Origin: a virus
IMG/VR virus record: IMGVR_UViG_3300021170_000008
Location: 42,135 to 106,134 of that record
DNA: 64,000 nucleotides
Reading direction: 5' to 3' (one strand)
The position numbers and the translations under genes were made by a program. Shown here in pieces: positions 1 to 64,000 of this stretch; the stretch's first letter is position 1; the number at the start of each line of letters is the position of its first letter. The notes under the pieces are model-generated. The model had not been told where the DNA came from. It was given only the letters and a program-made list of their open reading frames with translations, and did no database searches.

Positions 1-510
1 CAAGAAGCCTCTAACGTCGTCTACGATCTTCCAGTTTTGATCGACCACCGCAGCGGTCGCAAGGCATCCGACATCGCCATGGCGGTAAAAGCGATCCACC
101 AAAAAACTCCTGTGTCGCTCGTGTGCATAGACTACATCCAGCTTGTGCGACCGGCGCATCGTAGCTCGTCTGGGAACGAACGTCTGACGGAAATAACGAC
201 CGACATCCAGCAGTTGGCGAAAGATACCGGCATCCCGTTCCTGATCGCGTCGCAGTTGAACCGCGAGTCGCAAAAACGCGGCTACCAATCGAAAAAAGAG
301 ATCGTCCCACAGCTTTCAGATTTTCGCGATTCTGGATCTATCGAACAGTGCGCTAACGTCGCGATGATCATCAACCGTCCACAGGTTGATCAGGTTCGCG
401 GTGACTCTAGCTCACGCGCCGACATTCACGTATTGAAGAATCGTGACGGCGCAATCGGCGTCGTGCCGCTGCGCTTTACGGGATGGAAGTTCAGCTTCGC
501 AAATTCGTAA
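1..510 (+). CDS. dnaB: DnaB-like replicative helicase, C-terminal part (5' end outside window)
   Basis: The reading frame is open from base 1, so the gene begins upstream of the window. The visible 169 residues are the end of a RecA-fold hexameric replicative helicase that unwinds DNA at the phage fork. A Walker-B-like stretch V-C-I-D-Y-I-Q-L is followed by the DnaB motif around I-P-F-L-I-A-S-Q-L-N-R-E. Next comes L-S-D-F-R-D-S-G-S-I-E-Q, close to the usual LSDLRESGAIEQ, and then the terminal strand-loop with a K-N-R-D-G box. It heads the + strand replication block. A RecA or KaiC relative is possible but less likely given the LSD-R-SG-IEQ box. Confidence 0.85.
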   Translation, partial: QEASNVVYDLPVLIDHRSGRKASDIAMAVKAIHQKTPVSLVCIDYIQLVRPAHRSSSGNERLTEITTDIQQLAKDTGIPFLIASQLNRESQKRGYQSKKEIVPQLSDFRDSGSIEQCANVAMIINRPQVDQVRGDSSSRADIHVLKNRDGAIGVVPLRFTGWKFSFANS

Positions 511-518
511 CGAAGTGC

Positions 519-548
519 TTGACACGATGTACGGAAACGCCGCATACT
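519..548 (+). promoter_or_regulatory. Sigma70-type promoter upstream of the 592 gene
   Basis: The -35 box TTGACA lies at 519-524 and the -10-like box CATACT at 543-548, with an 18-bp spacer. The spacer begins CGATGTACGG, nearly the same as the spacer start of the Y RNA promoter at 7574 (CGAAGTACGG). Confidence 0.6.
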
Positions 549-591
549 TAATCGTTCAGAAATCCAAACGCAGTACTTTTCGAGGTATCTA

Positions 592-1362
592 ATGGCCGAC
601 ATCGCGATCCGCGACAACTCAGACGCCGTATTTCTATCTACAATACTCAGCCCGGAAGAGAAAGAGATCATCCGCGAACTGCTCACAACTACGCGCCCGG
701 CAAACGAGGTCATCCCGGATGATATTTCATCTTCCGACCTGTGGATGATGCTGGCGGCAACGTGTAAGGGCGTCAAGGGCGTAGAAGACGCTAAGAGCCG
801 CCTGAAAATCTTCCTTGGAAGAATGTTGGTCCAGCTTCAAAAACACCCCGAACTGTATCAGGCCCACGGCTATCCCAACTACAATTCCTTTATGACCGAG
901 GGCGTCCAGGCGCTGTTCGGCGTCAGTCGCAACGAAGCGTTCGTCTGCAAGAAAATCATCGAAGAGCTTGGCGACCGTCTGACCATCGAAGAGATGTCCG
1001 ACATGGGGATCAGCAACTTGAATCTGGTGGCCAATGCGATCCGGCAGAAGGTCCCAGACGGCGTCGCTTCGGACGTTCGGGAACGCGAGATAACGTACTG
1101 GGTCGATCACGGCAAGACCGATAATTACGCGACCCTCAAAGAGCGTCTAGTGATCCGTGGCATTATCGATGAGGGCGAAATCGATATGCAGATGCTCAGT
1201 ATAAATCTCCAGAAAAGTGTCCGGGATCGCTGGATGCGGTTCCGGAAACAAGACTGGGTCAAGGCTCACGCAGGCGAGACGGATTCGATGATCTTAGACG
1301 CGCTCATGTCTGAAGCAATGTGCTGGGAAGCGACTGTCGAACGGGAGCGGGAGCAGGCGTGA
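592..1362 (+). CDS. Uncharacterised phage protein, 256 aa
   Basis: I do not recognise a family. The protein is soluble, acidic to neutral and rich in predicted helix. Its middle (about residues 95-150) resembles a helical DNA-binding segment (F-G-V-S-R-N-E-A-F-V-C-K-K-I-I), and the C-terminus is charged. It has its own promoter at 519 and its stop overlaps the GTG start of the RNA ligase (GTGA), so the two are translationally coupled. Position between a helicase and DNA/RNA-processing enzymes suggests a nucleic-acid role, but that is inference only. Confidence 0.6.
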   Translation: MADIAIRDNSDAVFLSTILSPEEKEIIRELLTTTRPANEVIPDDISSSDLWMMLAATCKGVKGVEDAKSRLKIFLGRMLVQLQKHPELYQAHGYPNYNSFMTEGVQALFGVSRNEAFVCKKIIEELGDRLTIEEMSDMGISNLNLVANAIRQKVPDGVASDVREREITYWVDHGKTDNYATLKERLVIRGIIDEGEIDMQMLSINLQKSVRDRWMRFRKQDWVKAHAGETDSMILDALMSEAMCWEATVEREREQA

Positions 1363-1931
1363 AGAAGATCCCGACAATGTTCGAGCGTGACTGGGCTGGC
1401 GATAAAAGCCGGGTCATAAACAAGATCCATCCAGGCTGTGAATGGGTCGCTAGCGGTGAAGGCGTTGCCACGCGCAAGATCGACGGCACTAGCTGTATGG
1501 TGCGTGACGGCAGGCTTTATAAGCGCAAAGAGCTACGGGCCGGTGAGCCGCAGCCTGCGGACTTTGAACTTTCCGACAAAGACGAAGAGATCGGAAAAAC
1601 GATAGGCTGGCTGCCGGTAGGCAACGGCCCGGAGGATAAGTGGCACCGTGAAGCATTCGCGGCAGTAGCATTGCCGGACGGTACGTACGAACTTGTCGGC
1701 CCTAAGATCCAGGGGAACCCGGAGGGGTTTACGTATCACTGCTTAGTGCCGCATGACGAGACCGGAGAGCTACCGGATGTCCCGCTAACCTTTGATGAAC
1801 TTAAGGAATTTCTGGACGGTCAGGATATCGAAGGTATCGTTTTCCATCACCCAGACGGCAGGATGGCTAAGATCAAGTTGAAGGATTTTGGCTTGAAACG
1901 CATGAGGCCGATGGATGCGCTCAGCGCGTAG
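1359..1931 (+). CDS. RNA ligase (nucleotidyltransferase superfamily, RLIG1/DUF5565-like)
   Basis: This is an ATP-dependent RNA ligase. Motif I is K-I-D-G (adenylated Lys, about residue 35), preceded by the characteristic G-E-G-V-A-T-R. Motif III is Y-E-L-V-G-P-K, followed by I-Q-G-N-P-E-G. Motif IV is I-E-G-I-V-F-H-H and motif V is A-K-I-K. At 190 aa the protein is the bare catalytic domain. I chose GTG at 1359 because it overlaps the previous stop as GTGA, has GGGAG 5 bases upstream, and gives an N-terminus V-K-K-I-P-T-M-F typical of such ligases. It probably seals nicked or cleaved RNA. The link to the Ro60/Y RNA locus 6 kb downstream is inference. Confidence 0.8.
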   Translation: MKKIPTMFERDWAGDKSRVINKIHPGCEWVASGEGVATRKIDGTSCMVRDGRLYKRKELRAGEPQPADFELSDKDEEIGKTIGWLPVGNGPEDKWHREAFAAVALPDGTYELVGPKIQGNPEGFTYHCLVPHDETGELPDVPLTFDELKEFLDGQDIEGIVFHHPDGRMAKIKLKDFGLKRMRPMDALSA

Positions 1932-2229
1932 CAAGGGCCTCAAAGATCCGGCTTATTTAGCTTTTGTCCATGAATTTACCTGTGTTGCCTGCGCCGGAGT
2001 GGTCGTAAAAAGAGTATCAGGTAGGCCAGTCCAGGCTCATCATGCGGGAGCGCGGGGATTGGGGCAGAAATGCTCAGACAGGGAAACAATCCCGCTCTGT
2101 TCACTGCACCATTTGGTAGGAAAGGACGCTATCCATGTCCTTGGTAGGAGATTCTGGGATTACCACGGACTAGACAAAGATCGAATAATCGAGACGCTAA
2201 ACAAGCTGTATGATTCGCGGGAGAAGTAG
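1915..2229 (+). CDS. Small HNH-type nuclease of the DUF968/Ref kind
   Basis: 104 residues. A C-x-x-C pair (T-C-V-A-C) is followed by A-H-H-A-G-A-R-G-L-G-Q-K-C-S-D, then I-P-L-C-S-L-H-H. The order C-C-HH-C-HH and the phrase G-x-G-x-K-x-x-D fit DUF968-like recombination-associated nucleases found next to RusA in many phages. The start overlaps the ligase gene by 17 bp and the stop touches the rusA start. It probably acts in recombination or DNA end processing. Family assignment is by motif only. Confidence 0.65.
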   Translation: MRSARSKGLKDPAYLAFVHEFTCVACAGVVVKRVSGRPVQAHHAGARGLGQKCSDRETIPLCSLHHLVGKDAIHVLGRRFWDYHGLDKDRIIETLNKLYDSREK

Positions 2230-2711
2230 TGATCACATTTACCGTCTACGGAACGCCTGCACCAAAGGGCAGCAAGAGATTTGTCGGGCTAAGTAAGCTC
2301 GGACGCGGAATCCTCGTAGAGTCAAGCAAGAAAGAAAAGCCATGGGCTGAGGCAGTTAAGTACGCCGCGCTACAAGCCAAGGAGGATGCCGGTGGCGGTC
2401 TTGATGGGCCGATCTCAGTCGTCATGTTTTTCACTCTCAAAAAACCGGCTTCCGCACCGAAACGTAAGATTACTTACCCAGACAAAAAGCCGGACTTGGA
2501 CAAGATTATCCGGAGCACGGCAGACGCCATGGTTGCATCTGGGATAATTCATGACGACTCAAGGATAGTTCAGATAGTAGCGGCTAAATTCTATCCTGGA
2601 GAAGCCTCACAGGCATTAACATCACCTGGGGTCAGGATTACCATCAGCGATTACCGCTTGACAAATACTCAGGCCGTGAGTGATTCTGGTACTGAAGGAG
2701 AACTTCAGTAA
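2229..2711 (+). CDS. rusA: RusA-family Holliday junction resolvase
   Basis: Cuts four-way DNA junctions made during phage recombination and replication. The N-terminus F-T-V-Y-G-T-P-A-P-K-G-S-K-R is the RusA start motif. The catalytic cluster P-D-L-D-K-I-I-R is followed by D-A-M-V-A-S-G-I-I-H-D-D-S-R-I-V, which holds the conserved metal-binding aspartates. Length (160 aa) is slightly above the usual 120-130 because of a 25-residue tail. GTG start at 2229 overlaps the preceding TAG (TAGTG). Confidence 0.9.
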   Translation: MITFTVYGTPAPKGSKRFVGLSKLGRGILVESSKKEKPWAEAVKYAALQAKEDAGGGLDGPISVVMFFTLKKPASAPKRKITYPDKKPDLDKIIRSTADAMVASGIIHDDSRIVQIVAAKFYPGEASQALTSPGVRITISDYRLTNTQAVSDSGTEGELQ

Positions 2712-2983
2712 TGAATATCGAGCAGATGGTTTTACAGTTGACCGCACAAAAGAATCGCCTGGATGTGGCGATCTCCGCGCTCCAGGCTTGCAATGGCACC
2801 CGGCGTGGACGACCACGAAAGATTTCTCTTCCTGAATTCGACTATCACCGTGGCCAGGAATTCGAAAGGCCGCGTAAGAAGAAGCGTCACATGAGCCCCG
2901 AAGGCCGTCTGGCGATCCAGAAAGCTATCCAGAAGATGTGGAAGCGCCGGAGAGCGGAAGCCAAGGCCAAGAAAACTAAGTAG
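2711..2983 (+). CDS. Small basic protein with AT-hook-like motif
   Basis: 90 residues. A short helical N-terminus is followed by R-R-G-R-P-R-K, which looks like an AT-hook, then a basic Lys/Arg-rich tail with M-S-P-E-G-R-L-A-I-Q-K-A. No catalytic motif is visible. The start overlaps the rusA stop (TAATG). Minor-groove DNA binding is plausible but not shown. Confidence 0.6.
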   Translation: MNIEQMVLQLTAQKNRLDVAISALQACNGTRRGRPRKISLPEFDYHRGQEFERPRKKKRHMSPEGRLAIQKAIQKMWKRRRAEAKAKKTK

Positions 2984-2999
2984 GTAACAAGGAGAAAAT

Positions 3000-3407
3000 A
3001 TGCCTGGATGGTTTGGTGTTGGGTTGGATGGAACACTAGCTAAAAACGAGGGGGCCGATCTTGCGAAGACTATTGGCGAGCCAGTTCCTCTCATGGTTAA
3101 GCGAGTCCAAAAATGGATCTCTGGCGGTATCGAAGTCCGGATCTTCACGGATCGGGTGGCGGAAACAGGCCACGAGGGATTCTACTCATATCATTCAAAA
3201 CTAACCCCACAGGGGCAACGTAAGATCATCGAAGATTGGTGCCTTGATCACATCGGCACCGTGCTACCGGTAACCTGCGTGAAGGATTGGGGTATGGTAG
3301 TACCTTACGATCATCGCGCCGTAAGTGTTGAAAGGAATACCGGAAGACTGGCTTCAGTCCATGGGGACAGTGATGATGTCGATGTCGATACTGTTGAAGC
3401 CGCTTAA
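3000..3407 (+). CDS. HAD-like protein with altered catalytic residues
   Basis: The frame matches small phage HAD phosphatase-like proteins along its whole length. It has W-F-G-V-G-L-D-G-T-L-A, then G-I-E-V-R-I-F-T-D-R, then T-C-V-K-D-W-G-M and Y-D-H-R-A-V. In active relatives the first motif reads V-D-L-D-G-T and the last W-D-D-R-A-V. Here the nucleophilic Asp is Gly and one of the paired acidic residues is His. Phosphatase activity is therefore doubtful and a binding or regulatory role is likelier. A good ribosome site (AAGGAGA) precedes ATG 3000. Confidence 0.75.
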   Translation: MPGWFGVGLDGTLAKNEGADLAKTIGEPVPLMVKRVQKWISGGIEVRIFTDRVAETGHEGFYSYHSKLTPQGQRKIIEDWCLDHIGTVLPVTCVKDWGMVVPYDHRAVSVERNTGRLASVHGDSDDVDVDTVEAA

Positions 3408-4783
3408 TGACGCCGGTAATGATCCCAGACTTTCCACTTTCCGACCAAGACCTGCTTGAAGCCGGGATGTTTGCGGCAAAGGAAGCAAAGTTCGATCTGG
3501 CCGAGCGCTTATTCCTGGGCTCGGTCAGTCTGAACGGGAGAAACTATCACTCTCTCGGGAATCTGGGATCGCTGCTGAGCCGTTCAGGCCGTCTGGATGA
3601 AGCCCAGGAGTACCTGACCAGAGCTATCGCGACACGTCCTAGCCACGCTGTCGCCTGGGCTATGCTAGCGACGGTCTACAATCATAAAAATCAGTTCCTT
3701 GACGCCCGGCTGTGCGATCAACGAGCTATCGAGCTTGATCCGTCTCACGCTGAGTTTCACAAGCATCTAGCCGGGCAGTGGGAGATCGCCGGTAACTGGG
3801 ACAAAGCCGAAGAGTGCTACAAAAAAGCCGTCGAACTGGCCCCTGCTGACGCCTATATCCGTACCGGCTGGGGCATGGTCAAGATGCTCCGGGGGGATTT
3901 CGCTTACGGGTTACCACTCTATGAGTGCCGCAGGCAGCTTTCTGAAGCGTATAACGTCGGAATCAAGGGAGTGACGCAGCATCCCATTGAGATCTTCGCC
4001 CGGTGGGCCACACACAACGAAGAGTGTGAGCAGATTGTAATTGAATGCGAACAGGGCGTGGGGGATCTGTTCCAGATGTCCCGCTACGCGCCGATGCTTC
4101 AGAAGCTGTTCCCTAACGCCAATATCGTACTGCATTGTTTCCCGGCGCTCGTAGATCTCATGAAGCGTTTCTACGGGTTCCACGACATCGTATCGCAGGA
4201 CGAAGAGATTGAACATGCTAGCAACTCGTTCTCGGTAGCCGTGATGTCGCTGCCCTATCTGGCGACACTGTTTGGTCAGGATATATATCAGCCACCGACG
4301 CAGGTGAATCTGGAGGGATTGCCGCCGGTGTTGCGGAATGTGCCTGGGAGAGATTTCAAGATTGGCGTCTGCTGGAAGGGCAATCCAGGGCATGGACTAG
4401 ATCGCTTTCGGTCTGTCCCATTCGAAGCATTCAGGCAGGCGCTTCCGTATGTGCAGAGCTATACGATAGTGAACTTACAGTACAAGGACACCGAAGCTCC
4501 GGATAACTGGGTGAGTGGCACTTTTACGTGGGAGCAGACTCTGGCCACAGTCTCTAAGATTGATCTTGTTTTGACTGTTGATACAGCCGTGGCACATCTT
4601 GCCGGAACCATCGGGAAACCTGTCTGGCTGCTCACCGCTGCGTTAAATGATTTTCGGTGGCAATTAGAAAAGGAGACCACCCCATGGTACAACTCTATGA
4701 TACTTATAAGGCAGGAGAAATTATTGTCATGGGAGCCGGTAATGGCCAGGGTAAGGCAAATGCTGCAAAAATCCGTCCAATGA
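3407..4783 (+). CDS. TPR repeat protein fused to a GT9/GT41-like glycosyltransferase
   Basis: Residues about 20-170 are tetratricopeptide repeats (A-x-x-x-x-x-G-N-W-D-K-A-E-E-C-Y-K-K-A pattern). Residues about 310-450 form the sugar-nucleotide-binding half of a glycosyltransferase of the ADP-heptose/TPR type. The hallmarks are I-G-V-C-W-K-G-N-P, D-L-V-L-T-V-D-T-A-V-A-H-L-A-G and G-K-P-V-W-L-L. It probably adds a sugar to DNA, protein or a surface glycan. It starts on the previous stop (TAATG) and heads the sugar cassette. The substrate cannot be read from sequence. Confidence 0.8.
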   Translation: MTPVMIPDFPLSDQDLLEAGMFAAKEAKFDLAERLFLGSVSLNGRNYHSLGNLGSLLSRSGRLDEAQEYLTRAIATRPSHAVAWAMLATVYNHKNQFLDARLCDQRAIELDPSHAEFHKHLAGQWEIAGNWDKAEECYKKAVELAPADAYIRTGWGMVKMLRGDFAYGLPLYECRRQLSEAYNVGIKGVTQHPIEIFARWATHNEECEQIVIECEQGVGDLFQMSRYAPMLQKLFPNANIVLHCFPALVDLMKRFYGFHDIVSQDEEIEHASNSFSVAVMSLPYLATLFGQDIYQPPTQVNLEGLPPVLRNVPGRDFKIGVCWKGNPGHGLDRFRSVPFEAFRQALPYVQSYTIVNLQYKDTEAPDNWVSGTFTWEQTLATVSKIDLVLTVDTAVAHLAGTIGKPVWLLTAALNDFRWQLEKETTPWYNSMILIRQEKLLSWEPVMARVRQMLQKSVQ

Positions 4784-5256
4784 AGTTAAACGCCAAGTCC
4801 ACGGCTCTTTTTTGGACTCACGTAAACGTAAGAGAAGAAGATAAATGCTGGGAGTGGATGGCGTACCGGAATCCAGACGGATACGGGATTATGGGCGTTG
4901 GTCGTGGAACCGCATCAGCGCATAGATACAGCTACTTGCTAGCGTTCGGGGACTTCGATCTGTCTCTTCGTGTTCGACACACCTGCGACAATCCTCCGTG
5001 CGTTAATCCTAAACACCTATTACTTGGTACGCAGGGTGACAATGTGATTGATTGTATTACTAGGGGGCGTAGGGGTGATATGTCACGTCCAGGTTCGCGG
5101 AATGCTATGGCGAAGCTCACCGAAGAATTAGTACTGAGGTTACGGTCTGAATGGATTCCAAGGATTGTTACTGCGAGAGACCTTAGCGCAAAATTTAATG
5201 TGCCGCATAGCACGGTATCGAAGGTATTATTGCGAAAAACCTGGAAGCATGTCTGA
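4780..5256 (+). CDS. HNH homing endonuclease
   Basis: Free-standing homing nuclease. It shows F-W-T-H-V-N, D-K-C-W-E-W, A-H-R-Y-S-Y, then H-T-C-D-N-P-P-C-V-N-P-K-H-L-L-L-G-T, the HNH core of this family. A C-terminal helix-turn-helix follows (L-S-A-K-F-N-V-P-H-S-T-V-S-K-V-L). ATG 4780 overlaps the upstream stop as ATGA and gives the usual family length. An alternative ATG at 4684 has a better ribosome site (AGGAGA at 4670) but would overlap the glycosyltransferase by 100 bp. It is inserted between two glycosyltransferase genes. Confidence 0.85.
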   Translation: MKLNAKSTALFWTHVNVREEDKCWEWMAYRNPDGYGIMGVGRGTASAHRYSYLLAFGDFDLSLRVRHTCDNPPCVNPKHLLLGTQGDNVIDCITRGRRGDMSRPGSRNAMAKLTEELVLRLRSEWIPRIVTARDLSAKFNVPHSTVSKVLLRKTWKHV

Positions 5257-5355
5257 TTGCTCCAGCTTCGTGATCTCCGTCGTCACGGGTTCTGGTAGAT
5301 ATTTATTACCTACCGGGGGAGGCCGGTGGCGGCGGGGATCAGGAGGCTGTATAGC

Positions 5356-5493
5356 GTGATACGCGATATCCCAGACTTCCCGAAGTATGGAGTTGATGAT
5401 CTTGGAAAGTATCCGGAGCTTGGTAGAAAGTATGGCGTTAGTAGTAAAATGGCTGGCTATATTATTCGCCGTCAGTCTTGGACACATATATGA
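5356..5493 (+). CDS. 45-residue mini-gene: NUMOD4-like start fused to HNH-type DNA-binding tail
   Basis: GTG at 5356 has an ideal AGGAGG at 5341-5346, nine bases upstream. The product begins I-R-D-I-P-D-F-P-K-Y-G-V-D-D-L-G, like the NUMOD4 module at the front of homing nucleases. It then jumps to L-G-R-K-Y-G-V-S-S-K-M-A-G-Y-I-I-R and ends R-R-Q-S-W-T-H-I, like their C-terminal helix-turn-helix. The nuclease core is missing, so this looks like an in-frame deletion derivative of an HNH gene. Its stop overlaps the start of the next glycosyltransferase (ATGA), which may keep it as a coupling cistron. Confidence 0.7.
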   Translation: MIRDIPDFPKYGVDDLGKYPELGRKYGVSSKMAGYIIRRQSWTHI

Positions 5494-6524
5494 TCCGAGC
5501 TTGCTTGCCGGTAGGGGATACATGGGGTTGGGGGGTTTGTGGGCGCAATCTACTCCAAGAACTTACCAAGCTAACCGATATAGGGCAAATCACAGATCCA
5601 GGATTGCCCCTATTGATGGCAGTGCAGGGAGCTAATTTCCAACCACTAAAGTACGTCCCATCCGGACCTAGGAATGTTGGATTTGCCTTCATTGAACAAC
5701 CATCGGAGGCTGTAAAATACATTGAGACATATAAGACCTACTACACCGATCTTATCTGCGGGTCACAGTGGATGGCCGAGATGATGCGGGAGATTGGTGT
5801 AGAGCGTACCCGCGTAGTACTACAAGGGTTAGACTCGGAAATCTTTAAGCCATCACCAGAACCAAGAGATCTAAATTCCCCATTTACAGTCTTTGTTGGA
5901 TCAAAAGCCGAACTCCGTAAAGGGACAGATATCGCTATCGCGGCCCTGGCGATCTTCCTGAGCAAGCACGCAGACGCGCAGGCGATCCTGGCTGTGGGTA
6001 ACCAGTGGCCCATAACGATGCACACGCTAGCGAATAGTAAGTGGATCAACTACCAACCAATCAGCGATGACTGGCGCATCCAGATCCGTGCTGTGCTTAC
6101 TGGCAACAATATATCCTTGTCTCAGGTTGAGCTTCCTGAGCTTAGCACCAATCTGATGATGCCAGATCTCTACCGGCGCTGCGACGTGGGATTATTTTTA
6201 AGTCGGGCCGAAGCCGGTACAAATATGGTCCTTAACGAAGCCGTGGCCTGCGGCGTCATGCCCATTGCGTCATTCGCCACGGGACACACAGATGTCCTAC
6301 GTGGTTTGGCTGGGGCTCAGAGTCTTTGTAACGGCAAGACTGATGGACCTGACGGCTGGTGGGAGCCGAACGACCTGGATGATATTTTGAAATACCTAGA
6401 AATGGCTTATCAGGACCGACAGCTTACCCGCAACAACGGGTTAGCGGCAGCTAAGTCTATTAAGAACGTCGTCAGGGACTGGCCCACTATGGCGAAGCGG
6501 ATACTGGAGGTTTTGACTAAGTGA
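5490..6524 (+). CDS. GT4-family glycosyltransferase
   Basis: GT-B fold glycosyltransferase of group 1. An N-terminal G-D-T-W-G-W-G-V half is followed by F-V-G-S-K-A-E-L-R-K-G-T-D, where the donor domain starts. Further on are L-F-L-S-R-A-E-A-G-T-N-M-V-L-N-E-A-V-A-C-G, the E-x7-E-like donor motif, and then I-A-S-F-A-T-G-H. ATG 5490 was chosen because it overlaps the mini-gene stop. Together with the TPR-glycosyltransferase and the methyltransferase it makes a sugar-modification cassette; acceptor unknown. Confidence 0.8.
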   Translation: MIRACLPVGDTWGWGVCGRNLLQELTKLTDIGQITDPGLPLLMAVQGANFQPLKYVPSGPRNVGFAFIEQPSEAVKYIETYKTYYTDLICGSQWMAEMMREIGVERTRVVLQGLDSEIFKPSPEPRDLNSPFTVFVGSKAELRKGTDIAIAALAIFLSKHADAQAILAVGNQWPITMHTLANSKWINYQPISDDWRIQIRAVLTGNNISLSQVELPELSTNLMMPDLYRRCDVGLFLSRAEAGTNMVLNEAVACGVMPIASFATGHTDVLRGLAGAQSLCNGKTDGPDGWWEPNDLDDILKYLEMAYQDRQLTRNNGLAAAKSIKNVVRDWPTMAKRILEVLTK

Positions 6525-6898
6525 GAGAAAATATCGCCGCTAAGCTCATTGCGGCTGTTGTGATATGCGTAGTTAGTGTTGGAACGACGGTAGTGGTTCT
6601 TCGTAGTCAGCCTAAGCCACCCGTGGCCCCACCCGACAAAGTCTCCCGGCTCAAGCTCGACATCGAGCGTGACCGCAGGTTGTGGTGGGCGACGCAGGCA
6701 CAGTACGAGACCACGATTACAGATCAGCAGCGGCAGTTGCTCGGGACAATTCAGCAGCAGACTCAGAAAGTCCAGATGAAGATCAAGGAGCTTGACGGCT
6801 ACCTGGGGTGCGAGTCACGCAAGCAGATCCTAGATGAAGATCTTCTGGAGTGTAAGGTGCCGGTTGGCCCAGGCTTACTATCAGGAAAAGACAAGTGA
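6521..6898 (+). CDS. Small single-pass membrane protein with coiled coil
   Basis: 125 residues. A hydrophobic segment at about 9-27 (L-I-A-A-V-V-I-C-V-V-S-V) is followed by a proline-rich linker and a Gln-rich coiled coil (Q-Q-R-Q-L-L-G-T-I-Q-Q-Q-T-Q-K-V). GTG start overlaps the previous stop (GTGA) and its own stop overlaps the next start. A spanin-like role is possible from topology, but its place in the sugar cassette does not support lysis. Function unknown. Confidence 0.65.
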   Translation: MRENIAAKLIAAVVICVVSVGTTVVVLRSQPKPPVAPPDKVSRLKLDIERDRRLWWATQAQYETTITDQQRQLLGTIQQQTQKVQMKIKELDGYLGCESRKQILDEDLLECKVPVGPGLLSGKDK

Positions 6899-7524
6899 AG
6901 CTAACGCCGACCATCTCTTTATTGATCAAACAGACGATAGACACCTGCGCGAAGTCAATCTACCAGGAACAAGAAGGCGGAATCCATAGTGAGTTAGTAC
7001 CGGCTGTCTGGAATTGGATTAAAGAGCGCGTTTCGATCCAGGTTGGTCAGCGAGTGCTAGATATAGGACCCGGCAACGGACTTGCTATAAATCTATTCCT
7101 TAAGGACGGCCTTGAGCCAATAGCTCTCTGCGGGAGCGAAGCTGAATGCGCCGCGATCAACACTTCAGGTACCGGCGCTGTCGCTCTCTGGGCCGACATG
7201 CACGAGATCTCGATGTTCAGTAACTTCTTTTCGGGCATCTTTGCTCGACACGCCCTGGAACATAGTTTCGCACCGTTAACTATGCTACTCGGGATGAAGT
7301 TCGCACTTAAGCCCGCTGGCTGGATTTACGTAGAGGTCCCTGCGCCGGGCACGGCCTGTAAGCATGACTCTGACAATCCGAACCATTTCAGCGTCCTAAG
7401 CAGGCCGATGTGGCGCAAGCTGATCGCCGACGCAGGCTTCAAGATCATCGACGAAGCGTCTATCACCTTCACCGTCCAGGCTGGCGACGACGAGTATTAT
7501 AGTTTTCTCGCAGTTCACGCTTGA
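6895..7524 (+). CDS. Class I SAM-dependent methyltransferase
   Basis: Motif I is R-V-L-D-I-G-P-G-N-G, followed further on by A-R-H-A-L-E-H (motif IV region) and F-A-L-K-P-A-G-W-I-Y-V-E-V-P (strand 5). This is the Methyltransf_11/23 pattern seen in enzymes that methylate sugars or small molecules. It is last in the coupled cassette from 3407, with GTG start in GTGA, so methylation of the glycan built by the two glycosyltransferases is the likeliest role. Confidence 0.75.
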   Translation: MKLTPTISLLIKQTIDTCAKSIYQEQEGGIHSELVPAVWNWIKERVSIQVGQRVLDIGPGNGLAINLFLKDGLEPIALCGSEAECAAINTSGTGAVALWADMHEISMFSNFFSGIFARHALEHSFAPLTMLLGMKFALKPAGWIYVEVPAPGTACKHDSDNPNHFSVLSRPMWRKLIADAGFKIIDEASITFTVQAGDDEYYSFLAVHA

Positions 7525-7573
7525 CAGCCCTTTCAAGCTCCGCCCCGAAGGCGACTATTTACTAAAATAGCGC

Positions 7574-7602
7574 TTGACACGAAGTACGGCAAGATGTATG
7601 CT
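7574..7602 (+). promoter_or_regulatory. Strong promoter for the Y RNA-Ro60 operon
   Basis: TTGACA at 7574-7579, 17-bp spacer, TATGCT at 7597-7602. The expected start at about 7609 is the first base of the closing helix of Y RNA 1. The spacer holds a GAAGTAC half-site like the dispersed operator. Confidence 0.85.
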
Positions 7603-7608
7603 GGTTAA

Positions 7609-7738
7609 GTTCGGGTCGGCAGGTTAGCCTTATCTGGTTACCTTGGTTCGACTCCAAGACCCACGCAAGTGGGTTCTAGTAGCTCTGTTAAGGGGTTGCT
7701 AGTCGATGGCTGGCCACCCACTTATCCGGACACCTTTT
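7609..7738 (+). ncRNA. Y RNA 1 with permuted tRNA-like module
   Basis: Helix 1 is GTTCGG (7609-7614) with CCGGAC (7726-7731). The 5' internal loop is GTCGGCA. Helix 2 is GGTTAGCC (7622-7629) with GGCTGGCC (7708-7715), followed by TTATC and, on the 3' side, ACCCACTTAT. This is the Ro60-binding pattern of Y RNAs (5' G-Y-C-G-R, stem, UUAUC, stem, CACUU). The loop holds a T-arm (CTTGG TTCGACT CCAAG), then ACCCAC-GCAA-GTGGGT as an acceptor-like stem closed by a GNRA loop. A D-arm-like hairpin follows. T-arm before D-arm is the order of bacterial YrlA. It ends in TTTT at 7735-7738. Confidence 0.9.
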
Positions 7739-7747
7739 AAGTTCTCA

Positions 7748-7881
7748 GATTCGGGTCGATAGATTAGGGTTATCTTTTATCAAAAGAGAGGTCGCTGGTT
7801 CGAGTCCAGCCGTGTCTCGCGAGGGGCGCGTAGCTCAGTTGGTAGGGCGCTAAAACGCCCTGGTTAACACTTATCCGAGTC
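7748..7881 (+). ncRNA. Y RNA 2 with permuted tRNA-like module
   Basis: Helix 1 is GATTCGG (7748-7754) with CCGAGTC (7875-7881). The internal loop is GTCGATA. Helix 2 is GATTAGGG (7762-7769) with CCCTGGTT (7858-7865), then TTATC, and AACACTTAT on the 3' side. The loop has a canonical T-arm (GCTGG TTCGAGT CCAGC), an acceptor-like pairing CGTGTCT with GGGCGCG (three G-U), and a canonical D-arm TAGCTCAGTTGGTAGGGC. The halves are in 3'-then-5' order, so it cannot be an ordinary tRNA. It shares the 7574 promoter. Confidence 0.9.
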
Positions 7882-7916
7882 GATACTGCGTAGTTTGACG
7901 GTGGTTGATGTGACTT

Positions 7917-7945
7917 GCCCGGAAACGGGCCGTGGAGCCACGGTT
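7917..7945 (+). promoter_or_regulatory. Two stacked hairpins in the ro60 leader
   Basis: GCCCG-GAAA-CGGGC is followed at once by CCGTG-GAGC-CACGG, sharing no bases. They lie between Y RNA 2 and the ro60 start and could be an RNA-processing boundary that frees Y RNA 2, or a translation control element. No U-run follows, so they are not a plain terminator. Confidence 0.5.
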
Positions 7946-8007
7946 ACCTTACTTGGGGCCACGGGTCTGTCGATCCATCTGCGTCCCGAAATAGGAGAAA
8001 AAATCAC

Positions 8008-9633
8008 ATGGCAAAGAACTATCTGGCTGGCGTTTTGAACCCGTTGTCAGTTCCACAGTCCGAGCCGCTTCCCGGCAAAGAGATGGTCGCCAATAACGCA
8101 GGCGGCTACGTGTTCTCTATCTCCACAATGAAGCAGGTAGAGCGCTTCCTGATCTTGGGATCTGAGGGCGGTTCGTATTACGTCACCGAGCGCAAAATGA
8201 CGTTAGGCAACGTCAACGCCTTGAAGGCTGCGCTTGCCGCAGATGGACCTGCCGTTGTCCGGCTGATCGTCGATATCAGCACTAAGGGACGTGCCCCCAA
8301 GAATGACTCCGCGCTGTTTGCTCTGGCATTGGCTGCGAGCCCGAAGTTTGCCGACGCTCGCACCAACTCAATGGCGCTTGCCGCTCTGCCGCAGGTTGCA
8401 CGTACTGGCACGCACTTGTTCCAGTTCGTAAACTTCGTCGAAGGCAACAAGCTCCGTGGTTGGGGCCGTGGTCTGCGTGCGGCTGTGGCTGACTGGTACC
8501 TGTCGAAGACGCCGGACAAGTTGGCGTATCAGGCTGTGAAGTACCAGAACCGCGAGCAGTGGTCGCACCGCGATCTGCTTCGGCTGGTCCACGCGAATAA
8601 TCCGGCGCTCCAGAATGTTTTCCACTGGATCGTGAAGGGTGAGATCGAAGGTCCGGTACCGGCGTTTATTGAGGCATTCGAAAAGGCCAAGGTCTCAACT
8701 GATCCGAAAGAGATCATCAGCCTGATCGAGAGCGCCAACCTGACTCGGGAAATGATCCCGACGCAATTCCTGAACGATGTCGCTGTTTGGGACGCATTAC
8801 TCCAGAAGATGCCGCTGACGGCTATGGTCCGTAACCTGGGTAAGATGACGCAGGTCGGTTTGATCAAGCCGTTGTCGGACGCATCTGCGCTTGTTAGCGG
8901 ACGGCTCCGGAACCAGGAATGGCTGAACCGGGCGCGGGTCCACCCGATTGCTCTGCTGATGGCGGCTTCGACGTACGAGTCTGGCCGTGGTCTGCGTGGC
9001 AGTTTGACTTGGGAGGCCGTGAAGCCGGTTGTCGATGCGCTGGATGAAGCCTTCTATCTGGCCTTTGATAACATCGTTCCAACTGGCAAGCGGTTCTACC
9101 TTGGAATCGATGTCAGCGGATCGATGGGCATGGGAAGAGTGGCCGGTACGGCGCTTACCCCACGCGCAGGCGCGGCAGCGATGGCAATGGTGACGGCTCG
9201 CCGAGAGTCCAACTATTACATGGCAGGGTTCCAGGACAAGATGGTCCCGCTCGATATCGGGGCTCGTGACCGTCTGCCGGATGTTATCCGCAAGACCGAT
9301 AATCTGCCGTTTGGAGCCACGGATTGCGCTCAGCCGATGATCGATGCGTTGAAGAAGAAGCTCGAAGCCGATGTCTTCATCGTGTACACCGACAACGAGA
9401 CCTGGGCCGGTCCAAAGCACCCGACAGCAGCACTTCAGGAGTACCGGGAGAAGATGGGGATCAATTCGAAGTTGATCGTCTGTGGTTTGACGGCTACCGG
9501 CTTCTCTATCGCAGATCCGTCTGATCCTGGGATGCTTGATGTGGTTGGATTCGATACTTCTGTTCCTCAGGTAATCTCGTCGTTTGTCGGTGGAGGCGAG
9601 ATGCCGGAGGAACAGGAAGTCGAAGCAGAGTAA
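8008..9633 (+). CDS. rsr: Ro60/Rsr protein (TROVE domain plus VWA domain)
   Basis: 541-residue ring-shaped Y RNA-binding protein. Residues about 30-370 are the helical-repeat TROVE domain (G-G-Y-V-F, F-L-I-L-G-S-E-G-G-S-Y-Y, R-D-L-L-R-L-V-H, H-P-I-A-L-L-M-A). Residues about 380-535 are a VWA domain whose MIDAS motif D-V-S-G-S-M-G is intact, with T-D-N-E-T-W-A as the later acidic loop. ATG 8008 has AGGAG eleven bases upstream; an earlier in-frame start at 7915 lies in the hairpin leader and was not used. Ro60 proteins bind misfolded RNA and Y RNA and can guide RNA to exonucleases. Five Y RNAs flank the gene. Confidence 0.93.
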   Translation: MAKNYLAGVLNPLSVPQSEPLPGKEMVANNAGGYVFSISTMKQVERFLILGSEGGSYYVTERKMTLGNVNALKAALAADGPAVVRLIVDISTKGRAPKNDSALFALALAASPKFADARTNSMALAALPQVARTGTHLFQFVNFVEGNKLRGWGRGLRAAVADWYLSKTPDKLAYQAVKYQNREQWSHRDLLRLVHANNPALQNVFHWIVKGEIEGPVPAFIEAFEKAKVSTDPKEIISLIESANLTREMIPTQFLNDVAVWDALLQKMPLTAMVRNLGKMTQVGLIKPLSDASALVSGRLRNQEWLNRARVHPIALLMAASTYESGRGLRGSLTWEAVKPVVDALDEAFYLAFDNIVPTGKRFYLGIDVSGSMGMGRVAGTALTPRAGAAAMAMVTARRESNYYMAGFQDKMVPLDIGARDRLPDVIRKTDNLPFGATDCAQPMIDALKKKLEADVFIVYTDNETWAGPKHPTAALQEYREKMGINSKLIVCGLTATGFSIADPSDPGMLDVVGFDTSVPQVISSFVGGGEMPEEQEVEAE

Positions 9634-9637
9634 TTCA

Positions 9638-9710
9638 AATCGGCGAGCCGATAGGGGATCGTTACCTATTGCAAAAAAGCGGTCCTCGGCAACTTGTTCG
9701 CCGGTTAATT
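9638..9710 (+). ncRNA. Y RNA 3 (minimal)
   Basis: Helix 1 AATCGGCGA (9638-9646) pairs with TCGCCGGTT (9698-9706). The loop is GCCGATA. Helix 2 GGGGATCG (9654-9661) pairs with CGGTCCTC (9680-9687), then TTACC, and GGCAACTTGT on the 3' side. The apical loop is only 18 nt (TTACC included), so this is little more than the Ro60-binding helix. It begins five bases after the ro60 stop and runs into a T-rich stretch. Confidence 0.85.
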
Positions 9711-9711
9711 T

Positions 9712-9857
9712 TTCTACGAGCCGGAGTGGATTCGTTATCTTACTCCAAGCCGAAAGGCAAACAATCGCTGTCGTTAAACAGCCATGCCGGGTAACTCTGG
9801 TATGCTTCACGTCAGAAATGATGTGTTGAAATGGATTCACGACACTTGTTCGTAGAG
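9712..9857 (+). ncRNA. Y RNA 4 with multi-hairpin module
   Basis: Helix 1 TCTACGA with TCGTAGA (9713-9719/9850-9856). Loop GCCGGA. Helix 2 GTGGATTC (9726-9733) with GGATTCAC (9833-9840), then GTTATC, and GACACTTGT on the 3' side. The 100-nt loop is not tRNA-like. It has GCC-GAAA-GGC, CTGT-n6-ACAG, ATGCCGG-n6-CTGGTAT and CACGTCA-GAAA-TGATGTG hairpins. Confidence 0.85.
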
Positions 9858-9864
9858 TAATCTG

Positions 9865-9934
9865 GCTTCGGGCCGAAGTGGGATGGTTATCTTTCTGAAA
9901 AAAAATATGCCATCCCGCACATACTTGTCCGAGC
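9865..9934 (+). ncRNA. Y RNA 5 (minimal)
   Basis: Helix 1 TTCGG with CCGAG (9867-9871/9929-9933). Loop GCCGAA. Helix 2 GTGGGATGG (9878-9886) with CCATCCCGC (9910-9918), then TTATC, and ACATACTTGT on the 3' side. The apical loop is short and A-rich. Helix 1 is the weakest of the five. Confidence 0.8.
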
Positions 9935-9959
9935 AAATCACTCCTGCTTCAGTTTCCGC

Positions 9960-9989
9960 TTGACAATAAGTATCCATCAATGCTAAACT
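9960..9989 (+). promoter_or_regulatory. Promoter of the AAA+ gene
   Basis: TTGACA at 9960-9965, 18-bp spacer starting ATAAGTATCC, TAAACT at 9984-9989. It excludes the ATG at 9980 as a start and gives a leader of about 40 nt. Confidence 0.75.
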
Positions 9990-10036
9990 TGAAGCTGTCC
10001 ACAATTTCCAAGATAGAAGGTTGGTACCTATACCAC

Positions 10037-11569
10037 ATGGCAATAACCAGAAAAACGAAAGAGACGCTCGTGGACGATCTCGGCCAAGACTTTGAACTCC
10101 AGTTCAAGGAAGTGGGCCTGGACCGTCACGCGAAAGGAAAGATCGCCCTGCCAGAGAATATGACTCTGTCGGAGGGGATTTACTGGCTCAAACAGAAGCA
10201 GGCAGACGAAGAAACCATGGTCGTCGTCAACGAAAAAATTGACGGCTATCCGGTCGATGTCGCCTATTGCCTTCAGTTGGCCGTCCAGGATATGTTCGGC
10301 TTCCGGGAACTGAAGACCATCCCGCCGGAGCACTTCTTCGACAAAGAGAAGCCGCCGACATTCATGACCGTCCCGACCGACCACAAAGGCGGAACGGTTG
10401 AAGTATTCCTGGGTAGGTTCTCGGTGCCGGGCGCAGATGGATATCTTCAGACTGGCCGCATTAACAACGACGCTCTGATCATCCAAGGAAAGCTACGTCA
10501 GAAGAACATCCCGATCCTCCGGGCGCTGATCGCCAAGACCAAGGAAACGCTGGCCAAGCAATCGCTCTACAAGGGCAAGTCGTTCCGCGTGAAGTTCAAT
10601 GAAACGCTGGACGGCAAAATTATCGACAATCCGGAATTCATCGACGTAAGCAAGGCACCAGCCCGGCTGACGTTGAATGCCGAGACGGCGGAACTGGTCC
10701 GGGCGGCTCTGTGGACCCCGATTGAGCGCAGCAAGCAAACCAAGCATTTTGGGATGCCGCTCAAGCGTGGTGTTCTACTTTACGGCCACTACGGCACCGG
10801 CAAATCCCTGACGGCGCATGAGACGGCTCATCTGTGCTCGCAGCACGGCTGGACGTTCATCTATGTTAAGGATGTCACCGACCTGCGCGAGATGTATTCG
10901 TTCGCGGCGCGGTATTCGCCTGCGGTGCTCTTCGCTGAAGACATCGATCTGGTGATCAAGCATGAAGGCGACGACGGATCTGACTCCGTTAATGAACTGA
11001 ACAACGTGCTCGACGGCGTGGACAGCAAAGACAAAGACATCATTGTGGTCTTGACCACAAATCATGTGGAAAAGATCCCGGTGTCTCTGCTCCGTCCTGG
11101 CCGGTTCGACGCCATCGTCGAGTACTTCCCGCCTGACCGGGCGACGGCTGCGGCGTTGGTTGAGCAGTACGCAGGCGATGAAATCGACCGGGACGACTGG
11201 GATTGCGAAGAAGTCGGAAATGTCCTGGCCGGTAACATCCCGGCGACGATCCATGAAGTCGTCAAGCGAGCCAAGCTGTTTTCGATTGGCCGCTACCCGG
11301 CAGACTACCGGGGCAAGCTCCTGCTATCGACATCGGACATCATCAATTCGATGAAGAGTATGAGCAAGCACCTGGATCTTCTGAACACGAAGCCGTCCGA
11401 GAACCCGTCGTTCACCGAAGTCCTGGGTGGAGCAGTCGGCGAGAGTATCGCAAAGAATCTCGCCGTAGCTCTAGACGTTACAAAGCGTGGCGATAACTGG
11501 GGTGAAAAGCGCTCCAAAATAGCGGAGGAACGTATCCTGGCTCCGCTCGAAAACGGCAGCAGCAAGTAG
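10037..11569 (+). CDS. AAA+ ATPase (CDC48/FtsH-like module)
   Basis: 510 residues. The N-terminal about 210 residues have no family I know. The ATPase then shows Walker A G-H-Y-G-T-G-K-S, Walker B V-L-F-A-E-D-I-D and sensor-1 region V-L-T-T-N-H. The arginine-finger region L-L-R-P-G-R-F-D is typical of the classical AAA clade, and a helical lid follows. ATG 10037 is used because an upstream ATG overlaps the promoter. It lies directly downstream of the Ro60-Y RNA block and is closed by a strong terminator. It could remodel the Ro60 particle or its RNA targets; that is inference. Confidence 0.85.
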   Translation: MAITRKTKETLVDDLGQDFELQFKEVGLDRHAKGKIALPENMTLSEGIYWLKQKQADEETMVVVNEKIDGYPVDVAYCLQLAVQDMFGFRELKTIPPEHFFDKEKPPTFMTVPTDHKGGTVEVFLGRFSVPGADGYLQTGRINNDALIIQGKLRQKNIPILRALIAKTKETLAKQSLYKGKSFRVKFNETLDGKIIDNPEFIDVSKAPARLTLNAETAELVRAALWTPIERSKQTKHFGMPLKRGVLLYGHYGTGKSLTAHETAHLCSQHGWTFIYVKDVTDLREMYSFAARYSPAVLFAEDIDLVIKHEGDDGSDSVNELNNVLDGVDSKDKDIIVVLTTNHVEKIPVSLLRPGRFDAIVEYFPPDRATAAALVEQYAGDEIDRDDWDCEEVGNVLAGNIPATIHEVVKRAKLFSIGRYPADYRGKLLLSTSDIINSMKSMSKHLDLLNTKPSENPSFTEVLGGAVGESIAKNLAVALDVTKRGDNWGEKRSKIAEERILAPLENGSSK

Positions 11570-11585
11570 GGTAGTTTCTCCTAGT

Positions 11586-11624
11586 GGCCGCAGGTTAGCT
11601 TCGTGCTGACTTGCGGCCTTTTTT
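11586..11624 (+). terminator. Rho-independent terminator
   Basis: A 14-bp stem GGCCGCAGGTTAGC / GCTGACTTGCGGCC with loop TTCGT is followed by TTTTTT. It ends the + strand block and overlaps the 3' end of the convergent small gene. Confidence 0.9.
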
Positions 11625-11792
11625 CTTTTTACCGGCCTGTCTCTTCAAGACTCCGGATGCCATAGCAATAGCTCGGCCTTCTGAATAACCACGGTCAAGA
11701 GCGCTATTGGCTATGTGCGACCATTGGCGCTGCCTGCGTCCAGAAGTAGCTTTCTTGGTGTGTTTACGCGCACTGCTCTTTGTCCACGGCAT
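11595..11792 (-). CDS. Small conserved basic phage protein (DUF7218-like)
   Basis: 65 residues beginning M-P-W-T-K-S-S-A-R-K-H-T-K-K-A, then Q-W-S-H-I-A-N-S-A-L-D-R-G-Y-S-E-G-R-A-I. This pattern is common in phage genomes with no known role. The Lys-rich tail is written over the T-run of the opposing terminator. Confidence 0.65.
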   Translation of the reverse strand: MPWTKSSARKHTKKATSGRRQRQWSHIANSALDRGYSEGRAIAMASGVLKRQAGKKKKGRKSARS

Positions 11793-11793
11793 A

Positions 11794-13299
11794 TTATTTT
11801 GGCGGAGTACCGGTCCATCCCAAGCCCTTCAGAAATGCATTGAGTGTTTCGTCCGAGGGCGGGGTCTTGAGCCCAAGTTCACCTTTCCAGTTCTTCCTAT
11901 CTGCCCACCAGGACCTGGGCTTAGCAGCTAGTTTCGCTGCGTCTGGCCTTGCGAGAAGTTTGTTGACAACCGCTTCACGTCCTGCCGTTACGCGAGCTAG
12001 AACCTCATCTTCGTATTGCTTCGGCGGAAGATCTTTATATGTTTTACCTGGCTTTTCGGTCGGCGCTGCGGTAGTTTCCGCTGCTTCGGATTCTTCTGCT
12101 CCGCCCGGCGGAGTGCCGGTTGAACGAGTTTTGACTCTGGAACTTGGCGGAGTAAATTGCTCTCCAGGATTAGTCCCGGATGAACGCTGTCCGGATGGCT
12201 TACCACGTACAAGTTTGTAATCAGCTTTTTCTACTTTCGGTTCCTCTATAGGCTTAGGGCCTTTTGGCTTAACGGTAGATGGACTGTAGTCTTCTTTGCC
12301 TGGGGTGAATTTATACGCGCTCTCTTTCCCGCGCACCGGAGTGTGCTCCGGCGGAGCCTCAGGTGTTACTTTTACTTTTGCGCGTGGGTACGATGGACCG
12401 CTGGGCGGCTCTGCCCCACCAGGAGTATACTTTCGGGCTTGCTTGGCGACTCCGCCTTTGTTGGCTTCCCAGGCTTCTATCGATGTCGCGGCAGCAGTTG
12501 GTGGCGGAGGGGTTGGCGTAGGGCTATACGCTTCCCTAGCTCCCTTAAAGGCCCCCCGTATGGCCGGTACAGCGGCACCACCAATACCGCCCTTAACTGC
12601 CCCACCTACTCCACCCACTTCCCAGCCAGCGGCACCGCCGGTAAGTCCACCAGCTACCCAGGCCGGAGCCTTTACGTTCTTGCCTGTTATCTTAACCGGA
12701 ATCTCAACAGGAGCCGTAGCGCCTTCCCTGGCTCCCTTAGCCGCGCCAGCAGCAACATCCCCTAACGGGAAATCCTTGACGGCCTTCGCGCCACGCGCTA
12801 CCGTGCGAGCCGCCCCAGGTAGCTTCCATGGTATCTCAAACGATGCCCGTAAACCGGCGGCATGACCGATAGCTTCGGCATACTTGCCTTGCTGAATCTC
12901 GCGAAGGATCTGCTCCCCGGCTGGCCCTAATAGCGGTACAGCGCCCGTCAGCGAAGTTGCGGCCTCCTTGTAGTCCTTAGCCTTAAGCGCCTTCTCGGTG
13001 CGATCCAGCGCGTCCACGGTAGCGTGAAATGAATTTGTAGCTGTCGTGGGGAGATGTATAAGTGCGTTGAACGCAGCGACCGGATTCAAATTTTCCGCTG
13101 CCGCGCCAAGTCCGCGCTTGGCTTGATCCGCCATTACGGAAGCTGTACCAGAAACAGACCATGGCTGATCGCCAAGCGGTGGCTCTTTCTTTTCCGGAGT
13201 CGCATTTTGTCGCTTCTCCATGAAGGCATCAGGGTCGAACGCAGCCTGCTGCCTGCCAGCCATGAAGCTGTCGGGATCAAATTGAGCGGCCTGAGGCAC
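11794..13299 (-). CDS. Putative internal virion / DNA-ejection protein
   Basis: 501 residues. Two N-terminal repeats F-D-P-D-S-F-M and F-D-P-D-A-F-M are followed by amphipathic helices. Next is a Gly/Ala-rich hydrophobic zone around residue 225-260 that could enter membranes, then a long proline- and charge-rich tail. No enzyme motif. It is the first of three consecutive low-complexity virion-type proteins, an arrangement seen for podovirus ejection proteins. Function inferred from composition and position. Confidence 0.55.
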   Translation of the reverse strand: MPQAAQFDPDSFMAGRQQAAFDPDAFMEKRQNATPEKKEPPLGDQPWSVSGTASVMADQAKRGLGAAAENLNPVAAFNALIHLPTTATNSFHATVDALDRTEKALKAKDYKEAATSLTGAVPLLGPAGEQILREIQQGKYAEAIGHAAGLRASFEIPWKLPGAARTVARGAKAVKDFPLGDVAAGAAKGAREGATAPVEIPVKITGKNVKAPAWVAGGLTGGAAGWEVGGVGGAVKGGIGGAAVPAIRGAFKGAREAYSPTPTPPPPTAAATSIEAWEANKGGVAKQARKYTPGGAEPPSGPSYPRAKVKVTPEAPPEHTPVRGKESAYKFTPGKEDYSPSTVKPKGPKPIEEPKVEKADYKLVRGKPSGQRSSGTNPGEQFTPPSSRVKTRSTGTPPGGAEESEAAETTAAPTEKPGKTYKDLPPKQYEDEVLARVTAGREAVVNKLLARPDAAKLAAKPRSWWADRKNWKGELGLKTPPSDETLNAFLKGLGWTGTPPK

Positions 13300-15824
13300 T
13301 ATTTCTTCTCCCAGCCTTTAGCTTTAAACGCAGCCTCAGCGTCCTTGGCACTTAAACCAGGGTGATCTTTTACCGCTGCGTCCACGTCTGCCTGAGTATA
13401 GATTTTAGGTTTTGGCGGAGGTGGCGTCTGACCGGCTGAGGCTCTGCCGAGGGCGCTATCTTTAACTTCGCCTTTCAGTTTATCAAGGCTATCCTTCATC
13501 CCAGCTTGTTCTAGCACGGCCTGAGTTTTGATCTGATTAACCAAGCCAACAACTTCGCCCAACGTAGCGTTCGGATCGACAATCTTGTCTACATTCTCCG
13601 CAGTACTTACAGGAAGTTGGGCTCTAGACAGACCACCGCCTGACGTAACAGTCGCGTACTGGCGCTGGAAGTCATTTAGTGCAACTAAGTATTGACGAAT
13701 ATCTGGATCTCCGACAGCTTCCAGCTTTATACCTCTCCATTTTTGGTTGAGCCAAGGCGACCCAGACTGCGGAATCTTTTTTGCGAGATCCAAAATGTTC
13801 GGAGAAAAACGATCCATAATACTATTAAGTCTTTGGAGAGCCCCATAGCGTTCAACGGTGTCGCTAAGTGCCTTGATCTTATCTTTGTCAACAGCGGCAG
13901 CCGCCTGAAATTCAGACGGACTAAGGCCGGTGCGTCGAGCAAGTGCATCCTGTCCGGCTAATTTTCTGACGTTGGCCTTACCGCTTACCTTGGTTGTCCC
14001 CATCAGATCGCCAAGATAGATATCGATGTTCTTGTTTTCTTCTGCCGTCTGGGCGATTTGCTGTGGCGTTATAGCCGTAGCACCTACTGGCTTAGCGGCA
14101 GGCCTTGGCGCAGCCCCAGGTGGAGTCGCCGTCGTCGGCTTAGTGGTTGTGGGCGCTGGGGCCTGCCCACCAGGAGGTGCAGCTTGCGCGATAGGCTTGG
14201 CTACTGCTGGCGGAGTAGACGGTACCGGTGGCGTTGCTGCTGGCTTGCCGACCTGTCCCTTGAACGGGTCACCCGCGCCGACGCCAGTCAGCATCGCATC
14301 GATAGCTTCTTCTTGCTGTGTGCGACCAAGACGAATGCCTAGCGCCTTATATGTCTTTTTACCGGCGTCTTCCATCGCTTCGGCATTGGTCATCCCGAGC
14401 CCTCTTGCGGCACGGTAGAATTCACCGAACGTGCCGTAGGACTTAGATCGGATATCGGCGGTGATCTCTCCGGCAGTTTCAGTCCGGATCACATTTTCAA
14501 CCGGTTTCCCGGTAGCAACAGACCTTGGTGGCTCATCCGGGTTTTGCGGGTCTACCCATACTTCAACCGGATCGTCACTACCTTCCACAATGGCCCACGA
14601 AGTCTTGAGGTTATGCGGCTTAGTCGCAGCCTTGGCGTCTATTGGATAGAGCTTATCGTCCTTTCCTTGAACGTAATTACCGGTCTTTTTAACTGGCCCA
14701 CCGAAGGCAGTCTTAGCGTTCGGATTACCCTCTAAGATATCCGCTCCGGGAATTCCCTTAATGTCTTCGGCTAGGGACTTATTAGCACGCACCTTGTCAT
14801 TTTCGGCGATCCTATTAACGATCATCTTCGCGGTTGGATTGTTCGGATCTAATGTCAGCACCCGGTTGAGCCGCTTCATGAACTCCGGATCTTTCATTAC
14901 ATCCTGGGAGCCAGCCTGCGCTGGTGGGACTTGTGGCTGCTGTTGTGCCCCCGGAGGCGGAGCCGTCTGCGCTTGCTGTTGCGGTGCCGGTTGCTGACGC
15001 ATAGCGGTCGGCATTTGCTGCTGAGCGCCAGTAGTAGCTACCGTCTGCGGAGGCTGGGCTTGCTGCGGCGCTGCCGCCTGGGGTGCCGGTTGCCCGCCCG
15101 GCGGTGGAGGGGTCTGTTGCGCTTGTTGCTGTTGCGCCCCAGACCCGTACGGAAGGATGTTCGGCTTCTGTTGCTGTGGCTGCGCTGGCTGCTGTGCCGG
15201 TGCTGATTGTTGTGGCTGTTGACCGCTCTGCGGCTGTCCGTAGTTCTGGCTGTAGTACTGTGTTAGATCGTTAGCGGCTTTCTCTGCCGCCTGCGGTGCG
15301 GTCTGAGCCTTGTCCATGTCGGACCATATACCGCTGAGCGTCTTGTGGATTTGCTCTGGACCAAACTCGAATTTATTTGGCGGAGGCCCAACCATTCCAT
15401 CAAATACATTCTTCAGGGCCTTCAGCGCCGGATTTTCTTTGTCTTTTGACTTGTGCACCTCTTGGTATACATCTGCCCAACGTAGCGCATCTAACTTGCC
15501 ATATAGCTTCTGCTTGGTTACGGCATTCGGGTCATCTGAAGCATCCGGTAGGTTTGATTTTTCTACCCTACCCCTAGCGTCGTCGATATCTTGCTTTAGC
15601 TGATTGCGCTGTTGTTCTTGTTTGTCGAAGGCCATCTTACGGCCACGACTAAACCCTTCAAGGAACTTGTCGGCGATCATCGCCGAACCTTCGAGTGCTC
15701 CGCCGCCACCAGATACGGTTTGCGGTGCGGTTGACTGGTATTGCTGTGGCTGCAAAGATTCCGAGAATGGAAATGCTGAAATACTATAGGGATTGTTGAC
15801 TTGCCCTTGTTTTTCGTCTGCCAT
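13299..15824 (-). CDS. Large Pro/Gln/Ala-rich virion protein
   Basis: 841 residues. ATG at 15824 follows the upstream stop directly (TAACATG). Residues about 190-310 are Gln- and Pro-rich (Q-Q-P-A-P-Q-Q-Q-A-Q-T-A-P-P). The rest is mixed helical with long Thr/Pro linkers. No recognised domain. It probably belongs to an internal-virion or ejection complex with its neighbours. Confidence 0.55.
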   Translation of the reverse strand: MADEKQGQVNNPYSISAFPFSESLQPQQYQSTAPQTVSGGGGALEGSAMIADKFLEGFSRGRKMAFDKQEQQRNQLKQDIDDARGRVEKSNLPDASDDPNAVTKQKLYGKLDALRWADVYQEVHKSKDKENPALKALKNVFDGMVGPPPNKFEFGPEQIHKTLSGIWSDMDKAQTAPQAAEKAANDLTQYYSQNYGQPQSGQQPQQSAPAQQPAQPQQQKPNILPYGSGAQQQQAQQTPPPPGGQPAPQAAAPQQAQPPQTVATTGAQQQMPTAMRQQPAPQQQAQTAPPPGAQQQPQVPPAQAGSQDVMKDPEFMKRLNRVLTLDPNNPTAKMIVNRIAENDKVRANKSLAEDIKGIPGADILEGNPNAKTAFGGPVKKTGNYVQGKDDKLYPIDAKAATKPHNLKTSWAIVEGSDDPVEVWVDPQNPDEPPRSVATGKPVENVIRTETAGEITADIRSKSYGTFGEFYRAARGLGMTNAEAMEDAGKKTYKALGIRLGRTQQEEAIDAMLTGVGAGDPFKGQVGKPAATPPVPSTPPAVAKPIAQAAPPGGQAPAPTTTKPTTATPPGAAPRPAAKPVGATAITPQQIAQTAEENKNIDIYLGDLMGTTKVSGKANVRKLAGQDALARRTGLSPSEFQAAAAVDKDKIKALSDTVERYGALQRLNSIMDRFSPNILDLAKKIPQSGSPWLNQKWRGIKLEAVGDPDIRQYLVALNDFQRQYATVTSGGGLSRAQLPVSTAENVDKIVDPNATLGEVVGLVNQIKTQAVLEQAGMKDSLDKLKGEVKDSALGRASAGQTPPPPKPKIYTQADVDAAVKDHPGLSAKDAEAAFKAKGWEKK

Positions 15825-15825
15825 G

Positions 15826-16428
15826 TTAGAGCGTTCCGAATGCCCCGCCACCGGCGGCTGTGCCTGCTGCGCCCGCTAAACTTCCGAGGAACGACATAGT
15901 ACTTGCCTTCCGTTGATTCTGCGCCGTCATGATATTCTGCAAAGCTCCCTGGCCTTGCTGAAATCCAGTTAACGCCTGACCCGTCCCAGTGAAGCCAGCG
16001 CCTTCCTGCTGGAGCCCGAGAGTAGCCTGACCTGCGGCAAGCTGGCCTAAATTCTGAAGCGCCCCAGTGTATGCCTGATTCATAGCTCCGGCGCTCGACT
16101 GGCTCTGCTGGATCTGGGCCTGCGCAAGAGCCACATCGCGCCCGGCTCCGGCTGGCACGGTATTGTAGATATTGTCTTCGGCCTGCTTTGCGCCTTGTGA
16201 AATTTGCCCGAGTAACGGAGCCGCAGCCGAGATGCGGTTAGCCTGACTCCCGGAGGCGATACCGGTATAAAAATCTACCAGAGGCTGCTGGAGCGTGTTG
16301 CTTCGCTGGATCTCCTGCTGTCCCTGCTGGAGAAACTGCTGCCCCAGAGCGTTTTGCTGTTGTCCAAGGGCTACCTGCTGTTGTTCAAGCGCCTGCGACT
16401 GTTTTTCCGTACTCGAAGATCCGCCCAT
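15826..16428 (-). CDS. Gln/Ala-rich virion protein
   Basis: 200 residues of Gln-rich helix (A-L-E-Q-Q-Q-V-A-L-G-Q-Q-Q-N-A-L-G) ending in a Gly/Ala hydrophobic segment F-L-G-S-L-A-G-A-A-G. Composition recalls the small internal-core proteins of T7- and P22-like phages. A TCCGATAAT motif and a GTGAGG ribosome site precede it. Confidence 0.6.
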   Translation of the reverse strand: MGGSSSTEKQSQALEQQQVALGQQQNALGQQFLQQGQQEIQRSNTLQQPLVDFYTGIASGSQANRISAAAPLLGQISQGAKQAEDNIYNTVPAGAGRDVALAQAQIQQSQSSAGAMNQAYTGALQNLGQLAAGQATLGLQQEGAGFTGTGQALTGFQQGQGALQNIMTAQNQRKASTMSFLGSLAGAAGTAAGGGAFGTL

Positions 16429-16468
16429 GAATACCTCACGGCCCGTATGTTATTGAGCCGTCGGTATA

Positions 16469-16477
16469 ATTATCGGA
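16469..16477 (-). promoter_or_regulatory. TCCGATAAT motif, copy 1
   Basis: Minus-strand TCCGATAAT followed by TATAC, 41 bp before the 16428 start. Candidate late promoter -10 element; no -35 box. Confidence 0.5.
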
Positions 16478-16478
16478 T

Positions 16479-17087
16479 CTAAGGCTTTAGATGCCGCTCC
16501 CGAACTTCCTGCCAATGCTTGCGTGTAACTCCGCTAATATAGGCCGCACATGTCGGATAGTTGCCGTCTCCGTCAGGGTAGCAGGTATAACCGTCAAGTG
16601 GACCGTAAACCTGCCATCCTAAAGCCTTTACGAAACGTAATGCGGCGCGGTTTTTTTCTGGGGTACACCCGCAAAGCATCTCAAGCCCGGTAACTTTATC
16701 AAATATCCATTCCGTACATAGTGCTGCTGCTATCAGCGTCTGCCTGGGCGGGGTGTGTCTAAAGTATCCGTGGCCTACTTCCATCTTCTTCCCGCCGGAT
16801 TTTCCGACCGGGACCAAATTATTCATCCATGAAAACCCGATGTGCTCAGCCTTGTCGATGCCGTTAGCAACCGAGAAGCAGGCTAAGATGGCTGTCATTT
16901 TCGTACAGAATTCGTTCAAGATCCAAGCTAGGGTGGGCTCTGGGCCTTCGTGGAATATAAGCGGCAAGGTTTTCTCGTCCTGGAATCGAAGGAACCCGTT
17001 GATCAATAATTTTTCAACGGGATACGGAGCTACAAGTATTTGTCCGTACTGGTATATCCCACTATCTTCCTTCTTCAACTCAGGCAT
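16479..17087 (-). CDS. GNAT-like acetyltransferase
   Basis: The C-terminal part G-L-E-M-L-C-G-C-T-P-E-K-N-R-A-A-L-R-F-V followed by K-A-L-G-W is the acetyl-CoA-binding turn and helix of GNAT proteins. The N-terminal strands are less clear. Similar genes sit near internal virion proteins in other podoviruses. ATG 17087 is used; a GTG at 17102 is possible. Neither has a good ribosome site. Confidence 0.6.
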   Translation of the reverse strand: MPELKKEDSGIYQYGQILVAPYPVEKLLINGFLRFQDEKTLPLIFHEGPEPTLAWILNEFCTKMTAILACFSVANGIDKAEHIGFSWMNNLVPVGKSGGKKMEVGHGYFRHTPPRQTLIAAALCTEWIFDKVTGLEMLCGCTPEKNRAALRFVKALGWQVYGPLDGYTCYPDGDGNYPTCAAYISGVTRKHWQEVRERHLKP

Positions 17088-17111
17088 GTAGGATCGTAGC
17101 ACGGTTTACGC

Positions 17112-17140
17112 TTGACAACAAGTATTTGGCGTGCTAGGGT
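17112..17140 (+). promoter_or_regulatory. Promoter for the 17240-18006 pair
   Basis: TTGACA 17112-17117, 17-bp spacer starting ACAAGTATTT (operator half-site), TAGGGT 17135-17140. Confidence 0.7.
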
Positions 17141-17148
17141 TAGGTTCA

Positions 17149-17217
17149 GGCGGCAGACCAATCGCGTACGACAAAGGGGAGGTTTTCCTCCGATTGCTTC
17201 CCTCCCGCGCTGCCGCC
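17149..17217 (+). promoter_or_regulatory. Structured 5' leader
   Basis: An outer stem GGCGGCAG (17149-17156) with CTGCCGCC (17210-17217) encloses CAATCG (17159-17164) with CGATTG (17191-17196). A GGAGG-TTTT-CCTCC hairpin also forms inside. GGGGAGG at 17176 can pair instead with the TTCCCTCCC tract at 17198-17206, and CCTCC can pair with the ribosome site GGGGAG at 17230. Mutually exclusive pairings make a switch possible. Confidence 0.6.
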
Positions 17218-17239
17218 TTAAGTTTCCTGGGGAGTAAAA

Positions 17240-17743
17240 ATGAACATTGAGTTGATGAACCGCGTCCGCGCCAAGGTGTTAGCCGAGCCAAACCGGGTGA
17301 ACATGGAAAGATGGCAGCGGACGAAAAAGATACTCGGAATCTTCAAATGCGGAACGGTTTGCTGCATAGCTGGTCACGCTATTGAATCCGAAGGGGACTG
17401 TATTCCATATCACCTGGGGCAACATGGGGTAGTCGAAACTGGAGCCGCACTGCTTCAGATCCCACTGGATGAGGCTTACCTGCTATTCTTTTTCCATAAT
17501 GGGCAGGCGATGAAATTACCAGTATTTACTGGAGCTATAGACCCATATGTGGATCTGCGTATGCGCCTCGCCATTCGTCGTCCAGGCACCCCGCAGTATG
17601 CCGCCGTAGTAGCCGAAGCTATCGACCGGTGCATCGCACGGAACCACAAACCTGATCCGCAGCCGGAACCAGAGCCAGAGCCAGAGCCGATTGTCGTCGA
17701 GACAGACGAAGTTCGCGCTCACGCCTTAGGGGTGCGGCTGTAA
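17240..17743 (+). CDS. Conserved phage protein with C-G-T-V-C-C-I-A-G-H motif
   Basis: 167 residues. The C-G-T-V-C-C-I-A-G-H-A box near residue 37 occurs in many phage hypothetical proteins. An acidic P-E-P-E-P-E-P repeat lies near residue 145. Function unknown. Ribosome site GGGGAG precedes ATG by 5 bases. It lies under its own promoter and structured leader, against the direction of the late genes around it. Confidence 0.65.
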   Translation: MNIELMNRVRAKVLAEPNRVNMERWQRTKKILGIFKCGTVCCIAGHAIESEGDCIPYHLGQHGVVETGAALLQIPLDEAYLLFFFHNGQAMKLPVFTGAIDPYVDLRMRLAIRRPGTPQYAAVVAEAIDRCIARNHKPDPQPEPEPEPEPIVVETDEVRAHALGVRL

Positions 17744-18006
17744 TGGGTTGGTACGATCTGTCGATCTTGTTGAATATCGCCTGCGTGGCTGGGTTAATGG
17801 TGGTTCTGTGCTCAAGTGAAAACCGACGCAGGCTGGCTGCATGGTTACTAGCTTCGGCGCAGGCAAACGACGAGATCCGAGCGGCTAAGCTAGCCATCAT
17901 GGCCGAAGCCAAGATCAGGCGGGCCGATTTGGAGCAGCGCTTTAGATGCGGAAGTCAGTTAGAAGAATCTGAGTCTACTGAACGTCAGTTAGCACGCCGC
18001 CAGTAA
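17743..18006 (+). CDS. Small membrane protein
   Basis: 87 residues. An N-terminal hydrophobic helix (S-I-L-L-N-I-A-C-V-A-G-L-M-V-V-L) is followed by a basic, helical cytoplasmic tail. The start overlaps the upstream stop (TAATG). The 3' end overlaps the convergent gene by 32 bp. Confidence 0.6.
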   Translation: MGWYDLSILLNIACVAGLMVVLCSSENRRRLAAWLLASAQANDEIRAAKLAIMAEAKIRRADLEQRFRCGSQLEESESTERQLARRQ

Positions 18007-18403
18007 ATACCAGCATAGTTTTTGCGACGCCTCCAACGGTAAAAGTTCCAACTATAGTTCCAGAGAAACCTCCGCCGACGGCTCCAATCGGCTGAGAGGT
18101 CTGTACGTTAGTACTGCTAGTCTGGAAAGCTCCAGACACTAGAGCCTGCCGCTGACTAGTTGGCGAGAACAGCGTTAGTCCGGAACGTAACGTCAGAACC
18201 GAATCTTTGTTGATTGGCGGGCTAGTCTGAGATGGAAGCTGAATGTCTGGGGCCGTCAGTAAGGCTGATAAGCTAACCGGCCCTGCTCCGCCAGATAGGG
18301 ATATGATCTGCCCCCAGGCCCGCTGAAAATTTCTATTCAATTTTCCAAGCGTAGGATCTTTTAGATCATCTTCGCTAATCTCTGGTAACGCTGGAGTTGA
18401 CAT
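17975..18403 (-). CDS. Small virion/tail-associated protein
   Basis: 142 residues from ATG 18403, which has GGAGAA just upstream; an earlier in-frame start runs through a leader hairpin and was rejected. The N-terminus is helical (D-L-K-D-P-T-L-G-K-L-N-R-N-F) and the C-terminus beta-rich and Gly-rich (G-G-G-F-S-G-T-I-V-G-T-F), as in fibre-associated proteins of soil phages. Confidence 0.55.
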   Translation of the reverse strand: MSTPALPEISEDDLKDPTLGKLNRNFQRAWGQIISLSGGAGPVSLSALLTAPDIQLPSQTSPPINKDSVLTLRSGLTLFSPTSQRQALVSGAFQTSSTNVQTSQPIGAVGGGFSGTIVGTFTVGGVAKTMLVFTGGVLTDVQ

Positions 18404-18430
18404 AATTCTCCATTTCTTCTCCACCTGTAG

Positions 18431-18471
18431 TATAATAGGGGGCACTGGACGCTCTAACGTCCGATACCCCC
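18431..18471 (+). promoter_or_regulatory. Candidate -10 box and hairpin leader of the HNH gene
   Basis: TATAAT at 18431-18436 with no clear -35. Nested stem GGGGG-CACT-GGACG-CTCTAA-CGTCC-GATA-CCCCC spans 18438-18471. A second GGCC...GGCC hairpin holds the ribosome site GGAGG. Confidence 0.45.
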
Positions 18472-18498
18472 TCACCAGAGGGCCTTGATGGAGGCCAA

Positions 18499-19002
18499 AT
18501 GGCTAAGTACGATCCTAAGCCACTTCCTGCGCTAAGAGCAAAGGATATCTCAAAATTCTGGGCGAACGTAGATCAATCCGCCGGGCCAAACGGATGCTGG
18601 CCGTGGACTGCCGGTTTATTCAAAACTGGAGGATACGGACAGATCAGGATAGGGAAAGCAAAGTACCGCGCTCATCGCATTGGGTACATGCTTCGCTATC
18701 AGGAAGACGCCTTCCCGCTTGATGTACTTCACCGCTGCGACAACCCGCCGTGCTGCAACGGCAGACACCTCTACGCCGGAACCCCGTTGGATAACGCACG
18801 CGACACTATCGGTCGCGGAAGAAGGCCACGGGGGCTTCGTGGTGCAGATGTTTCTGGATCTAAACTGACCGAGTCCGACGTAATTCGCATACGGCAGCTA
18901 GCGCTTACCTTTCAGCACAAGCAAATAGCCCCGATGTTCTCCGTATCTGAATCCAATATAACGATGATCGTAAATAGGCGAAGATGGAAACATATACCGT
19001 GA
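18499..19002 (+). CDS. HNH homing endonuclease
   Basis: 167 residues. It shows F-W-A-N-V-D, G-C-W-P-W-T, A-H-R-I-G-Y and H-R-C-D-N-P-P-C-C-N-G-R-H-L-Y-A-G-T, the HNH core. A C-terminal helix-turn-helix follows (H-K-Q-I-A-P-M-F-S-V-S-E-S-N-I-T). It sits on the + strand between - strand tail genes, consistent with invasion. Confidence 0.88.
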   Translation: MAKYDPKPLPALRAKDISKFWANVDQSAGPNGCWPWTAGLFKTGGYGQIRIGKAKYRAHRIGYMLRYQEDAFPLDVLHRCDNPPCCNGRHLYAGTPLDNARDTIGRGRRPRGLRGADVSGSKLTESDVIRIRQLALTFQHKQIAPMFSVSESNITMIVNRRRWKHIP

Positions 19003-19006
19003 ATGC

Positions 19007-20629
19007 TTACAGCAAATCACCCTGCCCACCGGACCTCATTTTTGCTACGCTAGAAAGATTCCACTTTCCAAGCCTTGGTTTGGCCACTGGCAACAGCATC
19101 TGCTGATTGATCGGCATTAAGTTGAATGCTTTGATCTGATCTTCTCCAAAACCTATGAATTCGATACGAGAATTCGCGTAGAGCTTGAATTTGGCGCAGG
19201 GATTGGGCGGGATGAACGTAGGAGTTACAAAAAACTCTGACCCGCAGAAGTCGTTCAACATTCCACAGGTTCCCATCATTTGGCCATTACTCCTGAAGGA
19301 CATAGCAATTGAGTTTAGTTCGGCAGGTGGCGGCACGGTGCCATTGATATGGTACGGCGGGATGAGAAGTTGGTTCAGTTCGTTATCGAAAAACACCGTC
19401 GGGCCAGTCCAGCTTGTATCGCTTGCTGCCCGAGTGTAGGTAATAATCTGCTCCCAACCTTCACCGAGTGGGCCTTCGTCATCAAAAGCGTTGCGCGTGT
19501 GGCAGATCGCAACGTAATACCTAGATTCGTCGGCATTTGTAAAGAAATACGGAGGCCCCTCCTCTGAATCCTCGAAGTCATAAACGGAGTCTATAAGCTC
19601 AAACGTAAAAGATGGACCAGATGCCGAGCTAGTGATCAAAAACCAGCAATTTGGTATGACCGGCGGAGCCGGAGACCAGACTCCGGGATCTATCTCACTA
19701 CAAATCGTAGGGAAAATAATTTTATTTACAGACGCAAGATACCTGGGAACGCTACTGACTGCGAACAGCGAAAACCCAGGACCGGCTGTTCCGAGCGTGG
19801 TCGATACAAGCGTATCATCCACCAATGCTCCTGTTGAATTTATCCTGGCACAGCGAAATTGCGTAACATCGGTAACGTTACTCTGCGGAAAAGTGTAATA
19901 CACGTCAGCGGTGAAGTAGAACACCCATGAAATACCGCTTCCGTCTACGCAGGCACCGACTACATCACCAGATAGGTTATGAATATTGGATGTGTTTTGA
20001 GGGCCAAATTGACCCTGGAAGATAGTGAGAGGCGAACTCCAAGAGCTTCCATTCCATAGGGTAGCCTTAACGTTGCTATATGAATCCCCAGCAGAGAAGC
20101 CTCCGTTTGTAAAATACTCATCATAGACAACTAGGAACGTAGTGGCGTTGATCATCGTCGCTGTGAACCACGGAAAGACTCTATCATTCCCTAACAGGAA
20201 ATGTGGAACCACTCCGTTTGAGGTTATTGGCGATCCGTACGATCCTAGTCCATTGGCAGAAAGATTGAATGGGACTATCTCTATTTCTCCTGTGTCATTG
20301 CGCTGATACACCCCAAGAGCGCGCGTGTTAGCTATATCCAAGATCCAATACACAAGCGATGACTGCGGGGCATTGAGCCTTGGAGCGTTTGCCGAGTCCA
20401 GTACCGTCCATACAACGCCGTCGGGGCTAGATGATACACCCATCACGTCATTATCGAAGTTATCCACGTATGGGTCGATTAAATTTGAATAAAATACATA
20501 GATATAGCCACCGTACTCTATTGGCGGTACAGTGAAGTTAGCCCCCCTATAGAAACCACCATCCCACAAGGATGGTTGCCCAAGGGATACGTGCGGGTCG
20601 AGTTGATTGACTAGATACGGTACTGGCAT
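19007..20629 (-). CDS. Beta-propeller tail protein (sialidase-like fold) with shared C-terminal module
   Basis: 540 residues with repeated beta blades and an Asp-box-like S-S-S-P-D-G-V-V-W-T. This suggests a propeller that binds or cuts host glycans. The last about 60 residues (C-A-K-F-K-L-Y to W-N-L) recur at the end of the 20901 protein. Probable adsorption or depolymerase component. Catalytic residues cannot be named. Confidence 0.6.
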   Translation of the reverse strand: MPVPYLVNQLDPHVSLGQPSLWDGGFYRGANFTVPPIEYGGYIYVFYSNLIDPYVDNFDNDVMGVSSSPDGVVWTVLDSANAPRLNAPQSSLVYWILDIANTRALGVYQRNDTGEIEIVPFNLSANGLGSYGSPITSNGVVPHFLLGNDRVFPWFTATMINATTFLVVYDEYFTNGGFSAGDSYSNVKATLWNGSSWSSPLTIFQGQFGPQNTSNIHNLSGDVVGACVDGSGISWVFYFTADVYYTFPQSNVTDVTQFRCARINSTGALVDDTLVSTTLGTAGPGFSLFAVSSVPRYLASVNKIIFPTICSEIDPGVWSPAPPVIPNCWFLITSSASGPSFTFELIDSVYDFEDSEEGPPYFFTNADESRYYVAICHTRNAFDDEGPLGEGWEQIITYTRAASDTSWTGPTVFFDNELNQLLIPPYHINGTVPPPAELNSIAMSFRSNGQMMGTCGMLNDFCGSEFFVTPTFIPPNPCAKFKLYANSRIEFIGFGEDQIKAFNLMPINQQMLLPVAKPRLGKWNLSSVAKMRSGGQGDLL

Positions 20630-20892
20630 TAGGTCTTAGGGATAGCCGCTTCACACGCCGCAATATCCTCATCGCTTATCGTGATCTTGTGATCTGCTGC
20701 CCATTTCTGAGCCTGCTCTATTGAGTCCACGAAACGGGACATATGTATTTCAGGTATAGCTAAAATGAACTTAAGTACCGCTCCCTTTCTACTTCCTTCC
20801 GTGCTCTTGATAATTATCCCGCCACAGTGCTGCACATCTGAGCAAGGATGCCGAAACGGCACTAATCGCGCCACCTTAACGCCTAACATCAT
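20629..20892 (-). CDS. Unrecognised small protein between tail genes
   Basis: 87 residues from ATG 20892. No domain recognised. A C-terminal helical part (I-E-Q-A-Q-K-W-A-A-D-H-K) ends in an acidic stretch. The stop overlaps the start of the propeller gene. Confidence 0.5.
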   Translation of the reverse strand: MMLGVKVARLVPFRHPCSDVQHCGGIIIKSTEGSRKGAVLKFILAIPEIHMSRFVDSIEQAQKWAADHKITISDEDIAACEAAIPKT

Positions 20893-20900
20893 ACCCACGT

Positions 20901-21353
20901 TTACCCCTCCGTCTCTCCAGCCGCAGTTAGGTTCCACATCCCAACTCGTGGCTCCGTCACCGGTAGCATCATCTCTTCGTCAACCTGGACTAAATTAAAG
21001 GATTGGATCTGATCTTCCCCGAAACCAATAAATTCGATAATTGAACTGGAGTAAAGTTTGAACTTGGCGCATTGCGATACCGAAGTATCGTATAATACTT
21101 CGAATATATTACCAGTAGTACCAAGGAGGAATATACTGGATAGATCGTACGAGCTACCGGCGATAGGGAAAAACTGAGATCCACCACCGACTATAATAGC
21201 CCCACGGCCAGACCCTATATTGGCGTCTCCGACCCTTGTGTCCGAGTTACCGATACTGGATTGAATCTGAATCCAGGAAGCTAATACGGAGATCGAAGAT
21301 AGCGGAACTTTTTGCCCCGTAGTAGCCGTAACGTCGGATATCGATACAATCAC
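20901..21353 (-). CDS. Chimeric small tail protein
   Basis: 150 residues. The N-terminal about 93 residues (S-I-S-D-V-T-A-T-T-G-Q-K-V-P-L-S) match the whole 24796 protein. The C-terminal about 57 (C-A-K-F-K-L-Y, I-E-F-I-G-F-G-E-D-Q-I, W-N-L) match the tail of the 19007 propeller. It looks like a shuffled fibre or receptor-binding component. Confidence 0.6.
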   Translation of the reverse strand: MIVSISDVTATTGQKVPLSSISVLASWIQIQSSIGNSDTRVGDANIGSGRGAIIVGGGSQFFPIAGSSYDLSSIFLLGTTGNIFEVLYDTSVSQCAKFKLYSSSIIEFIGFGEDQIQSFNLVQVDEEMMLPVTEPRVGMWNLTAAGETEG

Positions 21354-21365
21354 AGTAGAGGTCTT

Positions 21366-21650
21366 TCATTGCTTCGTATCTGGCTTTGCGTCCTGCTTAG
21401 ATTGAGTAGGCGCAGGCGGCAGAGCTAGCGTACATACCGGTTCCTGGAATTGGTCTATTTGCAAAACCATTCCGCGAGTCTGGCAATCCGCAATCTTTAC
21501 CTTCAGGTGATCCTCACGTTCCTGCTGAGCTTTGCGGAGATTGGCCGTTAGGCGATGATATTCGCGAAGCCATTGTGCGTCAGATTTTTGCTGTGATGTT
21601 TCCGCTAGAATTAGCGTAGCTAGGCAAGCCATAGCGAGTATTATTTTCAT
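21366..21650 (-). CDS. Small exported protein
   Basis: 94 residues with a clean signal peptide (M-K-I-I-L-A-M-A-C-L-A-T-L-I-L-A) and a charged helical rest (L-R-K-A-Q-Q-E-R-E-D-H). There is no lipobox cysteine after the hydrophobic core. A secreted spanin-like or envelope role is possible. Confidence 0.55.
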   Translation of the reverse strand: MKIILAMACLATLILAETSQQKSDAQWLREYHRLTANLRKAQQEREDHLKVKIADCQTRGMVLQIDQFQEPVCTLALPPAPTQSKQDAKPDTKQ

Positions 21651-21738
21651 GGATTTATTTTACACCATAGCCTCTTCCCTGAATATTATCCTACGCCGAT
21701 GTTCTGGCGTTTTGCAAACCCGTCTAACCTGGATAGAC

Positions 21739-22836
21739 TCATGGGGTGTTACTCGTCATCCCCTCGATTGTGGTAACTAGCGTAGAGATAGGCATGGGGG
21801 CAATCGTCAGCTTAATGTGTGAGTGCCCCGTGACGGAAGTCCCGGCATTCGTACCTGTGTAGTATTTGTAAGTCGAGCCGTTGACCTCAAGATGCCATCC
21901 GTCGGCCAGCCCGCCCCCGTCGGTTGTCAGTTCATCAGGACTTGCAGGATAAAAGGTTTGCCCGGTGAAATAGGTACTCCTGTCTGGGTTAAGAGTCCAC
22001 GGACCAGCCAGCGATGTAGCGGTCCAGCGTGCTATTCCCCAGTGTGCGACCACCTGGGCGGCCCACACCCAATAGTTGCTGCCGACCTTTGCAATCCACG
22101 GGCCGCTGCATCCCGGTCCGCTGATGATCAGATTACCGGAATTGACCTTGGTCCATGGGCCGGTCAGCGCCGTGGCTGTAGCCCCTCCACACTCAAAGTC
22201 CCCGCCGTTATTTCCTTCGTAGACCATCGTCCAGGTCCCGCCGTCATTGAACATGCTGGAGTTTTCAATCGCGTCCTGATCGAAGGCCCCACTCGATCCT
22301 TTTGTCAGGACGTTTGAGGCGGCTAGGGTCCACGTCAGCCCGTCGCTGTCGGGGCTTGTCAGCACGTCCATGTTATTTGTGCTAAAATTCTTGGCGAACT
22401 CGTAAAACGTCGAGCCGTTGTGAACGATGTTCCCTCGGTGGTAATTAGTGATAACCGGATTGCCCGAATACTTGGTCCAGCCCGTCATGCCATCCGCGCT
22501 TTCCGCGTATCCTATCCCGGTCGCTCCACTCCATCCATCGCCTGAATACCACATGGCAAAGCACGGGCTAGGGATAAGTTGACATCCGGTCGCTCGCTGA
22601 AGTACTCGCGGCTCCTCAATCGAAGTGTTTTCCCATGCCTGTGTTGCTGTTAGCACGGTTCCCTGCCGAACCCAAACTGGGGCAGGGGGATCAGTGGTAT
22701 TAATATACCGAGAAGCACGTGTTCCCGTTGATAAAAAGAGCAGTAGCAGCAGAAGTAGAGCCTTCGTATTGGAATACTCCTGCGGTCGTGATGTTGAACT
22801 CGTCCACGCCCCCCGCCGCGCCGGTTCGAGTGTCAT
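21739..22836 (-). CDS. Five-bladed beta-propeller, glycoside-hydrolase-like (GH43/GH32 fold)
   Basis: About 365 residues. Blade motifs such as M-W-Y-S-G-D-G-W-S-G-A-T-G-I-G-Y-A-E-S and G-P-W-T-K-V match family 43-type propellers. The start is uncertain. ATG 22836 overlaps the upstream gene by 137 bp, has no ribosome site, and puts a stretch of seven leucines about residue 25-32. That stretch is the other frame of the upstream gene's end and could act as a signal peptide. Probable glycan-binding or cutting tail protein. Confidence 0.6.
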   Translation of the reverse strand: MTLEPARRGAWTSSTSRPQEYSNTKALLLLLLLFLSTGTRASRYINTTDPPAPVWVRQGTVLTATQAWENTSIEEPRVLQRATGCQLIPSPCFAMWYSGDGWSGATGIGYAESADGMTGWTKYSGNPVITNYHRGNIVHNGSTFYEFAKNFSTNNMDVLTSPDSDGLTWTLAASNVLTKGSSGAFDQDAIENSSMFNDGGTWTMVYEGNNGGDFECGGATATALTGPWTKVNSGNLIISGPGCSGPWIAKVGSNYWVWAAQVVAHWGIARWTATSLAGPWTLNPDRSTYFTGQTFYPASPDELTTDGGGLADGWHLEVNGSTYKYYTGTNAGTSVTGHSHIKLTIAPMPISTLVTTIEGMTSNTP

Positions 22837-24793
22837 ACGCAAAGGCTACTTGGACTGATGCGGGGCGATAACCACCCGGAAGAGTGGCCATTGTCGTACC
22901 CGCTGTTAGCGTCCCTAATGAAAGCAACCCACGAATGCACACGTTTCCAAAATTATCTTTTTTGAACTGACCGACTTGATTGCCAGATCCAAAGTCACCC
23001 CAACCATTGCTATACGATAAGCCTGTCCATGTAGTATCCGGGCCGCTGATTTTGCGTAACGCTGTACCATCATACTCAAGTACGTACACACCGCCTGCGA
23101 TTATATCACTGGCAACAAGGGCTGAACCCGTCGTATTTGCCGCGATAACGCTCTTGGCTGTGAACCCGCACCAAGCCACCGTGGACGCGCCGGTATTAGA
23201 GGCCTGAGGAACAAATATAAATTGGGCTCCAGTTGTTAGCGAGGTAGGACAAAAACTAGCAGATGGGCATGTGTATGTTGTTGTAGACCCGGTAGCATCA
23301 GCACAATAGGATAAACCGCTTATACTTACGGTCCCAGTCGATCCATTCACACTCGTCACAGGAGCAGCAGTCGCGGCAAACGGCATCACGCCACCTGAGC
23401 GCTGCGTGATCGAGTTGCTCGTACTCCCCGTTGAAGTAGTTACCGTGAAGTCCACAAACAGCGAGGCAGTGAGATCGATATTACTAGATACCGCCGTGTT
23501 GGTATCGTTAAAAACGCTATCCGGAGAAGTCGAAAGAGATCCTAGGTCAACCGTCAACGGCCCGTGGATTTCAAGATTCCCAGTTGTTCCGGTTGCCGAC
23601 GTATACCCAAGGAAATTCACGTTCCATGTGTTATTCGTGGAGTTGGCTAATGTGGCCGTTGAAGCAATCGACGCGAGCGTAACCACCGTGCCGCTTCCAC
23701 AGCCTGATACCGTGCAGAGCTTCACCTTGAATGTAAGAGTCGGAGTCTGCCCTATAGGTGTTGTATAGACACCCGCGCCGTTGAACAAAAAAGGCTGACG
23801 AAGGCTATTGAAATAACCAGACCCCAGGGTAAGTTCAATCAATTGCTGCTCAGAAGTACTATTAGCCGATACGGTTACTGGGGTTACGCTGGTAACCGAA
23901 GTACCGGTAGCGCCGCTACCCGTCCCGCAAGCGGCTCCCGCGTCCGCAATGTTGAACTTCCCTCCGCTAGAAACGAGCTTAGCGCAATCGTTATTAACAT
24001 AAGAAGCATCCGTTGGCAGCTTTAAGGATGCTGCCGCTGTGGCGGCACTCATATCTAACGTCATCGCTGATGTTCCGGTGTTGGTGCCCTGATTGCGAAC
24101 TAAGTTCGCCGTATCAGCAAGATTTGTAGACGTAAACCCGGTGAACACTCCAGTAGATATACCAGAAGAAGGAGACCCCCACAGAAGAAAATTATTCGCG
24201 GACGGAGCCGCTCCAGGATAAAGCAGTCCATAGCTAGTTACGGAGGCTGGGGCGAGTAAACTTACCGCCGTCGTCCCAAGTACTGGTAGTGTACCTTGAC
24301 CAAGGTCGAGCGCACCAGCTACGCCCGACCCAGACCCGGACGTGAGCGCCCCGGTAACAGTTAGGCTGGTGCCCGTAGCTACTCCGATTACCGGAGTTAT
24401 GAGTGTCGGCGTATTATTAAATACAGCAAGTCCGGTACCGGTTGGGTTTGAAAGAATACCAAGTAGTTGCGCTGAAGTGGTCGAAGCGAACTGACTAAGT
24501 GGGTTTAATACGGATGCTGCGTTAGTTACCTGCCCTACGGTATAATCTCCGGATGTCGCAACAACCGCTCCGGTCCTAGAAAATACACTCGACACGGCTC
24601 CGCCGCCACCGGAAATAGCACCCCATGTGCCGCTCTGGCAGGTGTAGAATGTACCATTCGGAGTTAACAAGCGAATCTGCGTGTTTCCACAAGCCCCAGA
24701 TGGGGTAGCCGTCACGAATTGTATTTGTGGGTTGTTCGGCTGTGCCAATGCCACCCCGAGCAACATAAATAGCAAAAGTGGAAGTTTTCGCAT
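22700..24793 (-). CDS. Tail fibre-like protein with N-terminal signal peptide
   Basis: 697 residues. A convincing signal peptide (L-L-L-F-M-L-L-G-V-A-L-A-Q) is unusual for a virion protein. Next comes S-V-F-S-R-T-G-A-V-V-A-T-S-G-D-Y-T, a motif of many tail and fibre proteins, then long Ser/Thr/Gly-rich beta repeats. The C-terminal part (C-F-S-V-Y end) resembles collar-type tips. Confidence 0.65.
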   Translation of the reverse strand: MRKLPLLLFMLLGVALAQPNNPQIQFVTATPSGACGNTQIRLLTPNGTFYTCQSGTWGAISGGGGAVSSVFSRTGAVVATSGDYTVGQVTNAASVLNPLSQFASTTSAQLLGILSNPTGTGLAVFNNTPTLITPVIGVATGTSLTVTGALTSGSGSGVAGALDLGQGTLPVLGTTAVSLLAPASVTSYGLLYPGAAPSANNFLLWGSPSSGISTGVFTGFTSTNLADTANLVRNQGTNTGTSAMTLDMSAATAAASLKLPTDASYVNNDCAKLVSSGGKFNIADAGAACGTGSGATGTSVTSVTPVTVSANSTSEQQLIELTLGSGYFNSLRQPFLFNGAGVYTTPIGQTPTLTFKVKLCTVSGCGSGTVVTLASIASTATLANSTNNTWNVNFLGYTSATGTTGNLEIHGPLTVDLGSLSTSPDSVFNDTNTAVSSNIDLTASLFVDFTVTTSTGSTSNSITQRSGGVMPFAATAAPVTSVNGSTGTVSISGLSYCADATGSTTTYTCPSASFCPTSLTTGAQFIFVPQASNTGASTVAWCGFTAKSVIAANTTGSALVASDIIAGGVYVLEYDGTALRKISGPDTTWTGLSYSNGWGDFGSGNQVGQFKKDNFGNVCIRGLLSLGTLTAGTTMATLPGGYRPASVQVAFAYDTRTGAAGGVDEFNITTAGVFQYEGSTSAATALFINGNTCFSVY

Positions 24794-24795
24794 AG

Positions 24796-25083
24796 TTATA
24801 CCGTATTGTAAATTACCTGAAACGTATCTGACGTGGTCCCTCTAATGAATATCTGCGAAAGATCATATTGATTAGTGGATGCCGCAGGTGGAGCAAACTG
24901 AGAACCGGATGCGGATATTATGGCCCCCCTTGTGGCCGAGATGTTGCCATCGCCGATCCTAGCCGTGGCTGAGTTATTTGAGGAAGCCTGGACCTGAACC
25001 CAATTAGCCAAAACCGAAGTGGATGAAAGAGCTACATTAGAATTAGTCGTAGCTGTAACGTCAGGCAGTGATAGGATTGCCAT
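24796..25083 (-). CDS. Small beta-rich tail protein
   Basis: 95 residues from ATG 25083, which has GGAG six bases upstream. The protein (L-P-D-V-T-A-T-T-N-S-N-V-A-L-S-S) is homologous to the N-terminal domain of the 20901 protein. Function unknown. Confidence 0.6.
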   Translation of the reverse strand: MAILSLPDVTATTNSNVALSSTSVLANWVQVQASSNNSATARIGDGNISATRGAIISASGSQFAPPAASTNQYDLSQIFIRGTTSDTFQVIYNTV

Positions 25084-25102
25084 CTGCATCTCCAATATAG
25101 AC

Positions 25103-25120
25103 AGGTATTCATAAATACTC
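25103..25120. promoter_or_regulatory. 18-bp dispersed operator, copy A
   Basis: AGGTATTCATAAATACTC, a near-palindrome of AAGTATTnnnnAATACTT in the gap upstream of the 25083 start. Confidence 0.6.
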
Positions 25121-25152
25121 CCGCCGTCTTGGGCATTAGCCCTTCGTTAAGT

Positions 25153-25161
25153 ATTATCGGA
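25153..25161 (-). promoter_or_regulatory. TCCGATAAT motif, copy 2
   Basis: Minus-strand ATCCGATAATACTTAAC in the gap before the 25083 start; it is directly followed by an operator half-site. Confidence 0.5.
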
Positions 25162-25244
25162 TCAGGATGTTTGCTGACATGCTGTCGGCGTACCGGTACG
25201 CTTAGCGGTAGGACATGGAGACATATCGGGCCGATCTCAATTTA

Positions 25245-28200
25245 TCAAGAAGTAGCCGATCCTGGGTCTGGACAAGGAGTGGAAAGCTGGAACCTATAGT
25301 TCCTGCTTTTGTTTAACACTCCGTCTAGCTTGGCTGGGAAATAGAATCTCTCAGTGTCGCGATTTGCGTGAGCTGGAAGTACTAATTGATAAAACTCAAC
25401 TGCGTTCTCCACGTAGAACGTCACGGTAAGCGGGCCAGAAGACCAGTATGTCAACCAACACTCTTTGAGAGCCTTCCACCCCGGATATCCCATATTTGTC
25501 TCAAAGCTATCATACCAGACGAGTTCCGCAGGCTCTGGTATGTAATCCAACCCGGTAGTAAAAACCTGAGCCTTTCCGCCGTTCCCAGGTGTCAGGACGA
25601 TCCTCCACAGCCTACCAACAAGTAGCCTAGGGTCCTGCTCAGAGTTCAACCCAATTATCCTCTCCCTGTCGTTGAAGTTAGTGGTAACCGTGATGGTCTT
25701 CCTGGTTGTCCCATCTGCCTGGATCTGAATAGTACACGGTACCCCGGCAGTGTCTATATTCATAACAAGATTACGCGCTACTTTCTCGTAAGGATGTCCG
25801 AGATCTGACCACTCTGTCCAAAAGAGCACGTCCGGTGGATACTTCTCGAAAGAGATTTTATACTTCCTAACGATCTGAGCATTCGCGTCGAGTGTCGTCG
25901 GCCTCAGCCTGATCTTCTTAACAATTGTTCCATCGTTGATCGGAAAAGTCACTTGCGTCCAGCTTGGACCCGTGAACGTCCCCGTAAGCGGCTCTAGGGT
26001 GAAGCTCTGGACACCCTGCGTTACGACCTGAGAGTTGGTAATTCCCGTGATTGTATCCATCGTCCAGGTATGCGGCGTAGATTTCATGTCATACCAGATT
26101 GATATTTCGTAGAGCCTTTTATCGTCCGGAGTACCTAGGTCGTCCCAATCGAAAGCTCGGCCAACCTGAATTTGGTCCAGCGAGAATACATTGAACGTAT
26201 TCGTATAGAAGTTTACGTTCGTTGTCGTTGTTCCAGAGAACCGCATCTGGATCGCATAGGCTTCTTTGCCGAAGCCGTTCTGGAAACGCTGAGGGATTCG
26301 TCTGCGGCCTTGCGCTGCACCGGCAGCCAGCGTCACGGAGTCCGTTGGGTCCGGAGTTAAGGAATAGTCGTATGTCACCTGGACATTGATCGCTCCGCCG
26401 TCGTTGTTTGTCTCCAGAACGTAATCCGCGAACTGTTTATTTATGGATGGCTGACCGGCAGTGTAGGCCGCTGATTCGAAAGCATAGGCAATGCCAGCCC
26501 CGTCGCTATAAGCATTTATCCATCCCTCTGATGTCCCAACGTCGTCAAAATATAAATTAGCCGTCGTGTTCGGTGTAAGGGTGACCGACTTAGCGATCAG
26601 TGTGTTACTTTCTACCGTCTGAGAGCTATTGATGTCGTACCGAAAACCGTCATCCTGTTCGGCATATTGAGCGGTTACAGCTACGCCACCTACTGGGTTG
26701 TGTGGGTCCAGATCTCCGATATCCTCCATCGACCAGCGGTCGTAGAGCATGTCATAGCGAAGACGATGATAAGATCCAGAGATGCCCGCGTAAACCATGT
26801 AGATACGCTGCTTGGAGTACATCATCGTGATGATGTCCTTGGGCGCGATTTCGGGCAGGGAGATCTGAACGGTACCGCTGGCTCCTGAGCCTCCTGGCTC
26901 AATAAAAGAAACAAGCGGTGTAGAGGTATATCCAGACCCACCGTTAGTGATCGTTACTGATGTCACCTGACCACCGCTTACAGTAGCTGTTGCTGTCGCC
27001 CCAGACCCACCCCCACCGGAGAAAACTACCTGCGGGGCAAATCCATAGAACGACCCGCCGCTGGTAATCGTGACTCCTGTGATAGCCCCAGGGTTATTGC
27101 TGTTGCCGGTGAGATCGATTGGCTCGTAAGGGCCTATGGTGTATCCATGAAACAGCGGATCGATAGCTTCGCTGCGCTTAACTGCTCGGCCACCAGACCA
27201 GGAATAGATGCCGTCGTAGCCTAAATACCAGATCTCATTTTGAGCCCGGCACCACGCCATACTACCGTAGAGACCACGCTCAGCTAGTGTTTCTACCGGG
27301 GATTGCATCTGTCCCTCAAAAACAGCGACAAGATACAACTTCTCCAGATTCATACAGAGTATTTCACCGTTGAACTCGGTGATGTTCATGATCGCGTTTG
27401 ACGGAGATCCTACGTTGATCTGGTCAAAAACACCGGTATTGAACTCTTCAACTGGGAATGCTTCCGGCCTGCCGTTTTTAGATTTGTACAGAACATGCGG
27501 GTTATTTTGGTCACCGGCGCAGAATACGGCATCAAAGGCCGCTACCGTAAATCTTGCTGGCTGAGCGCAGACGGCATCGCATGACACAAACACTGATGTC
27601 CCGAGAGTGGCCGCATCGGTATGATCGTATTGGAAATATGCAGTGATCGTCACCGGGCTCACCGCGATTACATATGCCGTTTCCTGTTTTGAGGTGTTCG
27701 GGGCAATCGTCAGTGTAGATCCAACCCTCAAGAAAGATGTCAAATCCGTTGTCGATAGACCAGATATTATGTTTACCTTAAAGGCATTGACCCCAATCTT
27801 GCCAGTACCTGCCGTATAGGAAACAAACGATGCAGTCAGGGGCGTCGGCAGGGTACTCAAAACAGGCGGATCGTTGTCGAAGGAAATAATCGGAGCATTG
27901 ATAATCGAAGCATCCGACTGACTATCCACAAACGTGACGACCTGTGGTATCTGGTTGATGTCTACGCTGTTGATGGCATACCCCAGAAACCTATATAGGC
28001 CGTCAGAGAAGGCACCGCCGCTGCGATAGACAGCGATAGCGGCATTGTTGGTCGTCGGCGCAGATGGGTTAGCGGGCGCTCCTGAAATCTGGTTATCCGA
28101 ACTGGAGATGAGCGTCAGCTTTACGCGCTGCCTGAGTGGAGTAACGGTATTCGTATCGAGCATGAGCGTGCATGGATTGCTCTCAAATCCAGTGATAGTG

Positions 28201-29687
28201 TTCCTATAGGTATAGGCATAGGAGTAGGCGTTCAAGGGCGCGTTGAACGATGTCGTGAAGGCATTCGGCCCGAATCCTCCGGCGATATAAATGTTCCCAA
28301 TCCAGAGAGTAATAGACGGATCTCCAACGGAGACGATCTGAAATCCGACTACATTGGCCCAGTTATACTTACCCTGACCGGCCAAACCAACCGGAAGGAA
28401 GTTCGGCTTGGGGATGTCAATCTCGGTCCAGACAGGTACGCTGGTAGACTGATCGGGACCAACTTGGGCCAATTCCTCTGCTTTAGCGGAAGTCGCTGTC
28501 GGATCGGCGATATCGAAATTACCGCTTACGCCAGTAGCGACATTAGTGGCGACTCCAGGAAGCGTCTGGGTTGCTGTAGCTAGTACCGATGCTTGCATTT
28601 GAAGCTGGCTCGGAAGAATCTCTTTTTCGTAGTAATCAGTTCCGGATGCGCTATTGACCATTACCCGGATACGGAGATCGGTGAGTAGGTCAGGCTGGGA
28701 GATGCCGATAGCCACATGAACAACGTCGTCGGTTTCATATCCGTCGTCCGGCTGACCGTCAAAATTAGCCGGTACCGGACTGACAGATCCACCCGGCAAT
28801 GGGATTACAGTTACGGTCCCAGGAGCAGCCGTGGGAGTGTCTGTTATGAATCCCGAGATGACCTGTTGGCCAGCTACCGGGGTCCCCGGAAGGTAGACCT
28901 GGAATGACGTACTCGTGGTCTGTTCTACGATCCCAAGGTTGATGGCTCCGACCTTAACTAATAGGCCGACAATAATACCTGACATGGAGACAGGAGTTAT
29001 GGCCACTAACCCAGGGCCGGTTCCTGATACAGATAAGATAGTCGTATTGATTCTGGAGTTATTATCTACAACCGCAAGCGGAGTGCCTGCGCCGTTCTGC
29101 GGCAAAAGTGTTATCTGATCAAGCCGTGCCTGTACTGGTTGCGTCGGAGGCAAGATCCCCCAGCGCTGAATAATCGTAGTCGGGATACCGCTGCCGTCTC
29201 CGCTGTTCAGGAATCCGGTATCTTTGAGCATTTTACGCTGAGCGCCGATGAAGGCGTACGGCGTACCGTTCGCGCCGGAGTTGTAGCGCGTCAGGGAGAA
29301 TCGCTGCTGGTCGTAGGTGGCTTGGACATCGGCGCAGTCCCCGGCCACGCTATGGAACGTCTGTGTGGCACCGGTGGGTGCTAGGGGACCGGTCGCTCGA
29401 AAGATCTCGCCGCCATTTCCACAGTAAAAAACATCCGTTGTCGATGATGTCCGGAGCTTATTGATGGTATGAATGAGAGACAGGCTGATCGGCCCAGTTT
29501 GCCGAATCCAGCCGGTATGAGCCGTAACTCGCCTATTCCCCGGTCGCTGAGTGATCACCCCCTCTTGGATGGATGTGATATTAGTGGCTTCCGATAGCTC
29601 CCCATCCTGTAGCTGCGCCACGTCTTTCTTTAGCACCAACCCCTTAACGGAGAATGGTACGACAACGGGATTGAACGGAGTAGGCAT
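25245..29687 (-). CDS. Giant tail protein (1480 aa)
   Basis: The N-terminus (L-Q-D-G-E-L-S-E-A-T-N-I-T, G-V-I-T-Q-R-P-G-N-R-R) resembles tail-stem or DNA-stabilisation proteins of P22-like phages. About residues 860-930 carry a double glycine module, G-G-S-F-Y-G-F-A-P-Q-V-V-F-S-G-G-G-G then G-G-S-G-Y-T-S-T-P, which is frequent in phage tail proteins. The rest is beta-rich. It is the largest gene here, transcribed with the adaptor genes upstream. Confidence 0.6.
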   Translation of the reverse strand: MPTPFNPVVVPFSVKGLVLKKDVAQLQDGELSEATNITSIQEGVITQRPGNRRVTAHTGWIRQTGPISLSLIHTINKLRTSSTTDVFYCGNGGEIFRATGPLAPTGATQTFHSVAGDCADVQATYDQQRFSLTRYNSGANGTPYAFIGAQRKMLKDTGFLNSGDGSGIPTTIIQRWGILPPTQPVQARLDQITLLPQNGAGTPLAVVDNNSRINTTILSVSGTGPGLVAITPVSMSGIIVGLLVKVGAINLGIVEQTTSTSFQVYLPGTPVAGQQVISGFITDTPTAAPGTVTVIPLPGGSVSPVPANFDGQPDDGYETDDVVHVAIGISQPDLLTDLRIRVMVNSASGTDYYEKEILPSQLQMQASVLATATQTLPGVATNVATGVSGNFDIADPTATSAKAEELAQVGPDQSTSVPVWTEIDIPKPNFLPVGLAGQGKYNWANVVGFQIVSVGDPSITLWIGNIYIAGGFGPNAFTTSFNAPLNAYSYAYTYRNTITGFESNPCTLMLDTNTVTPLRQRVKLTLISSSDNQISGAPANPSAPTTNNAAIAVYRSGGAFSDGLYRFLGYAINSVDINQIPQVVTFVDSQSDASIINAPIISFDNDPPVLSTLPTPLTASFVSYTAGTGKIGVNAFKVNIISGLSTTDLTSFLRVGSTLTIAPNTSKQETAYVIAVSPVTITAYFQYDHTDAATLGTSVFVSCDAVCAQPARFTVAAFDAVFCAGDQNNPHVLYKSKNGRPEAFPVEEFNTGVFDQINVGSPSNAIMNITEFNGEILCMNLEKLYLVAVFEGQMQSPVETLAERGLYGSMAWCRAQNEIWYLGYDGIYSWSGGRAVKRSEAIDPLFHGYTIGPYEPIDLTGNSNNPGAITGVTITSGGSFYGFAPQVVFSGGGGSGATATATVSGGQVTSVTITNGGSGYTSTPLVSFIEPGGSGASGTVQISLPEIAPKDIITMMYSKQRIYMVYAGISGSYHRLRYDMLYDRWSMEDIGDLDPHNPVGGVAVTAQYAEQDDGFRYDINSSQTVESNTLIAKSVTLTPNTTANLYFDDVGTSEGWINAYSDGAGIAYAFESAAYTAGQPSINKQFADYVLETNNDGGAINVQVTYDYSLTPDPTDSVTLAAGAAQGRRRIPQRFQNGFGKEAYAIQMRFSGTTTTNVNFYTNTFNVFSLDQIQVGRAFDWDDLGTPDDKRLYEISIWYDMKSTPHTWTMDTITGITNSQVVTQGVQSFTLEPLTGTFTGPSWTQVTFPINDGTIVKKIRLRPTTLDANAQIVRKYKISFEKYPPDVLFWTEWSDLGHPYEKVARNLVMNIDTAGVPCTIQIQADGTTRKTITVTTNFNDRERIIGLNSEQDPRLLVGRLWRIVLTPGNGGKAQVFTTGLDYIPEPAELVWYDSFETNMGYPGWKALKECWLTYWSSGPLTVTFYVENAVEFYQLVLPAHANRDTERFYFPAKLDGVLNKSRNYRFQLSTPCPDPGSATS

Positions 29688-29920
29688 TAAGACATCCTGG
29701 TGGCGAGATACGTGAAAGCTCCCCCTGAATTCAGGTAGACCCCGCCCACGGGAACACCGGCTGCGCTGGCGGCAGCGTCGCTAGCAGCGATAACAAACGG
29801 AGTCACCACAACACCAGAACCCAAACCAAGCACCGTGTCAGTTGTTTGCGCGAATGTGGCGGATTGGGCTAGATCTTCCACGTAGAGCGGCCTGGGCTGT
29901 ACTGTAATTGCATCTGGCAT
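29687..29920 (-). CDS. Small structural protein
   Basis: 77 residues, Ala/Val/Gly-rich, no motif. It lies between the adaptor-like genes and the giant tail gene with ends abutting, as virion genes usually do. Confidence 0.5.
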   Translation of the reverse strand: MPDAITVQPRPLYVEDLAQSATFAQTTDTVLGLGSGVVVTPFVIAASDAAASAAGVPVGGVYLNSGGAFTYLATRMS

Positions 29921-30747
29921 TATTGTGCATTCTCCTGTTCAAAGGCTTGGCTCATTATAGCCCCAAATAAGTTAATCCCCTCAGTGTAGCGAGCATTCGC
30001 GTAGACGGCCTTAAATTCGTCCTTTTGCTCTCCGTCCTGAGACCATATTCTTGCCAAGATTCCGTACTTTATATACGGCGTAGCGCTATCCGGAATCAAG
30101 TCGATAGTGTCTCCCAGTTGCCAGTTTGTGATCTTCCTGGGGATCGCTGTTGCTATCGTTTCTAGATTCGTAACAGAGACCGTCATCGATGCGATAGTCC
30201 CAAATAGTGGCGTCAGAGTCTCCAGGTAAGGCGTTCCGGAAAATCCATTTATGGTTCCAAAAAGGCCAGCAGGTGGTCCTATGATCTGGAGATCGTTCGT
30301 ATTTGAAGTCGCGGCGATCTGACCATATAGACCTTGACCAAGTAGCGTATTTACTGGATCTCCGTTTTCATTTGGTATTGGGCTCACTTGAAGCTGTTTG
30401 GCCTGAACTTCGTCCTGCTTCCAGGTTGTAGGGACATCAGTGGTACCAGCCCAGATTGAATCGGAGTTGTCCAAGTAGAATGTACTTGTGCGATGCAGGT
30501 AGGACTGGTCGTACGCTGCATAGACAGTATCGCTTACGTAATCGCTGATCGTATAAGTATCAACCCCAGCCTGAACATCGATGCAGTTTAATTTTTTAGC
30601 GAGACTTACTTTGGTCATGAAATCGTTGACCACTTCGCCGAACCATCCCAGAAAGTCGTTAACAGTGATGAGACCGAGCACGAGCCCGCCCGGTTCTAAC
30701 AGTTCGTCGCAAATTTGAAGATAAACATCCCGTACTTGCGTAGCCAT
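29920..30747 (-). CDS. Putative head-tail connector or tail-nozzle protein
   Basis: 275 residues. The N-terminal helical part (V-N-D-F-L-G-W-F-G-E-V-V-N-D-F) and beta-rich body resemble the adjacent 30751 and 31922 proteins, which look like adaptor proteins of podovirus-type tails. Assignment rests on gene order and general similarity. Confidence 0.5.
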   Translation of the reverse strand: MATQVRDVYLQICDELLEPGGLVLGLITVNDFLGWFGEVVNDFMTKVSLAKKLNCIDVQAGVDTYTISDYVSDTVYAAYDQSYLHRTSTFYLDNSDSIWAGTTDVPTTWKQDEVQAKQLQVSPIPNENGDPVNTLLGQGLYGQIAATSNTNDLQIIGPPAGLFGTINGFSGTPYLETLTPLFGTIASMTVSVTNLETIATAIPRKITNWQLGDTIDLIPDSATPYIKYGILARIWSQDGEQKDEFKAVYANARYTEGINLFGAIMSQAFEQENAQ

Positions 30748-30750
30748 GGA

Positions 30751-31404
30751 CTAATCTTTCTGAACTGTCTCCGGGATGTAAAATTTTGGCATAACGGTTC
30801 CGCGCCAGATACTTGCTCGTTTCATGATATGGAGATACTGCTGGTAGTAAGCCGCAGACTGTTTGAATAGCGCCGCCGTCTCTTTGATCGTGACTACCTG
30901 GGAAGCCATCAATACCACTGGGTCAGTATACTCATTGGGGATCACAACAGTGTCCGTGTCATTCACCAGAAGCGCCGGTTCTGCTACCCCGGTCATCGTT
31001 AGAGCGGCTCCGCCGAGTGAGTCAGCAGGATGTATAGCGAACTTCTTAAAACCGCAGGGGACCCATTGGGACACCGGCAAGGCGGTGTTGTCTGTAGTAT
31101 CCCTAACCCAAGTAGCGTTTGACTTACCGATCTGGTTGGCGAAGGTCTTCTGGAGGTAGGTATCTTCGAACTGGACTCTGATAGGTATGAAGATCGATTC
31201 CGGAACGTCGTACCACACGCGCCCTGGTTCGGTTATTCCAGTGCCGACCGGAACGGTCGTCTGGATCATCCCGGTGAAGTTATTAAAGCAGCGGATACAC
31301 TCGTTGATAGCGTTAGTTAGCTCAGATTCCGCGTAGAAGAGTCGATTGTCATCGATACGTGAAAATACGCGGTTTTTGAGTTGTAGGAGCGTGACCGTTG
31401 GCAC
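30751..31404 (-). CDS. Putative head-tail adaptor protein
   Basis: 217 residues. Its N-terminus L-K-N-R-V-F-S-R-I-D-D-N-R-L-F-Y-A-E-S-E followed by I-N-E-C is typical of adaptor proteins. It is placed between capsid and tail genes. Confidence 0.55.
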   Translation of the reverse strand: MPTVTLLQLKNRVFSRIDDNRLFYAESELTNAINECIRCFNNFTGMIQTTVPVGTGITEPGRVWYDVPESIFIPIRVQFEDTYLQKTFANQIGKSNATWVRDTTDNTALPVSQWVPCGFKKFAIHPADSLGGAALTMTGVAEPALLVNDTDTVVIPNEYTDPVVLMASQVVTIKETAALFKQSAAYYQQYLHIMKRASIWRGTVMPKFYIPETVQKD

Positions 31405-31415
31405 GTCGCCTCATC

Positions 31416-31727
31416 TTACTTCCCGATAATATCGCCGCGATTAAACGTCTTGCCGCCGGGCTCGTTCATGCGCTGCCACGATCTCCGCCGGACTTCGTTC
31501 TCGCCGAAGATGTGCCGCACAAACTCTTCTTCGCGACGTTCCCACTCAGGCTCCGCAGGCCCACGTACCGCAGCAGACAGTGGCGTTGTCGGGCTGTAGC
31601 TGGTCATGTCGTCGATAGGACTGAGATAGTCCTCGAAGTGCCGACCTGAGAGATGATCTGAGGTGACATCTGGCTTCGGTGGTTCGTATCCAGGGACAGG
31701 AGCTACTTGTGCTTTACGGTTACCCAT
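31416..31727 (-). CDS. Small charged virion-region protein
   Basis: 103 residues, polar and Pro-rich, ending in basic/acidic helix (E-W-E-R-R-E-E-E-F-V-R-H-I-F-G). Not recognised. Confidence 0.5.
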   Translation of the reverse strand: MGNRKAQVAPVPGYEPPKPDVTSDHLSGRHFEDYLSPIDDMTSYSPTTPLSAAVRGPAEPEWERREEEFVRHIFGENEVRRRSWQRMNEPGGKTFNRGDIIGK

Positions 31728-31740
31728 AAGTATTGCTCAG

Positions 31741-31758
31741 AAGTATTCGTTAATACCT
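31741..31758. promoter_or_regulatory. 18-bp dispersed operator, copy B
   Basis: AAGTATTCGTTAATACCT, with another AAGTATT half-site 13 bp to the left. Lies between the 31727 start and the micro-gene stop. Confidence 0.6.
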
Positions 31759-31890
31759 GCTAGCCTTGCGGCCCTTTTTGCCGCGTTTCTTTTTCATGTC
31801 GTGGCCGAACTGTCCCATACTTCCGCCTGATCCGCCAGCCATGCCATCGTTTCCACGGCCTTTCATGACTTTCTTTTTGCGTTTTGCCAT
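31750..31890 (-). CDS. 46-residue Lys/Arg/Gly-rich micro-protein
   Basis: ATG 31890 has GGAGG seven bases upstream. Basic clusters at both ends (M-A-K-R-K-K-K and K-K-K-R-G-K-K-G-R-K) flank a Gly/Met middle. It is like the two micro-genes at 39.1-39.3 kb, and a DNA- or RNA-binding role is likely. Confidence 0.65.
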   Translation of the reverse strand: MAKRKKKVMKGRGNDGMAGGSGGSMGQFGHDMKKKRGKKGRKASRY

Positions 31891-31909
31891 TTATTACCTC
31901 CCCGCTATT

Positions 31910-31918
31910 ATTATCGGA
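31910..31918 (-). promoter_or_regulatory. TCCGATAAT motif, copy 3
   Basis: Minus-strand ATCCGATAATAATAG, 20 bp before the micro-gene start. Confidence 0.55.
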
Positions 31919-31921
31919 TAG

Positions 31922-33079
31922 CTAGAACATCCAGTCTCCGTCCGCCGAAATTGCGTGATCTTGCTCGTAATTCGAACCCCGTACTCCCCAAGCATCGAAG
32001 TTCCAGGTATAGTCGGTCTGCGCCTTCGAGTTGTCAGCGTTAATTAAATCAGCTACCCCGCGTTCGAACTTCTGCTCGTAATCGTCGGCAGCTTTGGGGT
32101 TGTACCACGGATCGTCAAACTTGGGAGGCTGAGGGAACTTCATACGGAAAGCGTCCGCCAGAGCGCCGTGGATCAGAACCGTAGGGTTCAAGAAGTATGG
32201 CGGACGATCTCCTGGGGCAACCATGTCTTTCCACTGCTTGTAGTATGCGAAGTACAAATTGTACTGGACTAAGCTTGGTGGATAGATTTCGTACTGCATA
32301 TTCCCTTGGGCATTGGGGATATAGTCAGCCAACCAGATCGGTGAATTTGAGTTCTGCCTAATAGGATCGTTTGAATTCAGCCATTTTTGCGGAACGTGAA
32401 TGTTCAACGGTAGCGGCTGGATCGGGTCTATGACGAAAAAGATCTCCTTGATGTCGCTTGCCAGCGTCGTGTACGCCAGGACTATCTGATACCCGGCGTC
32501 GGTCAGCGTCGTCGCGCCCCAGGCGTTGTCCAGGATCAAGCCGGTTGAGCTAGTAACGCCCAGGATCGTGTAGTACGGGTTATTCGAGCTTATAAGTAAC
32601 TGAAGATTGGCCAGGGAACTTTGAGTAGCCGTACAGCCGCCGTTGTGAGATACCTGGAAATTAGCCAGTGCCTGCGTGCCTCTAATTTGCTGGATCGTAA
32701 CAATCTCCGGGGTACCAGTGGCATCGACATATAAGATGGAGTTATCGTTGATGTTCGACATCGACGCCGGAGTGAACCACTGGTTGCCTGGGCGCGTGAT
32801 TCCGTTCGGGATGATTGTATTTACGACATCGGAGACAGGCCATGCCGTGGCGGTCCCGGTGACTATATTTGAGCCCGTTGTTAGTGTGACTCCACCGGTG
32901 GTGTAGGCCGCAGGGATCGACAGAACGCCACGCGCCGCGAGTCCAGCCCAGTAGGGACGACGATCTAAGATGGTTCTAATTCTGTCGTTCAGTAAATCAA
33001 TTCCCAAAGAACGATCCAGATTTGGCCGACTACGTATAAGTCTCCCGAGCAATGTTGCGCACGTGTCCGGATACTGCAC
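31922..33079 (-). CDS. Putative structural/adaptor protein
   Basis: 385 residues. An N-terminal helical segment and a long beta-rich body resemble the 29920 protein. The C-terminus is acidic and aromatic. Its start abuts the HNH gene. Assignment by context. Confidence 0.5.
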   Translation of the reverse strand: MQYPDTCATLLGRLIRSRPNLDRSLGIDLLNDRIRTILDRRPYWAGLAARGVLSIPAAYTTGGVTLTTGSNIVTGTATAWPVSDVVNTIIPNGITRPGNQWFTPASMSNINDNSILYVDATGTPEIVTIQQIRGTQALANFQVSHNGGCTATQSSLANLQLLISSNNPYYTILGVTSSTGLILDNAWGATTLTDAGYQIVLAYTTLASDIKEIFFVIDPIQPLPLNIHVPQKWLNSNDPIRQNSNSPIWLADYIPNAQGNMQYEIYPPSLVQYNLYFAYYKQWKDMVAPGDRPPYFLNPTVLIHGALADAFRMKFPQPPKFDDPWYNPKAADDYEQKFERGVADLINADNSKAQTDYTWNFDAWGVRGSNYEQDHAISADGDWMF

Positions 33080-33080
33080 C

Positions 33081-33743
33081 TTATGCCGCCTCCCACTGAA
33101 CGGTGGCTAGGCGGTACTGGAGCGTGCGGATTTCTTCTAGCGTGAGGGGATCGTTCTGATAATTGTTAAGGTGGAGAACAAAGCGATGACACCGGACGCA
33201 GGCCGTAAGACCGTTAGCTACATCAAAACGGAGACCAGGATGACTAGCGAAAGTTTTAATGTGATGAGCGTGTAGTCGCCCTCCACGCTCCCGGCAAATC
33301 TGACAGGTATAATCGTCGCGAACCAAGACCGCCTTAATCCATTCCCTGCCCTGCGTGGATTCTCTCTGTCTTTTTTTTTCTGGAGTTACTCCACCCTTCC
33401 AGTTAATATTAGCCGACCCTCGGACCTGTTCCGAAGAAAATATATTTCCGCCTGGAATAGGCCCGTACTTGGAAAATATAGCCTTACCGCTAGCTATAGA
33501 CTTCTTAAGCCTCTCGGGGCGCACATTAGAGCAACGGTTACATAAACCGAGATTTGGCTGATCTCGGTCATACTGTACGACGCGAGTATATCCGCAGTCT
33601 GGGCAGGTTAGTGGACCGATTATGCCGGTTTTTCTTAGATGAGACCTCTGTTCTGCTAGTTGCTTTCTCTTAGCCACAGAGGCTGCTATCCCGGACTTAT
33701 AGCCATTCGTCTCCGTAGTCCGTTTAGCCGAGCAAGATACCAT
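33081..33743 (-). CDS. HNH homing endonuclease with zinc ribbon
   Basis: 220 residues. An N-terminal zinc ribbon C-P-D-C-G-Y-T, C-N-R-C is followed by the HNH core C-Q-I-C-R-E-R-G-G-R-L-H-A-H-H and D-V-A-N-G-L-T-A-C-V-R-C-H. It separates structural genes. Confidence 0.88.
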   Translation of the reverse strand: MVSCSAKRTTETNGYKSGIAASVAKRKQLAEQRSHLRKTGIIGPLTCPDCGYTRVVQYDRDQPNLGLCNRCSNVRPERLKKSIASGKAIFSKYGPIPGGNIFSSEQVRGSANINWKGGVTPEKKRQRESTQGREWIKAVLVRDDYTCQICRERGGRLHAHHIKTFASHPGLRFDVANGLTACVRCHRFVLHLNNYQNDPLTLEEIRTLQYRLATVQWEAA

Positions 33744-33758
33744 AGAAGTACTTGAGTA

Positions 33759-34517
33759 TCAATCAGCTACAACAAAAAAGTTAGTTGAGTCTGTGATGAT
33801 TGTTGCGTTTTGACCGGCAGTGAGAGTGATCGCCGCAGCGCCAGAAATTTGACCTGAAGCTGGAGTAGCCGTTACTGTTCCCGTCGCATGGATAGTAAAA
33901 GGTTTGCCTCTTACGTATCCAGCCGGTGCCGGTATTGTAAGAGCACCAGCGCCACTAACTACCCAACGGTCACGTACCGTAAGCGTCGCCGGTGGAGTAG
34001 GCGTGCTGATCTGATACTCCGGGTCCCGAGTCATAGTAAACCAGTTAGTCCCGTCCGTCATGCAGGTGAAGTCTTCCTGCGACATGATCGTTTGACTACC
34101 TGGGGTAGCTACACCATCCAATGAACCTGCTGCCGTAGAAATCGTAACTGGTTGCGCGGTTGCTTTGATGTCGTATTGGTGTTGCGAAAGCGCCGTAGAG
34201 GGAGCAGGTAGCGTCACCGTCCCCGCAGCCGTAATGAACAGGTACCGGTCAGAAGAAGCTAGCGTTGCAGATCCAGCCACTGTCCTGGTAGCGGTACCTC
34301 CGCCAGTAATCGGACCAGACGTGAATACTGGGCTAGATCCAGCGGTAGTACACACCCAGAACGCAGGTGCGCCGATTGTGCCACTTAAATTGAGGATCAG
34401 ATCCCCAAGCTGAATGACGCCACTAGTGTTGGTCGTTGGAATATCCGCCGCTCCGGTATCGGTAGCGAAGACATTCTGTCTGCCGAATTGGAATTCTTTT
34501 GCGTCTAATAGCGCCAT
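33759..34517 (-). CDS. Repeat-containing decoration or fibre protein
   Basis: 252 residues built of about three beta repeats, each ending near T-D-G-T-N-W-F or T-D-S-T-N-F-F. The neighbouring 34536 protein has the same repeat. Such repeats are typical of head-fibre or fibre-shaft proteins. Confidence 0.55.
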   Translation of the reverse strand: MALLDAKEFQFGRQNVFATDTGAADIPTTNTSGVIQLGDLILNLSGTIGAPAFWVCTTAGSSPVFTSGPITGGGTATRTVAGSATLASSDRYLFITAAGTVTLPAPSTALSQHQYDIKATAQPVTISTAAGSLDGVATPGSQTIMSQEDFTCMTDGTNWFTMTRDPEYQISTPTPPATLTVRDRWVVSGAGALTIPAPAGYVRGKPFTIHATGTVTATPASGQISGAAAITLTAGQNATIITDSTNFFVVAD

Positions 34518-34535
34518 GATTTATTCGGCCTCCGC

Positions 34536-35171
34536 TTACTGCGTATTTATTGCGTGGAAATTAGTTCCGTCCGTAAACACCGTAAAGCTCTTTAAGGTGG
34601 TGAGTGTGAACGAAGCGGTTGTGTCCACCGTCCCAGAAACTGGTGTCAGCGTTAACGATCCAGTGCTCTCATTTATGATCGTGTACGGCCTTCCGATACC
34701 CAGCGTAGTCGGGATCGTTACCGTAGCCGCCGCGCTCAAGATCAAATAGCGTGTATTTGGCGAAAGCGTCGTCGCGCCAGCAGCGGTCGTTATACCGGTA
34801 GCGGCACCACCGGGGGTAATGGCTCGCCAGACGCTGTTCGCTGCATCAGCCTCCAGCCACACCGCATCGCCGCTATTAGAGATCAACGCAACGTCGCAAG
34901 TATCCCCTGAAGCCGGAGTAATAGTCGTCGGGAACTGGGCGATGTTCTTGATCAGTAGAGTGTACCCGTCACTGATCCCAGGAGTCGTTCCAGGAGTTCC
35001 CGGAGCCGTCGGCGGGACCTGATTGATCTTCGGTAGCGTCACCGTTCCACCTGCGGCCAAGTTCTGGATCAGGTACATCGGAGTTGGCGTTTGGCTGGGT
35101 CCGGTACCGAGAACTAAGGCAACATTGGTGTTGATGAGATTGTTGTATCCGGTGTTTGTAAAACTATACAT
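34536..35171 (-). CDS. Repeat-containing decoration or fibre protein
   Basis: 211 residues with the same repeat as its neighbour, ending F-T-D-G-T-N-F-H-A-I. It probably arose by duplication and sits close to the capsid gene. Confidence 0.55.
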   Translation of the reverse strand: MYSFTNTGYNNLINTNVALVLGTGPSQTPTPMYLIQNLAAGGTVTLPKINQVPPTAPGTPGTTPGISDGYTLLIKNIAQFPTTITPASGDTCDVALISNSGDAVWLEADAANSVWRAITPGGAATGITTAAGATTLSPNTRYLILSAAATVTIPTTLGIGRPYTIINESTGSLTLTPVSGTVDTTASFTLTTLKSFTVFTDGTNFHAINTQ

Positions 35172-35184
35172 TTAATGAACCTCG

Positions 35185-36192
35185 TTAATTGATTGACTGC
35201 TTGCCTTTCTCCGGCACGGCGTCTACCGTAGCCTTGAATAACTCCGCAAAAGATCCCTTTGGCTTCTTACTGGATTTTCTGGATTCGATCATTCTGCGCT
35301 TTTCTATGGTGGTAAAATCCACCGAAGTAACATACGATCCGCCCCAGAATACTTCCCGGTTAAATTCCAACGGCTCCGGCCTGACAGCGCCGGGCATACA
35401 CCAATATGCACATACCTTTTCCATGTACTTGTGAACCAAGGAGTGCTCGAACTTACGCAATACGGCTAAGTTTTCTACACGATTGTCCAACTTGATGAGA
35501 TTCAAGTGGTGAACCACTTCGTCGATCTCCAGATATCTACCAATAGCCGACTCAGCCACATAGCGGTGCTCTGACACATATCCTTCCGGATTGGCACCAG
35601 GATGTCCCGGCATCTGGATTTTACGATAACCCTGACATTCAAACCGGTAGGTATATTTTTTCCTGTTTGCCTCAAGCCTTCTGCTGGCGACTTCGGATCT
35701 ATCGATACCCAGGCCATATCGGATAATGTTGGTTCTGACGGTGGATTCGCCACATCCAAAATGCTTGCAGATTTCCCCCATGGTCTGTTTTTTATTAACG
35801 TACATCTCGTGGAGTTCTTCGCGCGGAATCTCGTGGACGACTAGCGCTGTCTCCCGCCTGATCCCATGCCTTTTCCGATAAATGGCCACAGTTACATTAC
35901 TCACGCCAAGCTGGCGACCAATTTCAGCATCCGTCAATTTTTGGTCAATATATAGTGCCCGCAGTTCGTCAGCCGTCAATTTAAACTTCCTGGGCGGAGC
36001 TACGTACGGCAGGCGGTCTACCTTTAGCCGAAGGGCGATCTCTTTCTGGATACCGTACTCCTTCAAGCGCTTCTCCACTACGCCGCCAGAGACGCCAAAA
36101 TACTTGGCGATGTGCGTCACCTTCATATTCCGGGTAATGTACATCTCCCGGAGCGTCTCTGCGGTTTCGTTGAATGTTCTTGGTCTGGCCAT
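35185..36192 (-). CDS. HNH homing endonuclease with three N-terminal HTH repeats
   Basis: 335 residues from ATG 36192. Three tandem helix-turn-helix units are followed by the nuclease core. The HTH units are V-T-H-I-A-K-Y-F-G-V, D-A-E-I-G-R-Q-L-G-V and M-G-E-I-C-K-H-F-G-C. The core shows E-H-R-Y-V-A-E and V-V-H-H-L-N-L-I-K-L-D-N-R-V-E-N-L. It lies immediately downstream of the major capsid gene. Confidence 0.88.
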   Translation of the reverse strand: MARPRTFNETAETLREMYITRNMKVTHIAKYFGVSGGVVEKRLKEYGIQKEIALRLKVDRLPYVAPPRKFKLTADELRALYIDQKLTDAEIGRQLGVSNVTVAIYRKRHGIRRETALVVHEIPREELHEMYVNKKQTMGEICKHFGCGESTVRTNIIRYGLGIDRSEVASRRLEANRKKYTYRFECQGYRKIQMPGHPGANPEGYVSEHRYVAESAIGRYLEIDEVVHHLNLIKLDNRVENLAVLRKFEHSLVHKYMEKVCAYWCMPGAVRPEPLEFNREVFWGGSYVTSVDFTTIEKRRMIESRKSSKKPKGSFAELFKATVDAVPEKGKQSIN

Positions 36193-36232
36193 AATTGATG
36201 ATCTCACGTTTTGTGTGGATCGTCAAGTTATA

Positions 36233-37318
36233 TTACAACAATGAGGTGCCCACGAGCTTAGCCGAGGTTCTGGGATTAGCGCAGACCAAATTTCCAGCCC
36301 AAACGAACTGCCCTGCTACGTCGAGAGATTGCTGCGCTTCCTTGAATCCAGTGAACCCAAACTGCGCCGATTTCGCATCAGAACTGAACATTTCGAGGTA
36401 GTTGGTGTTCAAAAGTAGCATGACCCCGTTAACAGAATCTGACGGCAAATATTTGTCTACGACGACAGTGCTCGCGTTGAACTGGAACGCATTGAAACCG
36501 ATCTTCCCCACGTCCGTGCCGCTGGCGTCCATGTTGTAGCGCTGGAGCGGCTGGATCGAGTTCCACATCCGGTTGTAGCCGGTCTGCGTGGTCGTGATCA
36601 GGTCCGGAAAATCTCTTCCAAACCAAGCGTTTCCGTATGCCGTATTTACGTCATTTAGCGTAAATGGGCTGAACGACCGGTTGGTATAGGAGTTTAATCC
36701 CTGGATCGCACTAGTAGGCGTCGTCGCGCCGGTGAACACCGGGGCCGTGGTGAAGAAGTCGGATCTCGTCTGTCCGCCGACCGCTAAGAACGACTTGGTC
36801 GAATCCGTGGCCGTCGAGTACGATCCGGAGCTATTCCCGTCGTCTACCCAGGCCAGAAGTCCATCAAGTGACTTCGTACCAGACAGAGCGCCGGTAAACG
36901 GCGGTGCTACAGAGGACTGACCGTCCTGGTAGAGCGCCGTCGCGATCAGCTTAGCCATCGTCATCGAAGCGTTAGCGAACTTCGACTCGACGATTGAGAA
37001 TGCCGCCTGCGGACCACGGTTTAAGATGTTATCGATGAAGTACAGGCTGACGTTTACGTAAACCGTCTTCACGTTCACCGTTACCGCCGTGTCGGTGGTA
37101 ACGTAGGCGATATTTATAGCATCGCCCTTCCCGAACCAGTCTCCGTTAAGCTGTGCGTATATCAACGGAGACTGGATGTAGGTACCACCCGCGAATCGCA
37201 TTCTCCGGCGTCCCAACATCCGCGCCAGAAGTGGCGACTCTTTAAAAATTACATCGGTCGTTCTCTCGACGATGTACTGCTCTGTATAAGCAGTCAGATC
37301 CGATAGCGATAGCGCCAT
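36233..37318 (-). CDS. Major capsid protein
   Basis: 361 residues. It shows the N-terminal arm plus P-L-L-A-R-M-L, the middle T-T-D-T-A-V-T-V, and a C-terminal Q-S-L-D-V-A-G-Q-F-V-W-A-G-N-L-V-C-A-N-P seen in capsid proteins of podovirus-type phages. It is preceded by the scaffold gene, as expected. Confidence 0.8.
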   Translation of the reverse strand: MALSLSDLTAYTEQYIVERTTDVIFKESPLLARMLGRRRMRFAGGTYIQSPLIYAQLNGDWFGKGDAINIAYVTTDTAVTVNVKTVYVNVSLYFIDNILNRGPQAAFSIVESKFANASMTMAKLIATALYQDGQSSVAPPFTGALSGTKSLDGLLAWVDDGNSSGSYSTATDSTKSFLAVGGQTRSDFFTTAPVFTGATTPTSAIQGLNSYTNRSFSPFTLNDVNTAYGNAWFGRDFPDLITTTQTGYNRMWNSIQPLQRYNMDASGTDVGKIGFNAFQFNASTVVVDKYLPSDSVNGVMLLLNTNYLEMFSSDAKSAQFGFTGFKEAQQSLDVAGQFVWAGNLVCANPRTSAKLVGTSLL

Positions 37319-37389
37319 GATTTAGGCTCCCAATTCCCCTTAATTTTGACTAAACTTCGAACCTTCTCGTGGCGTACGCTGCCGCAAAA

Positions 37390-38325
37390 CTAACTTGCGC
37401 GTCGTTCCGCCTGCTTCCTCATGTATTCCCGAGCGGCGAATGCCGCGACACTGCCGTCACCCAATGGAACATCCGGAATCTTTGGCGCTTCACCATCCGC
37501 CGGTGCGCTCGGGACCAATTGCTTCTGGAGTACACCTAACTCTGGTCCACCCATATCCACCGGCCCGCCAGAATTCTGCCCCATCGCCTGCGCCTTTAAT
37601 CTTTCTGTCTTTTCTTCTGCGGCTTTCAGCTTAGCGTCGGTCTCTTCCTGTAATTTCTTCATTTCAGCGTCGTGCTTCTCTTGCATGGCTTTTTGACGCC
37701 GCTCAACCACCCAGTCCTTCTCATAGAAGTCACGGAGGTCGAAATTATTCTTTTCTGCTGCTGCCTTCACGAGCGGCTTAGGATCAAGCACTTCCCCGAA
37801 CTCGGCTTGGTGCTTCTGCATGATATACGGAACATCTAACGCTGCTGTCGCCACCGGTTGGGTATACGATTTAACGTAATCCGTCAGGGATGTTTCTTTT
37901 TCTTTAAGTGTCTTTTCCAGCCCAGCGTTCGTCACCAGACCCTTATCCTTCATGAAGCCTTCAGACCACTGCCCAAGCTGTTCGAATGTCATTTGATCCC
38001 CCTGTCCCAAAGCTGCCTGCCGAGCCGTCTCCAGATCCGTCTCCAGCGCCTGGATCTTCTCGGCCTTTTCAAATTCGGACTTCGTCATCTTCTGTTCGTC
38101 CAACCAGTAATCGTCGCGCCACTTCTTCCATTGCTGAGCGAGATTCACGTCTCCGCGAACTTCGTCCATCTTGCGCGAAAATTCCGACTGTGCCAGTACG
38201 GAATCCCGAATCTTTGGGATCTTTTGCCCTAGTTCCTCCATTGCCTTTCGTACCGGACCCTTAAATTCAAATTCTTCATCCGGTAGCGTCTCTAGCAATA
38301 GTTCGAAACTACTCTTACCTGCCAT
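37390..38325 (-). CDS. Scaffolding protein
   Basis: 311 residues, almost all charged helix and coiled coil (A-E-M-K-K-L-Q-E-E-T-D-A-K-L-K-A), with an acidic N-terminus and a short basic C-terminal helix (Y-M-R-K-Q-A-E-R-R-A) that would touch the capsid. It lies just upstream of the capsid gene. Confidence 0.75.
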   Translation of the reverse strand: MAGKSSFELLLETLPDEEFEFKGPVRKAMEELGQKIPKIRDSVLAQSEFSRKMDEVRGDVNLAQQWKKWRDDYWLDEQKMTKSEFEKAEKIQALETDLETARQAALGQGDQMTFEQLGQWSEGFMKDKGLVTNAGLEKTLKEKETSLTDYVKSYTQPVATAALDVPYIMQKHQAEFGEVLDPKPLVKAAAEKNNFDLRDFYEKDWVVERRQKAMQEKHDAEMKKLQEETDAKLKAAEEKTERLKAQAMGQNSGGPVDMGGPELGVLQKQLVPSAPADGEAPKIPDVPLGDGSVAAFAAREYMRKQAERRAS

Positions 38326-38350
38326 AAATCACCTCCAGCTAAGTCTTAGA

Positions 38351-38731
38351 TTACGCCGCTATGGCGTTTGTGGGTTGACCTTCCGTACCCTGCCGGGTCG
38401 GTTCCAGTCCTGCCCTTTGACTTGAGCCTTGCGATTGTTGCTTCTGTTTTGCAGCTTGGATTTCCTGCATGAACTGCGCCCCAACCTGAGCGATCTTTTT
38501 AACGTACTCGATCAGAACGGGGTTTTCCATCGCCAACACCTTGGCTACATCCGTCAACTTCTGAGAAATATCGTTCATCAGCGACTCAGCCAGATCCATG
38601 CCGGTCTTCTGCTGGGGCTGCATCGAGCCCGCCTGAGAAGCCTTATCCGCATATGCAGCCAGAGGTGAATCAGACTGCTGAGCCGTCACGTCCGGCGCTT
38701 GCGGTGGAATGCTGGTGTCGCCTGCGGCCAC
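38351..38731 (-). CDS. Small helical protein of the morphogenesis block
   Basis: 126 residues. A polar Gln-rich N-terminus is followed by an amphipathic helix (V-L-I-E-Y-V-K-K-I-A-Q-V-G-A-Q-F). Not recognised. Confidence 0.5.
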   Translation of the reverse strand: MAAGDTSIPPQAPDVTAQQSDSPLAAYADKASQAGSMQPQQKTGMDLAESLMNDISQKLTDVAKVLAMENPVLIEYVKKIAQVGAQFMQEIQAAKQKQQSQGSSQRAGLEPTRQGTEGQPTNAIAA

Positions 38732-39013
38732 CTACTTACCGTCCCCCTGCTGTTTCTTTGCCCGCTCGCTCATCGGCGTCGGGTAGGAATCCCAGCCCTT
38801 GACCGGAGTACGCCCCATCGGAGCCTCACTCGCTACGGTCTGCCGGGTGCCTTCACTCACTTCGCTGCGGAAGTCTTCTACCGGTGTCCGTGACAGGTCA
38901 CATTTTGAACCGACCATCTGCATCTCCGGTTTGCCTGCGCGGTCGTCGAATTCGCCGCGAAGAGGACTCTTTTTGTCGAGCGGCATTTCCGATCCGTTAA
39001 ATTCTTTCATCAT
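38732..39013 (-). CDS. Small polar protein
   Basis: 93 residues, charged and without motif. It has repeated R-T-P-V-E/K. Position suggests a morphogenesis accessory protein. Confidence 0.45.
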   Translation of the reverse strand: MMKEFNGSEMPLDKKSPLRGEFDDRAGKPEMQMVGSKCDLSRTPVEDFRSEVSEGTRQTVASEAPMGRTPVKGWDSYPTPMSERAKKQQGDGK

Positions 39014-39091
39014 GATCTTTACTCCTGATTTACTGCTTTAAGCCAAGGGGCCATCTGGAATCCCTTCAGGCCCCTCGTGGAACGGGCCTAA

Positions 39092-39148
39092 CTACTTCCG
39101 TTTCCCCTTGCGGCCCTTCTTCCGACGATTTGCCATTTCACCTACCAT
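39092..39148 (-). CDS. 18-residue basic micro-protein 1
   Basis: AAAGGAGG sits ten bases before ATG 39148. Product M-V-G-E-M-A-N-R-R-K-K-G-R-K-G-K-R-K. It is a duplicate of the 39244 micro-gene. The same frame stays open for 28 more residues upstream to a TTG, so a 46-residue form is possible. Confidence 0.55.
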   Translation of the reverse strand: MVGEMANRRKKGRKGKRK

Positions 39149-39243
39149 GGTTGGGATTCCTCCTTTCTGGCTCCCGACCCGTTCTTTATACTCGTGGACC
39201 GGAGCCGCCGAGTTACTGCTTCGAAATCCCAATACGCTAACGC

Positions 39244-39294
39244 CTAGCGCTTGTGCTTGCGGCCACGCTTGCGGTTTGCCTGTTCTCCAGCCAT
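39244..39294 (-). CDS. 16-residue basic micro-protein 2
   Basis: AAAGGAG precedes ATG 39294. Product M-A-G-E-Q-A-N-R-K-R-G-R-K-H-K-R. Similar in protein and in leader DNA to the 39092 micro-gene, 96 bp further downstream. Confidence 0.55.
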   Translation of the reverse strand: MAGEQANRKRGRKHKR

Positions 39295-39330
39295 TGTTGG
39301 TATCTCCTTTCTTTTGAAACTATCGTTACG

Positions 39331-39339
39331 ATTATCGGA
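39331..39339 (-). promoter_or_regulatory. TCCGATAAT motif, copy 4
   Basis: Minus-strand GTCCGATAATCGTAACGATAG, 37 bp before the 39294 start. Confidence 0.55.
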
Positions 39340-39364
39340 CGACTGTTGAAAGCAAAGGAGAATT

Positions 39365-39382
39365 ATGTATTGATTAATACTT
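39365..39382. promoter_or_regulatory. 18-bp dispersed operator, copy C
   Basis: ATGTATTGATTAATACTT at the end of the portal gene. Confidence 0.6.
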
Positions 39383-41237
39383 ATAGCTTGCCGGACTTCT
39401 CTTGCTTGCCGCGTGGAGATTTTCCGGACGGAGAAAGACCTGATTCTTTCTCCTGCATAAGTTGCTTTATAAGCTCGTCGGCGTTAGGAAGTTCAAGGAC
39501 CCGATACAGTTCCTTGAGTGGGAGAGCCCCACGGGCATATAGCTGCATTGCGAACATCTTCTCGCGGTCGCGAGATCCACCATGGATAGATCCAGATTTG
39601 ATCCGCATTCCGAAGTTCTTCCAGTGATCCCATTTAGGAAGCTGGTAATTTGGAACAAGCGATCCTGGGTCGTAATCGAAATCAGCAAGGGTCACACCAT
39701 CAGCGCCGTACTGCTTCATGCGTTGCTGGGTCGTGTAGAACTGGAAGACATTCGATAATGCCTGCGTCCCTACATCACGTATAAATACCTCTACGTAACG
39801 CTCTTCCAGGCGCAGTGAAGTGTTAAGTGAGTCGCGCATCTGATCCAGGGTTTCCCCGCTCGGGACCTGTTTCTTTTTCGAAAGCGCGTTAACATCTACA
39901 GCGTTTGACATCCGGTCAAATTCTGGGATCAGGTACTGCAAAAGCAACTGAAACACATAGGCCGGAATGTCTGGCGGGTCCATGTAGCGTAGATCCGTAG
40001 CTACATTCGCCATCGGACCCATGTATAACTTAGCCCCAGGCATGTCCGAGAAAAACTCTTTCCAGGACGCCGATGGGATCGCTCCAGTCTTTGTAATGGC
40101 CTGCGGGTTAAGCGCCCGCTTGACCATATCGAGGACACCAGCTACGATCTCGTTGATGGCGTTGTTGATTGGCAGTAAATCCCGATACTGACTTAGTCCC
40201 CAGAACGACCATGGGATCGGGTTTAATCTGAGCGCCGCAAACGGATACAGCCCGTGCCAAAAAGGAGACGGGCCGTCGTATAGCCGCCTACGTCCGCCGA
40301 AAATTATCAGGCGTTTTCTAGGATAGAGACGTTCCCCAGGCTGGACCCAGTACCACCAATTGTAAGCATCAAGTGGCCAATATGGGTGCCGCATCAGAAC
40401 CGGCCTGCGGGATTCGTTGATGCTCGGATCGTCTACATAAATCTCTTGAAGCTCAACTGACCTAAAAATAGAAGATACGGCCTCCGGTGGTGGGTTTGCC
40501 CCACCGAGGGCTCTTTGCATCGCCGGTGATAATCCATTCCAGACATACTCGTCTACGTTGTCGGGGCGGTTGTACTTAGCGTTCTGTCCACGGACATCAA
40601 ATACAGATGCTTCTTTGTCAATCCCCTCAGAGTCGAACGGGAAGCGTGTCCTGTAATACGATATGGCCTTCCAGGTCTTATATAGAACACCAGTCGATTC
40701 CTGGATACCAAACCCAGGCTGTACTGGCATAACAGAGTCAGGACCACAGGAAATAACACGCATTGATCCAGGGTAAGCAGCCCCAATCTTCCAGAATCCT
40801 GTACCCATGAGCTTGGTGATGTCGGCGACACGGACCAGATCGAGGTCCATGTCTTTGTCCATCCACTCGTGTTCGAAGATTCTCTTTACGATCTCAGATT
40901 GCTGCTGAAGATCCGGTCTGCGGCTGAATACGTCGATTACCGGCCTGGAGTCTGTCAACATCGACAGATTGTCGATCCTGGCTTTGTTGAGACGGTTGCT
41001 ACTAAAAGCCGATTTGTAGCGTGGACGGCGGCGATCCCAGTAATCTCCACTTATACTTTTTATGTAGGTGGGGATTTTCTTGAGTTCTTCGTTCAGGCGA
41101 GCCGTGTCTTGGGCTTCCTGCTTGAACTGCTCACGCCAGTATTGTAACTTTTTTTCGTACCCATCCGGAGATGAAGAACGGGCCTCAGGCGAAGAGTCGA
41201 ACCACATTGGACCATTAGGGAGCGTTTCCGACGGCAT
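39381..41237 (-). CDS. Portal protein
   Basis: 618 residues. The length, the early W-x-x-x-R-P-x-Y segment, the central G-L-S-Q-Y-R-D-L-L-P-I-N-N-A-I-N-E-I followed by a long helical part, and the position between terminase and scaffold all fit a podovirus-type portal. The portal is the ring through which DNA is packed and leaves. Confidence 0.8.
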   Translation of the reverse strand: MPSETLPNGPMWFDSSPEARSSSPDGYEKKLQYWREQFKQEAQDTARLNEELKKIPTYIKSISGDYWDRRRPRYKSAFSSNRLNKARIDNLSMLTDSRPVIDVFSRRPDLQQQSEIVKRIFEHEWMDKDMDLDLVRVADITKLMGTGFWKIGAAYPGSMRVISCGPDSVMPVQPGFGIQESTGVLYKTWKAISYYRTRFPFDSEGIDKEASVFDVRGQNAKYNRPDNVDEYVWNGLSPAMQRALGGANPPPEAVSSIFRSVELQEIYVDDPSINESRRPVLMRHPYWPLDAYNWWYWVQPGERLYPRKRLIIFGGRRRLYDGPSPFWHGLYPFAALRLNPIPWSFWGLSQYRDLLPINNAINEIVAGVLDMVKRALNPQAITKTGAIPSASWKEFFSDMPGAKLYMGPMANVATDLRYMDPPDIPAYVFQLLLQYLIPEFDRMSNAVDVNALSKKKQVPSGETLDQMRDSLNTSLRLEERYVEVFIRDVGTQALSNVFQFYTTQQRMKQYGADGVTLADFDYDPGSLVPNYQLPKWDHWKNFGMRIKSGSIHGGSRDREKMFAMQLYARGALPLKELYRVLELPNADELIKQLMQEKESGLSPSGKSPRGKQEKSGKL

Positions 41238-41251
41238 CTGATTCTATTACG

Positions 41252-41260
41252 TTTATCGGA
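41252..41260 (-). promoter_or_regulatory. TCCGATAAA motif, copy 5
   Basis: Minus-strand ATCCGATAAACGTAATAG, 14 bp before the portal start. Confidence 0.45.
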
Positions 41261-41437
41261 TTACTTCAGGATGTTGCTGTGCCGACTAAGGATATGTTCG
41301 CAGACTTCATTTGGTCCGCCACGGTACAATTCGAATGATCGCTGACAGTCTGGGCAAAATATGACTATGTAGTCAGGAGACTCGCTACCGCGCATGGCCT
41401 CGCTGTATGACGCTTCTAATTCCTTAAGGTCGCTCAT
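41261..41437 (-). CDS. Small C2H2-like zinc protein
   Basis: 58 residues from ATG 41437, which overlaps the upstream stop (TAATG). It contains F-C-P-D-C-Q-R and H-I-L-S-R-H, a possible C2H2 zinc site. Confidence 0.55.
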   Translation of the reverse strand: MSDLKELEASYSEAMRGSESPDYIVIFCPDCQRSFELYRGGPNEVCEHILSRHSNILK

Positions 41438-41901
41438 TATTCGTCCGTCTCTAGCCACGGCAAGCCGTCTTTAGGCTTGACCGGACCCCAGGCTTCTGCG
41501 CCGACGCCTACGGTGTCTAAGCGCCTTCCGTCTGCCGAGATGATAGAGTTGGGATTCATCTCGTCTGGCATGATCAGTCCCTCTTCGCGACAGTAACTTT
41601 TTTGCTCGCTGTGGGTACGGATTAAACACTTCTCGGGGCCACCATCCGCGAGCCTGCTAGACTTATTCCTCCAGACGAAGTGGCCGTCACCGAATTTTTG
41701 GTGCCGTTCCATGCCCGGAACTTCAAACTTGTCGAGAGTCCCGGTCCAGAGAGCATTGAAAGTAGAGATCTGTCGTATCATCTGCTGGCCGCACTTGGGG
41801 CAGTTTGGATCTGGCTTTGATATCGTCCTGGCGAACCACTCGTAGCGGATGCCTGAGATCTCGCAGGCTGGCGTTTCGCAAACTAGCTCCCTTATCGGCA
41901 T
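41437..41901 (-). CDS. Zinc-ribbon protein
   Basis: 154 residues. The N-terminal ribbon V-C-E-T-P-A-C then C-P-K-C-G is like FmdB-type regulators. The rest is not recognised. Confidence 0.55.
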   Translation of the reverse strand: MPIRELVCETPACEISGIRYEWFARTISKPDPNCPKCGQQMIRQISTFNALWTGTLDKFEVPGMERHQKFGDGHFVWRNKSSRLADGGPEKCLIRTHSEQKSYCREEGLIMPDEMNPNSIISADGRRLDTVGVGAEAWGPVKPKDGLPWLETDE

Positions 41902-42344
41902 TAGTAGAACTGCGCCCTCGGACCCTTTATTCTGCCTTCTAGTTCAACGAACTCGATCAGGCGCAACAGAGCCCAATCCTTAGCGGCTTCTCGCTTGTCG
42001 TTGGAGGAATCGATGTTTATTTCGTACCCGCTCTGGGTGAGGCCGATATTAAAGCAGTCTCCACGGTTATACCAATCCCCGCACCCAGTAGTACACCAGT
42101 AGGCATTATTGCGATGACTGAAGTCGTGCTCTCCGCCAATGGGATCGATTCGAGCCGCTAGCCATTGCCCAACTTCAAATAGTCCGTCGCTTCTGGTTTT
42201 GAACCCAGTCCATCGGAACTTCCAGCCAGAATGCTCGAAAACATCCCTTGTCTCCACCCTGGACGGAGATGCGCTAGCAGTAGACACTACGGCAGTCGCC
42301 GCGCCTGCGCCGCCAAGCAACCCGAAGAATTGCTTCCTGGTCAT
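41901..42344 (-). CDS. Exported protein with Tat-like signal
   Basis: 147 residues. The N-terminus T-R-K-Q-F-F-G-L-L-G-G-A-G-A-A-T-A with Ala-rich cleavage region resembles a Tat signal, though the twin arginine is R-K. The mature part is rich in Trp and Cys (Y-W-C-T-T-G-C-G-D-W-Y). Function unknown. Confidence 0.5.
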   Translation of the reverse strand: MTRKQFFGLLGGAGAATAVVSTASASPSRVETRDVFEHSGWKFRWTGFKTRSDGLFEVGQWLAARIDPIGGEHDFSHRNNAYWCTTGCGDWYNRGDCFNIGLTQSGYEINIDSSNDKREAAKDWALLRLIEFVELEGRIKGPRAQFY

Positions 42345-42901
42345 GCAGCCACTCCTGCCGTATCTTGCTGCTTAATCAGGGATAGTATATCTGCCCCGCT
42401 GAACTTCTTTTTGCCGAGCAGCTTTTCGAGCTTCCGTCCGTCTTTCTCGGTTAGATATACGACCGGCTCGTAGGTCTGGTTGTTTACGTAGAACGCCAAA
42501 CTGTCCCGAATCATGCGCATCGCCATGTCTGTCATGACTTCTTCTGGCGTCATCCCGATGACCTGGGCGTGCTCGGCAATCGCTGGCCAGAGCGCTGGTT
42601 CTACGTTGACCTTGATCGTGTACTGACCTTCTTCGCGACCTGCGGATTTCTGGATGACTTCGAGAAGATCCGTGTCGTTGGCTACGGGTGACCCGACGGC
42701 TTCCTCGATCTTTTTAAGATTCTCCGGCTTGACCATGATTCCACCGTTGGCAAACTGATCCAGGAACTGAGCGCACATAATGCTAAGTGCTAATGCCAAA
42801 TTCCCGCCATCGGTTTTCTTAACAGCGGCGATCTTCTCGTATGCGTCTTTTGAAATCGTTAGCTCGACCGGTAGGGTCAACTTATTATCTTTGCCTGCCA
42901 T
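42341..42901 (-). CDS. Unrecognised helical protein, 186 aa
   Basis: Mixed alpha/beta with possible ribbon-helix-helix-like pieces (Y-T-I-K-V-N-V-E-P-A-L-W-P). It ends in a helical part K-F-S-G-A-D-I-L-S-L-I-K. Divergent from the methyltransferase; the operator and promoter lie between them. Confidence 0.5.
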   Translation of the reverse strand: MAGKDNKLTLPVELTISKDAYEKIAAVKKTDGGNLALALSIMCAQFLDQFANGGIMVKPENLKKIEEAVGSPVANDTDLLEVIQKSAGREEGQYTIKVNVEPALWPAIAEHAQVIGMTPEEVMTDMAMRMIRDSLAFYVNNQTYEPVVYLTEKDGRKLEKLLGKKKFSGADILSLIKQQDTAGVAA

Positions 42902-42957
42902 GGGTTCCTCTAGTTAAGGAATTGTAGAGCAAAATTTCAATTAAATCAAGAGCTTGA

Positions 42958-42975
42958 AAGTATTTATAGATACTT
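42958..42975. promoter_or_regulatory. 18-bp dispersed operator, copy D
   Basis: AAGTATTTATAGATACTT, inner-mismatch palindrome, five bases from the -35 box of the methyltransferase promoter. Confidence 0.7.
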
Positions 42976-42980
42976 CACGC

Positions 42981-43009
42981 TTGACGCAAAGTATTCCAGG
43001 TGATAGAAT
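42981..43009 (+). promoter_or_regulatory. Promoter of the DNA methyltransferase
   Basis: TTGACG 42981-42986, 17-bp spacer with AAAGTATT half-site, TAGAAT 43004-43009. The start would be near 43016. Confidence 0.7.
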
Positions 43010-43015
43010 GTACAT

Positions 43016-43789
43016 CTGCCCAACACATTTACAATCCACTGCGGCGATTGCCTGGACGTGATGCGAACGCTGCCATCAAAAAGTATTGATATTGTTTTTA
43101 CGAGTCCTCCATACAACCTGCAAACCCACATAACAAAAGGTAAGAACTACTGGTTAACTGTTGGCAAGATGAAAAAATCTAGGCTAGGCAAGGGGTATGC
43201 CGCCAGCAAAGATGACATGCCGTATGACGAGTATGTGCGCTGGCAGAAATCTGTACTGCTTGAATGCTGGAGATTATTAACCGATACCGGGGCTATATTC
43301 TACAATCACAAGCCGCGTATCCAGGATGGGCTTCTGTACACTCCGTTAGACCTTAATCCTGGATTGCCTGTACGGCAGATCCTGATCTGGAAACGCGCCG
43401 GTGGCATAAACTGCTCACCTACGTTCTTCATGTCAACACATGAGTGGATTGTGATATTCGCCAAGCCAGCGTTCCAGATACGCGACCGCTCGGCGTCTGG
43501 GATCGGGGATGTCTGGGAGATCCACCAGGGCAATCAGTCAAACCAGCCAAAGCACCCGGCTCCATTCCCTATGGAATTGCCGCTGCGGGCACTGACGGCG
43601 TTACGCAAGGAAGAGCGGGTAATCTTGGACCCGTTCATGGGCTCCGGAACTACCGGCGCAGCCTGCATGAAGACCAAGCGCGACTTCATCGGTATAGACA
43701 TCTCAAAAGAATACTGCGATATGGCCAGAAATAGAATATCCTTGGCGCAGCGTGGAGATTTCTATTCCTGGATGGAGTACGGAAACTAA
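43016..43789 (+). CDS. DNA methyltransferase (N6-adenine or N4-cytosine type)
   Basis: Motif IV is T-S-P-P-Y-N; motif I near the C-terminus is I-L-D-P-F-M-G-S-G-T-T followed by F-I-G-I-D-I-S. This order is the beta-type. The usual upstream H-C-G-D-C-L-D-V-M box is encoded at 43037-43063, before the first normal start (GTG 43058). Either a CTG at 43016, exactly at the expected transcription start, begins a leaderless message, or one base is missing near 43028 and the true start is ATG 43008. It protects phage DNA or marks it. Confidence 0.8.
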   Translation: MPNTFTIHCGDCLDVMRTLPSKSIDIVFTSPPYNLQTHITKGKNYWLTVGKMKKSRLGKGYAASKDDMPYDEYVRWQKSVLLECWRLLTDTGAIFYNHKPRIQDGLLYTPLDLNPGLPVRQILIWKRAGGINCSPTFFMSTHEWIVIFAKPAFQIRDRSASGIGDVWEIHQGNQSNQPKHPAPFPMELPLRALTALRKEERVILDPFMGSGTTGAACMKTKRDFIGIDISKEYCDMARNRISLAQRGDFYSWMEYGN

Positions 43790-46083
43790 AGCTCCCAATA
43801 CTCTGGCGTCTTGCCCATAGAGCGACCTGATTCCGATCCAAATACTTCGTCGTAGATCTTCTCTGGGTCCATCCCTGGATCAGTTATCATACGGTTGCGC
43901 TCCATGGAAATCTTGATCGACTTACATTTTTCGCATCTCACAAACCCGTGGTCGTGATCCTGCGGCGGGGTATTTGAGAACCAAGTATTGTTACACGACT
44001 TGCAGGTATATTTAAGCTCTGCGCTTTCGTCGTTATTGTCCTTGAATATAGGGATGTATCCACGAGAGTCGTCGTAGTGGCCTTCGTAGGCGCACCACAG
44101 GGCCATCATAGTTGCGAAAAGCTCGTCGTCGTGCGTATCCGAGTCGGCTCCGGCTACGCGGTCGTCGTAGTCGTCCTTGACGAAGTTTTTCATTTCTTCG
44201 GCGGTGATCGAAGACCGCACGAAGAACATCTTGTATTCCAGAAATCTACGGAAGTTCTGATGGAGCCGTGGGCGTGATTGTTGGTTCGTGAACCAGCCGA
44301 TTTTATTGGACATCACATTAATAGAATCCATGTGTTTCCAACGATAAAGATTCGGGTATTGACAGATAGTCCGTAACCATGTAGCGGCGGTGTCGTAGCG
44401 GTTTACTTCGACCGATACCTCACACTCGTTATAGAGCCTTCCGAGCACGTTGATCTGTTCTGCAAAATCCTGTGGGCTGGTTCGGTTAGATCTCCAGACG
44501 GCTACCTGATGTGTCGGACCAATTTGACTAGATACGCTCATCTTGATAACAGAAGCCACGCTGTAGTCGCAATTTCCGCCCAGGCCCTCCGATACGTCGG
44601 CACCGATATAGTACCGGTCTTCCTGGGTTGGATATTCCCATATCCGCAGAGGACAGAAATCGTACAGGTGATTCTCTTTGCAGTCTTCTATAATGCAACG
44701 CGCCGAAGCTGGGTCGATCTGGCCGCTCTCCGTGACTCTCGTGTACTTTGGGTCTACAGCATGGATTCTACCGGCTCGATCCAGAAATCCAGTCAGTAGG
44801 GGGTGCCGGACGTTGACGTTGGCGAAGTCCTGGGCGGTCTTACCGAAAACCTGATACCCCGATACCTGGAACGCGTCTTCGGCAGTCCCTGCTTGTTCTT
44901 GAGCAAGTAGTTTTTGGGATTTTTCATCGCCCCTGGTATTAGCTATAAGATACTGCATCCAGGCAAGTTGGTCGTCTACTAGTTTTAACGGATACGTCGA
45001 TCCAACTTTGCAAATCCTGCACTTCTCTTCTGATTGGTCCAGGTTTTTGATCCAGCGATTGAAGAACCTAAAGCAGTTATCGCAACGCACCCAATCATGC
45101 TCTGCGCGGGAACGCATATCAAACAATTCTTTGTCGAATATCTGCCCCGGTGTCGGCTTTCTAAAGTGCCTGCGGTCCACAAACCACGGCAGGAATAGCG
45201 GGCTCCAGTCCGATTCATCCCCTAGCGCCTCGCAGCGCTTCCAGAACTCGTGAGAGAAAGTATTGGCACCCTTAGCGGTGGATTCAAGGAAGGCGAAGAC
45301 TTCCGTTCCGCCTTCAAGAGCATACTTCAAATCTTCTTCGATGATCTGGCGGGCTCTCCAGGGGTCGTAAGAGGACCACTCGCTAAGATGGGCCGCAGAG
45401 ATACGATATCCCTGCCCGACGCCACTGATAGCGTTAGCGCTCTTCACCATCACCCGGCTCATATTGCCTGGGTCTACGCGCCGCATGGTGTCGTCAGGAT
45501 TGTCAAATATCAGACCGGCTTCGAACGTACGGCTGGAGTAGCGCGGTTTGATCCACCATGGCAACTTGTCATAGATGTTCGCCATGATGCCGAACAGGTC
45601 CTTGGTGTGATCCCGGTCGTAGGAAACGACCACGGCGTTGACGCCAGTATGGAAGATGCTCTTCCAGGCTATCAGGGCTTCGATTAAAGTCGAGCAGCCC
45701 AATCTGCGTGACTTGATTATGACTATCTTCTGGGGCTTACCTTGAGCCTTCAAGTCTAACATTCTTTGATAGATAAGCTCTTGAGAGTCCCACAATCCAA
45801 AGAGTGCTTCCTGACCCCGGTCGTCGATGATCCAGAAGTAGTTTCTGGCGGCGTAGACGAAGTCCTTGCGGCACTTATTGATCTCGCCTTCGACGGCCCT
45901 AAGTTCGTCTTTGGTGAGAGCGTCCCAGTTGTCGCGCTCTTTCTGGTCCATGTGCTTGATCAAGTCAAGCACAGCAGAATCCTGCACCCAACGGGATTTA
46001 GGTGGTTCAGCCTGGAATTGTCTATATTGTGGAATCTCTGGAGGTGGAATCTCAACAACAGACTGATTTGGTACTATAACCAT
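43786..46083 (-). CDS. terL: Terminase large subunit
   Basis: 765 residues from ATG 46083 (a TTG at 46098 inside the operator is the alternative). The packaging ATPase has Walker-A-like K-S-R-R-L-G-C-S-T-L. The nuclease half shows Y-Y-I-G-A-D-V-S-E-G and later D-S-D-T-H-D-D-E-L-F-A. Two zinc ribbons are present (C-D-N-C with C-R-I-C near 320, C-K-S-C with C-E-K-C near 710), a noteworthy extra. Its 3' end overlaps the methyltransferase by 4 bp. Confidence 0.85.
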   Translation of the reverse strand: MVIVPNQSVVEIPPPEIPQYRQFQAEPPKSRWVQDSAVLDLIKHMDQKERDNWDALTKDELRAVEGEINKCRKDFVYAARNYFWIIDDRGQEALFGLWDSQELIYQRMLDLKAQGKPQKIVIIKSRRLGCSTLIEALIAWKSIFHTGVNAVVVSYDRDHTKDLFGIMANIYDKLPWWIKPRYSSRTFEAGLIFDNPDDTMRRVDPGNMSRVMVKSANAISGVGQGYRISAAHLSEWSSYDPWRARQIIEEDLKYALEGGTEVFAFLESTAKGANTFSHEFWKRCEALGDESDWSPLFLPWFVDRRHFRKPTPGQIFDKELFDMRSRAEHDWVRCDNCFRFFNRWIKNLDQSEEKCRICKVGSTYPLKLVDDQLAWMQYLIANTRGDEKSQKLLAQEQAGTAEDAFQVSGYQVFGKTAQDFANVNVRHPLLTGFLDRAGRIHAVDPKYTRVTESGQIDPASARCIIEDCKENHLYDFCPLRIWEYPTQEDRYYIGADVSEGLGGNCDYSVASVIKMSVSSQIGPTHQVAVWRSNRTSPQDFAEQINVLGRLYNECEVSVEVNRYDTAATWLRTICQYPNLYRWKHMDSINVMSNKIGWFTNQQSRPRLHQNFRRFLEYKMFFVRSSITAEEMKNFVKDDYDDRVAGADSDTHDDELFATMMALWCAYEGHYDDSRGYIPIFKDNNDESAELKYTCKSCNNTWFSNTPPQDHDHGFVRCEKCKSIKISMERNRMITDPGMDPEKIYDEVFGSESGRSMGKTPEYWEL

Positions 46084-46085
46084 CG

Positions 46086-46103
46086 AAGTATTGGCCAATA
46101 CTT
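46086..46103. promoter_or_regulatory. 18-bp dispersed operator, copy E (perfect palindrome)
   Basis: AAGTATTGGCCAATACTT fills the whole gap between the small and large terminase genes. Confidence 0.75.
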
Positions 46104-46494
46104 ACTGCGGAGTAACGTCAACCATGGCGTTACGTGGGGAATCCGTACTTTCAAGCCTCCGCAAAATTCCTTCGAAGCTCTGCGTTGATTGAGATGGGCC
46201 TTCTTCGGAAGGAGCTACCGCTACGTTCTGATTTCGGTTGTAAATCTGAGTAACTACACTGACTCCGTTTTGCGGCTTCAGTACGTTAGCCACCTGCAAG
46301 CCCATCTCCAGGGCCTTCATGTTTCCATCACGGATCTTCTCAATCAGCATTGGATACGCCGCGTTTACGAGATCTGCGATATTCTCGCAATACTTTTTCT
46401 GCTGGAATTTTTCGATGTTGGAGAGGGTTACTTTGGACTTATTGCGGCGTGGCTTAACCGCTGCGTCCTGTTTAGAAATAGCTACTTCGGCCAT
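46102..46494 (-). CDS. terS: Putative terminase small subunit
   Basis: 130 residues. The basic N-terminus (V-K-P-R-R-N-K-S-K-V-T) and helical middle with a polar tail fit a DNA-binding small terminase, and it directly precedes terL. No closer match is visible. Confidence 0.5.
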   Translation of the reverse strand: MAEVAISKQDAAVKPRRNKSKVTLSNIEKFQQKKYCENIADLVNAAYPMLIEKIRDGNMKALEMGLQVANVLKPQNGVSVVTQIYNRNQNVAVAPSEEGPSQSTQSFEGILRRLESTDSPRNAMVDVTPQ

Positions 46495-46501
46495 TTCTAT
46501 T

Positions 46502-46510
46502 ATTGTCGGA
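46502..46510 (-). promoter_or_regulatory. TCCGACAAT motif, copy 6
   Basis: Minus-strand GTCCGACAATAATAG, 8 bp before the small terminase start. Confidence 0.45.
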
Positions 46511-46522
46511 CGGTGGGAGTAG

Positions 46523-46595
46523 TGCCGGTGGAGGGACTTGCACCCACACTTGGACGGCTTTTAAGGCCGTTTTCTCTGCGTTGGAATACACCGGC
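46523..46595 (-). tRNA. tRNA, anticodon UAA (Leu codon), short variable loop
   Basis: Acceptor GCCGGTG/CACCGGC; anticodon stem ACGGC/GCCGT with loop CTTAAAA. T-loop TGCAAGT is not canonical and one T-stem pair is lost. No CCA encoded. A Leu anticodon without the long variable arm is odd. Confidence 0.7.
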
Positions 46596-46601
46596 GAGAT
46601 G

Positions 46602-46693
46602 TGGTGGGCGACGAGGGAGTTGAACCCCCAGCGGGTCCGAAGGACCTCCAGTTCTACAGACTGGCGCGGGCTACCGATACCCGCAAGACGCCC
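46602..46693 (-). tRNA. tRNA-Tyr (GUA)
   Basis: Anticodon arm CCAGT CTGTAGA ACTGG; long variable arm; CCA encoded. One acceptor mismatch. Confidence 0.88.
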
Positions 46694-46694
46694 A

Positions 46695-46781
46695 TGGCGG
46701 AAGCGGCGTGACTCGAACACGCATGACCTATTCGGTCCCGATATTAGCAGTATCGTGGGATACCATTTACCCGACGCTTCC
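46695..46781 (-). tRNA. tRNA-Ser (GCU)
   Basis: Acceptor GGAAGCG/CGCTTCC; anticodon arm CGATA CTGCTAA TATCG; long variable arm; G73 and CCA encoded. Confidence 0.9.
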
Positions 46782-47249
46782 GTTTGAAATGGCAGGGCTG
46801 GCAAGGGTCGAACTCGCAATCGCTGTTTTGGAAGCAGCTACCGTCACCGTCCGGTCAGCCCTATAAATTCTACGCTTTCTGTTTGCCTCCGCACGGAAAA
46901 CCATACAGATATCACACTTGCATTTCCGCTTGAATGCAAAGGACCAGCCACCATGTGTTGCCTTCTGATTATCCCCATTTTCTCTTGTCTTTTCCAGATG
47001 GCACGGCTTGCATAATAACTGGCACTTCAAAAGCTCAGCCTCAAATAAATCCTTTCTCTTCTGCCACATCCTTCCGATGTCGCCAACCTTAGTGGCCGGA
47101 TCGATATGGTCAAAATCAAGATTCTTGGTAGCCCCACATCGGACGCATTTGCCTCCTAATTTAGCTAGCGCGTACTGCCTGCGGCGCTCCCTCCACTTCG
47201 GTAGATAATCCCGAAGATATTCCTGCATTTTCTTGCGAGTGTAGGCCAT
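46767..47249 (-). CDS. HNH homing endonuclease whose 3' end runs through tRNA-Trp
   Basis: From ATG 47249. HNH core C-V-R-C-G-A-T-K-N-L-D-F-D-H-I-D-P-A-T-K then C-Q-L-L-C-K-P-C-H, followed by a basic H-G-x-x-x-x-F-K-R-K-C-K-C-D-I-C segment. The last about 35 codons read through the whole tRNA-Trp and end in tRNA-Ser. The same build is seen in the 53242 gene. Confidence 0.85.
   Translation of the reverse strand: MAYTRKKMQEYLRDYLPKWRERRRQYALAKLGGKCVRCGATKNLDFDHIDPATKVGDIGRMWQKRKDLFEAELLKCQLLCKPCHLEKTRENGDNQKATHGGWSFAFKRKCKCDICMVFRAEANRKRRIYRADRTVTVAASKTAIASSTLASPAISNGSVG
46790..46862 (-). tRNA. tRNA-Trp (CCA)
   Basis: Acceptor AGGGCTG/CAGCCCT; loop TTCCAAA; G73 and CCA encoded. Covered by the end of the HNH gene. 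Confidence 0.85.
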
Positions 47250-47291
47250 GCGGAAGTTTATCACGCAGGCACTCACCGCGCAAATTAAAAG

Positions 47292-47385
47292 TGGAGGAGG
47301 ACCAGGGTCTCCAACCCTGACACCCGTTTAGGGTCTGCTGGGTTCGGGCCAGTGGCCGTTAGGGCGAATCTCGGCTTAGTCCTCC
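47292..47385 (-). tRNA. tRNA, anticodon CGA (Ser), long variable arm, atypical
   Basis: Acceptor GGAGGAC/GTCCTCC; variable arm ACCC-TAAA-CGGGT; CCA encoded. Position 33 is C, T-loop TTGGAGA and discriminator T are all unusual for Ser. Confidence 0.6.
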
Positions 47386-47386
47386 A

Positions 47387-47464
47387 TGGTACCCGCCCTC
47401 GGATTCGAACCGAGACTGTTCAGTTTCTAAAACTGAGGACTCCTGCCAGTTGGTCTAGGCGGGC
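47387..47464 (-). tRNA. tRNA, anticodon UAG (Leu codon), short variable loop
   Basis: Acceptor GCCCGCC/GGCGGGT; TCAGT TTTAGAA ACTGA; canonical T-arm; CCA encoded. Lacks the long arm usual for tRNA-Leu. Confidence 0.75.
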
Positions 47465-47483
47465 AAAATGAATGTCAAAGATC

Positions 47484-47557
47484 TGGAGAGCTAGCGCAGA
47501 GTCGAACTGCGTACGTCTCTTTTGCAGAGAGATCCCTGGCCGGTCGGGGTCTAGCTC
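47484..47557 (-). tRNA. tRNA-Cys (GCA)
   Basis: Acceptor GAGCTAG/CTAGCTC; TCTCT CTGCAAA AGAGA; U73 and CCA encoded. Confidence 0.9.
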
Positions 47558-47662
47558 AAACTGAGTTTTTGGGATTTAATAACTTGAGAGTTGCAGTCGG
47601 GATGACCACAAACAGGAACGCGACAGGAGGGATAAAATGTGTGCGCGGTTCATGTTTAGATA

Positions 47663-47878
47663 TTACTTCAATACTTGCGGCGCGTCAAGCATTTTCTTTC
47701 TCGTATAGTACTCCCTAGCCGAGAAGTCCATCCCTAAGGCACGCTTAATAACTTCCTCTAGGGGGCGTAACCCTTGATAGTGGTCTCGCACCGGGAACAA
47801 TATCTCCTTCCCGTCTACGCACCACATCCACTCGGCCTGCGGCAAATCATTCTTACGGATAACGACACGCGGCTTCAT
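47663..47878 (-). CDS. Small unrecognised protein
   Basis: 71 residues from ATG 47878, four bases after the upstream stop. M-K-P-R-V-V-I-R-K then E-W-M-W-C-V-D-G-K-E. No motif. Confidence 0.5.
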   Translation of the reverse strand: MKPRVVIRKNDLPQAEWMWCVDGKEILFPVRDHYQGLRPLEEVIKRALGMDFSAREYYTRKKMLDAPQVLK

Positions 47879-47882
47879 TCTA

Positions 47883-48122
47883 CTAGCCCGGCTCGTGGCC
47901 CGTCCCTTCGCAGCGTGGACAATCATACCTTCCATGCACGCACGCTAGGAACCCACTACCGGCGCAGCGCTGGCAGGCGATTGTCTGGATTGTGTTTTCG
48001 ATAGGCGGATCTGGGTACTTCGGGTCGCGATGGATCTTGGGAACGATCACCCGCGTCGTCTTGACCCGGCCTACCCGCTCACGGGCTATCCATTTGATTT
48101 CCTTGGGGACGTTGCGCTTCAT
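47883..48122 (-). CDS. DnaJ-like zinc-finger protein
   Basis: 79 residues with C-Q-R-C-A-G-S-G and C-P-R-C-E-G-T-G, the C-x-x-C-x-G-x-G repeats of DnaJ zinc centres. Start overlaps the upstream stop (ATGA). Confidence 0.6.
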   Translation of the reverse strand: MKRNVPKEIKWIARERVGRVKTTRVIVPKIHRDPKYPDPPIENTIQTIACQRCAGSGFLACVHGRYDCPRCEGTGHEPG

Positions 48123-48289
48123 TCTGAATCTCTATCGATCACCACGACCGTAACTCCCTCTTCTGACATCAGAATGAAATTACGCGCCTTCGTATCCGGA
48201 TCAAAGAACCGGTCTCGCTCCTGGGGGAATACGTGATGCAGTAGAGTTGCCCAGGCAGCATACGGCAGCCTTACGTGAATTTTAGCCAC
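48119..48289 (-). CDS. Small unrecognised protein
   Basis: 56 residues from GTG 48289, with GGAG seven bases upstream inside the end of the release-factor-like gene. Earlier in-frame start would overlap that gene by 110 bp and is rejected. Confidence 0.5.
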   Translation of the reverse strand: MAKIHVRLPYAAWATLLHHVFPQERDRFFDPDTKARNFILMSEEGVTVVVIDRDSE

Positions 48290-48710
48290 GCTCTTTCTCC
48301 AGCATCGCCTTGATGAACGGCTCAATACCGCCGTCGAGTACCGGTTCCAGCGGCAATTCAACGCCGGTGCGATGGTCAAGCACCGTGCCACGCTTGAAGT
48401 TGTACGTCCTGATCTTTTCGCCCTTCTCGGCGGTCTGGCGCGTTCTTTCTACCGGCACTCCAGCCATTCTTCTGGCGCATTCTATCCGGTGCCAGTCCTG
48501 GAACTCCTTTGATGCTACCAGACGCTTGAATGCAGCTTCCCGGTTCTTGGTATTGCTGCGGTGTTCACGGCCTTCGCCACGGGCTCCGGATGCTTTGTGG
48601 ATCAGACGTACGCCGCTGTTGGACGTGTCTTTACCTCCGCCTCCAGCCCCTCCTACCGAGAAGGTCTGAATCTAGAAGTCTTTCTTGGTGACACTAAAAA
48701 GCAGTTCCAT
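48282..48710 (-). CDS. Release-factor-like (GGQ-type) protein with in-frame amber codon
   Basis: ATG 48710 overlaps the upstream stop (TAATG). After twelve codons (M-E-L-L-F-S-V-T-K-K-D-F) comes TAG at 48672-48674. The frame then continues I-Q-T-F-S-V-G-G-A-G-G-G-G-K-D, S-N-S-G-V-R-L-I-H and so on to I-R-T-Y-N-F, V-L-D-H-R-T-G. These are class I release factor / peptidyl-tRNA hydrolase motifs, at ArfB-like length (about 142 codons). The GGQ glutamine is replaced by glycine. Amber read-through, mutation or sequence error are the options. Restart at ATG 48467 would lose the GG loop. Confidence 0.75.
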
Positions 48711-48919
48711 TACGCCCTCGCCGCCATTCTCTCCGCTCTCCTGGCTGCTGCCGCAGACGACCGGATCTGCCCTACGTGAAACCCGTTACAGAACGGACAC
48801 CGATACGCCCTGAACTTGGCCTTCTTGAGCTTATGTAAGCTCTTAGCCCGTATCTGGGCGTCCTCCAGGGTGTGGTGGATCTTCTTCCTGCCGCATTGTC
48901 TTTGCTGAAGGTCTGTCAT
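48710..48919 (-). CDS. Small zinc-finger-like protein
   Basis: 69 residues with C-G-R-K-K at the front and Y-R-C-P-F-C-N-G-F-H-V-G, a common small phage protein. Coupled to the release-factor-like gene. Confidence 0.55.
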   Translation of the reverse strand: MTDLQQRQCGRKKIHHTLEDAQIRAKSLHKLKKAKFRAYRCPFCNGFHVGQIRSSAAAARRAERMAARA

Positions 48920-48924
48920 AAATT

Positions 48925-49000
48925 TGGCTGGGAGTCTTGGGATCGAACCAAGGACCTTCTCTTTCAGAGAGAGACGCTCTGCCGACTGAGCTAACCCCCA
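48925..49000 (-). tRNA. tRNA-Gln (CUG)
   Basis: Acceptor TGGGGGT/ACTCCCA; TCTCT CTCTGAA AGAGA; G73; CCA encoded. Confidence 0.9.
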
Positions 49001-49227
49001 GTAAGACTATCTTTTTCTGTATCGAACGGCTCCATCGGTTCCGTGATCGACGTGTCTTCGCACTCTTCGTAGTTGCCTACCCGGCGCAGGTACTCCTTGC
49101 CTCCGTCCACGGAGATATTTCCGCACTTACAGGACCGGAAGTCATGTACCGACTTCGACTCGATCTCTTCCCCGCACTTCAAGCACTTGACGCTGTTGCG
49201 GATGATTTTCTCTCGCGGTATTTTCAT
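48991..49227 (-). CDS. Zinc-ribbon protein (DUF7695-like)
   Basis: 78 residues. V-K-C-L-K-C-G, E-S-K-S-V-H-D-F-R-S-C-K-C-G and V-D-G-G-K-E-Y-L-R-R match this family. The stop lies in the 5' end of tRNA-Gln. Confidence 0.65.
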   Translation of the reverse strand: MKIPREKIIRNSVKCLKCGEEIESKSVHDFRSCKCGNISVDGGKEYLRRVGNYEECEDTSITEPMEPFDTEKDSLTGG

Positions 49228-49616
49228 TTGTATTTACCTACCGCCAGCCGCAATTTAGCGTTTTCCGTACGTAGGGCCAGCAGTTCGTGCCAAGTAAACT
49301 CAGCGTTCATCTTATCAGAGATGAAAGATCCTTCCAGATACGCAATCCACGCCTTGTCCGATAGCTGCTTGTTTAACTTGCGAAGTCTTTTGGATTCCTT
49401 CAGCCAGTCTGATGCCCTCTTAAAAACTCTGTCTATATAACGCTGATCAACACTCTCCTGACGGGTATGGCAAATCCCCTGAGCCGCGTGCTTCCCTTTG
49501 AATTTACAGTCAGCCTGAACACAGAAGCTCTCCCAGATCTCGCGCTGGAACACGCGGGTCTCGGTCTTGTGCTTCCCGCCGTGCTTGATGATCTTGACTG
49601 GTTTTTCTTGTTTCAT
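49224..49616 (-). CDS. Unrecognised protein, 130 aa
   Basis: Basic N-terminus, then C-V-Q-A-D-C-K-F-K-G-K-H-A-A-Q-G-I-C-H, which could bind zinc, then helical. Stop overlaps the next start. Confidence 0.5.
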   Translation of the reverse strand: MKQEKPVKIIKHGGKHKTETRVFQREIWESFCVQADCKFKGKHAAQGICHTRQESVDQRYIDRVFKRASDWLKESKRLRKLNKQLSDKAWIAYLEGSFISDKMNAEFTWHELLALRTENAKLRLAVGKYK

Positions 49617-49621
49617 AAATT

Positions 49622-49649
49622 TGGTAGCGCCGGAGCGACTCGAACGCTC
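49622..49649 (-). pseudogene. tRNA 3'-half remnant
   Basis: T-arm GAGCG TTCGAGT CGCTC, 3' acceptor CGGCGCT, A73 and CCA are present, but no 5' half. Left behind next to tRNA-Phe. Confidence 0.7.
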
Positions 49650-49656
49650 ATAAAAT

Positions 49657-49733
49657 TGGTGGCTGGAATCGGTTTCGAACCGCCTTTCAGCGTTTTCAGC
49701 GCTGCTCTGTCACCAGACCAGATCCATCCAGCC
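49657..49733 (-). tRNA. tRNA-Phe (GAA)
   Basis: Acceptor GGCTGGA/TCCAGCC; CAGCG CTGAAAA CGCTG; CCA encoded. Weak T-stem. Overlapped by the end of the HNH gene. Confidence 0.8.
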
Positions 49734-50256
49734 CTTGCTTAACCAAACGAGAATATATAGCATCGACCGCCGTCAGCATATCCGCGTTAGTTATCACGTT
49801 ACCGTGCTCTATCCTATGACAGTTAGCGCACAACAATCGACACTTCTTTATCTCAGCCGCAATAGCACTCCACGATCTACTTGCCGAAGTCCCAACAGTA
49901 AAATCCTTGCCTCCGACATGATGGAAATCAAGAGCCGCTAGCGGGACCACGGAACTACACCTAGTACAGCTTCCTCCCATTATCTTAACGGCTGCCATTT
50001 TTGTAGCAGTGCGCCTGATCTTGGATATACATGCTCCGCAACGCCTTGACCTCCCACGACAGTCTTTCCCGCAGAAGCGGCATGACCCACTAATTTCTCT
50101 GCTCTTTCTGTCCTTCTTAGGGATGTGGATTCTTTTAGTATTATGAGATAGATACGGAGAGCAATCCAAGCAATACTTACGATCCCTGAACCATTTTCTC
50201 TTTCCATCAATCACCATAGTTGACGGGAAGATAGATTGACACTTACGGCACACCAT
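49696..50256 (-). CDS. HNH homing endonuclease ending inside tRNA-Phe
   Basis: 186 residues. Two zinc knuckles (C-R-K-C, C-R-F-C-G-K-D-C) precede the HNH core C-T-R-C-S-S-V-V-P-L-A-A-L-D-F-H-H and C-R-L-L-C-A-N-C-H. Stop TGA is in the tRNA-Phe anticodon arm. Confidence 0.85.
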   Translation of the reverse strand: MVCRKCQSIFPSTMVIDGKRKWFRDRKYCLDCSPYLSHNTKRIHIPKKDRKSREISGSCRFCGKDCRGRSRRCGACISKIRRTATKMAAVKIMGGSCTRCSSVVPLAALDFHHVGGKDFTVGTSASRSWSAIAAEIKKCRLLCANCHRIEHGNVITNADMLTAVDAIYSRLVKQGLDGSGLVTEQR

Positions 50257-50272
50257 GCACTATTGTATCACA

Positions 50273-50719
50273 TCATGCCTTGACCCCGTTGGCTACAGCG
50301 CTATTGTCAGTAACAATTCTTTCGAAGATCTTCAGCCCATCCGTCTGAGCATTGAACTTCATGTTCTTGCTGCCTGGGCTCGTTCCTGACCAGATCAAAA
50401 TTAACCCGCCGTCGCCTTTCGCCCACTCCGACATCTGCATATTCCGAATGATTCCGGCTTGTTTCCCGAACTTTTTCCAGTCGGCCTTCATGACCTCAGG
50501 CTTCACTTTAAGTTCGTACCGAAGCCACGCTTCAGCTACCTCGTCTACGCCTTTGGCCCCGCCGACGCAGAACTTGCTGTTCACCCAGCCATCAAGCTCG
50601 TCCAGGCCCTGTCTGATGTACTCGTAGATCAACTGGCGCTCGCCGATCACGTCGGACATGCGCTTGCCTTCTTTCTCGGCCCCGATCCAGCGCGACCCGG
50701 CGATAACTATACGCCGCAT
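50273..50719 (-). CDS. SLOG-family protein (DUF2493/YspA-like)
   Basis: 148 residues from ATG 50719. R-I-V-I-A-G-S-R and the later V-G-G-A-K-G-V-D-E-V-A-E-A-W, then W-x-x-x-G-K-Q-A-G-I-I-R-N-M-Q-M, are the nucleotide-sensing Rossmann-like SLOG pattern. It may bind or cut a nucleotide-derived signal. Confidence 0.75.
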   Translation of the reverse strand: MRRIVIAGSRWIGAEKEGKRMSDVIGERQLIYEYIRQGLDELDGWVNSKFCVGGAKGVDEVAEAWLRYELKVKPEVMKADWKKFGKQAGIIRNMQMSEWAKGDGGLILIWSGTSPGSKNMKFNAQTDGLKIFERIVTDNSAVANGVKA

Positions 50720-51270
50720 AGCCTGCGCCAAAGCAAAACAGCAAGACCGGTCAGTACAAGAGCCGCAGACCCAGGCTCCGGAACATCCGTAACATAGTAC
50801 GGAAATAATCTGATCCAACCTCCGCCGTCGCATTCCGAACAAGACCCGGAAACAGATCCAGCTATCGTAAACTGCTCTCCAGAATAGAACTCATACTCGG
50901 GCATACCGTGCGGTCCAATGCCGACATTGGGTAGACTGACACTGAATCCAGACCGTCCCCATATTGCCGTGGCATCTTGCGCTGCGTATAGCTCAATCAT
51001 CCCAGGCAATCCAGAAGTCGTCACGATGTCCATCTCAATTGAGAACGACGCTGACCCCGAAGCCTCCGTACATTGATCGAAAGCATTACACCAAGACGAC
51101 AGTAAGACTGTAGCTACCGGCAGGTTCGAAAACGGATCAACTTCAGCGTAAGCGCTGGCGGTAGCGCCTGATCCTGACGCCTGCTGAGACGTGTTAAACA
51201 CAGCAGGGCCAAGTGAAACCGTATCGGCCAACAGCGGCAACGAAAGCGCCAGTAGCAGCATGGCCTTCAT
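50707..51270 (-). CDS. PEP-CTERM surface protein
   Basis: 187 residues. Signal peptide A-M-L-L-L-A-L-S-L-P-L-L-A is followed by a beta-rich, Ser/Gly-rich domain. The end is V-P-E-P-G-S-A-A-L-V-L-T-G-L-A-V-L-L-W, then two arginines, a textbook PEP-CTERM sorting tail. It needs a host exosortase. A strong promoter places transcription start on the ATG. Likely a surface-altering moron. Confidence 0.85.
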   Translation of the reverse strand: MKAMLLLALSLPLLADTVSLGPAVFNTSQQASGSGATASAYAEVDPFSNLPVATVLLSSWCNAFDQCTEASGSASFSIEMDIVTTSGLPGMIELYAAQDATAIWGRSGFSVSLPNVGIGPHGMPEYEFYSGEQFTIAGSVSGSCSECDGGGWIRLFPYYVTDVPEPGSAALVLTGLAVLLWRRLCGV

Positions 51271-51276
51271 ATCTTT

Positions 51277-51305
51277 ATTATCGCTCTACGCAAAGTATCT
51301 GTCAA
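51277..51305 (-). promoter_or_regulatory. Promoter of the PEP-CTERM gene
   Basis: Minus-strand TTGACA (51305-51300), 17-bp spacer GATACTTTGCG..., GATAAT (51282-51277), six bases, then ATG 51270. Confidence 0.8.
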
Positions 51306-51380
51306 GACTAATCAGGCCGTCCGCCGGGCTTCCCGCTAGGTTAGGGCTGGGTAAGCAACAACGTGACGGCCTGAACTTGT

Positions 51381-51456
51381 TGGCGTCCCTGCGGAGAATT
51401 GAACTCCGATTGTCGGCTTGAGAAACCGATTTCCTTGCCGTTTAGAAGACAGGGAC
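51381..51456 (-). tRNA. tRNA-Glu (CUC)
   Basis: Acceptor GTCCCTG/CAGGGAC; TCGGT TTCTCAA GCCGA; G73; CCA encoded. Confidence 0.88.
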
Positions 51457-51457
51457 G

Positions 51458-51532
51458 TGGCGGGCGCGAGCAGAATCGAACTGCCGTCGAGGCATAGACA
51501 GTGCCCCATCTTGGCCACTAGAAGACGCGCCC
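51458..51532 (-). tRNA. tRNA-Asp (GUC)
   Basis: Acceptor GGGCGCG/CGCGCCC; loop CTGTCTA; G73; CCA encoded. Confidence 0.9.
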
Positions 51533-51538
51533 TAAACT

Positions 51539-51613
51539 TGGTGCTCGGCTCCGGACTTGAACCGGAATTGTCAGATTCGTAATCTGAAGACCTATCCATT
51601 GATCGAACCGAGC
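51539..51613 (-). tRNA. tRNA-Arg (ACG)
   Basis: Acceptor GCTCGGT/GCCGAGC; TCAGA TTACGAA TCTGA; CCA encoded. Confidence 0.9.
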
Positions 51614-51614
51614 A

Positions 51615-51688
51615 TGGTACCGCCAGCGAGAATCGGACTCGCGTTGCAGGAGTGAAAATCCTGATTCCTACCACTAGAAGATGGCGGC
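51615..51688 (-). tRNA. tRNA-Glu (UUC)
   Basis: Acceptor GCCGCCA/TGGCGGT; CAGGA TTTTCAC TCCTG; CCA encoded. Confidence 0.9.
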
Positions 51689-51698
51689 ATAAATCTAA

Positions 51699-51772
51699 TG
51701 AGCCCGGAGAGAATCGAACTCTCGATGTACGGATTAAAAATCCGTTGCTCGGCCAACGTGAGCGACGGGCTC
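51699..51772 (-). tRNA. tRNA-Lys (UUU)
   Basis: Acceptor GAGCCCG/CGGGCTC; ACGGA TTTTTAA TCCGT; no CCA encoded. Confidence 0.9.
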
Positions 51773-51779
51773 GCAAAAC

Positions 51780-51857
51780 TGGTGGACCGCCTCGGACTCG
51801 AACCGAGAATCGCCGGAGTAAGAATCCGGAGCTTTAATCCAATTTAGCTAACGGTCC
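51780..51857 (-). tRNA. tRNA-Lys (CUU)
   Basis: Acceptor GGACCGT/GCGGTCC; CCGGA TTCTTAC TCCGG; CCA encoded. Confidence 0.9.
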
Positions 51858-51863
51858 AAACTT

Positions 51864-51942
51864 TGGTGCCTCTTCTTGGATTCGAACCAAGGGCCTACCG
51901 ATTATGAGCCGGTTGCTCTGGGCCAGACTGAGCTAAAGAGGC
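51864..51942 (-). tRNA. tRNA-Met (CAU), elongator type
   Basis: Paired acceptor GCCTCTT/AAGAGGC; ACCGG CTCATAA TCGGT; CCA encoded. Could be Ile2 if C34 is modified. Confidence 0.85.
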
Positions 51943-51946
51943 AAAA

Positions 51947-52021
51947 TGGTTGGGAGTGACAGACTCGAACTGTCGTAGTAAGATTCAAAATCTTACGTCC
52001 TAGCCGCTGAACGAACTCCCA
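51947..52021 (-). tRNA. tRNA-Gln (UUG)
   Basis: Acceptor TGGGAGT/ACTCCCA; TAAGA TTTTGAA TCTTA; CCA encoded. Confidence 0.9.
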
Positions 52022-52028
52022 TCAAAAT

Positions 52029-52105
52029 TGGTGCGCCTGGGAGGAATCGAACCCCCGTAGTCTCCGGTAGAAACGGAGCGCATAAATCCGCTCTGCCACA
52101 GGCGC
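52029..52105 (-). tRNA. tRNA-Arg (UCU)
   Basis: Acceptor GCGCCTG/CAGGCGC; CTCCG TTTCTAC CGGAG; CCA encoded. Confidence 0.9.
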
Positions 52106-52109
52106 TTAA

Positions 52110-52202
52110 TGGCCACCGACTGGGCGACTCACACCCTCGACTCTCGCCGGGGTAACTTGCGGCATACGATCCGCATGGCGACGATCCCAGCATCTAGTGG
52201 CC
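52110..52202 (-). tRNA. Atypical long-arm tRNA or tRNA-like element
   Basis: Acceptor GGCCACT/GGTGGCC is sound. The anticodon arm TGCGG/CCGCA has an 8-base loop ATCGTATG, and there is no TTC-type T-loop. Identity unclear (CGU if one base is bulged). Confidence 0.45.
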
Positions 52203-52206
52203 AACT

Positions 52207-52280
52207 TGGTCCCTTCGGAACGAGTCGCACGTTCGTCGGTCGGTTATCAGCCGACTGCATTGCTCTTATGCTACGAAGGG
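52207..52280 (-). tRNA. tRNA-Ile (GAU)
   Basis: Acceptor CCCTTCG/CGAAGGG; GTCGG CTGATAA CCGAC; T-loop TGCGACT atypical; CCA encoded. Confidence 0.85.
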
Positions 52281-52285
52281 GAAAT

Positions 52286-52361
52286 TGGTACCGGTATCCA
52301 GACTCGAACTGGAATTCCTGCCTTCGGAGGACAGTGCCCTGATCCCTTGGACGATACCGGC
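52286..52361 (-). tRNA. tRNA-Arg (CCG)
   Basis: Acceptor GCCGGTA/TACCGGT; CTGTC CTCCGAA GGCAG; CCA encoded. Confidence 0.9.
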
Positions 52362-52368
52362 GAAACTT

Positions 52369-52440
52369 TTAGGCGTCGAGATTTGAACTCGAATTTGCCC
52401 CTTAGGAGGGGGCCGTCGTATCCGGGTTGGACCACGCCCA
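52369..52440 (-). tRNA. tRNA-Arg (CCU)
   Basis: Acceptor TGGGCGT/ACGCCTA; GCCCC CTCCTAA GGGGC; no CCA encoded. Confidence 0.85.
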
Positions 52441-52443
52441 ACT

Positions 52444-52519
52444 TGGTACCGGGGTAGAGGATCGAACTCTACTGCAACTGTGTGTAGGACAGTGGCCCTC
52501 TCCAGAAGGCGACCCCGGC
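52444..52519 (-). tRNA. tRNA-Val (UAC)
   Basis: Acceptor GCCGGGG/CCCCGGT; ACTGT CCTACAC ACAGT (C33 instead of U33); CCA encoded. Confidence 0.8.
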
Positions 52520-52526
52520 ATTGAAA

Positions 52527-52616
52527 TGGCTCACGGGGCAGGATTCGAACCTGCGGCGGGGACTGAGTCCCTCCTGATTAACAGTCAGGCTCCTGCTACC
52601 ACTCGGATACCCGTGA
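52527..52616 (-). tRNA. tRNA with Asn anticodon (GUU) on a class II (long-arm) body
   Basis: Acceptor TCACGGG/CCCGTGA; CCTGA CTGTTAA TCAGG; variable arm GGGAC-TCA-GTCCC; Ser/Leu-like D-arm; G73; CCA encoded. Confidence 0.85.
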
Positions 52617-52623
52617 ATAAAAT

Positions 52624-52698
52624 TGGTCGGGGTAGGTGTTCTCGACTCACCGGCCTCAGCTTCCCAAAAGCCGCGCTCTGCCTCTGAGCTATACCCCG
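52624..52698 (-). tRNA. tRNA-Pro (UGG)
   Basis: Acceptor CGGGGTA/TACCCCG; CGGCT TTTGGGA AGCTG; CCA encoded. Confidence 0.88.
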
Positions 52699-52702
52699 AA
52701 AT

Positions 52703-52777
52703 TGGTTGCGGAGGGGAGAATCGAACTCCCGATCCCGTGCGCCCGAGGCACGTACCATACCACTTGGCTACTCCGCA
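52703..52777 (-). tRNA. tRNA-Pro (CGG)
   Basis: Acceptor TGCGGAG/CTCCGCA; CGTGC CTCGGGC GCACG; CCA encoded. Confidence 0.88.
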
Positions 52778-52787
52778 AAAACTTGAT

Positions 52788-52847
52788 GCCGGGGTGCCGG
52801 ATTTTCACCGACCGCCCATGGTTGAAACCGCGTGCTCCGACCCCGGC
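52788..52847 (-). other. 60-nt mini tRNA-like element
   Basis: Eight-bp acceptor GCCGGGGT/ACCCCGGC and a T-arm-like GTCGG TGAAAAT CCGGC, but only 27 nt between them instead of about 41. There is room for a single further arm (GGTT-TC-AACC). Remnant or D-armless molecule. Confidence 0.5.
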
Positions 52848-52898
52848 GCATTGGACTGCATTCTATTGTCAAACAACTCAGCCCAACCAACTAATGAG

Positions 52899-53009
52899 CT
52901 ATGTGTACTTCTTAACCCAGCGGCACACGCCGCAGATGATGCAGCGTAACTTCTCTACGTTCTCCGTCACCTTGCCGCATCGCTTGCAGAAGATCGCTTC
53001 TTGATCCAT
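52899..53009 (-). CDS. 36-residue zinc-ribbon micro-protein
   Basis: ATG 53009. F-C-K-R-C-G-K then L-R-C-I-I-C-G-V-C gives two C-x-x-C knuckles in 36 residues. No clear ribosome site. It lies between tRNA genes. Confidence 0.55.
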   Translation of the reverse strand: MDQEAIFCKRCGKVTENVEKLRCIICGVCRWVKKYT

Positions 53010-53015
53010 AACTTT

Positions 53016-53091
53016 TGGGAGGCTATGTCAGGATCGAACTGACGTAAACGGTTCCACAGACCGTCCCCTGAACCACTCGGGTAATAGCCCC
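53016..53091 (-). tRNA. tRNA-His (GUG)
   Basis: Acceptor GGGCTAT/ATAGCCT plus the His-specific G-1:C73 pair; ACGGT CTGTGGA ACCGT; CCA encoded. Confidence 0.92.
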
Positions 53092-53102
53092 GCATTCAAA
53101 CT

Positions 53103-53182
53103 TGGTGGAGCACTGGAGTAACGATCTCCACTGAAATTCCGCATTGCAAGTGCGGCGACCACCCCATGCAGTCCCGTGCCCC
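53103..53182 (-). tRNA. tRNA-Ala (UGC)
   Basis: Acceptor GGGGCAC/GTGCTCC; CCGCA CTTGCAA TGCGG; T-loop ATCGTTA atypical; CCA encoded. Confidence 0.82.
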
Positions 53183-53187
53183 AAAAC

Positions 53188-53265
53188 TGGAGCGAGTGGA
53201 GCGATTTGAACGCTCGGCCTGTTCGTTGGCAACGAACCGCTCTAGCCAGACTGAGCTACACCCGC
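53188..53265 (-). tRNA. tRNA-Gly (GCC)
   Basis: Acceptor GCGGGTG/CACTCGC; GTTCG TTGCCAA CGAAC; U73; CCA encoded. Its 5' half is overlapped by an HNH gene end. Confidence 0.9.
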
Positions 53266-53658
53266 CGAATACATTCCCGGTATACGCTTAGGATTTCTCT
53301 CCCGCTGCGCCTTCAATCTCTGCCGTTGATGTTCTCTACACAATTCGCACCGGCAGCCACGCCTATACGATGCGTGCGTTCCGTGTACAGCATCCCTACG
53401 AAATTCCTCCGCCGTCTTTTTCTCATGGCACTTCCTGCACAGGACCTGACACTTCTTTAATTCCTCAGTCCTAGTACTTTCCTTCCATGACCAGATCCTG
53501 TGCGACACTTTCGTCTTTGGGTCGATGTGGTCAACTTCAAGCCTTTCCCATGACCCACACCGCCTGCACGGCCCGTTTGCGGAAAGCCATTCATTCCGAC
53601 GTTTCCGAATCCATTTGAGCCTATATTCTTTTTGCTCCACCGGATCAATGTAAGGCAT
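53242..53658 (-). CDS. HNH homing endonuclease ending inside tRNA-Gly
   Basis: 138 residues: C-R-R-C-G-S-W-E-R-L-E-V-D-H-I-D-P-K-T-K, C-Q-V-L-C-R-K-C-H, then R-R-G-C-R-C-E-L-C-R. Same architecture as the 46767 gene. The stop TAG is the T-A-G of the tRNA D-loop. Confidence 0.87.
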   Translation of the reverse strand: MPYIDPVEQKEYRLKWIRKRRNEWLSANGPCRRCGSWERLEVDHIDPKTKVSHRIWSWKESTRTEELKKCQVLCRKCHEKKTAEEFRRDAVHGTHASYRRGCRCELCREHQRQRLKAQRERNPKRIPGMYSAGVAQSG

Positions 53659-53701
53659 GGAGCGATGTTACAGGACAAACCCGACAGAGTCAATCTCAAA
53701 A

Positions 53702-53775
53702 TGGAGCGGATGGCGAGAATCGGACTCGCGTCTTGAGTTTGGAAGACTCAGGCCCTACCACTGGACGACATCCGC
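53702..53775 (-). tRNA. tRNA-Gly (UCC)
   Basis: Acceptor GCGGATG/CATCCGC; TGAGT CTTCCAA ACTCA; U73; CCA encoded. Confidence 0.9.
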
Positions 53776-53781
53776 CCTAAC

Positions 53782-53958
53782 TTAGTCTGCTCCGCTTGCG
53801 CCGGTCGCATCCGATACCGACGCCAGCATCATCGCTTCAACAGCGTCAGCAAAATCGTCTTGCTCGTCGGGCGACAACTCGCCGTTCCGGATCATACACT
53901 GATGGCATCCTTCCCGATACCGGTAATGCGCCGCACACGGCAATCTGTTTTGTTCCAT
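53782..53958 (-). CDS. 58-residue protein with Cys/His cluster
   Basis: ATG 53958 with GGGAG six bases upstream. Front L-P-C-A-A-H-Y-R-Y-R-E-G-C-H-Q-C (possible zinc site), then an acidic helix. Not recognised. Confidence 0.6.
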   Translation of the reverse strand: MEQNRLPCAAHYRYREGCHQCMIRNGELSPDEQDDFADAVEAMMLASVSDATGASGAD

Positions 53959-53984
53959 AACTAACTCCCTGGTTTTACTATAAC

Positions 53985-54059
53985 TGGAGCCCCGCCGGGA
54001 GCTTGAATCCCGCTAGCTGCCTTACCAAAGCAGTTCATCGCCATCTATGATTGCAGGGC
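53985..54059 (-). tRNA. tRNA-Thr (GGU)
   Basis: Acceptor GCCCTGC/GCGGGGC; CTGCT TTGGTAA GGCAG; CCA encoded. Confidence 0.85.
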
Positions 54060-54065
54060 CTAAAC

Positions 54066-54140
54066 TGGAGCACCATCGCGGAGTTGAACCGCGCTGTCTG
54101 GTATACGAAGCCAGGGCATCGCCAGCAATGCTTATGGTGC
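54066..54140 (-). tRNA. tRNA-Thr (CGU)
   Basis: Acceptor GCACCAT/ATGGTGC; loop TTCGTAT; CCA encoded. One anticodon-stem mismatch. Confidence 0.82.
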
Positions 54141-54247
54141 CTAATTCTGATTGTTCCCGGTGTGACGCCGCTTGGGCTTGGGAAGTTATGCCAAGCGGCT
54201 GAATTGGTCCCGGCGCGTTTCAATCGCCATGACTCTACCGGCTGGAT

Positions 54248-54328
54248 TGGTTGCGGGAATCGGATTTGAACCGATATGATTCCGGCTTATGAGACCGGCG
54301 CTGGGGCCAGATTCCAGTCCATCCCGCT
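54248..54328 (-). tRNA. Initiator tRNA-fMet (CAU)
   Basis: Unpaired first acceptor position (A1:A72), then GCGGGA/TCCCGC; CCGGT CTCATAA GCCGG with G-C pairs below the loop; end CCCGCAACCA. These are initiator features. Confidence 0.8.
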
Positions 54329-54337
54329 TCAAATGTT

Positions 54338-54408
54338 TGGGGCTAGCTGACAGAATTGAACTGTCCCTGAAACCATACAAGGGGTTCGGCGCGGCCACGC
54401 GAGCTAGC
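54338..54408 (-). tRNA. tRNA, probable Thr (UGU)
   Basis: Perfect acceptor GCTAGCT/AGCTAGC and T-arm GACAG TTCAATT CTGTC. The anticodon arm is imperfect (8-base loop or one mismatch with loop CTTGTAT). C73; CCA encoded. Confidence 0.65.
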
Positions 54409-54458
54409 ACGCATGTCGAACCGATCATCCCTGATGTGTTCAAAAGCTCCACGGTCTA

Positions 54459-54486
54459 ATCTTACCACTCCCAGGTATCTTGTCAA
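54459..54486 (-). promoter_or_regulatory. Promoter of the tRNA cluster
   Basis: Minus-strand TTGACA (54486-54481), 16-bp spacer starting AGATACCTGG, TAAGAT (54464-54459). The first tRNA begins about 50 bp further. The rest of the 54409-54592 gap holds an AGGTA...TACCT inverted repeat and no gene. Confidence 0.7.
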
Positions 54487-54592
54487 GCACTATTTTAAGG
54501 GCGGTGTTTCATGTAGGTATAACCAGTACCTTGTCATGCGGCTCTCCCGCAGCACCATGCCGCCCTTCCCCGTGCGTCCACTACGGAGAACT

Positions 54593-55075
54593 TTATACTA
54601 CTGTAATTCCACCCGGACCCGGCTGCTCGGTCGGCAGCGGCGGTAATCCGGATTCGGCCTGCGGCTGGATCTCAATCCCGCTTAGAACCGCATTCCCAAC
54701 CGTTGCCGTAAACTGCATCGATAGATTCCCGTTTGTAACAATCGCCGGTACCGTCAGCGTATACGGGACCATCAGTCCAGCCAGCGCAAACAAATCAATA
54801 ACTTGCGTCAGTAGTCCATTAACCATGATGGTGAATCTTCGCTGACCTGGACCGGTCTTGTTTGGCTCTAAAAATAACAAGTTTACGATATAAAAGCCGT
54901 TCGAAGTCACATACGACGCTGTGAATGCCGGGCCATAGCGCAGCGTCTGATAGACGCCAGATTGATTCCCCATATTTGGATCGTTAGCCGGTCCCCACAA
55001 CGTCCCGCTACAACCGAAGTCTGCGACATAATTCCCTACCGCAGGCCCACCGATGTTCACCAGCAGCGGGTCCAA
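54593..55075 (-). CDS. Malectin-like carbohydrate-binding protein
   Basis: 160 residues: V-N-I-G-G, V-Y-Q-T-L-R-Y-G, G-F-Y-I-V-N-L-L-F-L-E-P, R-R-F-T-I-M-V-N-G, and L-S-G-I-E-I-Q-P are the malectin domain strands. Probably binds host sugars. Confidence 0.75.
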   Translation of the reverse strand: MDPLLVNIGGPAVGNYVADFGCSGTLWGPANDPNMGNQSGVYQTLRYGPAFTASYVTSNGFYIVNLLFLEPNKTGPGQRRFTIMVNGLLTQVIDLFALAGLMVPYTLTVPAIVTNGNLSMQFTATVGNAVLSGIEIQPQAESGLPPLPTEQPGPGGITVV

Positions 55076-55609
55076 CTACGATCTCCCGAGAGCACTACCA
55101 ACCCAGCATCCACCAACCGGCACTGTTATTTCCTGTGGTAGCTCTAACGCACGTAGACGCGCCGCTGGTGCCGTCGGCGTCGCCGGAGCTAGTTTGGTAG
55201 CAAGCCAGTGCGCGAGCAGTCCAGCGCCTGCAGAAACCGTCACCGCCATGGTTTTCTCACTAGGAGGCATCTTCACGCTGCCGGTTATAAATGCTCCAGC
55301 TAGGCTAGCTAGCTCGGCGGTATCTGCGCTGATCTCTGCTAGGGATTTCCGTACCGTCAAAAGATCAATCGACCCAGGCGAAAACAGGGACTGATTGTTG
55401 AGTGCGGCAGCCTGGATTACTTCACTTGACGACACGCGAGTCCCTACTGAGGCGCACACTCGGACATCTTTTACAACGACACCAGGGATGCCGCGATCTA
55501 AAAATGTCCGACGCGCCGTGCGTGGTCCGTTAGAGACCGTGACAGTAACCTGAGCCAATGCCGGAATTGTCAATGCCCCGAATAGCGCGAAGATGAAACG
55601 GCAGATCAC
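55076..55609 (-). CDS. Exported protein, 177 aa
   Basis: Signal peptide F-I-F-A-L-F-G-A-L-T-I-P-A-L-A-Q, then a beta-like part and an Ala-rich helix. Not recognised. Start overlaps the lipoprotein stop. Confidence 0.55.
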   Translation of the reverse strand: MICRFIFALFGALTIPALAQVTVTVSNGPRTARRTFLDRGIPGVVVKDVRVCASVGTRVSSSEVIQAAALNNQSLFSPGSIDLLTVRKSLAEISADTAELASLAGAFITGSVKMPPSEKTMAVTVSAGAGLLAHWLATKLAPATPTAPAARLRALELPQEITVPVGGCWVGSALGRS

Positions 55610-56115
55610 TTCTTGGGTGCTGGCTGAGAGACTTTCGGCAATGCCTTTATGGCGACGACAGTCTGCTGAGCCTTTGTGCGTAGCATCTCAAACTTGGCTA
55701 CATCGGCGTTGCTGAGCTTCGCCGCTCTGGCGGCTGGGACTGCACCGACTACCGGAGCGGGATTAGCAGCTAAATAGTTCACAACATCCTGAGCTATAAG
55801 CGCCACGATGTTGGCCACGGCCTGCGGAATTCCAGGCGGCAGCGTCGGAGCGATTTGTTTTGCGAGACATCCAGCGATAGTCGCCAGTTGCGTTGGGTTA
55901 GGCGCACCAGACACACTCCCGATGCAGTCCGCCACAGCCGCTATGTAGGCGGGAACTTGCGGCGGGATAGGGACGCCTGCTGCCTGAAGTATTGGGACTG
56001 CGGCGGCAGTTGAGTCCACAACGGCTTGGAGAACATTGAGGGTACCGCACGAGGCCAGCGCCATCGCCAGCGAGATCGTGAGTAGGACCGCAATCGGAGC
56101 CCGTGCTTTGATCAT
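55606..56115 (-). CDS. Lipoprotein
   Basis: 169 residues. Lipobox L-A-S-C-G after a hydrophobic signal. The mature part is Ala/Pro-rich helices with a hydrophobic stretch I-V-A-L-I-A-Q. Possible superinfection-exclusion or o-spanin-like protein. Confidence 0.65.
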   Translation of the reverse strand: MIKARAPIAVLLTISLAMALASCGTLNVLQAVVDSTAAAVPILQAAGVPIPPQVPAYIAAVADCIGSVSGAPNPTQLATIAGCLAKQIAPTLPPGIPQAVANIVALIAQDVVNYLAANPAPVVGAVPAARAAKLSNADVAKFEMLRTKAQQTVVAIKALPKVSQPAPKK

Positions 56116-56432
56116 AATGTCACCGGATGCGTGCTCGAATACCAGTCTTGATATGCTTGCGGTGTGTTCATCGGCAACTGCTTAAGTAGAATGATGCCGT
56201 ACCACGCCTTAAATGCGTCGATGGTCTGCTGAATAACGGATGCCGCTGCCGAGCTACCTGGGAAAGCAATCCCAAAAGCTACGGCCTCCTGCGTCAGATT
56301 AGCAGCAAACTGATCTGGCGTAGGCGGGAGAATGCGGTCGCTTCCGACCTGAAACCCCTGCGTCCACTGCAAAAGCTGGTCCGCCATCATATCGGCGAAA
56401 CTAGCGTAAAACGTGCTTGGCGTTGTTGCCAT
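56112..56432 (-). CDS. Small helical protein
   Basis: 106 residues (F-A-D-M-M-A-D-Q-L-L-Q-W), aromatic and Ala-rich, no signal. Not recognised. Confidence 0.5.
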   Translation of the reverse strand: MATTPSTFYASFADMMADQLLQWTQGFQVGSDRILPPTPDQFAANLTQEAVAFGIAFPGSSAAASVIQQTIDAFKAWYGIILLKQLPMNTPQAYQDWYSSTHPVTL

Positions 56433-56435
56433 TTA

Positions 56436-57170
56436 TTATTCTCCCCTTTGTCTCTGAGATTTCCATTGATTTGACAACTCCGGCGTTAACGGAAGCGTCA
56501 TATTATCTTCACCAGCGCCTTGAGGTTCTTTCCCGAGCGGGAAGCCGGTTGATTCTAACCCTATAGCGTTGCTCAAATCTCCAGGCCGATTCATCGTCGG
56601 CGGCATCTTCGGTACTAGCACTCGCGGCGTTTTTGTGTACATCGATTCCGCTTGCTTAATGATGTCTACGGTAAGCTCATCCGCATCCAGGCGCTTGTCG
56701 GTTGTCGAAATTTTGACTGCCGGTCCAATACGCTGCCCAGATTGATCCGTCATCGGAGCTTCTGGCTGTTGATAAATAATTTGAACAAAACCTAAGTCTC
56801 CTGGAGCCGCCTGAACAAATTTCTGGATCTGGAATGGCACATTAAAACCTTGTGGCTGCACACTCAGCAGACTTGGCATTTGATCTCTTGCGAAGGCGGC
56901 AAGTTGTTCTTTTGTCCAGATTTCTACTAGCCGTCCGTCGTTAGTATTATCGGCTGACGAAAGTCTCTGCGAAATATCCGTCTGAAGATTTTGGACTTGC
57001 TTAGTCGGCGGCGTTTCTATCAGCACGGCCTTACCTGAACTACCCATGACAGCCTCTAAATCCTGCATAGCTCCTATTAGTTGATCGACTACCTCTTCTA
57101 GCCCTAGCTTCTTCCCGCTACACCGAGAGAGAACGCGGACCATAACGGGCCTAAACTCTTCAGGTTTCAT
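56436..57170 (-). CDS. Unrecognised protein, 244 aa
   Basis: ATG 57170 has GGGG five bases upstream. A helical N-terminus is followed by beta-rich middle and a polar, Pro-rich tail. No known domain. Confidence 0.5.
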   Translation of the reverse strand: MKPEEFRPVMVRVLSRCSGKKLGLEEVVDQLIGAMQDLEAVMGSSGKAVLIETPPTKQVQNLQTDISQRLSSADNTNDGRLVEIWTKEQLAAFARDQMPSLLSVQPQGFNVPFQIQKFVQAAPGDLGFVQIIYQQPEAPMTDQSGQRIGPAVKISTTDKRLDADELTVDIIKQAESMYTKTPRVLVPKMPPTMNRPGDLSNAIGLESTGFPLGKEPQGAGEDNMTLPLTPELSNQWKSQRQRGE

Positions 57171-57172
57171 AC

Positions 57173-57667
57173 TTACCCCAACTCGAACGCTGATGCGCCG
57201 ACGACCATCTTTTGTTCTTCTTCTAAGATCCGTGCGAGCGCCGACTCCATAGTCAACCCCGGAGTTGTCTGCATCATTTCCTGCGCCCTCCAAGCAAAAT
57301 CCTTCCGTTCATCCGGGGGCATTTCAAACCCGCGTACATCGTCCTTTTTGAAGATCGCCTCCCGCAGAGCTTTGATCTCTCGGCGCAGGGCTGTAATCTC
57401 AACGACCTGGGCGGCACATAGCTTACCTAATCCCTCCGTTAAACGCGGCAGATCCTTAAGTGAGCCGGTAGCGGTAATAAGCACTTCTGAGTATTTATCA
57501 ATACTTTCCGTGTTGGCGGATAGCGCTTCAACCATAGCCAGTGCCGTCTGCGCCTGGGCTGTGGACCGCTGGGCATTGCGCCGATAGAGCAGAACACCCA
57601 CAGTTACGATTCCAGCCAGGACGATAGTCCCAAGTATTGATATAAGTACAGCCTCTAACGTGCTCAC
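57173..57667 (-). CDS. Membrane-anchored coiled-coil protein
   Basis: 164 residues. A transmembrane helix (L-I-S-I-L-G-T-I-V-L-A-G-I-V-T-V) is followed by a long helix/coiled coil. Two operator-like sites lie inside the gene. Confidence 0.6.
   Translation of the reverse strand: MSTLEAVLISILGTIVLAGIVTVGVLLYRRNAQRSTAQAQTALAMVEALSANTESIDKYSEVLITATGSLKDLPRLTEGLGKLCAAQVVEITALRREIKALREAIFKKDDVRGFEMPPDERKDFAWRAQEMMQTTPGLTMESALARILEEEQKMVVGASAFELG
57489..57506. promoter_or_regulatory. 18-bp dispersed operator, copy F
   Basis: GAGTATTTATCAATACTT inside the coiled-coil gene. Confidence 0.55.
57632..57649. promoter_or_regulatory. Dispersed operator, degenerate copy G
   Basis: AAGTATTGATATAAGTAC near the start of the coiled-coil gene; one good half. 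Confidence 0.4.
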
Positions 57668-57681
57668 CGGTATAGGGTTCC

Positions 57682-57710
57682 TTGATTTTTGACCTACAAC
57701 ATGCTAAGCT
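57682..57710 (+). promoter_or_regulatory. Promoter of the RHH gene
   Basis: TTGATT, 17-bp spacer, TAAGCT, then six bases and GTG 57717. Confidence 0.55.
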
Positions 57711-57716
57711 AGTTCC

Positions 57717-57950
57717 GTGAAAAAAGCAAGGCCCGCGAACAGGGCCAAGGATATGGAGACGGACGGGGAGATGACAGGCAAAAAACTTGGACGCAGGCCA
57801 TTGCCGGAGGGGCAGCGCAGGATACAGTTCGGTACTAGGATCGCACCAGCTACACTCGATGGCCTCAAGGCCATAGCTGGGTCAAATGGAAATAACCTGG
57901 GGCGCGTAATCGACGAGCTTGTAGCGGCAGCTAGGGCTAAATCTCGATAG
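57717..57950 (+). CDS. Ribbon-helix-helix-like DNA-binding protein
   Basis: 77 residues with Lys/Arg-rich front, then I-Q-F-G-T-R-I-A-P-A-T-L-D-G-L-K-A-I-A and L-G-R-V-I-D-E-L-V, an Arc-like ribbon plus two helices. It is the only clear small regulator in the window and the one isolated + gene in the late region. A candidate for binding the dispersed operators (inference). Confidence 0.65.
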   Translation: MKKARPANRAKDMETDGEMTGKKLGRRPLPEGQRRIQFGTRIAPATLDGLKAIAGSNGNNLGRVIDELVAAARAKSR

Positions 57951-58497
57951 ATCTTTTTGGGGGTGTATCGGCGCAGGCGAGATCTTTTGATGTCACCGGC
58001 GCTGGTTCGGTATTGCTTATACTACCTGCCGCCATATCTACACCCATCACCGCATACTGCGGGTTCCCTGATGGCCACATCTCAACAATCGATTTAATGT
58101 TACCGCCGTCATCCGTAAGGGTATAGTACTGCGATGCGGCTCCCTCCGGGAACGTGACTGAGACGTTAGATAAGTAACGCTTATATGGCGGTAATGGAGT
58201 CCAATCAGCACTCGTCAACGGCGTCGTAACTAATTTCACGTCGCTAGCCTTAAACTGATAGGGCTCAGCCTCTACCCCGGTAAGTCCTCCAAGGCGCTCC
58301 AACGCACTCCAACTTACATTAAATTGATCTACGTAGATCTTTCCCGCCGGTATCCGGAATGTCACCGACACGTCTGCCGTAGTCCCGTTGCGCTGAAGGA
58401 CTTCCGCCTTCATAACTTCAGCGGTCGTAGACGACATGCGCTGTTCGTTCAGAAAGAACGCCAGCCCAGGCGTGATTTGTAGGGCGATGATCTCCAT
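57937..58497 (-). CDS. Unrecognised protein, 186 aa
   Basis: ATG 58497, five bases after the upstream stop. Beta-rich, Thr/Ser/Pro-rich, like small virion proteins. The 3' end overlaps the RHH gene by 14 bp. Confidence 0.5.
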   Translation of the reverse strand: MEIIALQITPGLAFFLNEQRMSSTTAEVMKAEVLQRNGTTADVSVTFRIPAGKIYVDQFNVSWSALERLGGLTGVEAEPYQFKASDVKLVTTPLTSADWTPLPPYKRYLSNVSVTFPEGAASQYYTLTDDGGNIKSIVEMWPSGNPQYAVMGVDMAAGSISNTEPAPVTSKDLACADTPPKRSIEI

Positions 58498-58501
58498 TTG
58501 A

Positions 58502-58720
58502 TTACAACTCGATAGCTCTACTTCCGCCATTAGCTCTGATGTCCGCTATGCTGATTGCTTGCGGCGATAGACCCATCATTCGGTCCTCAATTTCCCGTAG
58601 AGTACGCGCCGAGTTTTCGTACCGTTCGCCAAGCGTTAACAAAATAGCCGGGTTAGTCCTACCCCTTTTTCTGCCGCGCTTTGACCTCATCTTGCGTCGA
58701 TAGGCAACTTCACCGATCAT
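58502..58720 (-). CDS. Small basic protein ending R-A-N-G-G-S-R-A-I-E-L
   Basis: 72 residues with basic front (K-R-G-R-K-R-G-R). Its C-terminal eleven residues match those of the upstream protein. Confidence 0.6.
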   Translation of the reverse strand: MIGEVAYRRKMRSKRGRKRGRTNPAILLTLGERYENSARTLREIEDRMMGLSPQAISIADIRANGGSRAIEL

Positions 58721-59187
58721 AGTTCGATAGCGCGTTTCCCGCCGTTGGCGCGGACTTCGGCTGGATCCACAGTTGGCTCTTCTGGTTTCATACTGGCGAC
58801 CTTGGACATCGCCTCCTGGATCTGTGCTTGCTTTGCGGTCTGTTCCATCTGGCGGATCTGCTCCCAGTAGCGCCGCTCCATAAGCTGGCGGACATCTTCT
58901 GCGGTTGTCTCTGGCTGCGGCGGCACCCAGATCCCAGTAGTCGTTAGAGTGGGATAGGTGATCGTGTTCGGCGAAACGTAGACGTTCTGGAGAGAGCCCC
59001 AGCCGGTGACGCTCTCGGCATTATTCGAAAGATTCGAAAGCGAGTTATTCGAAGCCGTCTGCGCCTGCTGCTGACCGGCCCACTCCGCGAACCCTACAGC
59101 GCTGACGGCGTTCTCGCTTCCGTCCGTCAATCCATTCATGAAAGATCCTAGCATATACCGTGCTCCCATGGCTGATGCTTTCCCCAT
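58717..59187 (-). CDS. Unrecognised protein ending R-A-N-G-G-K-R-A-I-E-L
   Basis: 156 residues from ATG 59187, which lies six bases after a -10 box. Middle rich in Asn/Ser/Gln, then helix. Start overlap with the next gene (4 bp). Confidence 0.55.
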   Translation of the reverse strand: MGKASAMGARYMLGSFMNGLTDGSENAVSAVGFAEWAGQQQAQTASNNSLSNLSNNAESVTGWGSLQNVYVSPNTITYPTLTTTGIWVPPQPETTAEDVRQLMERRYWEQIRQMEQTAKQAQIQEAMSKVASMKPEEPTVDPAEVRANGGKRAIEL

Positions 59188-59193
59188 GTGGGC

Positions 59194-59222
59194 ATCATGA
59201 CGCATATCGACCAATACGTCAA
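59194..59222 (-). promoter_or_regulatory. Promoter for the 59187 gene
   Basis: Minus-strand TTGACG (59222-59217), 17-bp spacer, CATGAT (59199-59194), GCCCAC, ATG. Confidence 0.55.
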
Positions 59223-59280
59223 GCAAAAACAAATCGCCACCGCCCAGACAGGCACGGTGGCGATAGGCTCCGTGACAGGA

Positions 59281-59574
59281 TTACGGTTTGCGCGGGCCAG
59301 CCGGAGGCGGAACCACCGGGACCGGCGTTCCCGGAGGCGTGGTGTTGATCGCGGTCAACTGCGCCTGGATCTGCGTGGTCTGCGCCTGGATGGCATCCAG
59401 CGTAGCCTGATCGGCGGGGGTGATATCCCCAGGCGAGTTCTGGAGCGTGGTGATCAGGGCATCCAGAGCCGCGACACCGGTTGCGATGTTGTTAATCGCC
59501 GTGACCAAACTGTTCAAAACGCTAGTTTCGGCGGCTGCGAACGCCTGAATAGCTGCTGAGTTTGTGACTGACAT
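59281..59574 (-). CDS. Small coiled-coil protein
   Basis: 97 residues from ATG 59574 (AAGGAGAA upstream). Helical with D-I-T-P-A-D-Q-A-T-L-D-A-I-Q-A-Q-T, Pro-rich end. Paralogue of the 59641 protein. Confidence 0.6.
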   Translation of the reverse strand: MSVTNSAAIQAFAAAETSVLNSLVTAINNIATGVAALDALITTLQNSPGDITPADQATLDAIQAQTTQIQAQLTAINTTPPGTPVPVVPPPAGPRKP

Positions 59575-59640
59575 TAAATTTCTCCTTATTAGTTTGAGTA
59601 ATTGTTCTTTCAGAGATTGTGACATGATCTCCGATTTCTT

Positions 59641-59937
59641 TCAAGAGCCAGGAGGCTTAGTTGAGATTGCGTTTGCCTCGTCGAGCGCGGCCTTAGTCTG
59701 AGCTTGCAGGTCATCGAGCGCCTTTTGATCCTCTGGCGTGATAGCCGAGCCAGTACCCGACATCCCTAAGAATGCAGATATCGATTCCAGTTGAGTCTGA
59801 ATTGAGTCCTGGCCCTTTTGGGCGAGGGTTTGATTGCTGATGATCTCATCTAGTTTTTTAACTATGTCCTTGTTGCCGCCATGATTTTCCACGGCATCAA
59901 TGAACACATCAGAAATAGTATTGAAGATACTAGGCAT
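59641..59937 (-). CDS. Small coiled-coil protein
   Basis: 98 residues from ATG 59937 (CAGGAGG six bases upstream; ATG overlaps the intein gene end). Contains A-I-T-P-E-D-Q-K-A-L-D-D-L-Q-A-Q-T, as in the 59281 protein. Confidence 0.6.
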   Translation of the reverse strand: MPSIFNTISDVFIDAVENHGGNKDIVKKLDEIISNQTLAQKGQDSIQTQLESISAFLGMSGTGSAITPEDQKALDDLQAQTKAALDEANAISTKPPGS

Positions 59938-61807
59938 TCGGGACCTCCTGGGCGGCGATGGCTTGGGTTCCGGGGGTGTATGTAGAACGTATGCGCTGCG
60001 AAAGCGGTATCTTACGAAGTGCTCTACGTGAACCAATATATGGACGAGCCCGCATCTTCGCGTCTGCTTCTGTCCGTGCAGTCGTCTGCTGCCACCCCGC
60101 ATTGAGATTATTCAAATCCAAAAAACTAATGTAACCGCCTGGAGATAGTTGTAGTGGTGCTGTTAACTTTCCGGTTACTGTAGGCCCCCTGAAGTCAAAG
60201 GGGCCATTAGATCCTGGCTGGAACCAATCCGGAGTAACAAAAGAAGAAACAGGCACACTAGTCCCTGCACCGACCCAACCAGCAGGGATCGTTATAGCGT
60301 ACCCATCCGCATCAGCTTCAACTGCATCGCAATTTTCATAAGCATACAGAATTGAGTCAACCTGCGCTGATAAATTTACATGCGGGTCAATACCCATCTC
60401 GCAATTGTGGACGAACACGCCAGAGCCGATAGCGAAATTGTGATACCTATCCACGGTAAGGTCATATACATCCGCAGTTCCACACGATTCTATGCTCACC
60501 ACCTTATGGTTTACAGCGCCAACACAAAGAGAGCAAGTCGGTTCCGTCAGGCCCCTCGCCTCATGCCACCGCGCATGGAGAGACCTACGCCTGCCTAGGT
60601 TCATCTTTTCCATAGCCTCTGGATTGGACCGCAGAAGATCCATGGCCTTCTTCCCAGCTACGGTAGCAACGGCACGATGCTTCTCGGATTTGTTGTATGC
60701 GGTTATATTCTGGCGAGCAACTTCACGCCGCCCTGGAGCACCAGCTAGTTCAGCTAGACGTTTACGGCCAGCTTCAGATCTTGCCCAGGCCCCTAGGTAT
60801 GCGCCACGCTTTTCGCGTTCTTCTTTAGTATAAAAGCGCTGCATGTCAGACTTGTGCTTCTCGGACTTGTTATAGGCCACCAATGAAGCCTTACCGCGCT
60901 CCCCCATCTTCCGTCTGTTCTCCGGTGAGATCTTACGCGGCGTCCCCTTCGCCTCAAACGCCCGACGATGCTCGTCGATGTGGGCGGCATGGATTTCCTG
61001 ATGAGCCTTCCAAGTAAGTACTTGGATATTATCGGGAGAATTATTGAACCGATTGAAGTCCGCATGGTGTCGAACGTAACCACTGGAGCAGTATGGCACC
61101 ACCATTCTATGCGTGAAAACCCAGCCATCCACAGACGGAATATACACTTGCTCGTATTCCTTGGAATCTTTGTTATTTGGGTCTATTGGCTCTAGACGCC
61201 TATAGAGCGGCATCAAAGAATCTCCGTTAGCTAAACTTGCGGCCTTGCGGTAAGAACCATCGCGCATCAGGAATGGATGGTCCGCCGTACACTTCACCGT
61301 TGATCCGTCGTCCATCGTAACCGTGACAACTTCTCGATGGCCGGTCATCCTAGCGGAGTGAGCCAATCCAGGCCGTAAGCTGCCATCTTCCTTACAGGAG
61401 TAAACCCAAAACTTTTCCCTGCCGACAAGATCCTTAATCTGTACCTTTGTCCCGTCCAGCAGGGGGACTATGGTTTCACCGTCTAGGCATAATTCGTGAC
61501 TTACTGTTCGCTCGATGCTGCTTCCATCCGCTAGTGTCGTCTCGACGAACGCCTGACCGAGAGGGAGGCCCGCAGGGCTGACATCATGGACGCCTAGTTC
61601 TCCAGCCTGCGTGGCGTTATCCATAAGGAAAAGTGTCCAGTGATCCAGACTTGGATTGGACCCAGATGGAGTGTAGTATATCCTTGCATTGAATCCCCAG
61701 ATTGGATAGAGATCCCGAGTTACCTGGATCTGTAATGCGTTCGCCAGGACCGGCAGATCGGCGTCTTTGTAGGCGGTCGATTTGTTAACGATAGAGATGC
61801 CGATCAT
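59930..61807 (-). CDS. Putative zinc metalloprotease-like protein split by an intein
   Basis: 625 residues; the exteins join to about 263. Host motif after splicing is V-S-H-E-L-C-E-M-G-I-D-P, resembling the H-E-x-x-E-x-x-x-D-P zinc-binding site of secreted metalloprotease-like proteins. The intein is inserted inside this motif and so blocks it until splicing. Located in the lysis/exported region. Confidence 0.75.
   Translation of the reverse strand: MIGISIVNKSTAYKDADLPVLANALQIQVTRDLYPIWGFNARIYYTPSGSNPSLDHWTLFLMDNATQAGELGVHDVSPAGLPLGQAFVETTLADGSSIERTVSHELCLDGETIVPLLDGTKVQIKDLVGREKFWVYSCKEDGSLRPGLAHSARMTGHREVVTVTMDDGSTVKCTADHPFLMRDGSYRKAASLANGDSLMPLYRRLEPIDPNNKDSKEYEQVYIPSVDGWVFTHRMVVPYCSSGYVRHHADFNRFNNSPDNIQVLTWKAHQEIHAAHIDEHRRAFEAKGTPRKISPENRRKMGERGKASLVAYNKSEKHKSDMQRFYTKEEREKRGAYLGAWARSEAGRKRLAELAGAPGRREVARQNITAYNKSEKHRAVATVAGKKAMDLLRSNPEAMEKMNLGRRRSLHARWHEARGLTEPTCSLCVGAVNHKVVSIESCGTADVYDLTVDRYHNFAIGSGVFVHNCEMGIDPHVNLSAQVDSILYAYENCDAVEADADGYAITIPAGWVGAGTSVPVSSFVTPDWFQPGSNGPFDFRGPTVTGKLTAPLQLSPGGYISFLDLNNLNAGWQQTTARTEADAKMRARPYIGSRRALRKIPLSQRIRSTYTPGTQAIAAQEVPNA
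60404..61489 (-). mobile_element. Intein with HNH homing nuclease (362 aa)
   Basis: Block A C-L-D-G-E-T-I-V-P-L; block B C-T-A-D-H-P-F-L; block F V-Y-D-L-T-V-D-R-Y-H-N-F; end F-V-H-N followed by Cys+1. The middle holds an HNH nuclease (R-H-H-A-D-F-N-R-F-N-N-S-P-D-N-I). All splice residues are present. Confidence 0.92.
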
Positions 61808-61810
61808 GCC

Positions 61811-62011
61811 CTAATGCCTTCCGTTAACCGACGGGATGGGGACGTTACTGATGCTGCCTAGCACGCCGAATACACTAAGGAGATATAGGACTACGCAAAT
61901 TATTACGACGACATTGAGGATGTTTTTAATTTTGCCGTCCATCGGGACGTAAGTATTTACTAACCACATAAGGACCCCAATTACAATCAACGTGATGATA
62001 AGTCCAAGCAT
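61811..62011 (-). CDS. Small two-helix membrane protein (Thivi_2564-like), possible holin
   Basis: 66 residues. L-I-I-T-L-I-V-I-G-V-L-M-W-L-V-N-T-Y then M-D-G-K-I-K-N-I-L-N-V-V-V-I. This family is common in phages and is often placed in lysis regions. Confidence 0.65.
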   Translation of the reverse strand: MLGLIITLIVIGVLMWLVNTYVPMDGKIKNILNVVVIICVVLYLLSVFGVLGSISNVPIPSVNGRH

Positions 62012-62057
62012 TTTTTGTTTCTCGCTTTCGTTTTACTTAGAGTACGCCAACATCCAC

Positions 62058-62435
62058 TTACTCTCCCTCCTTGGGAGGTGACGGATTAGGCAGCGTCGTT
62101 TCCGTCTTTGTTGTTTTTTCATCCGTAACTTTGATCGTCTCCGGGGTTACGTCTATATTCCTATGGCTTTGTTCTGCGGATTTAGTCAATCCAGGCCCGG
62201 TGCCCTGCGGCACGGCTACCACCATAGTGCTGTTGCCCTGCATCATATTGATAGCAGAGATTCTTTGACCTACGGTGTATTTAATAATACCTAGTACCCA
62301 CTGTCCCCATACATTCTTCGGGGTCGGCGCAGTATTGACTGCATGAGCCACTATCCCAAGGGCCGTAGAGCCCGCAAAGAAAGTAATAAAATGCTCCCAA
62401 CTAATTACCGGATCGGCTAGTGCCGCCAACATCAT
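62058..62435 (-). CDS. Possible holin or membrane protein
   Basis: 125 residues with one or two hydrophobic segments (F-I-T-F-F-A-G-S-T-A-L-G-I-V-A-H-A) and a charged tail. Between other membrane proteins of the lysis region. Confidence 0.5.
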   Translation of the reverse strand: MMLAALADPVISWEHFITFFAGSTALGIVAHAVNTAPTPKNVWGQWVLGIIKYTVGQRISAINMMQGNSTMVVAVPQGTGPGLTKSAEQSHRNIDVTPETIKVTDEKTTKTETTLPNPSPPKEGE

Positions 62436-62457
62436 AATGTGGTTGCTCCCGTTTGGA

Positions 62458-62844
62458 TTATTTCCTCGTTACAAATGAAACCAGCCACCCCACGAGCCCA
62501 CCCAGTAGGGCGCAGAGAGTAGCCAACGCTGCCATGGTCGCCTTGATCCCATCTACCTTGCCGGTATCGCTGGCGTCCTTGAGTTCTAGCCTCATAATCC
62601 TTCCTTCGATTTCTCGGTTGCGCTCTTCAAGCGTAGAGAATCCACGCCGGACTTCTGAGGCTAGATTCCCTATATCTCTCCGAACAGTGGAGATCAGGAC
62701 AGCCGTAACCTCATTGCGCTTGACGTTTTCAAGCTGCCCCTCATTTAACTCTTCATCACTCATTCGGATCGCTCCACATGCGTCGCATAGCCCTACATCT
62801 ATCTTCGACGCAATCTCTTCGATTTCGGAATTTTTCACAATCAT
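62458..62844 (-). CDS. Coiled-coil protein with C-terminal membrane anchor
   Basis: 128 residues from ATG 62844 (GGAGG five bases upstream). Charged helix, then L-A-T-L-C-A-L-L-G-G-L-V-G-W-L-V at the end. Same layout as its neighbour; possible spanin-like pair. Confidence 0.5.
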   Translation of the reverse strand: MIVKNSEIEEIASKIDVGLCDACGAIRMSDEELNEGQLENVKRNEVTAVLISTVRRDIGNLASEVRRGFSTLEERNREIEGRIMRLELKDASDTGKVDGIKATMAALATLCALLGGLVGWLVSFVTRK

Positions 62845-62922
62845 CCTTGCCTCCAGACCATCCAGAGGCTGCTCCCGCACTTACCGGTCCATTCCAGTCC
62901 GGTCACTCAGACAACAGTATCC

Positions 62923-63336
62923 CTACTTACCGCTATATATCCTAAGAATCAGACCTACAATAAGTCCGCCACAGATCGCCGCTACGCTTGTAGCTCCTAT
63001 AGTAATGCCGATAATTCTAGACTGAAACTTAGAAAAATCATTCCGTACTTCCGCAACCCTGTCGTTTAGACGGTCCCGCTCAACATCAAACAGGGGGCGG
63101 GCAACGAACGATGATTCCTTAGCCACGGCGTCAGCGTGGGCATGGTTGAGCCGCTCAAGATGCTGCCCTAGCTCGCGCTCATGTAAAGATAGTGCCTTGT
63201 CCCTCTCACGAAGCTCTGCCGTAACAGCCTTGTCTCTTTCCAAAAATTTAGTATCAACTAGTTTATGGAAAGACTCTACGCCAGATTCGAGCCTAGCGAT
63301 CCTCTCTCCTATAGCTGCTCGGTCGCAATCTTCCAT
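62923..63336 (-). CDS. Coiled-coil protein with C-terminal membrane anchor
   Basis: 137 residues from ATG 63336. Long charged coiled coil with heptads (L-E-R-D-K-A-V-T-A-E-L-R-E-R-D-K), then a hydrophobic end V-A-A-I-C-G-G-L-I-V-G-L-I-L. Confidence 0.55.
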   Translation of the reverse strand: MEDCDRAAIGERIARLESGVESFHKLVDTKFLERDKAVTAELRERDKALSLHERELGQHLERLNHAHADAVAKESSFVARPLFDVERDRLNDRVAEVRNDFSKFQSRIIGITIGATSVAAICGGLIVGLILRIYSGK

Positions 63337-63437
63337 AACCCTAACACTGGACAATTTACTTTGTCTCCGACTCCCTCGCGGGCTGCGCCAGCAGGAACAC
63401 AGGAGACAGGCAAATAAAGGATGACCATATCGTTATG

Positions 63438-63446
63438 ATTATCGGC
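63438..63446 (-). promoter_or_regulatory. GCCGATAAT motif, copy 7
   Basis: Minus-strand GGCCGATAATCATAACGATAT just after the lysozyme stop. Confidence 0.45.
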
Positions 63447-63447
63447 C

Positions 63448-63840
63448 TTATCCTGTTACGGTTTTACCAGATGGAGAGTATTGATCAATACCTATATAAG
63501 TCCAGAGCGGGACATTCTCATCCTCGATAGCGGCCCAATTCTTAACATTGGCGATGTAGGCTTCCGTGTTGTTGTTGTCTGTCGGCGGAGCCCATATCGA
63601 GATAAGCTGCCGTAACGTATTCCCCTCCGCTATGTGCAGCGAAACGACATGCGCCGCCCCAGCTACCCCTTGCTGGCGTGTGGGAGGTAGCCAAAAACCG
63701 CCCTGCATCGGGATAATTACGCCATAGGGAGTGCCCTTGAGCCACGGCGCTGCCCGAAGATTCCCTGGATTTGTGTGATCCGCAGGCATCCCTTCTTGCC
63801 GAAAAATGGCTGCGATCAGGCGTTGGATTAGATCCCCCAT
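63448..63840 (-). CDS. Lysozyme-like peptidoglycan hydrolase
   Basis: 130 residues. I-F-R-Q-E-G followed by H-T-N-P-G-N-L-R, then Q-G-V-A-G-A-A-H and L-I-S-I-W-A-P-P-T-D-N-N-N-T-E-A-Y-I match small muramidase/transglycosylase-like phage proteins, with the Glu of R-Q-E-G as likely catalytic residue. Probable endolysin or virion hydrolase. Confidence 0.7.
   Translation of the reverse strand: MGDLIQRLIAAIFRQEGMPADHTNPGNLRAAPWLKGTPYGVIIPMQGGFWLPPTRQQGVAGAAHVVSLHIAEGNTLRQLISIWAPPTDNNNTEAYIANVKNWAAIEDENVPLWTYIGIDQYSPSGKTVTG
63476..63493. promoter_or_regulatory. 18-bp dispersed operator, copy H
   Basis: GAGTATTGATCAATACCT at the 3' end of the lysozyme gene. Confidence 0.6.
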
Positions 63841-63843
63841 GGT

Positions 63844-64000
63844 TTAGTGAACCACCTTTCCAGGGAATACCGTCCCGCCTGAGGTCACAGCCCGGCTGGT
63901 TACGGGTGCGACGGGGGCGACATCTCCAGCCGAAGGCGCAAGTAGGCGTGTAGATATAGTTGAATTACCGCCATCCCTGAATACAGCCAAAAAGTAACCT
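63844..64000 (-). CDS. 3' end of an unrecognised protein (continues beyond window)
   Basis: Open frame to the edge ending G-G-T-V-F-P-G-K-V-V-H, three bases before the lysozyme start. Val/Pro/Thr-rich. No identification. Confidence 0.5.
   Translation of the reverse strand, partial: GYFLAVFRDGGNSTISTRLLAPSAGDVAPVAPVTSRAVTSGGTVFPGKVVH

What the first reader, a model, noticed from the sequence alone, without database searches (positions are those of the whole stretch)
50707..51305. PEP-CTERM protein in a phage genome
Signal peptide, Ser/Gly-rich beta domain and the tail V-P-E-P-G-S plus hydrophobic helix plus R-R are a complete exosortase substrate, driven by one of the best promoters in the window. 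A phage using the host exosortase to change the cell surface or biofilm matrix would be new to me. It also limits the host to exosortase-bearing bacteria.
Basis: partly seen in the sequence, partly recalled or inferred. Interest (0 to 1): 0.82.

Follow-up and report, generated by a model that had tools for sequence, protein, structure and literature searches.

The report
Phage-encoded exosortase substrate (PEP-CTERM protein)
A complete phage genome carries a gene for a secreted protein whose tail is the address label that many bacteria use to put proteins on their outer surface, and similar labels turn out to sit in many environmental phages, so phages may commonly repaint their host's surface by borrowing the host's own sorting enzyme.

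Summary
Window 50707-51270, minus strand, encodes a 187-aa protein with a Sec-type leader, a lysine-free Ser/Gly-rich domain (predicted all-beta) and a C-terminal PEP-CTERM tail (TIGR02595 19.7 bits, cut-off 16; 25.0 bits against 9.8 for the best of 60 shuffled genomes with a model from viral tails). Its promoter-like site (11/12) is joint best in the 106-kb genome. Contamination is unlikely: the record is a terminally redundant tailed-phage genome, the gene overlaps the next phage gene and its codon usage is phage-like. The gene lies in a 9.9-kb accessory island, with 27 tRNAs, that two relatives lack at this site. Two related 96-99 kb phages carry other, unrelated PEP-CTERM proteins at other loci. 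None of 51 records tested encodes an exosortase. I found no paper on phage PEP-CTERM function. Most likely: a moron displayed on the host surface by the host's exosortase, probably for surface exclusion of other phages. The function and the host are inferred.

The parts
51277..51305 (-). sigma-70-like promoter TTGACA-17-GATAAT; -10 ends 6 nt before the ATG, implying a leaderless or near-leaderless mRNA
   Evidence: 11/12, joint best of the 106-kb genome
50707..51270 (-). PEP-CTERM protein gene g098, 187 aa
   Evidence: ORF; TIGR02595 19.7 bits > 16; 25.0 bits vs 9.8 in shuffles
51226..51270 (-). predicted Sec signal peptide, residues 1-15 (MKAMLLLALSLPLLA|DT), cleavage site by inspection
   Evidence: sequence; hydropathy; no SignalP available
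50785..51225 (-). exported domain, residues 16-162: Ser/Gly-rich, lysine-free, acidic, four cysteines, predicted beta strands
50710..50784 (-). PEP-CTERM tail, residues 163-187: VPEPGS, hydrophobic helix, RR
50273..50719 (-). g097, YspA/cpYpsA-related SLOG-family protein (PHROG 'GTP-binding domain'); start overlaps the end of g098 by 13 bp, likely translationally coupled
   Evidence: Pfam YAcAr 27.3 bits, just under cut-off 28.2
46495..56435 (-). accessory island between the homologues of g092 and g103; holds 27 tRNAs, HNH genes, g097-g098 and g099-g102; missing from this site in relatives L163 and G268
46522..54408 (-). array of 27 tRNA genes; g098 lies just downstream of tRNA-Glu(ctc) at 51381-51456

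Best explanation
g098 is a phage-carried accessory (moron) gene for an exosortase substrate. Host RNA polymerase is expected to transcribe it from its own strong promoter. The protein is expected to cross the inner membrane by Sec, sit there by its PEP-CTERM helix, and be cut and sorted by the HOST exosortase onto the cell surface or the exopolysaccharide, because the phage encodes none. Displayed there, the small acidic domain most likely alters or masks the surface so that competing phages adsorb or inject less well (surface exclusion), as phage lipoproteins do by another anchoring route. Shown here: the architecture, the phage location, the lack of a phage exosortase, the accessory status and the recurrence in relatives. 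Inferred: sorting by the host, surface display and exclusion.
For: Complete substrate architecture beyond chance. The phage record is terminally redundant, 249 bp with one mismatch, and has TerL, portal and major head genes. No exosortase PF09721 in the phage or in 50 PEP-CTERM-bearing viral records; the control genome rang. The gene is accessory: relative L163 (MCP 81%, portal 69%, TerL 61%) has the flanking genes 167 bp apart, where this phage has 9.9 kb; relative G268 likewise lacks the island. Two relatives carry one PEP-CTERM protein each, without detectable similarity to g098, in their early/replication arm: with this phage, 3 of the 8 clade records of 75 kb or more, and these are the 3 with the most similar head protein. 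Independent recruitment of the tail on different domains points to selection for surface display itself. Widespread in IMG/VR, with families A (29 loci) and B (21 loci), several next to or overlapping portal and terminase genes. Its own promoter, apart from the structural genes, suits a moron.
Against: No experiment; the host, hence its exosortase, is unknown. No homologue of the exported domain was found, so nothing but the leader and tail points to function. In families A and B the gene often sits in the head operon, which suggests late expression and fits exclusion less well than an early gene would. The Pfam model is just under its cut-off. The basic end is short (RR only).
Confidence: 0.45

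Rival explanations
1. The protein is sorted by the host exosortase but serves the matrix: it changes exopolysaccharide attachment, aggregation or biofilm, helping progeny spread or protecting the infected cell.
For: Known PEP-CTERM proteins act in floc formation, adhesion to polysaccharide and biofilm (PMC12188702; PMC9012009, abstract). A malectin-domain protein, a carbohydrate-binding fold, lies in the same island.
Against: A small domain with no enzyme signature and no homologue; the benefit during a lytic cycle is unclear; no matrix gene nearby.
Confidence: 0.2
2. A passenger gene: a host surface-protein gene caught by the phage, perhaps with the tRNA island, of little or no benefit to it.
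For: The gene is in a variable tRNA/HNH island absent from relatives; the exported domain is an orphan.
Against: Relatives carry unrelated PEP-CTERM proteins at other loci; intact frame, strong promoter and phage-like codon usage; families A and B recur across many viral contigs.
Confidence: 0.15
3. A decoy or inhibitor of the host exosortase: abundant phage substrate occupies the enzyme and strips the host's own PEP-CTERM proteins from the surface, exposing receptors or loosening the matrix.
For: Different exported domains share only the tail, as expected if the tail itself is the active part; strong promoter.
Against: A full exported domain would be unnecessary for a decoy; family A conserves its domain.
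Confidence: 0.1
4. Not an exosortase substrate in practice: a secreted protein anchored in the inner membrane by a C-terminal helix, for example acting in the periplasm at lysis or against incoming DNA.
For: PF07589 below cut-off; only two arginines after the helix; host exosortase unproven.
Against: TIGR02595 above cut-off; VPEPGS at the exact place; 25.0 bits vs 9.8 in shuffles.
Confidence: 0.1

Closest known systems
PEP-CTERM/exosortase (EpsH) sorting system of bacteria (Haft et al. 2006, PMC1569441)
   Same: N-terminal signal peptide, orphan Ser/Gly-rich domain, PEP motif, hydrophobic helix, basic end
   Different: encoded by a phage, one copy, no exosortase in the same genome; the host enzyme must be borrowed
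Phage Ltp-type superinfection-exclusion lipoproteins (TP-J34, PMC3952083)
   Same: small phage moron displayed on the host surface; scattered distribution
   Different: Ltp is a lipoprotein of phages of Gram-positive bacteria with shown exclusion; here the route is a C-terminal exosortase signal and the function is inferred
TIGR03118 exosortase-linked proteins listed among virus-held cellular genes of hot-spring viromes (PMC11003980)
   Same: exosortase-interaction C-terminus on viral contigs
   Different: only listed there as gene transfers; no genome context or function; a different protein family
Tunturiibacter phages Tunturi_1 and Tunturi_2 (PP887698.1, PP885685.1)
   Same: distant TerL (22%), portal (25%), major head and RusA homologues; TerL, portal and head in the same order
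   Different: 63 kb; annotated without a PEP-CTERM product

Membership tests
PEP-CTERM exosortase substrate | PEP motif followed by a hydrophobic helix and basic residues at the extreme C-terminus | tested here: met
   TIGR02595 19.7 bits over cut-off 16; PF07589 18.6, under 20.7; helix 166-185
PEP-CTERM exosortase substrate | N-terminal Sec signal peptide | tested here: met
   hydropathy and inspection; no SignalP available
PEP-CTERM exosortase substrate | no transmembrane segment between leader and tail | tested here: met
   maximum mean hydropathy 1.36 over 15 residues between the two segments
PEP-CTERM exosortase substrate | cognate exosortase in the cell | tested here: inconclusive
   none in the phage; host unknown
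PEP-CTERM exosortase substrate | cleavage of the tail and surface or EPS location | not testable with these tools
   needs expression in an exosortase host
Genuine phage gene (not contamination) | embedded in a phage genome with phage-like codon usage, related phages carrying comparable genes | tested here: met
   read coverage not available
Superinfection-exclusion moron | accessory gene with own promoter, absent from relatives | tested here: met
Superinfection-exclusion moron | blocks adsorption or injection of other phages | not testable with these tools
   bench test needed; so it is not filed as a member

The most novel reading that the evidence does not exclude
Exosortase-dependent surface display is a widespread, unrecognised phage strategy: many environmental tailed-phage lineages have independently put PEP-CTERM tails on unrelated secreted domains, sometimes inside the head-gene operon, to remodel the host surface through the host's exosortase.
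Probability: 0.4. Interest if true: 0.82.

Novelty: new variant of a known kind. Interest (0 to 1): 0.66.

Why it matters
Phage morons that repaint the host surface are known with lipoprotein or membrane anchors; use of the exosortase route is not described in the papers I could search. If true, phages of exosortase-bearing bacteria, many of them uncultured soil and freshwater groups, manipulate the surface or matrix during infection, and the PEP-CTERM tail becomes a marker of host type and of surface-active phage genes. It also gives compact, selected test proteins for the open question of what PEP-CTERM proteins do.

Tried and rejected
Homologues of the exported domain: none in IMG/VR, INPHARED, PHROGs, GTDB contigs by peptide pattern, plasmids (only insignificant hits), 199 genomes of one unnamed bacterial phylum or 24 relatives. 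PDB by sequence and by fold gave nothing; the single-sequence model is too weak. Family A folds better (pLDDT 77) but matches nothing in PDB or BFVD. A consensus-tail tblastn in INPHARED gave no match, but that query is low-complexity and probably masked, so it proves nothing; one full-length member each of families A and B also gave none there. A tail pattern close to g098 hit 33 bacterial loci and no other viral one, and no named acidobacterium was among them, so host assignment failed. I also considered that the ORF is not a gene because its hexamer score is low; rejected, since synonymous codon usage is normal for the phage and the low score reflects its unusual amino-acid make-up.

Full report
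What is there. Window 50707-51270 on the minus strand is an open frame of 187 codons. It begins MKAMLLLALSLPLLADTV, a typical Sec leader, and ends VPEPGSAALVLTGLAVLLWRRLCGV. NCBIfam's PEP-CTERM domain model accepts it (19.7 bits, cut-off 16); Pfam's model falls just short (18.6, cut-off 20.7). A model I built from viral PEP-CTERM tails gives it 25.0 bits, while the best ORF in 60 dinucleotide-shuffled copies of the genome gives 9.8. The domain between is Ser/Gly-rich, has no lysine, 2 basic and 14 acidic residues, four cysteines and no further hydrophobic segment, and is predicted as beta strands plus a C-terminal helix at low confidence. These are the features Haft and colleagues used to define PEP-CTERM proteins (PMC1569441).

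Promoter. TTGACA-17-GATAAT ends 6 nt before the ATG. It matches 11 of 12 consensus positions; there are two such sites in 106 kb and 0.75 are expected by shuffling, so a site placed exactly there is unlikely to be chance. A transcript would be leaderless or nearly so. The gene's end overlaps the start of g097, a SLOG-family gene, by 13 bp, so the two probably form an operon.

Is it phage? The window is part of a 106,134-bp virus record whose first and last 249 bp are the same but for one base, so the genome is essentially complete. It has TerL, portal, major head protein and structural genes. TerL, portal, head and RusA proteins have distant homologues in a phage of the acidobacterium Tunturiibacter, with TerL, portal and head in the same order. 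Synonymous codon usage of the gene is at about the 25th percentile of the phage's own genes. Contamination is therefore unlikely, though reads were not available.

Relatives. A TerL alignment and then a head-protein alignment found a clade of phages, several of 75-103 kb. L163, the closest that covers this site, keeps the order of genes but has the neighbours g103 and g092 167 bp apart, where this phage has 9.9 kb with 27 tRNAs, HNH genes, g097-g098 and g099-g102. Relative G268 also lacks the island. So g098 is accessory. Yet G268 (96 kb) and G275 (99 kb) each carry one PEP-CTERM protein over the cut-off; these show no detectable similarity to g098 and lie in the early/replication arm. The G275 protein is the weakest of the three and its leader is judged from an internal start. 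Among the 8 clade records of 75 kb or more, including this one, 3 have a PEP-CTERM gene, and these are the three with the most similar head protein (65% or more); the other five (53-56%) have none. This looks like repeated recruitment, perhaps tied to host group. The numbers are small.

How common is it? A degenerate DNA pattern for the tail hit its 120-locus limit in IMG/VR; 117 of 124 ORFs pass a hydrophobic-leader test and have the tail at their end. The leader test was crude and a few of these ORFs are short fragments in which it is not meaningful. Two families recur, A in 29 loci and B in 21. Several sit in head-gene operons: in L063 the gene starts 4 bp inside the portal gene, after TerL and head protein; in L017 and L054 a large gene, a portal gene in L017, follows 2 bp later, and in L023 the portal gene ends 20 bp before. 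A scan of 44 neighbour proteins shows portal and terminase families most often. Some of the other loci may be host flanks of proviruses, so 117 is not a count of phages. None of 50 such records, nor this phage, encodes an exosortase, while the control genome rang; many of the 50 are fragments. INPHARED has no relatives of the tested members of A and B or of g098.

Literature. Searches for PEP-CTERM or exosortase with phage, bacteriophage or virus found no study of phage PEP-CTERM proteins. One hot-spring virome paper lists 13 TIGR03118 exosortase-linked proteins among virus-held cellular genes (PMC11003980). Most subscription journals were not searchable.

How it most likely works. In bacteria the exosortase is thought to remove the tail and the protein goes to the surface or polysaccharide; the exosortase of Nostoc punctiforme is needed for adhesion to polysaccharide and biofilm (PMC12188702). 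The phage supplies the substrate and must borrow the enzyme. A small surface protein from an accessory gene with its own promoter resembles phage exclusion lipoproteins such as Ltp (PMC3952083). I therefore favour surface exclusion, at moderate confidence, above matrix remodelling, passenger gene, exosortase decoy and simple membrane anchor. What is shown is the architecture, location, accessory status, recurrence and lack of a phage exosortase. Host, processing, display and exclusion are inferred.

Verdict. It is a new variant of a known kind: a surface moron by a new sorting route.

Noticed in passing
window 8008-9633 (+): Ro60/TROVE protein with vWA domain (Pfam 224 and 167 bits), next to a AAA+ ATPase at 9980-11569: an RNA-binding module in a phage.
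   Followed up: partly
window 59930-61807 (-); L163 9998-13321: Intein (72 bits) in a protein near the structural genes; the TerL of the relative L163 is 1107 aa and carries an insertion with similarity to the same intein.
   Followed up: partly
L001 93-3932 and 3933-6062 (-); window 22700-24766 (-): Long fibre-like proteins that begin with Sec-type signal peptides, unusual for virion proteins.
   Followed up: no
window 46522-54408 (-): 27 tRNA genes interleaved with HNH endonuclease genes in an island that relatives lack at this site.
   Followed up: partly
window 54593-55075 (-): Malectin-domain (carbohydrate-binding) protein in the same island, next to genes for a secreted protein and a lipoprotein-like protein.
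   Followed up: no
L226 910-1482 (-): In relative G268 a radical SAM gene lies directly downstream of the PEP-CTERM gene.
   Followed up: no
L063 4392-6937 (+): The PEP-CTERM gene sits between a portal gene and an ORF matching the far C-terminal end of the same portal profile (phrog_2271 positions 804-857), as if inserted into a portal gene.
   Followed up: no
window 43061-43789 (+): DNA methyltransferase gene (N6_N4_Mtase) on the opposite strand, between the terminase large subunit gene and the portal region.
   Followed up: no
L064, L088, L097: Small viral-contig family (108-139 aa) with an N-terminal basic stretch (RRxLPPGxxRR) before the hydrophobic segment and a PEP-CTERM tail.
   Followed up: no
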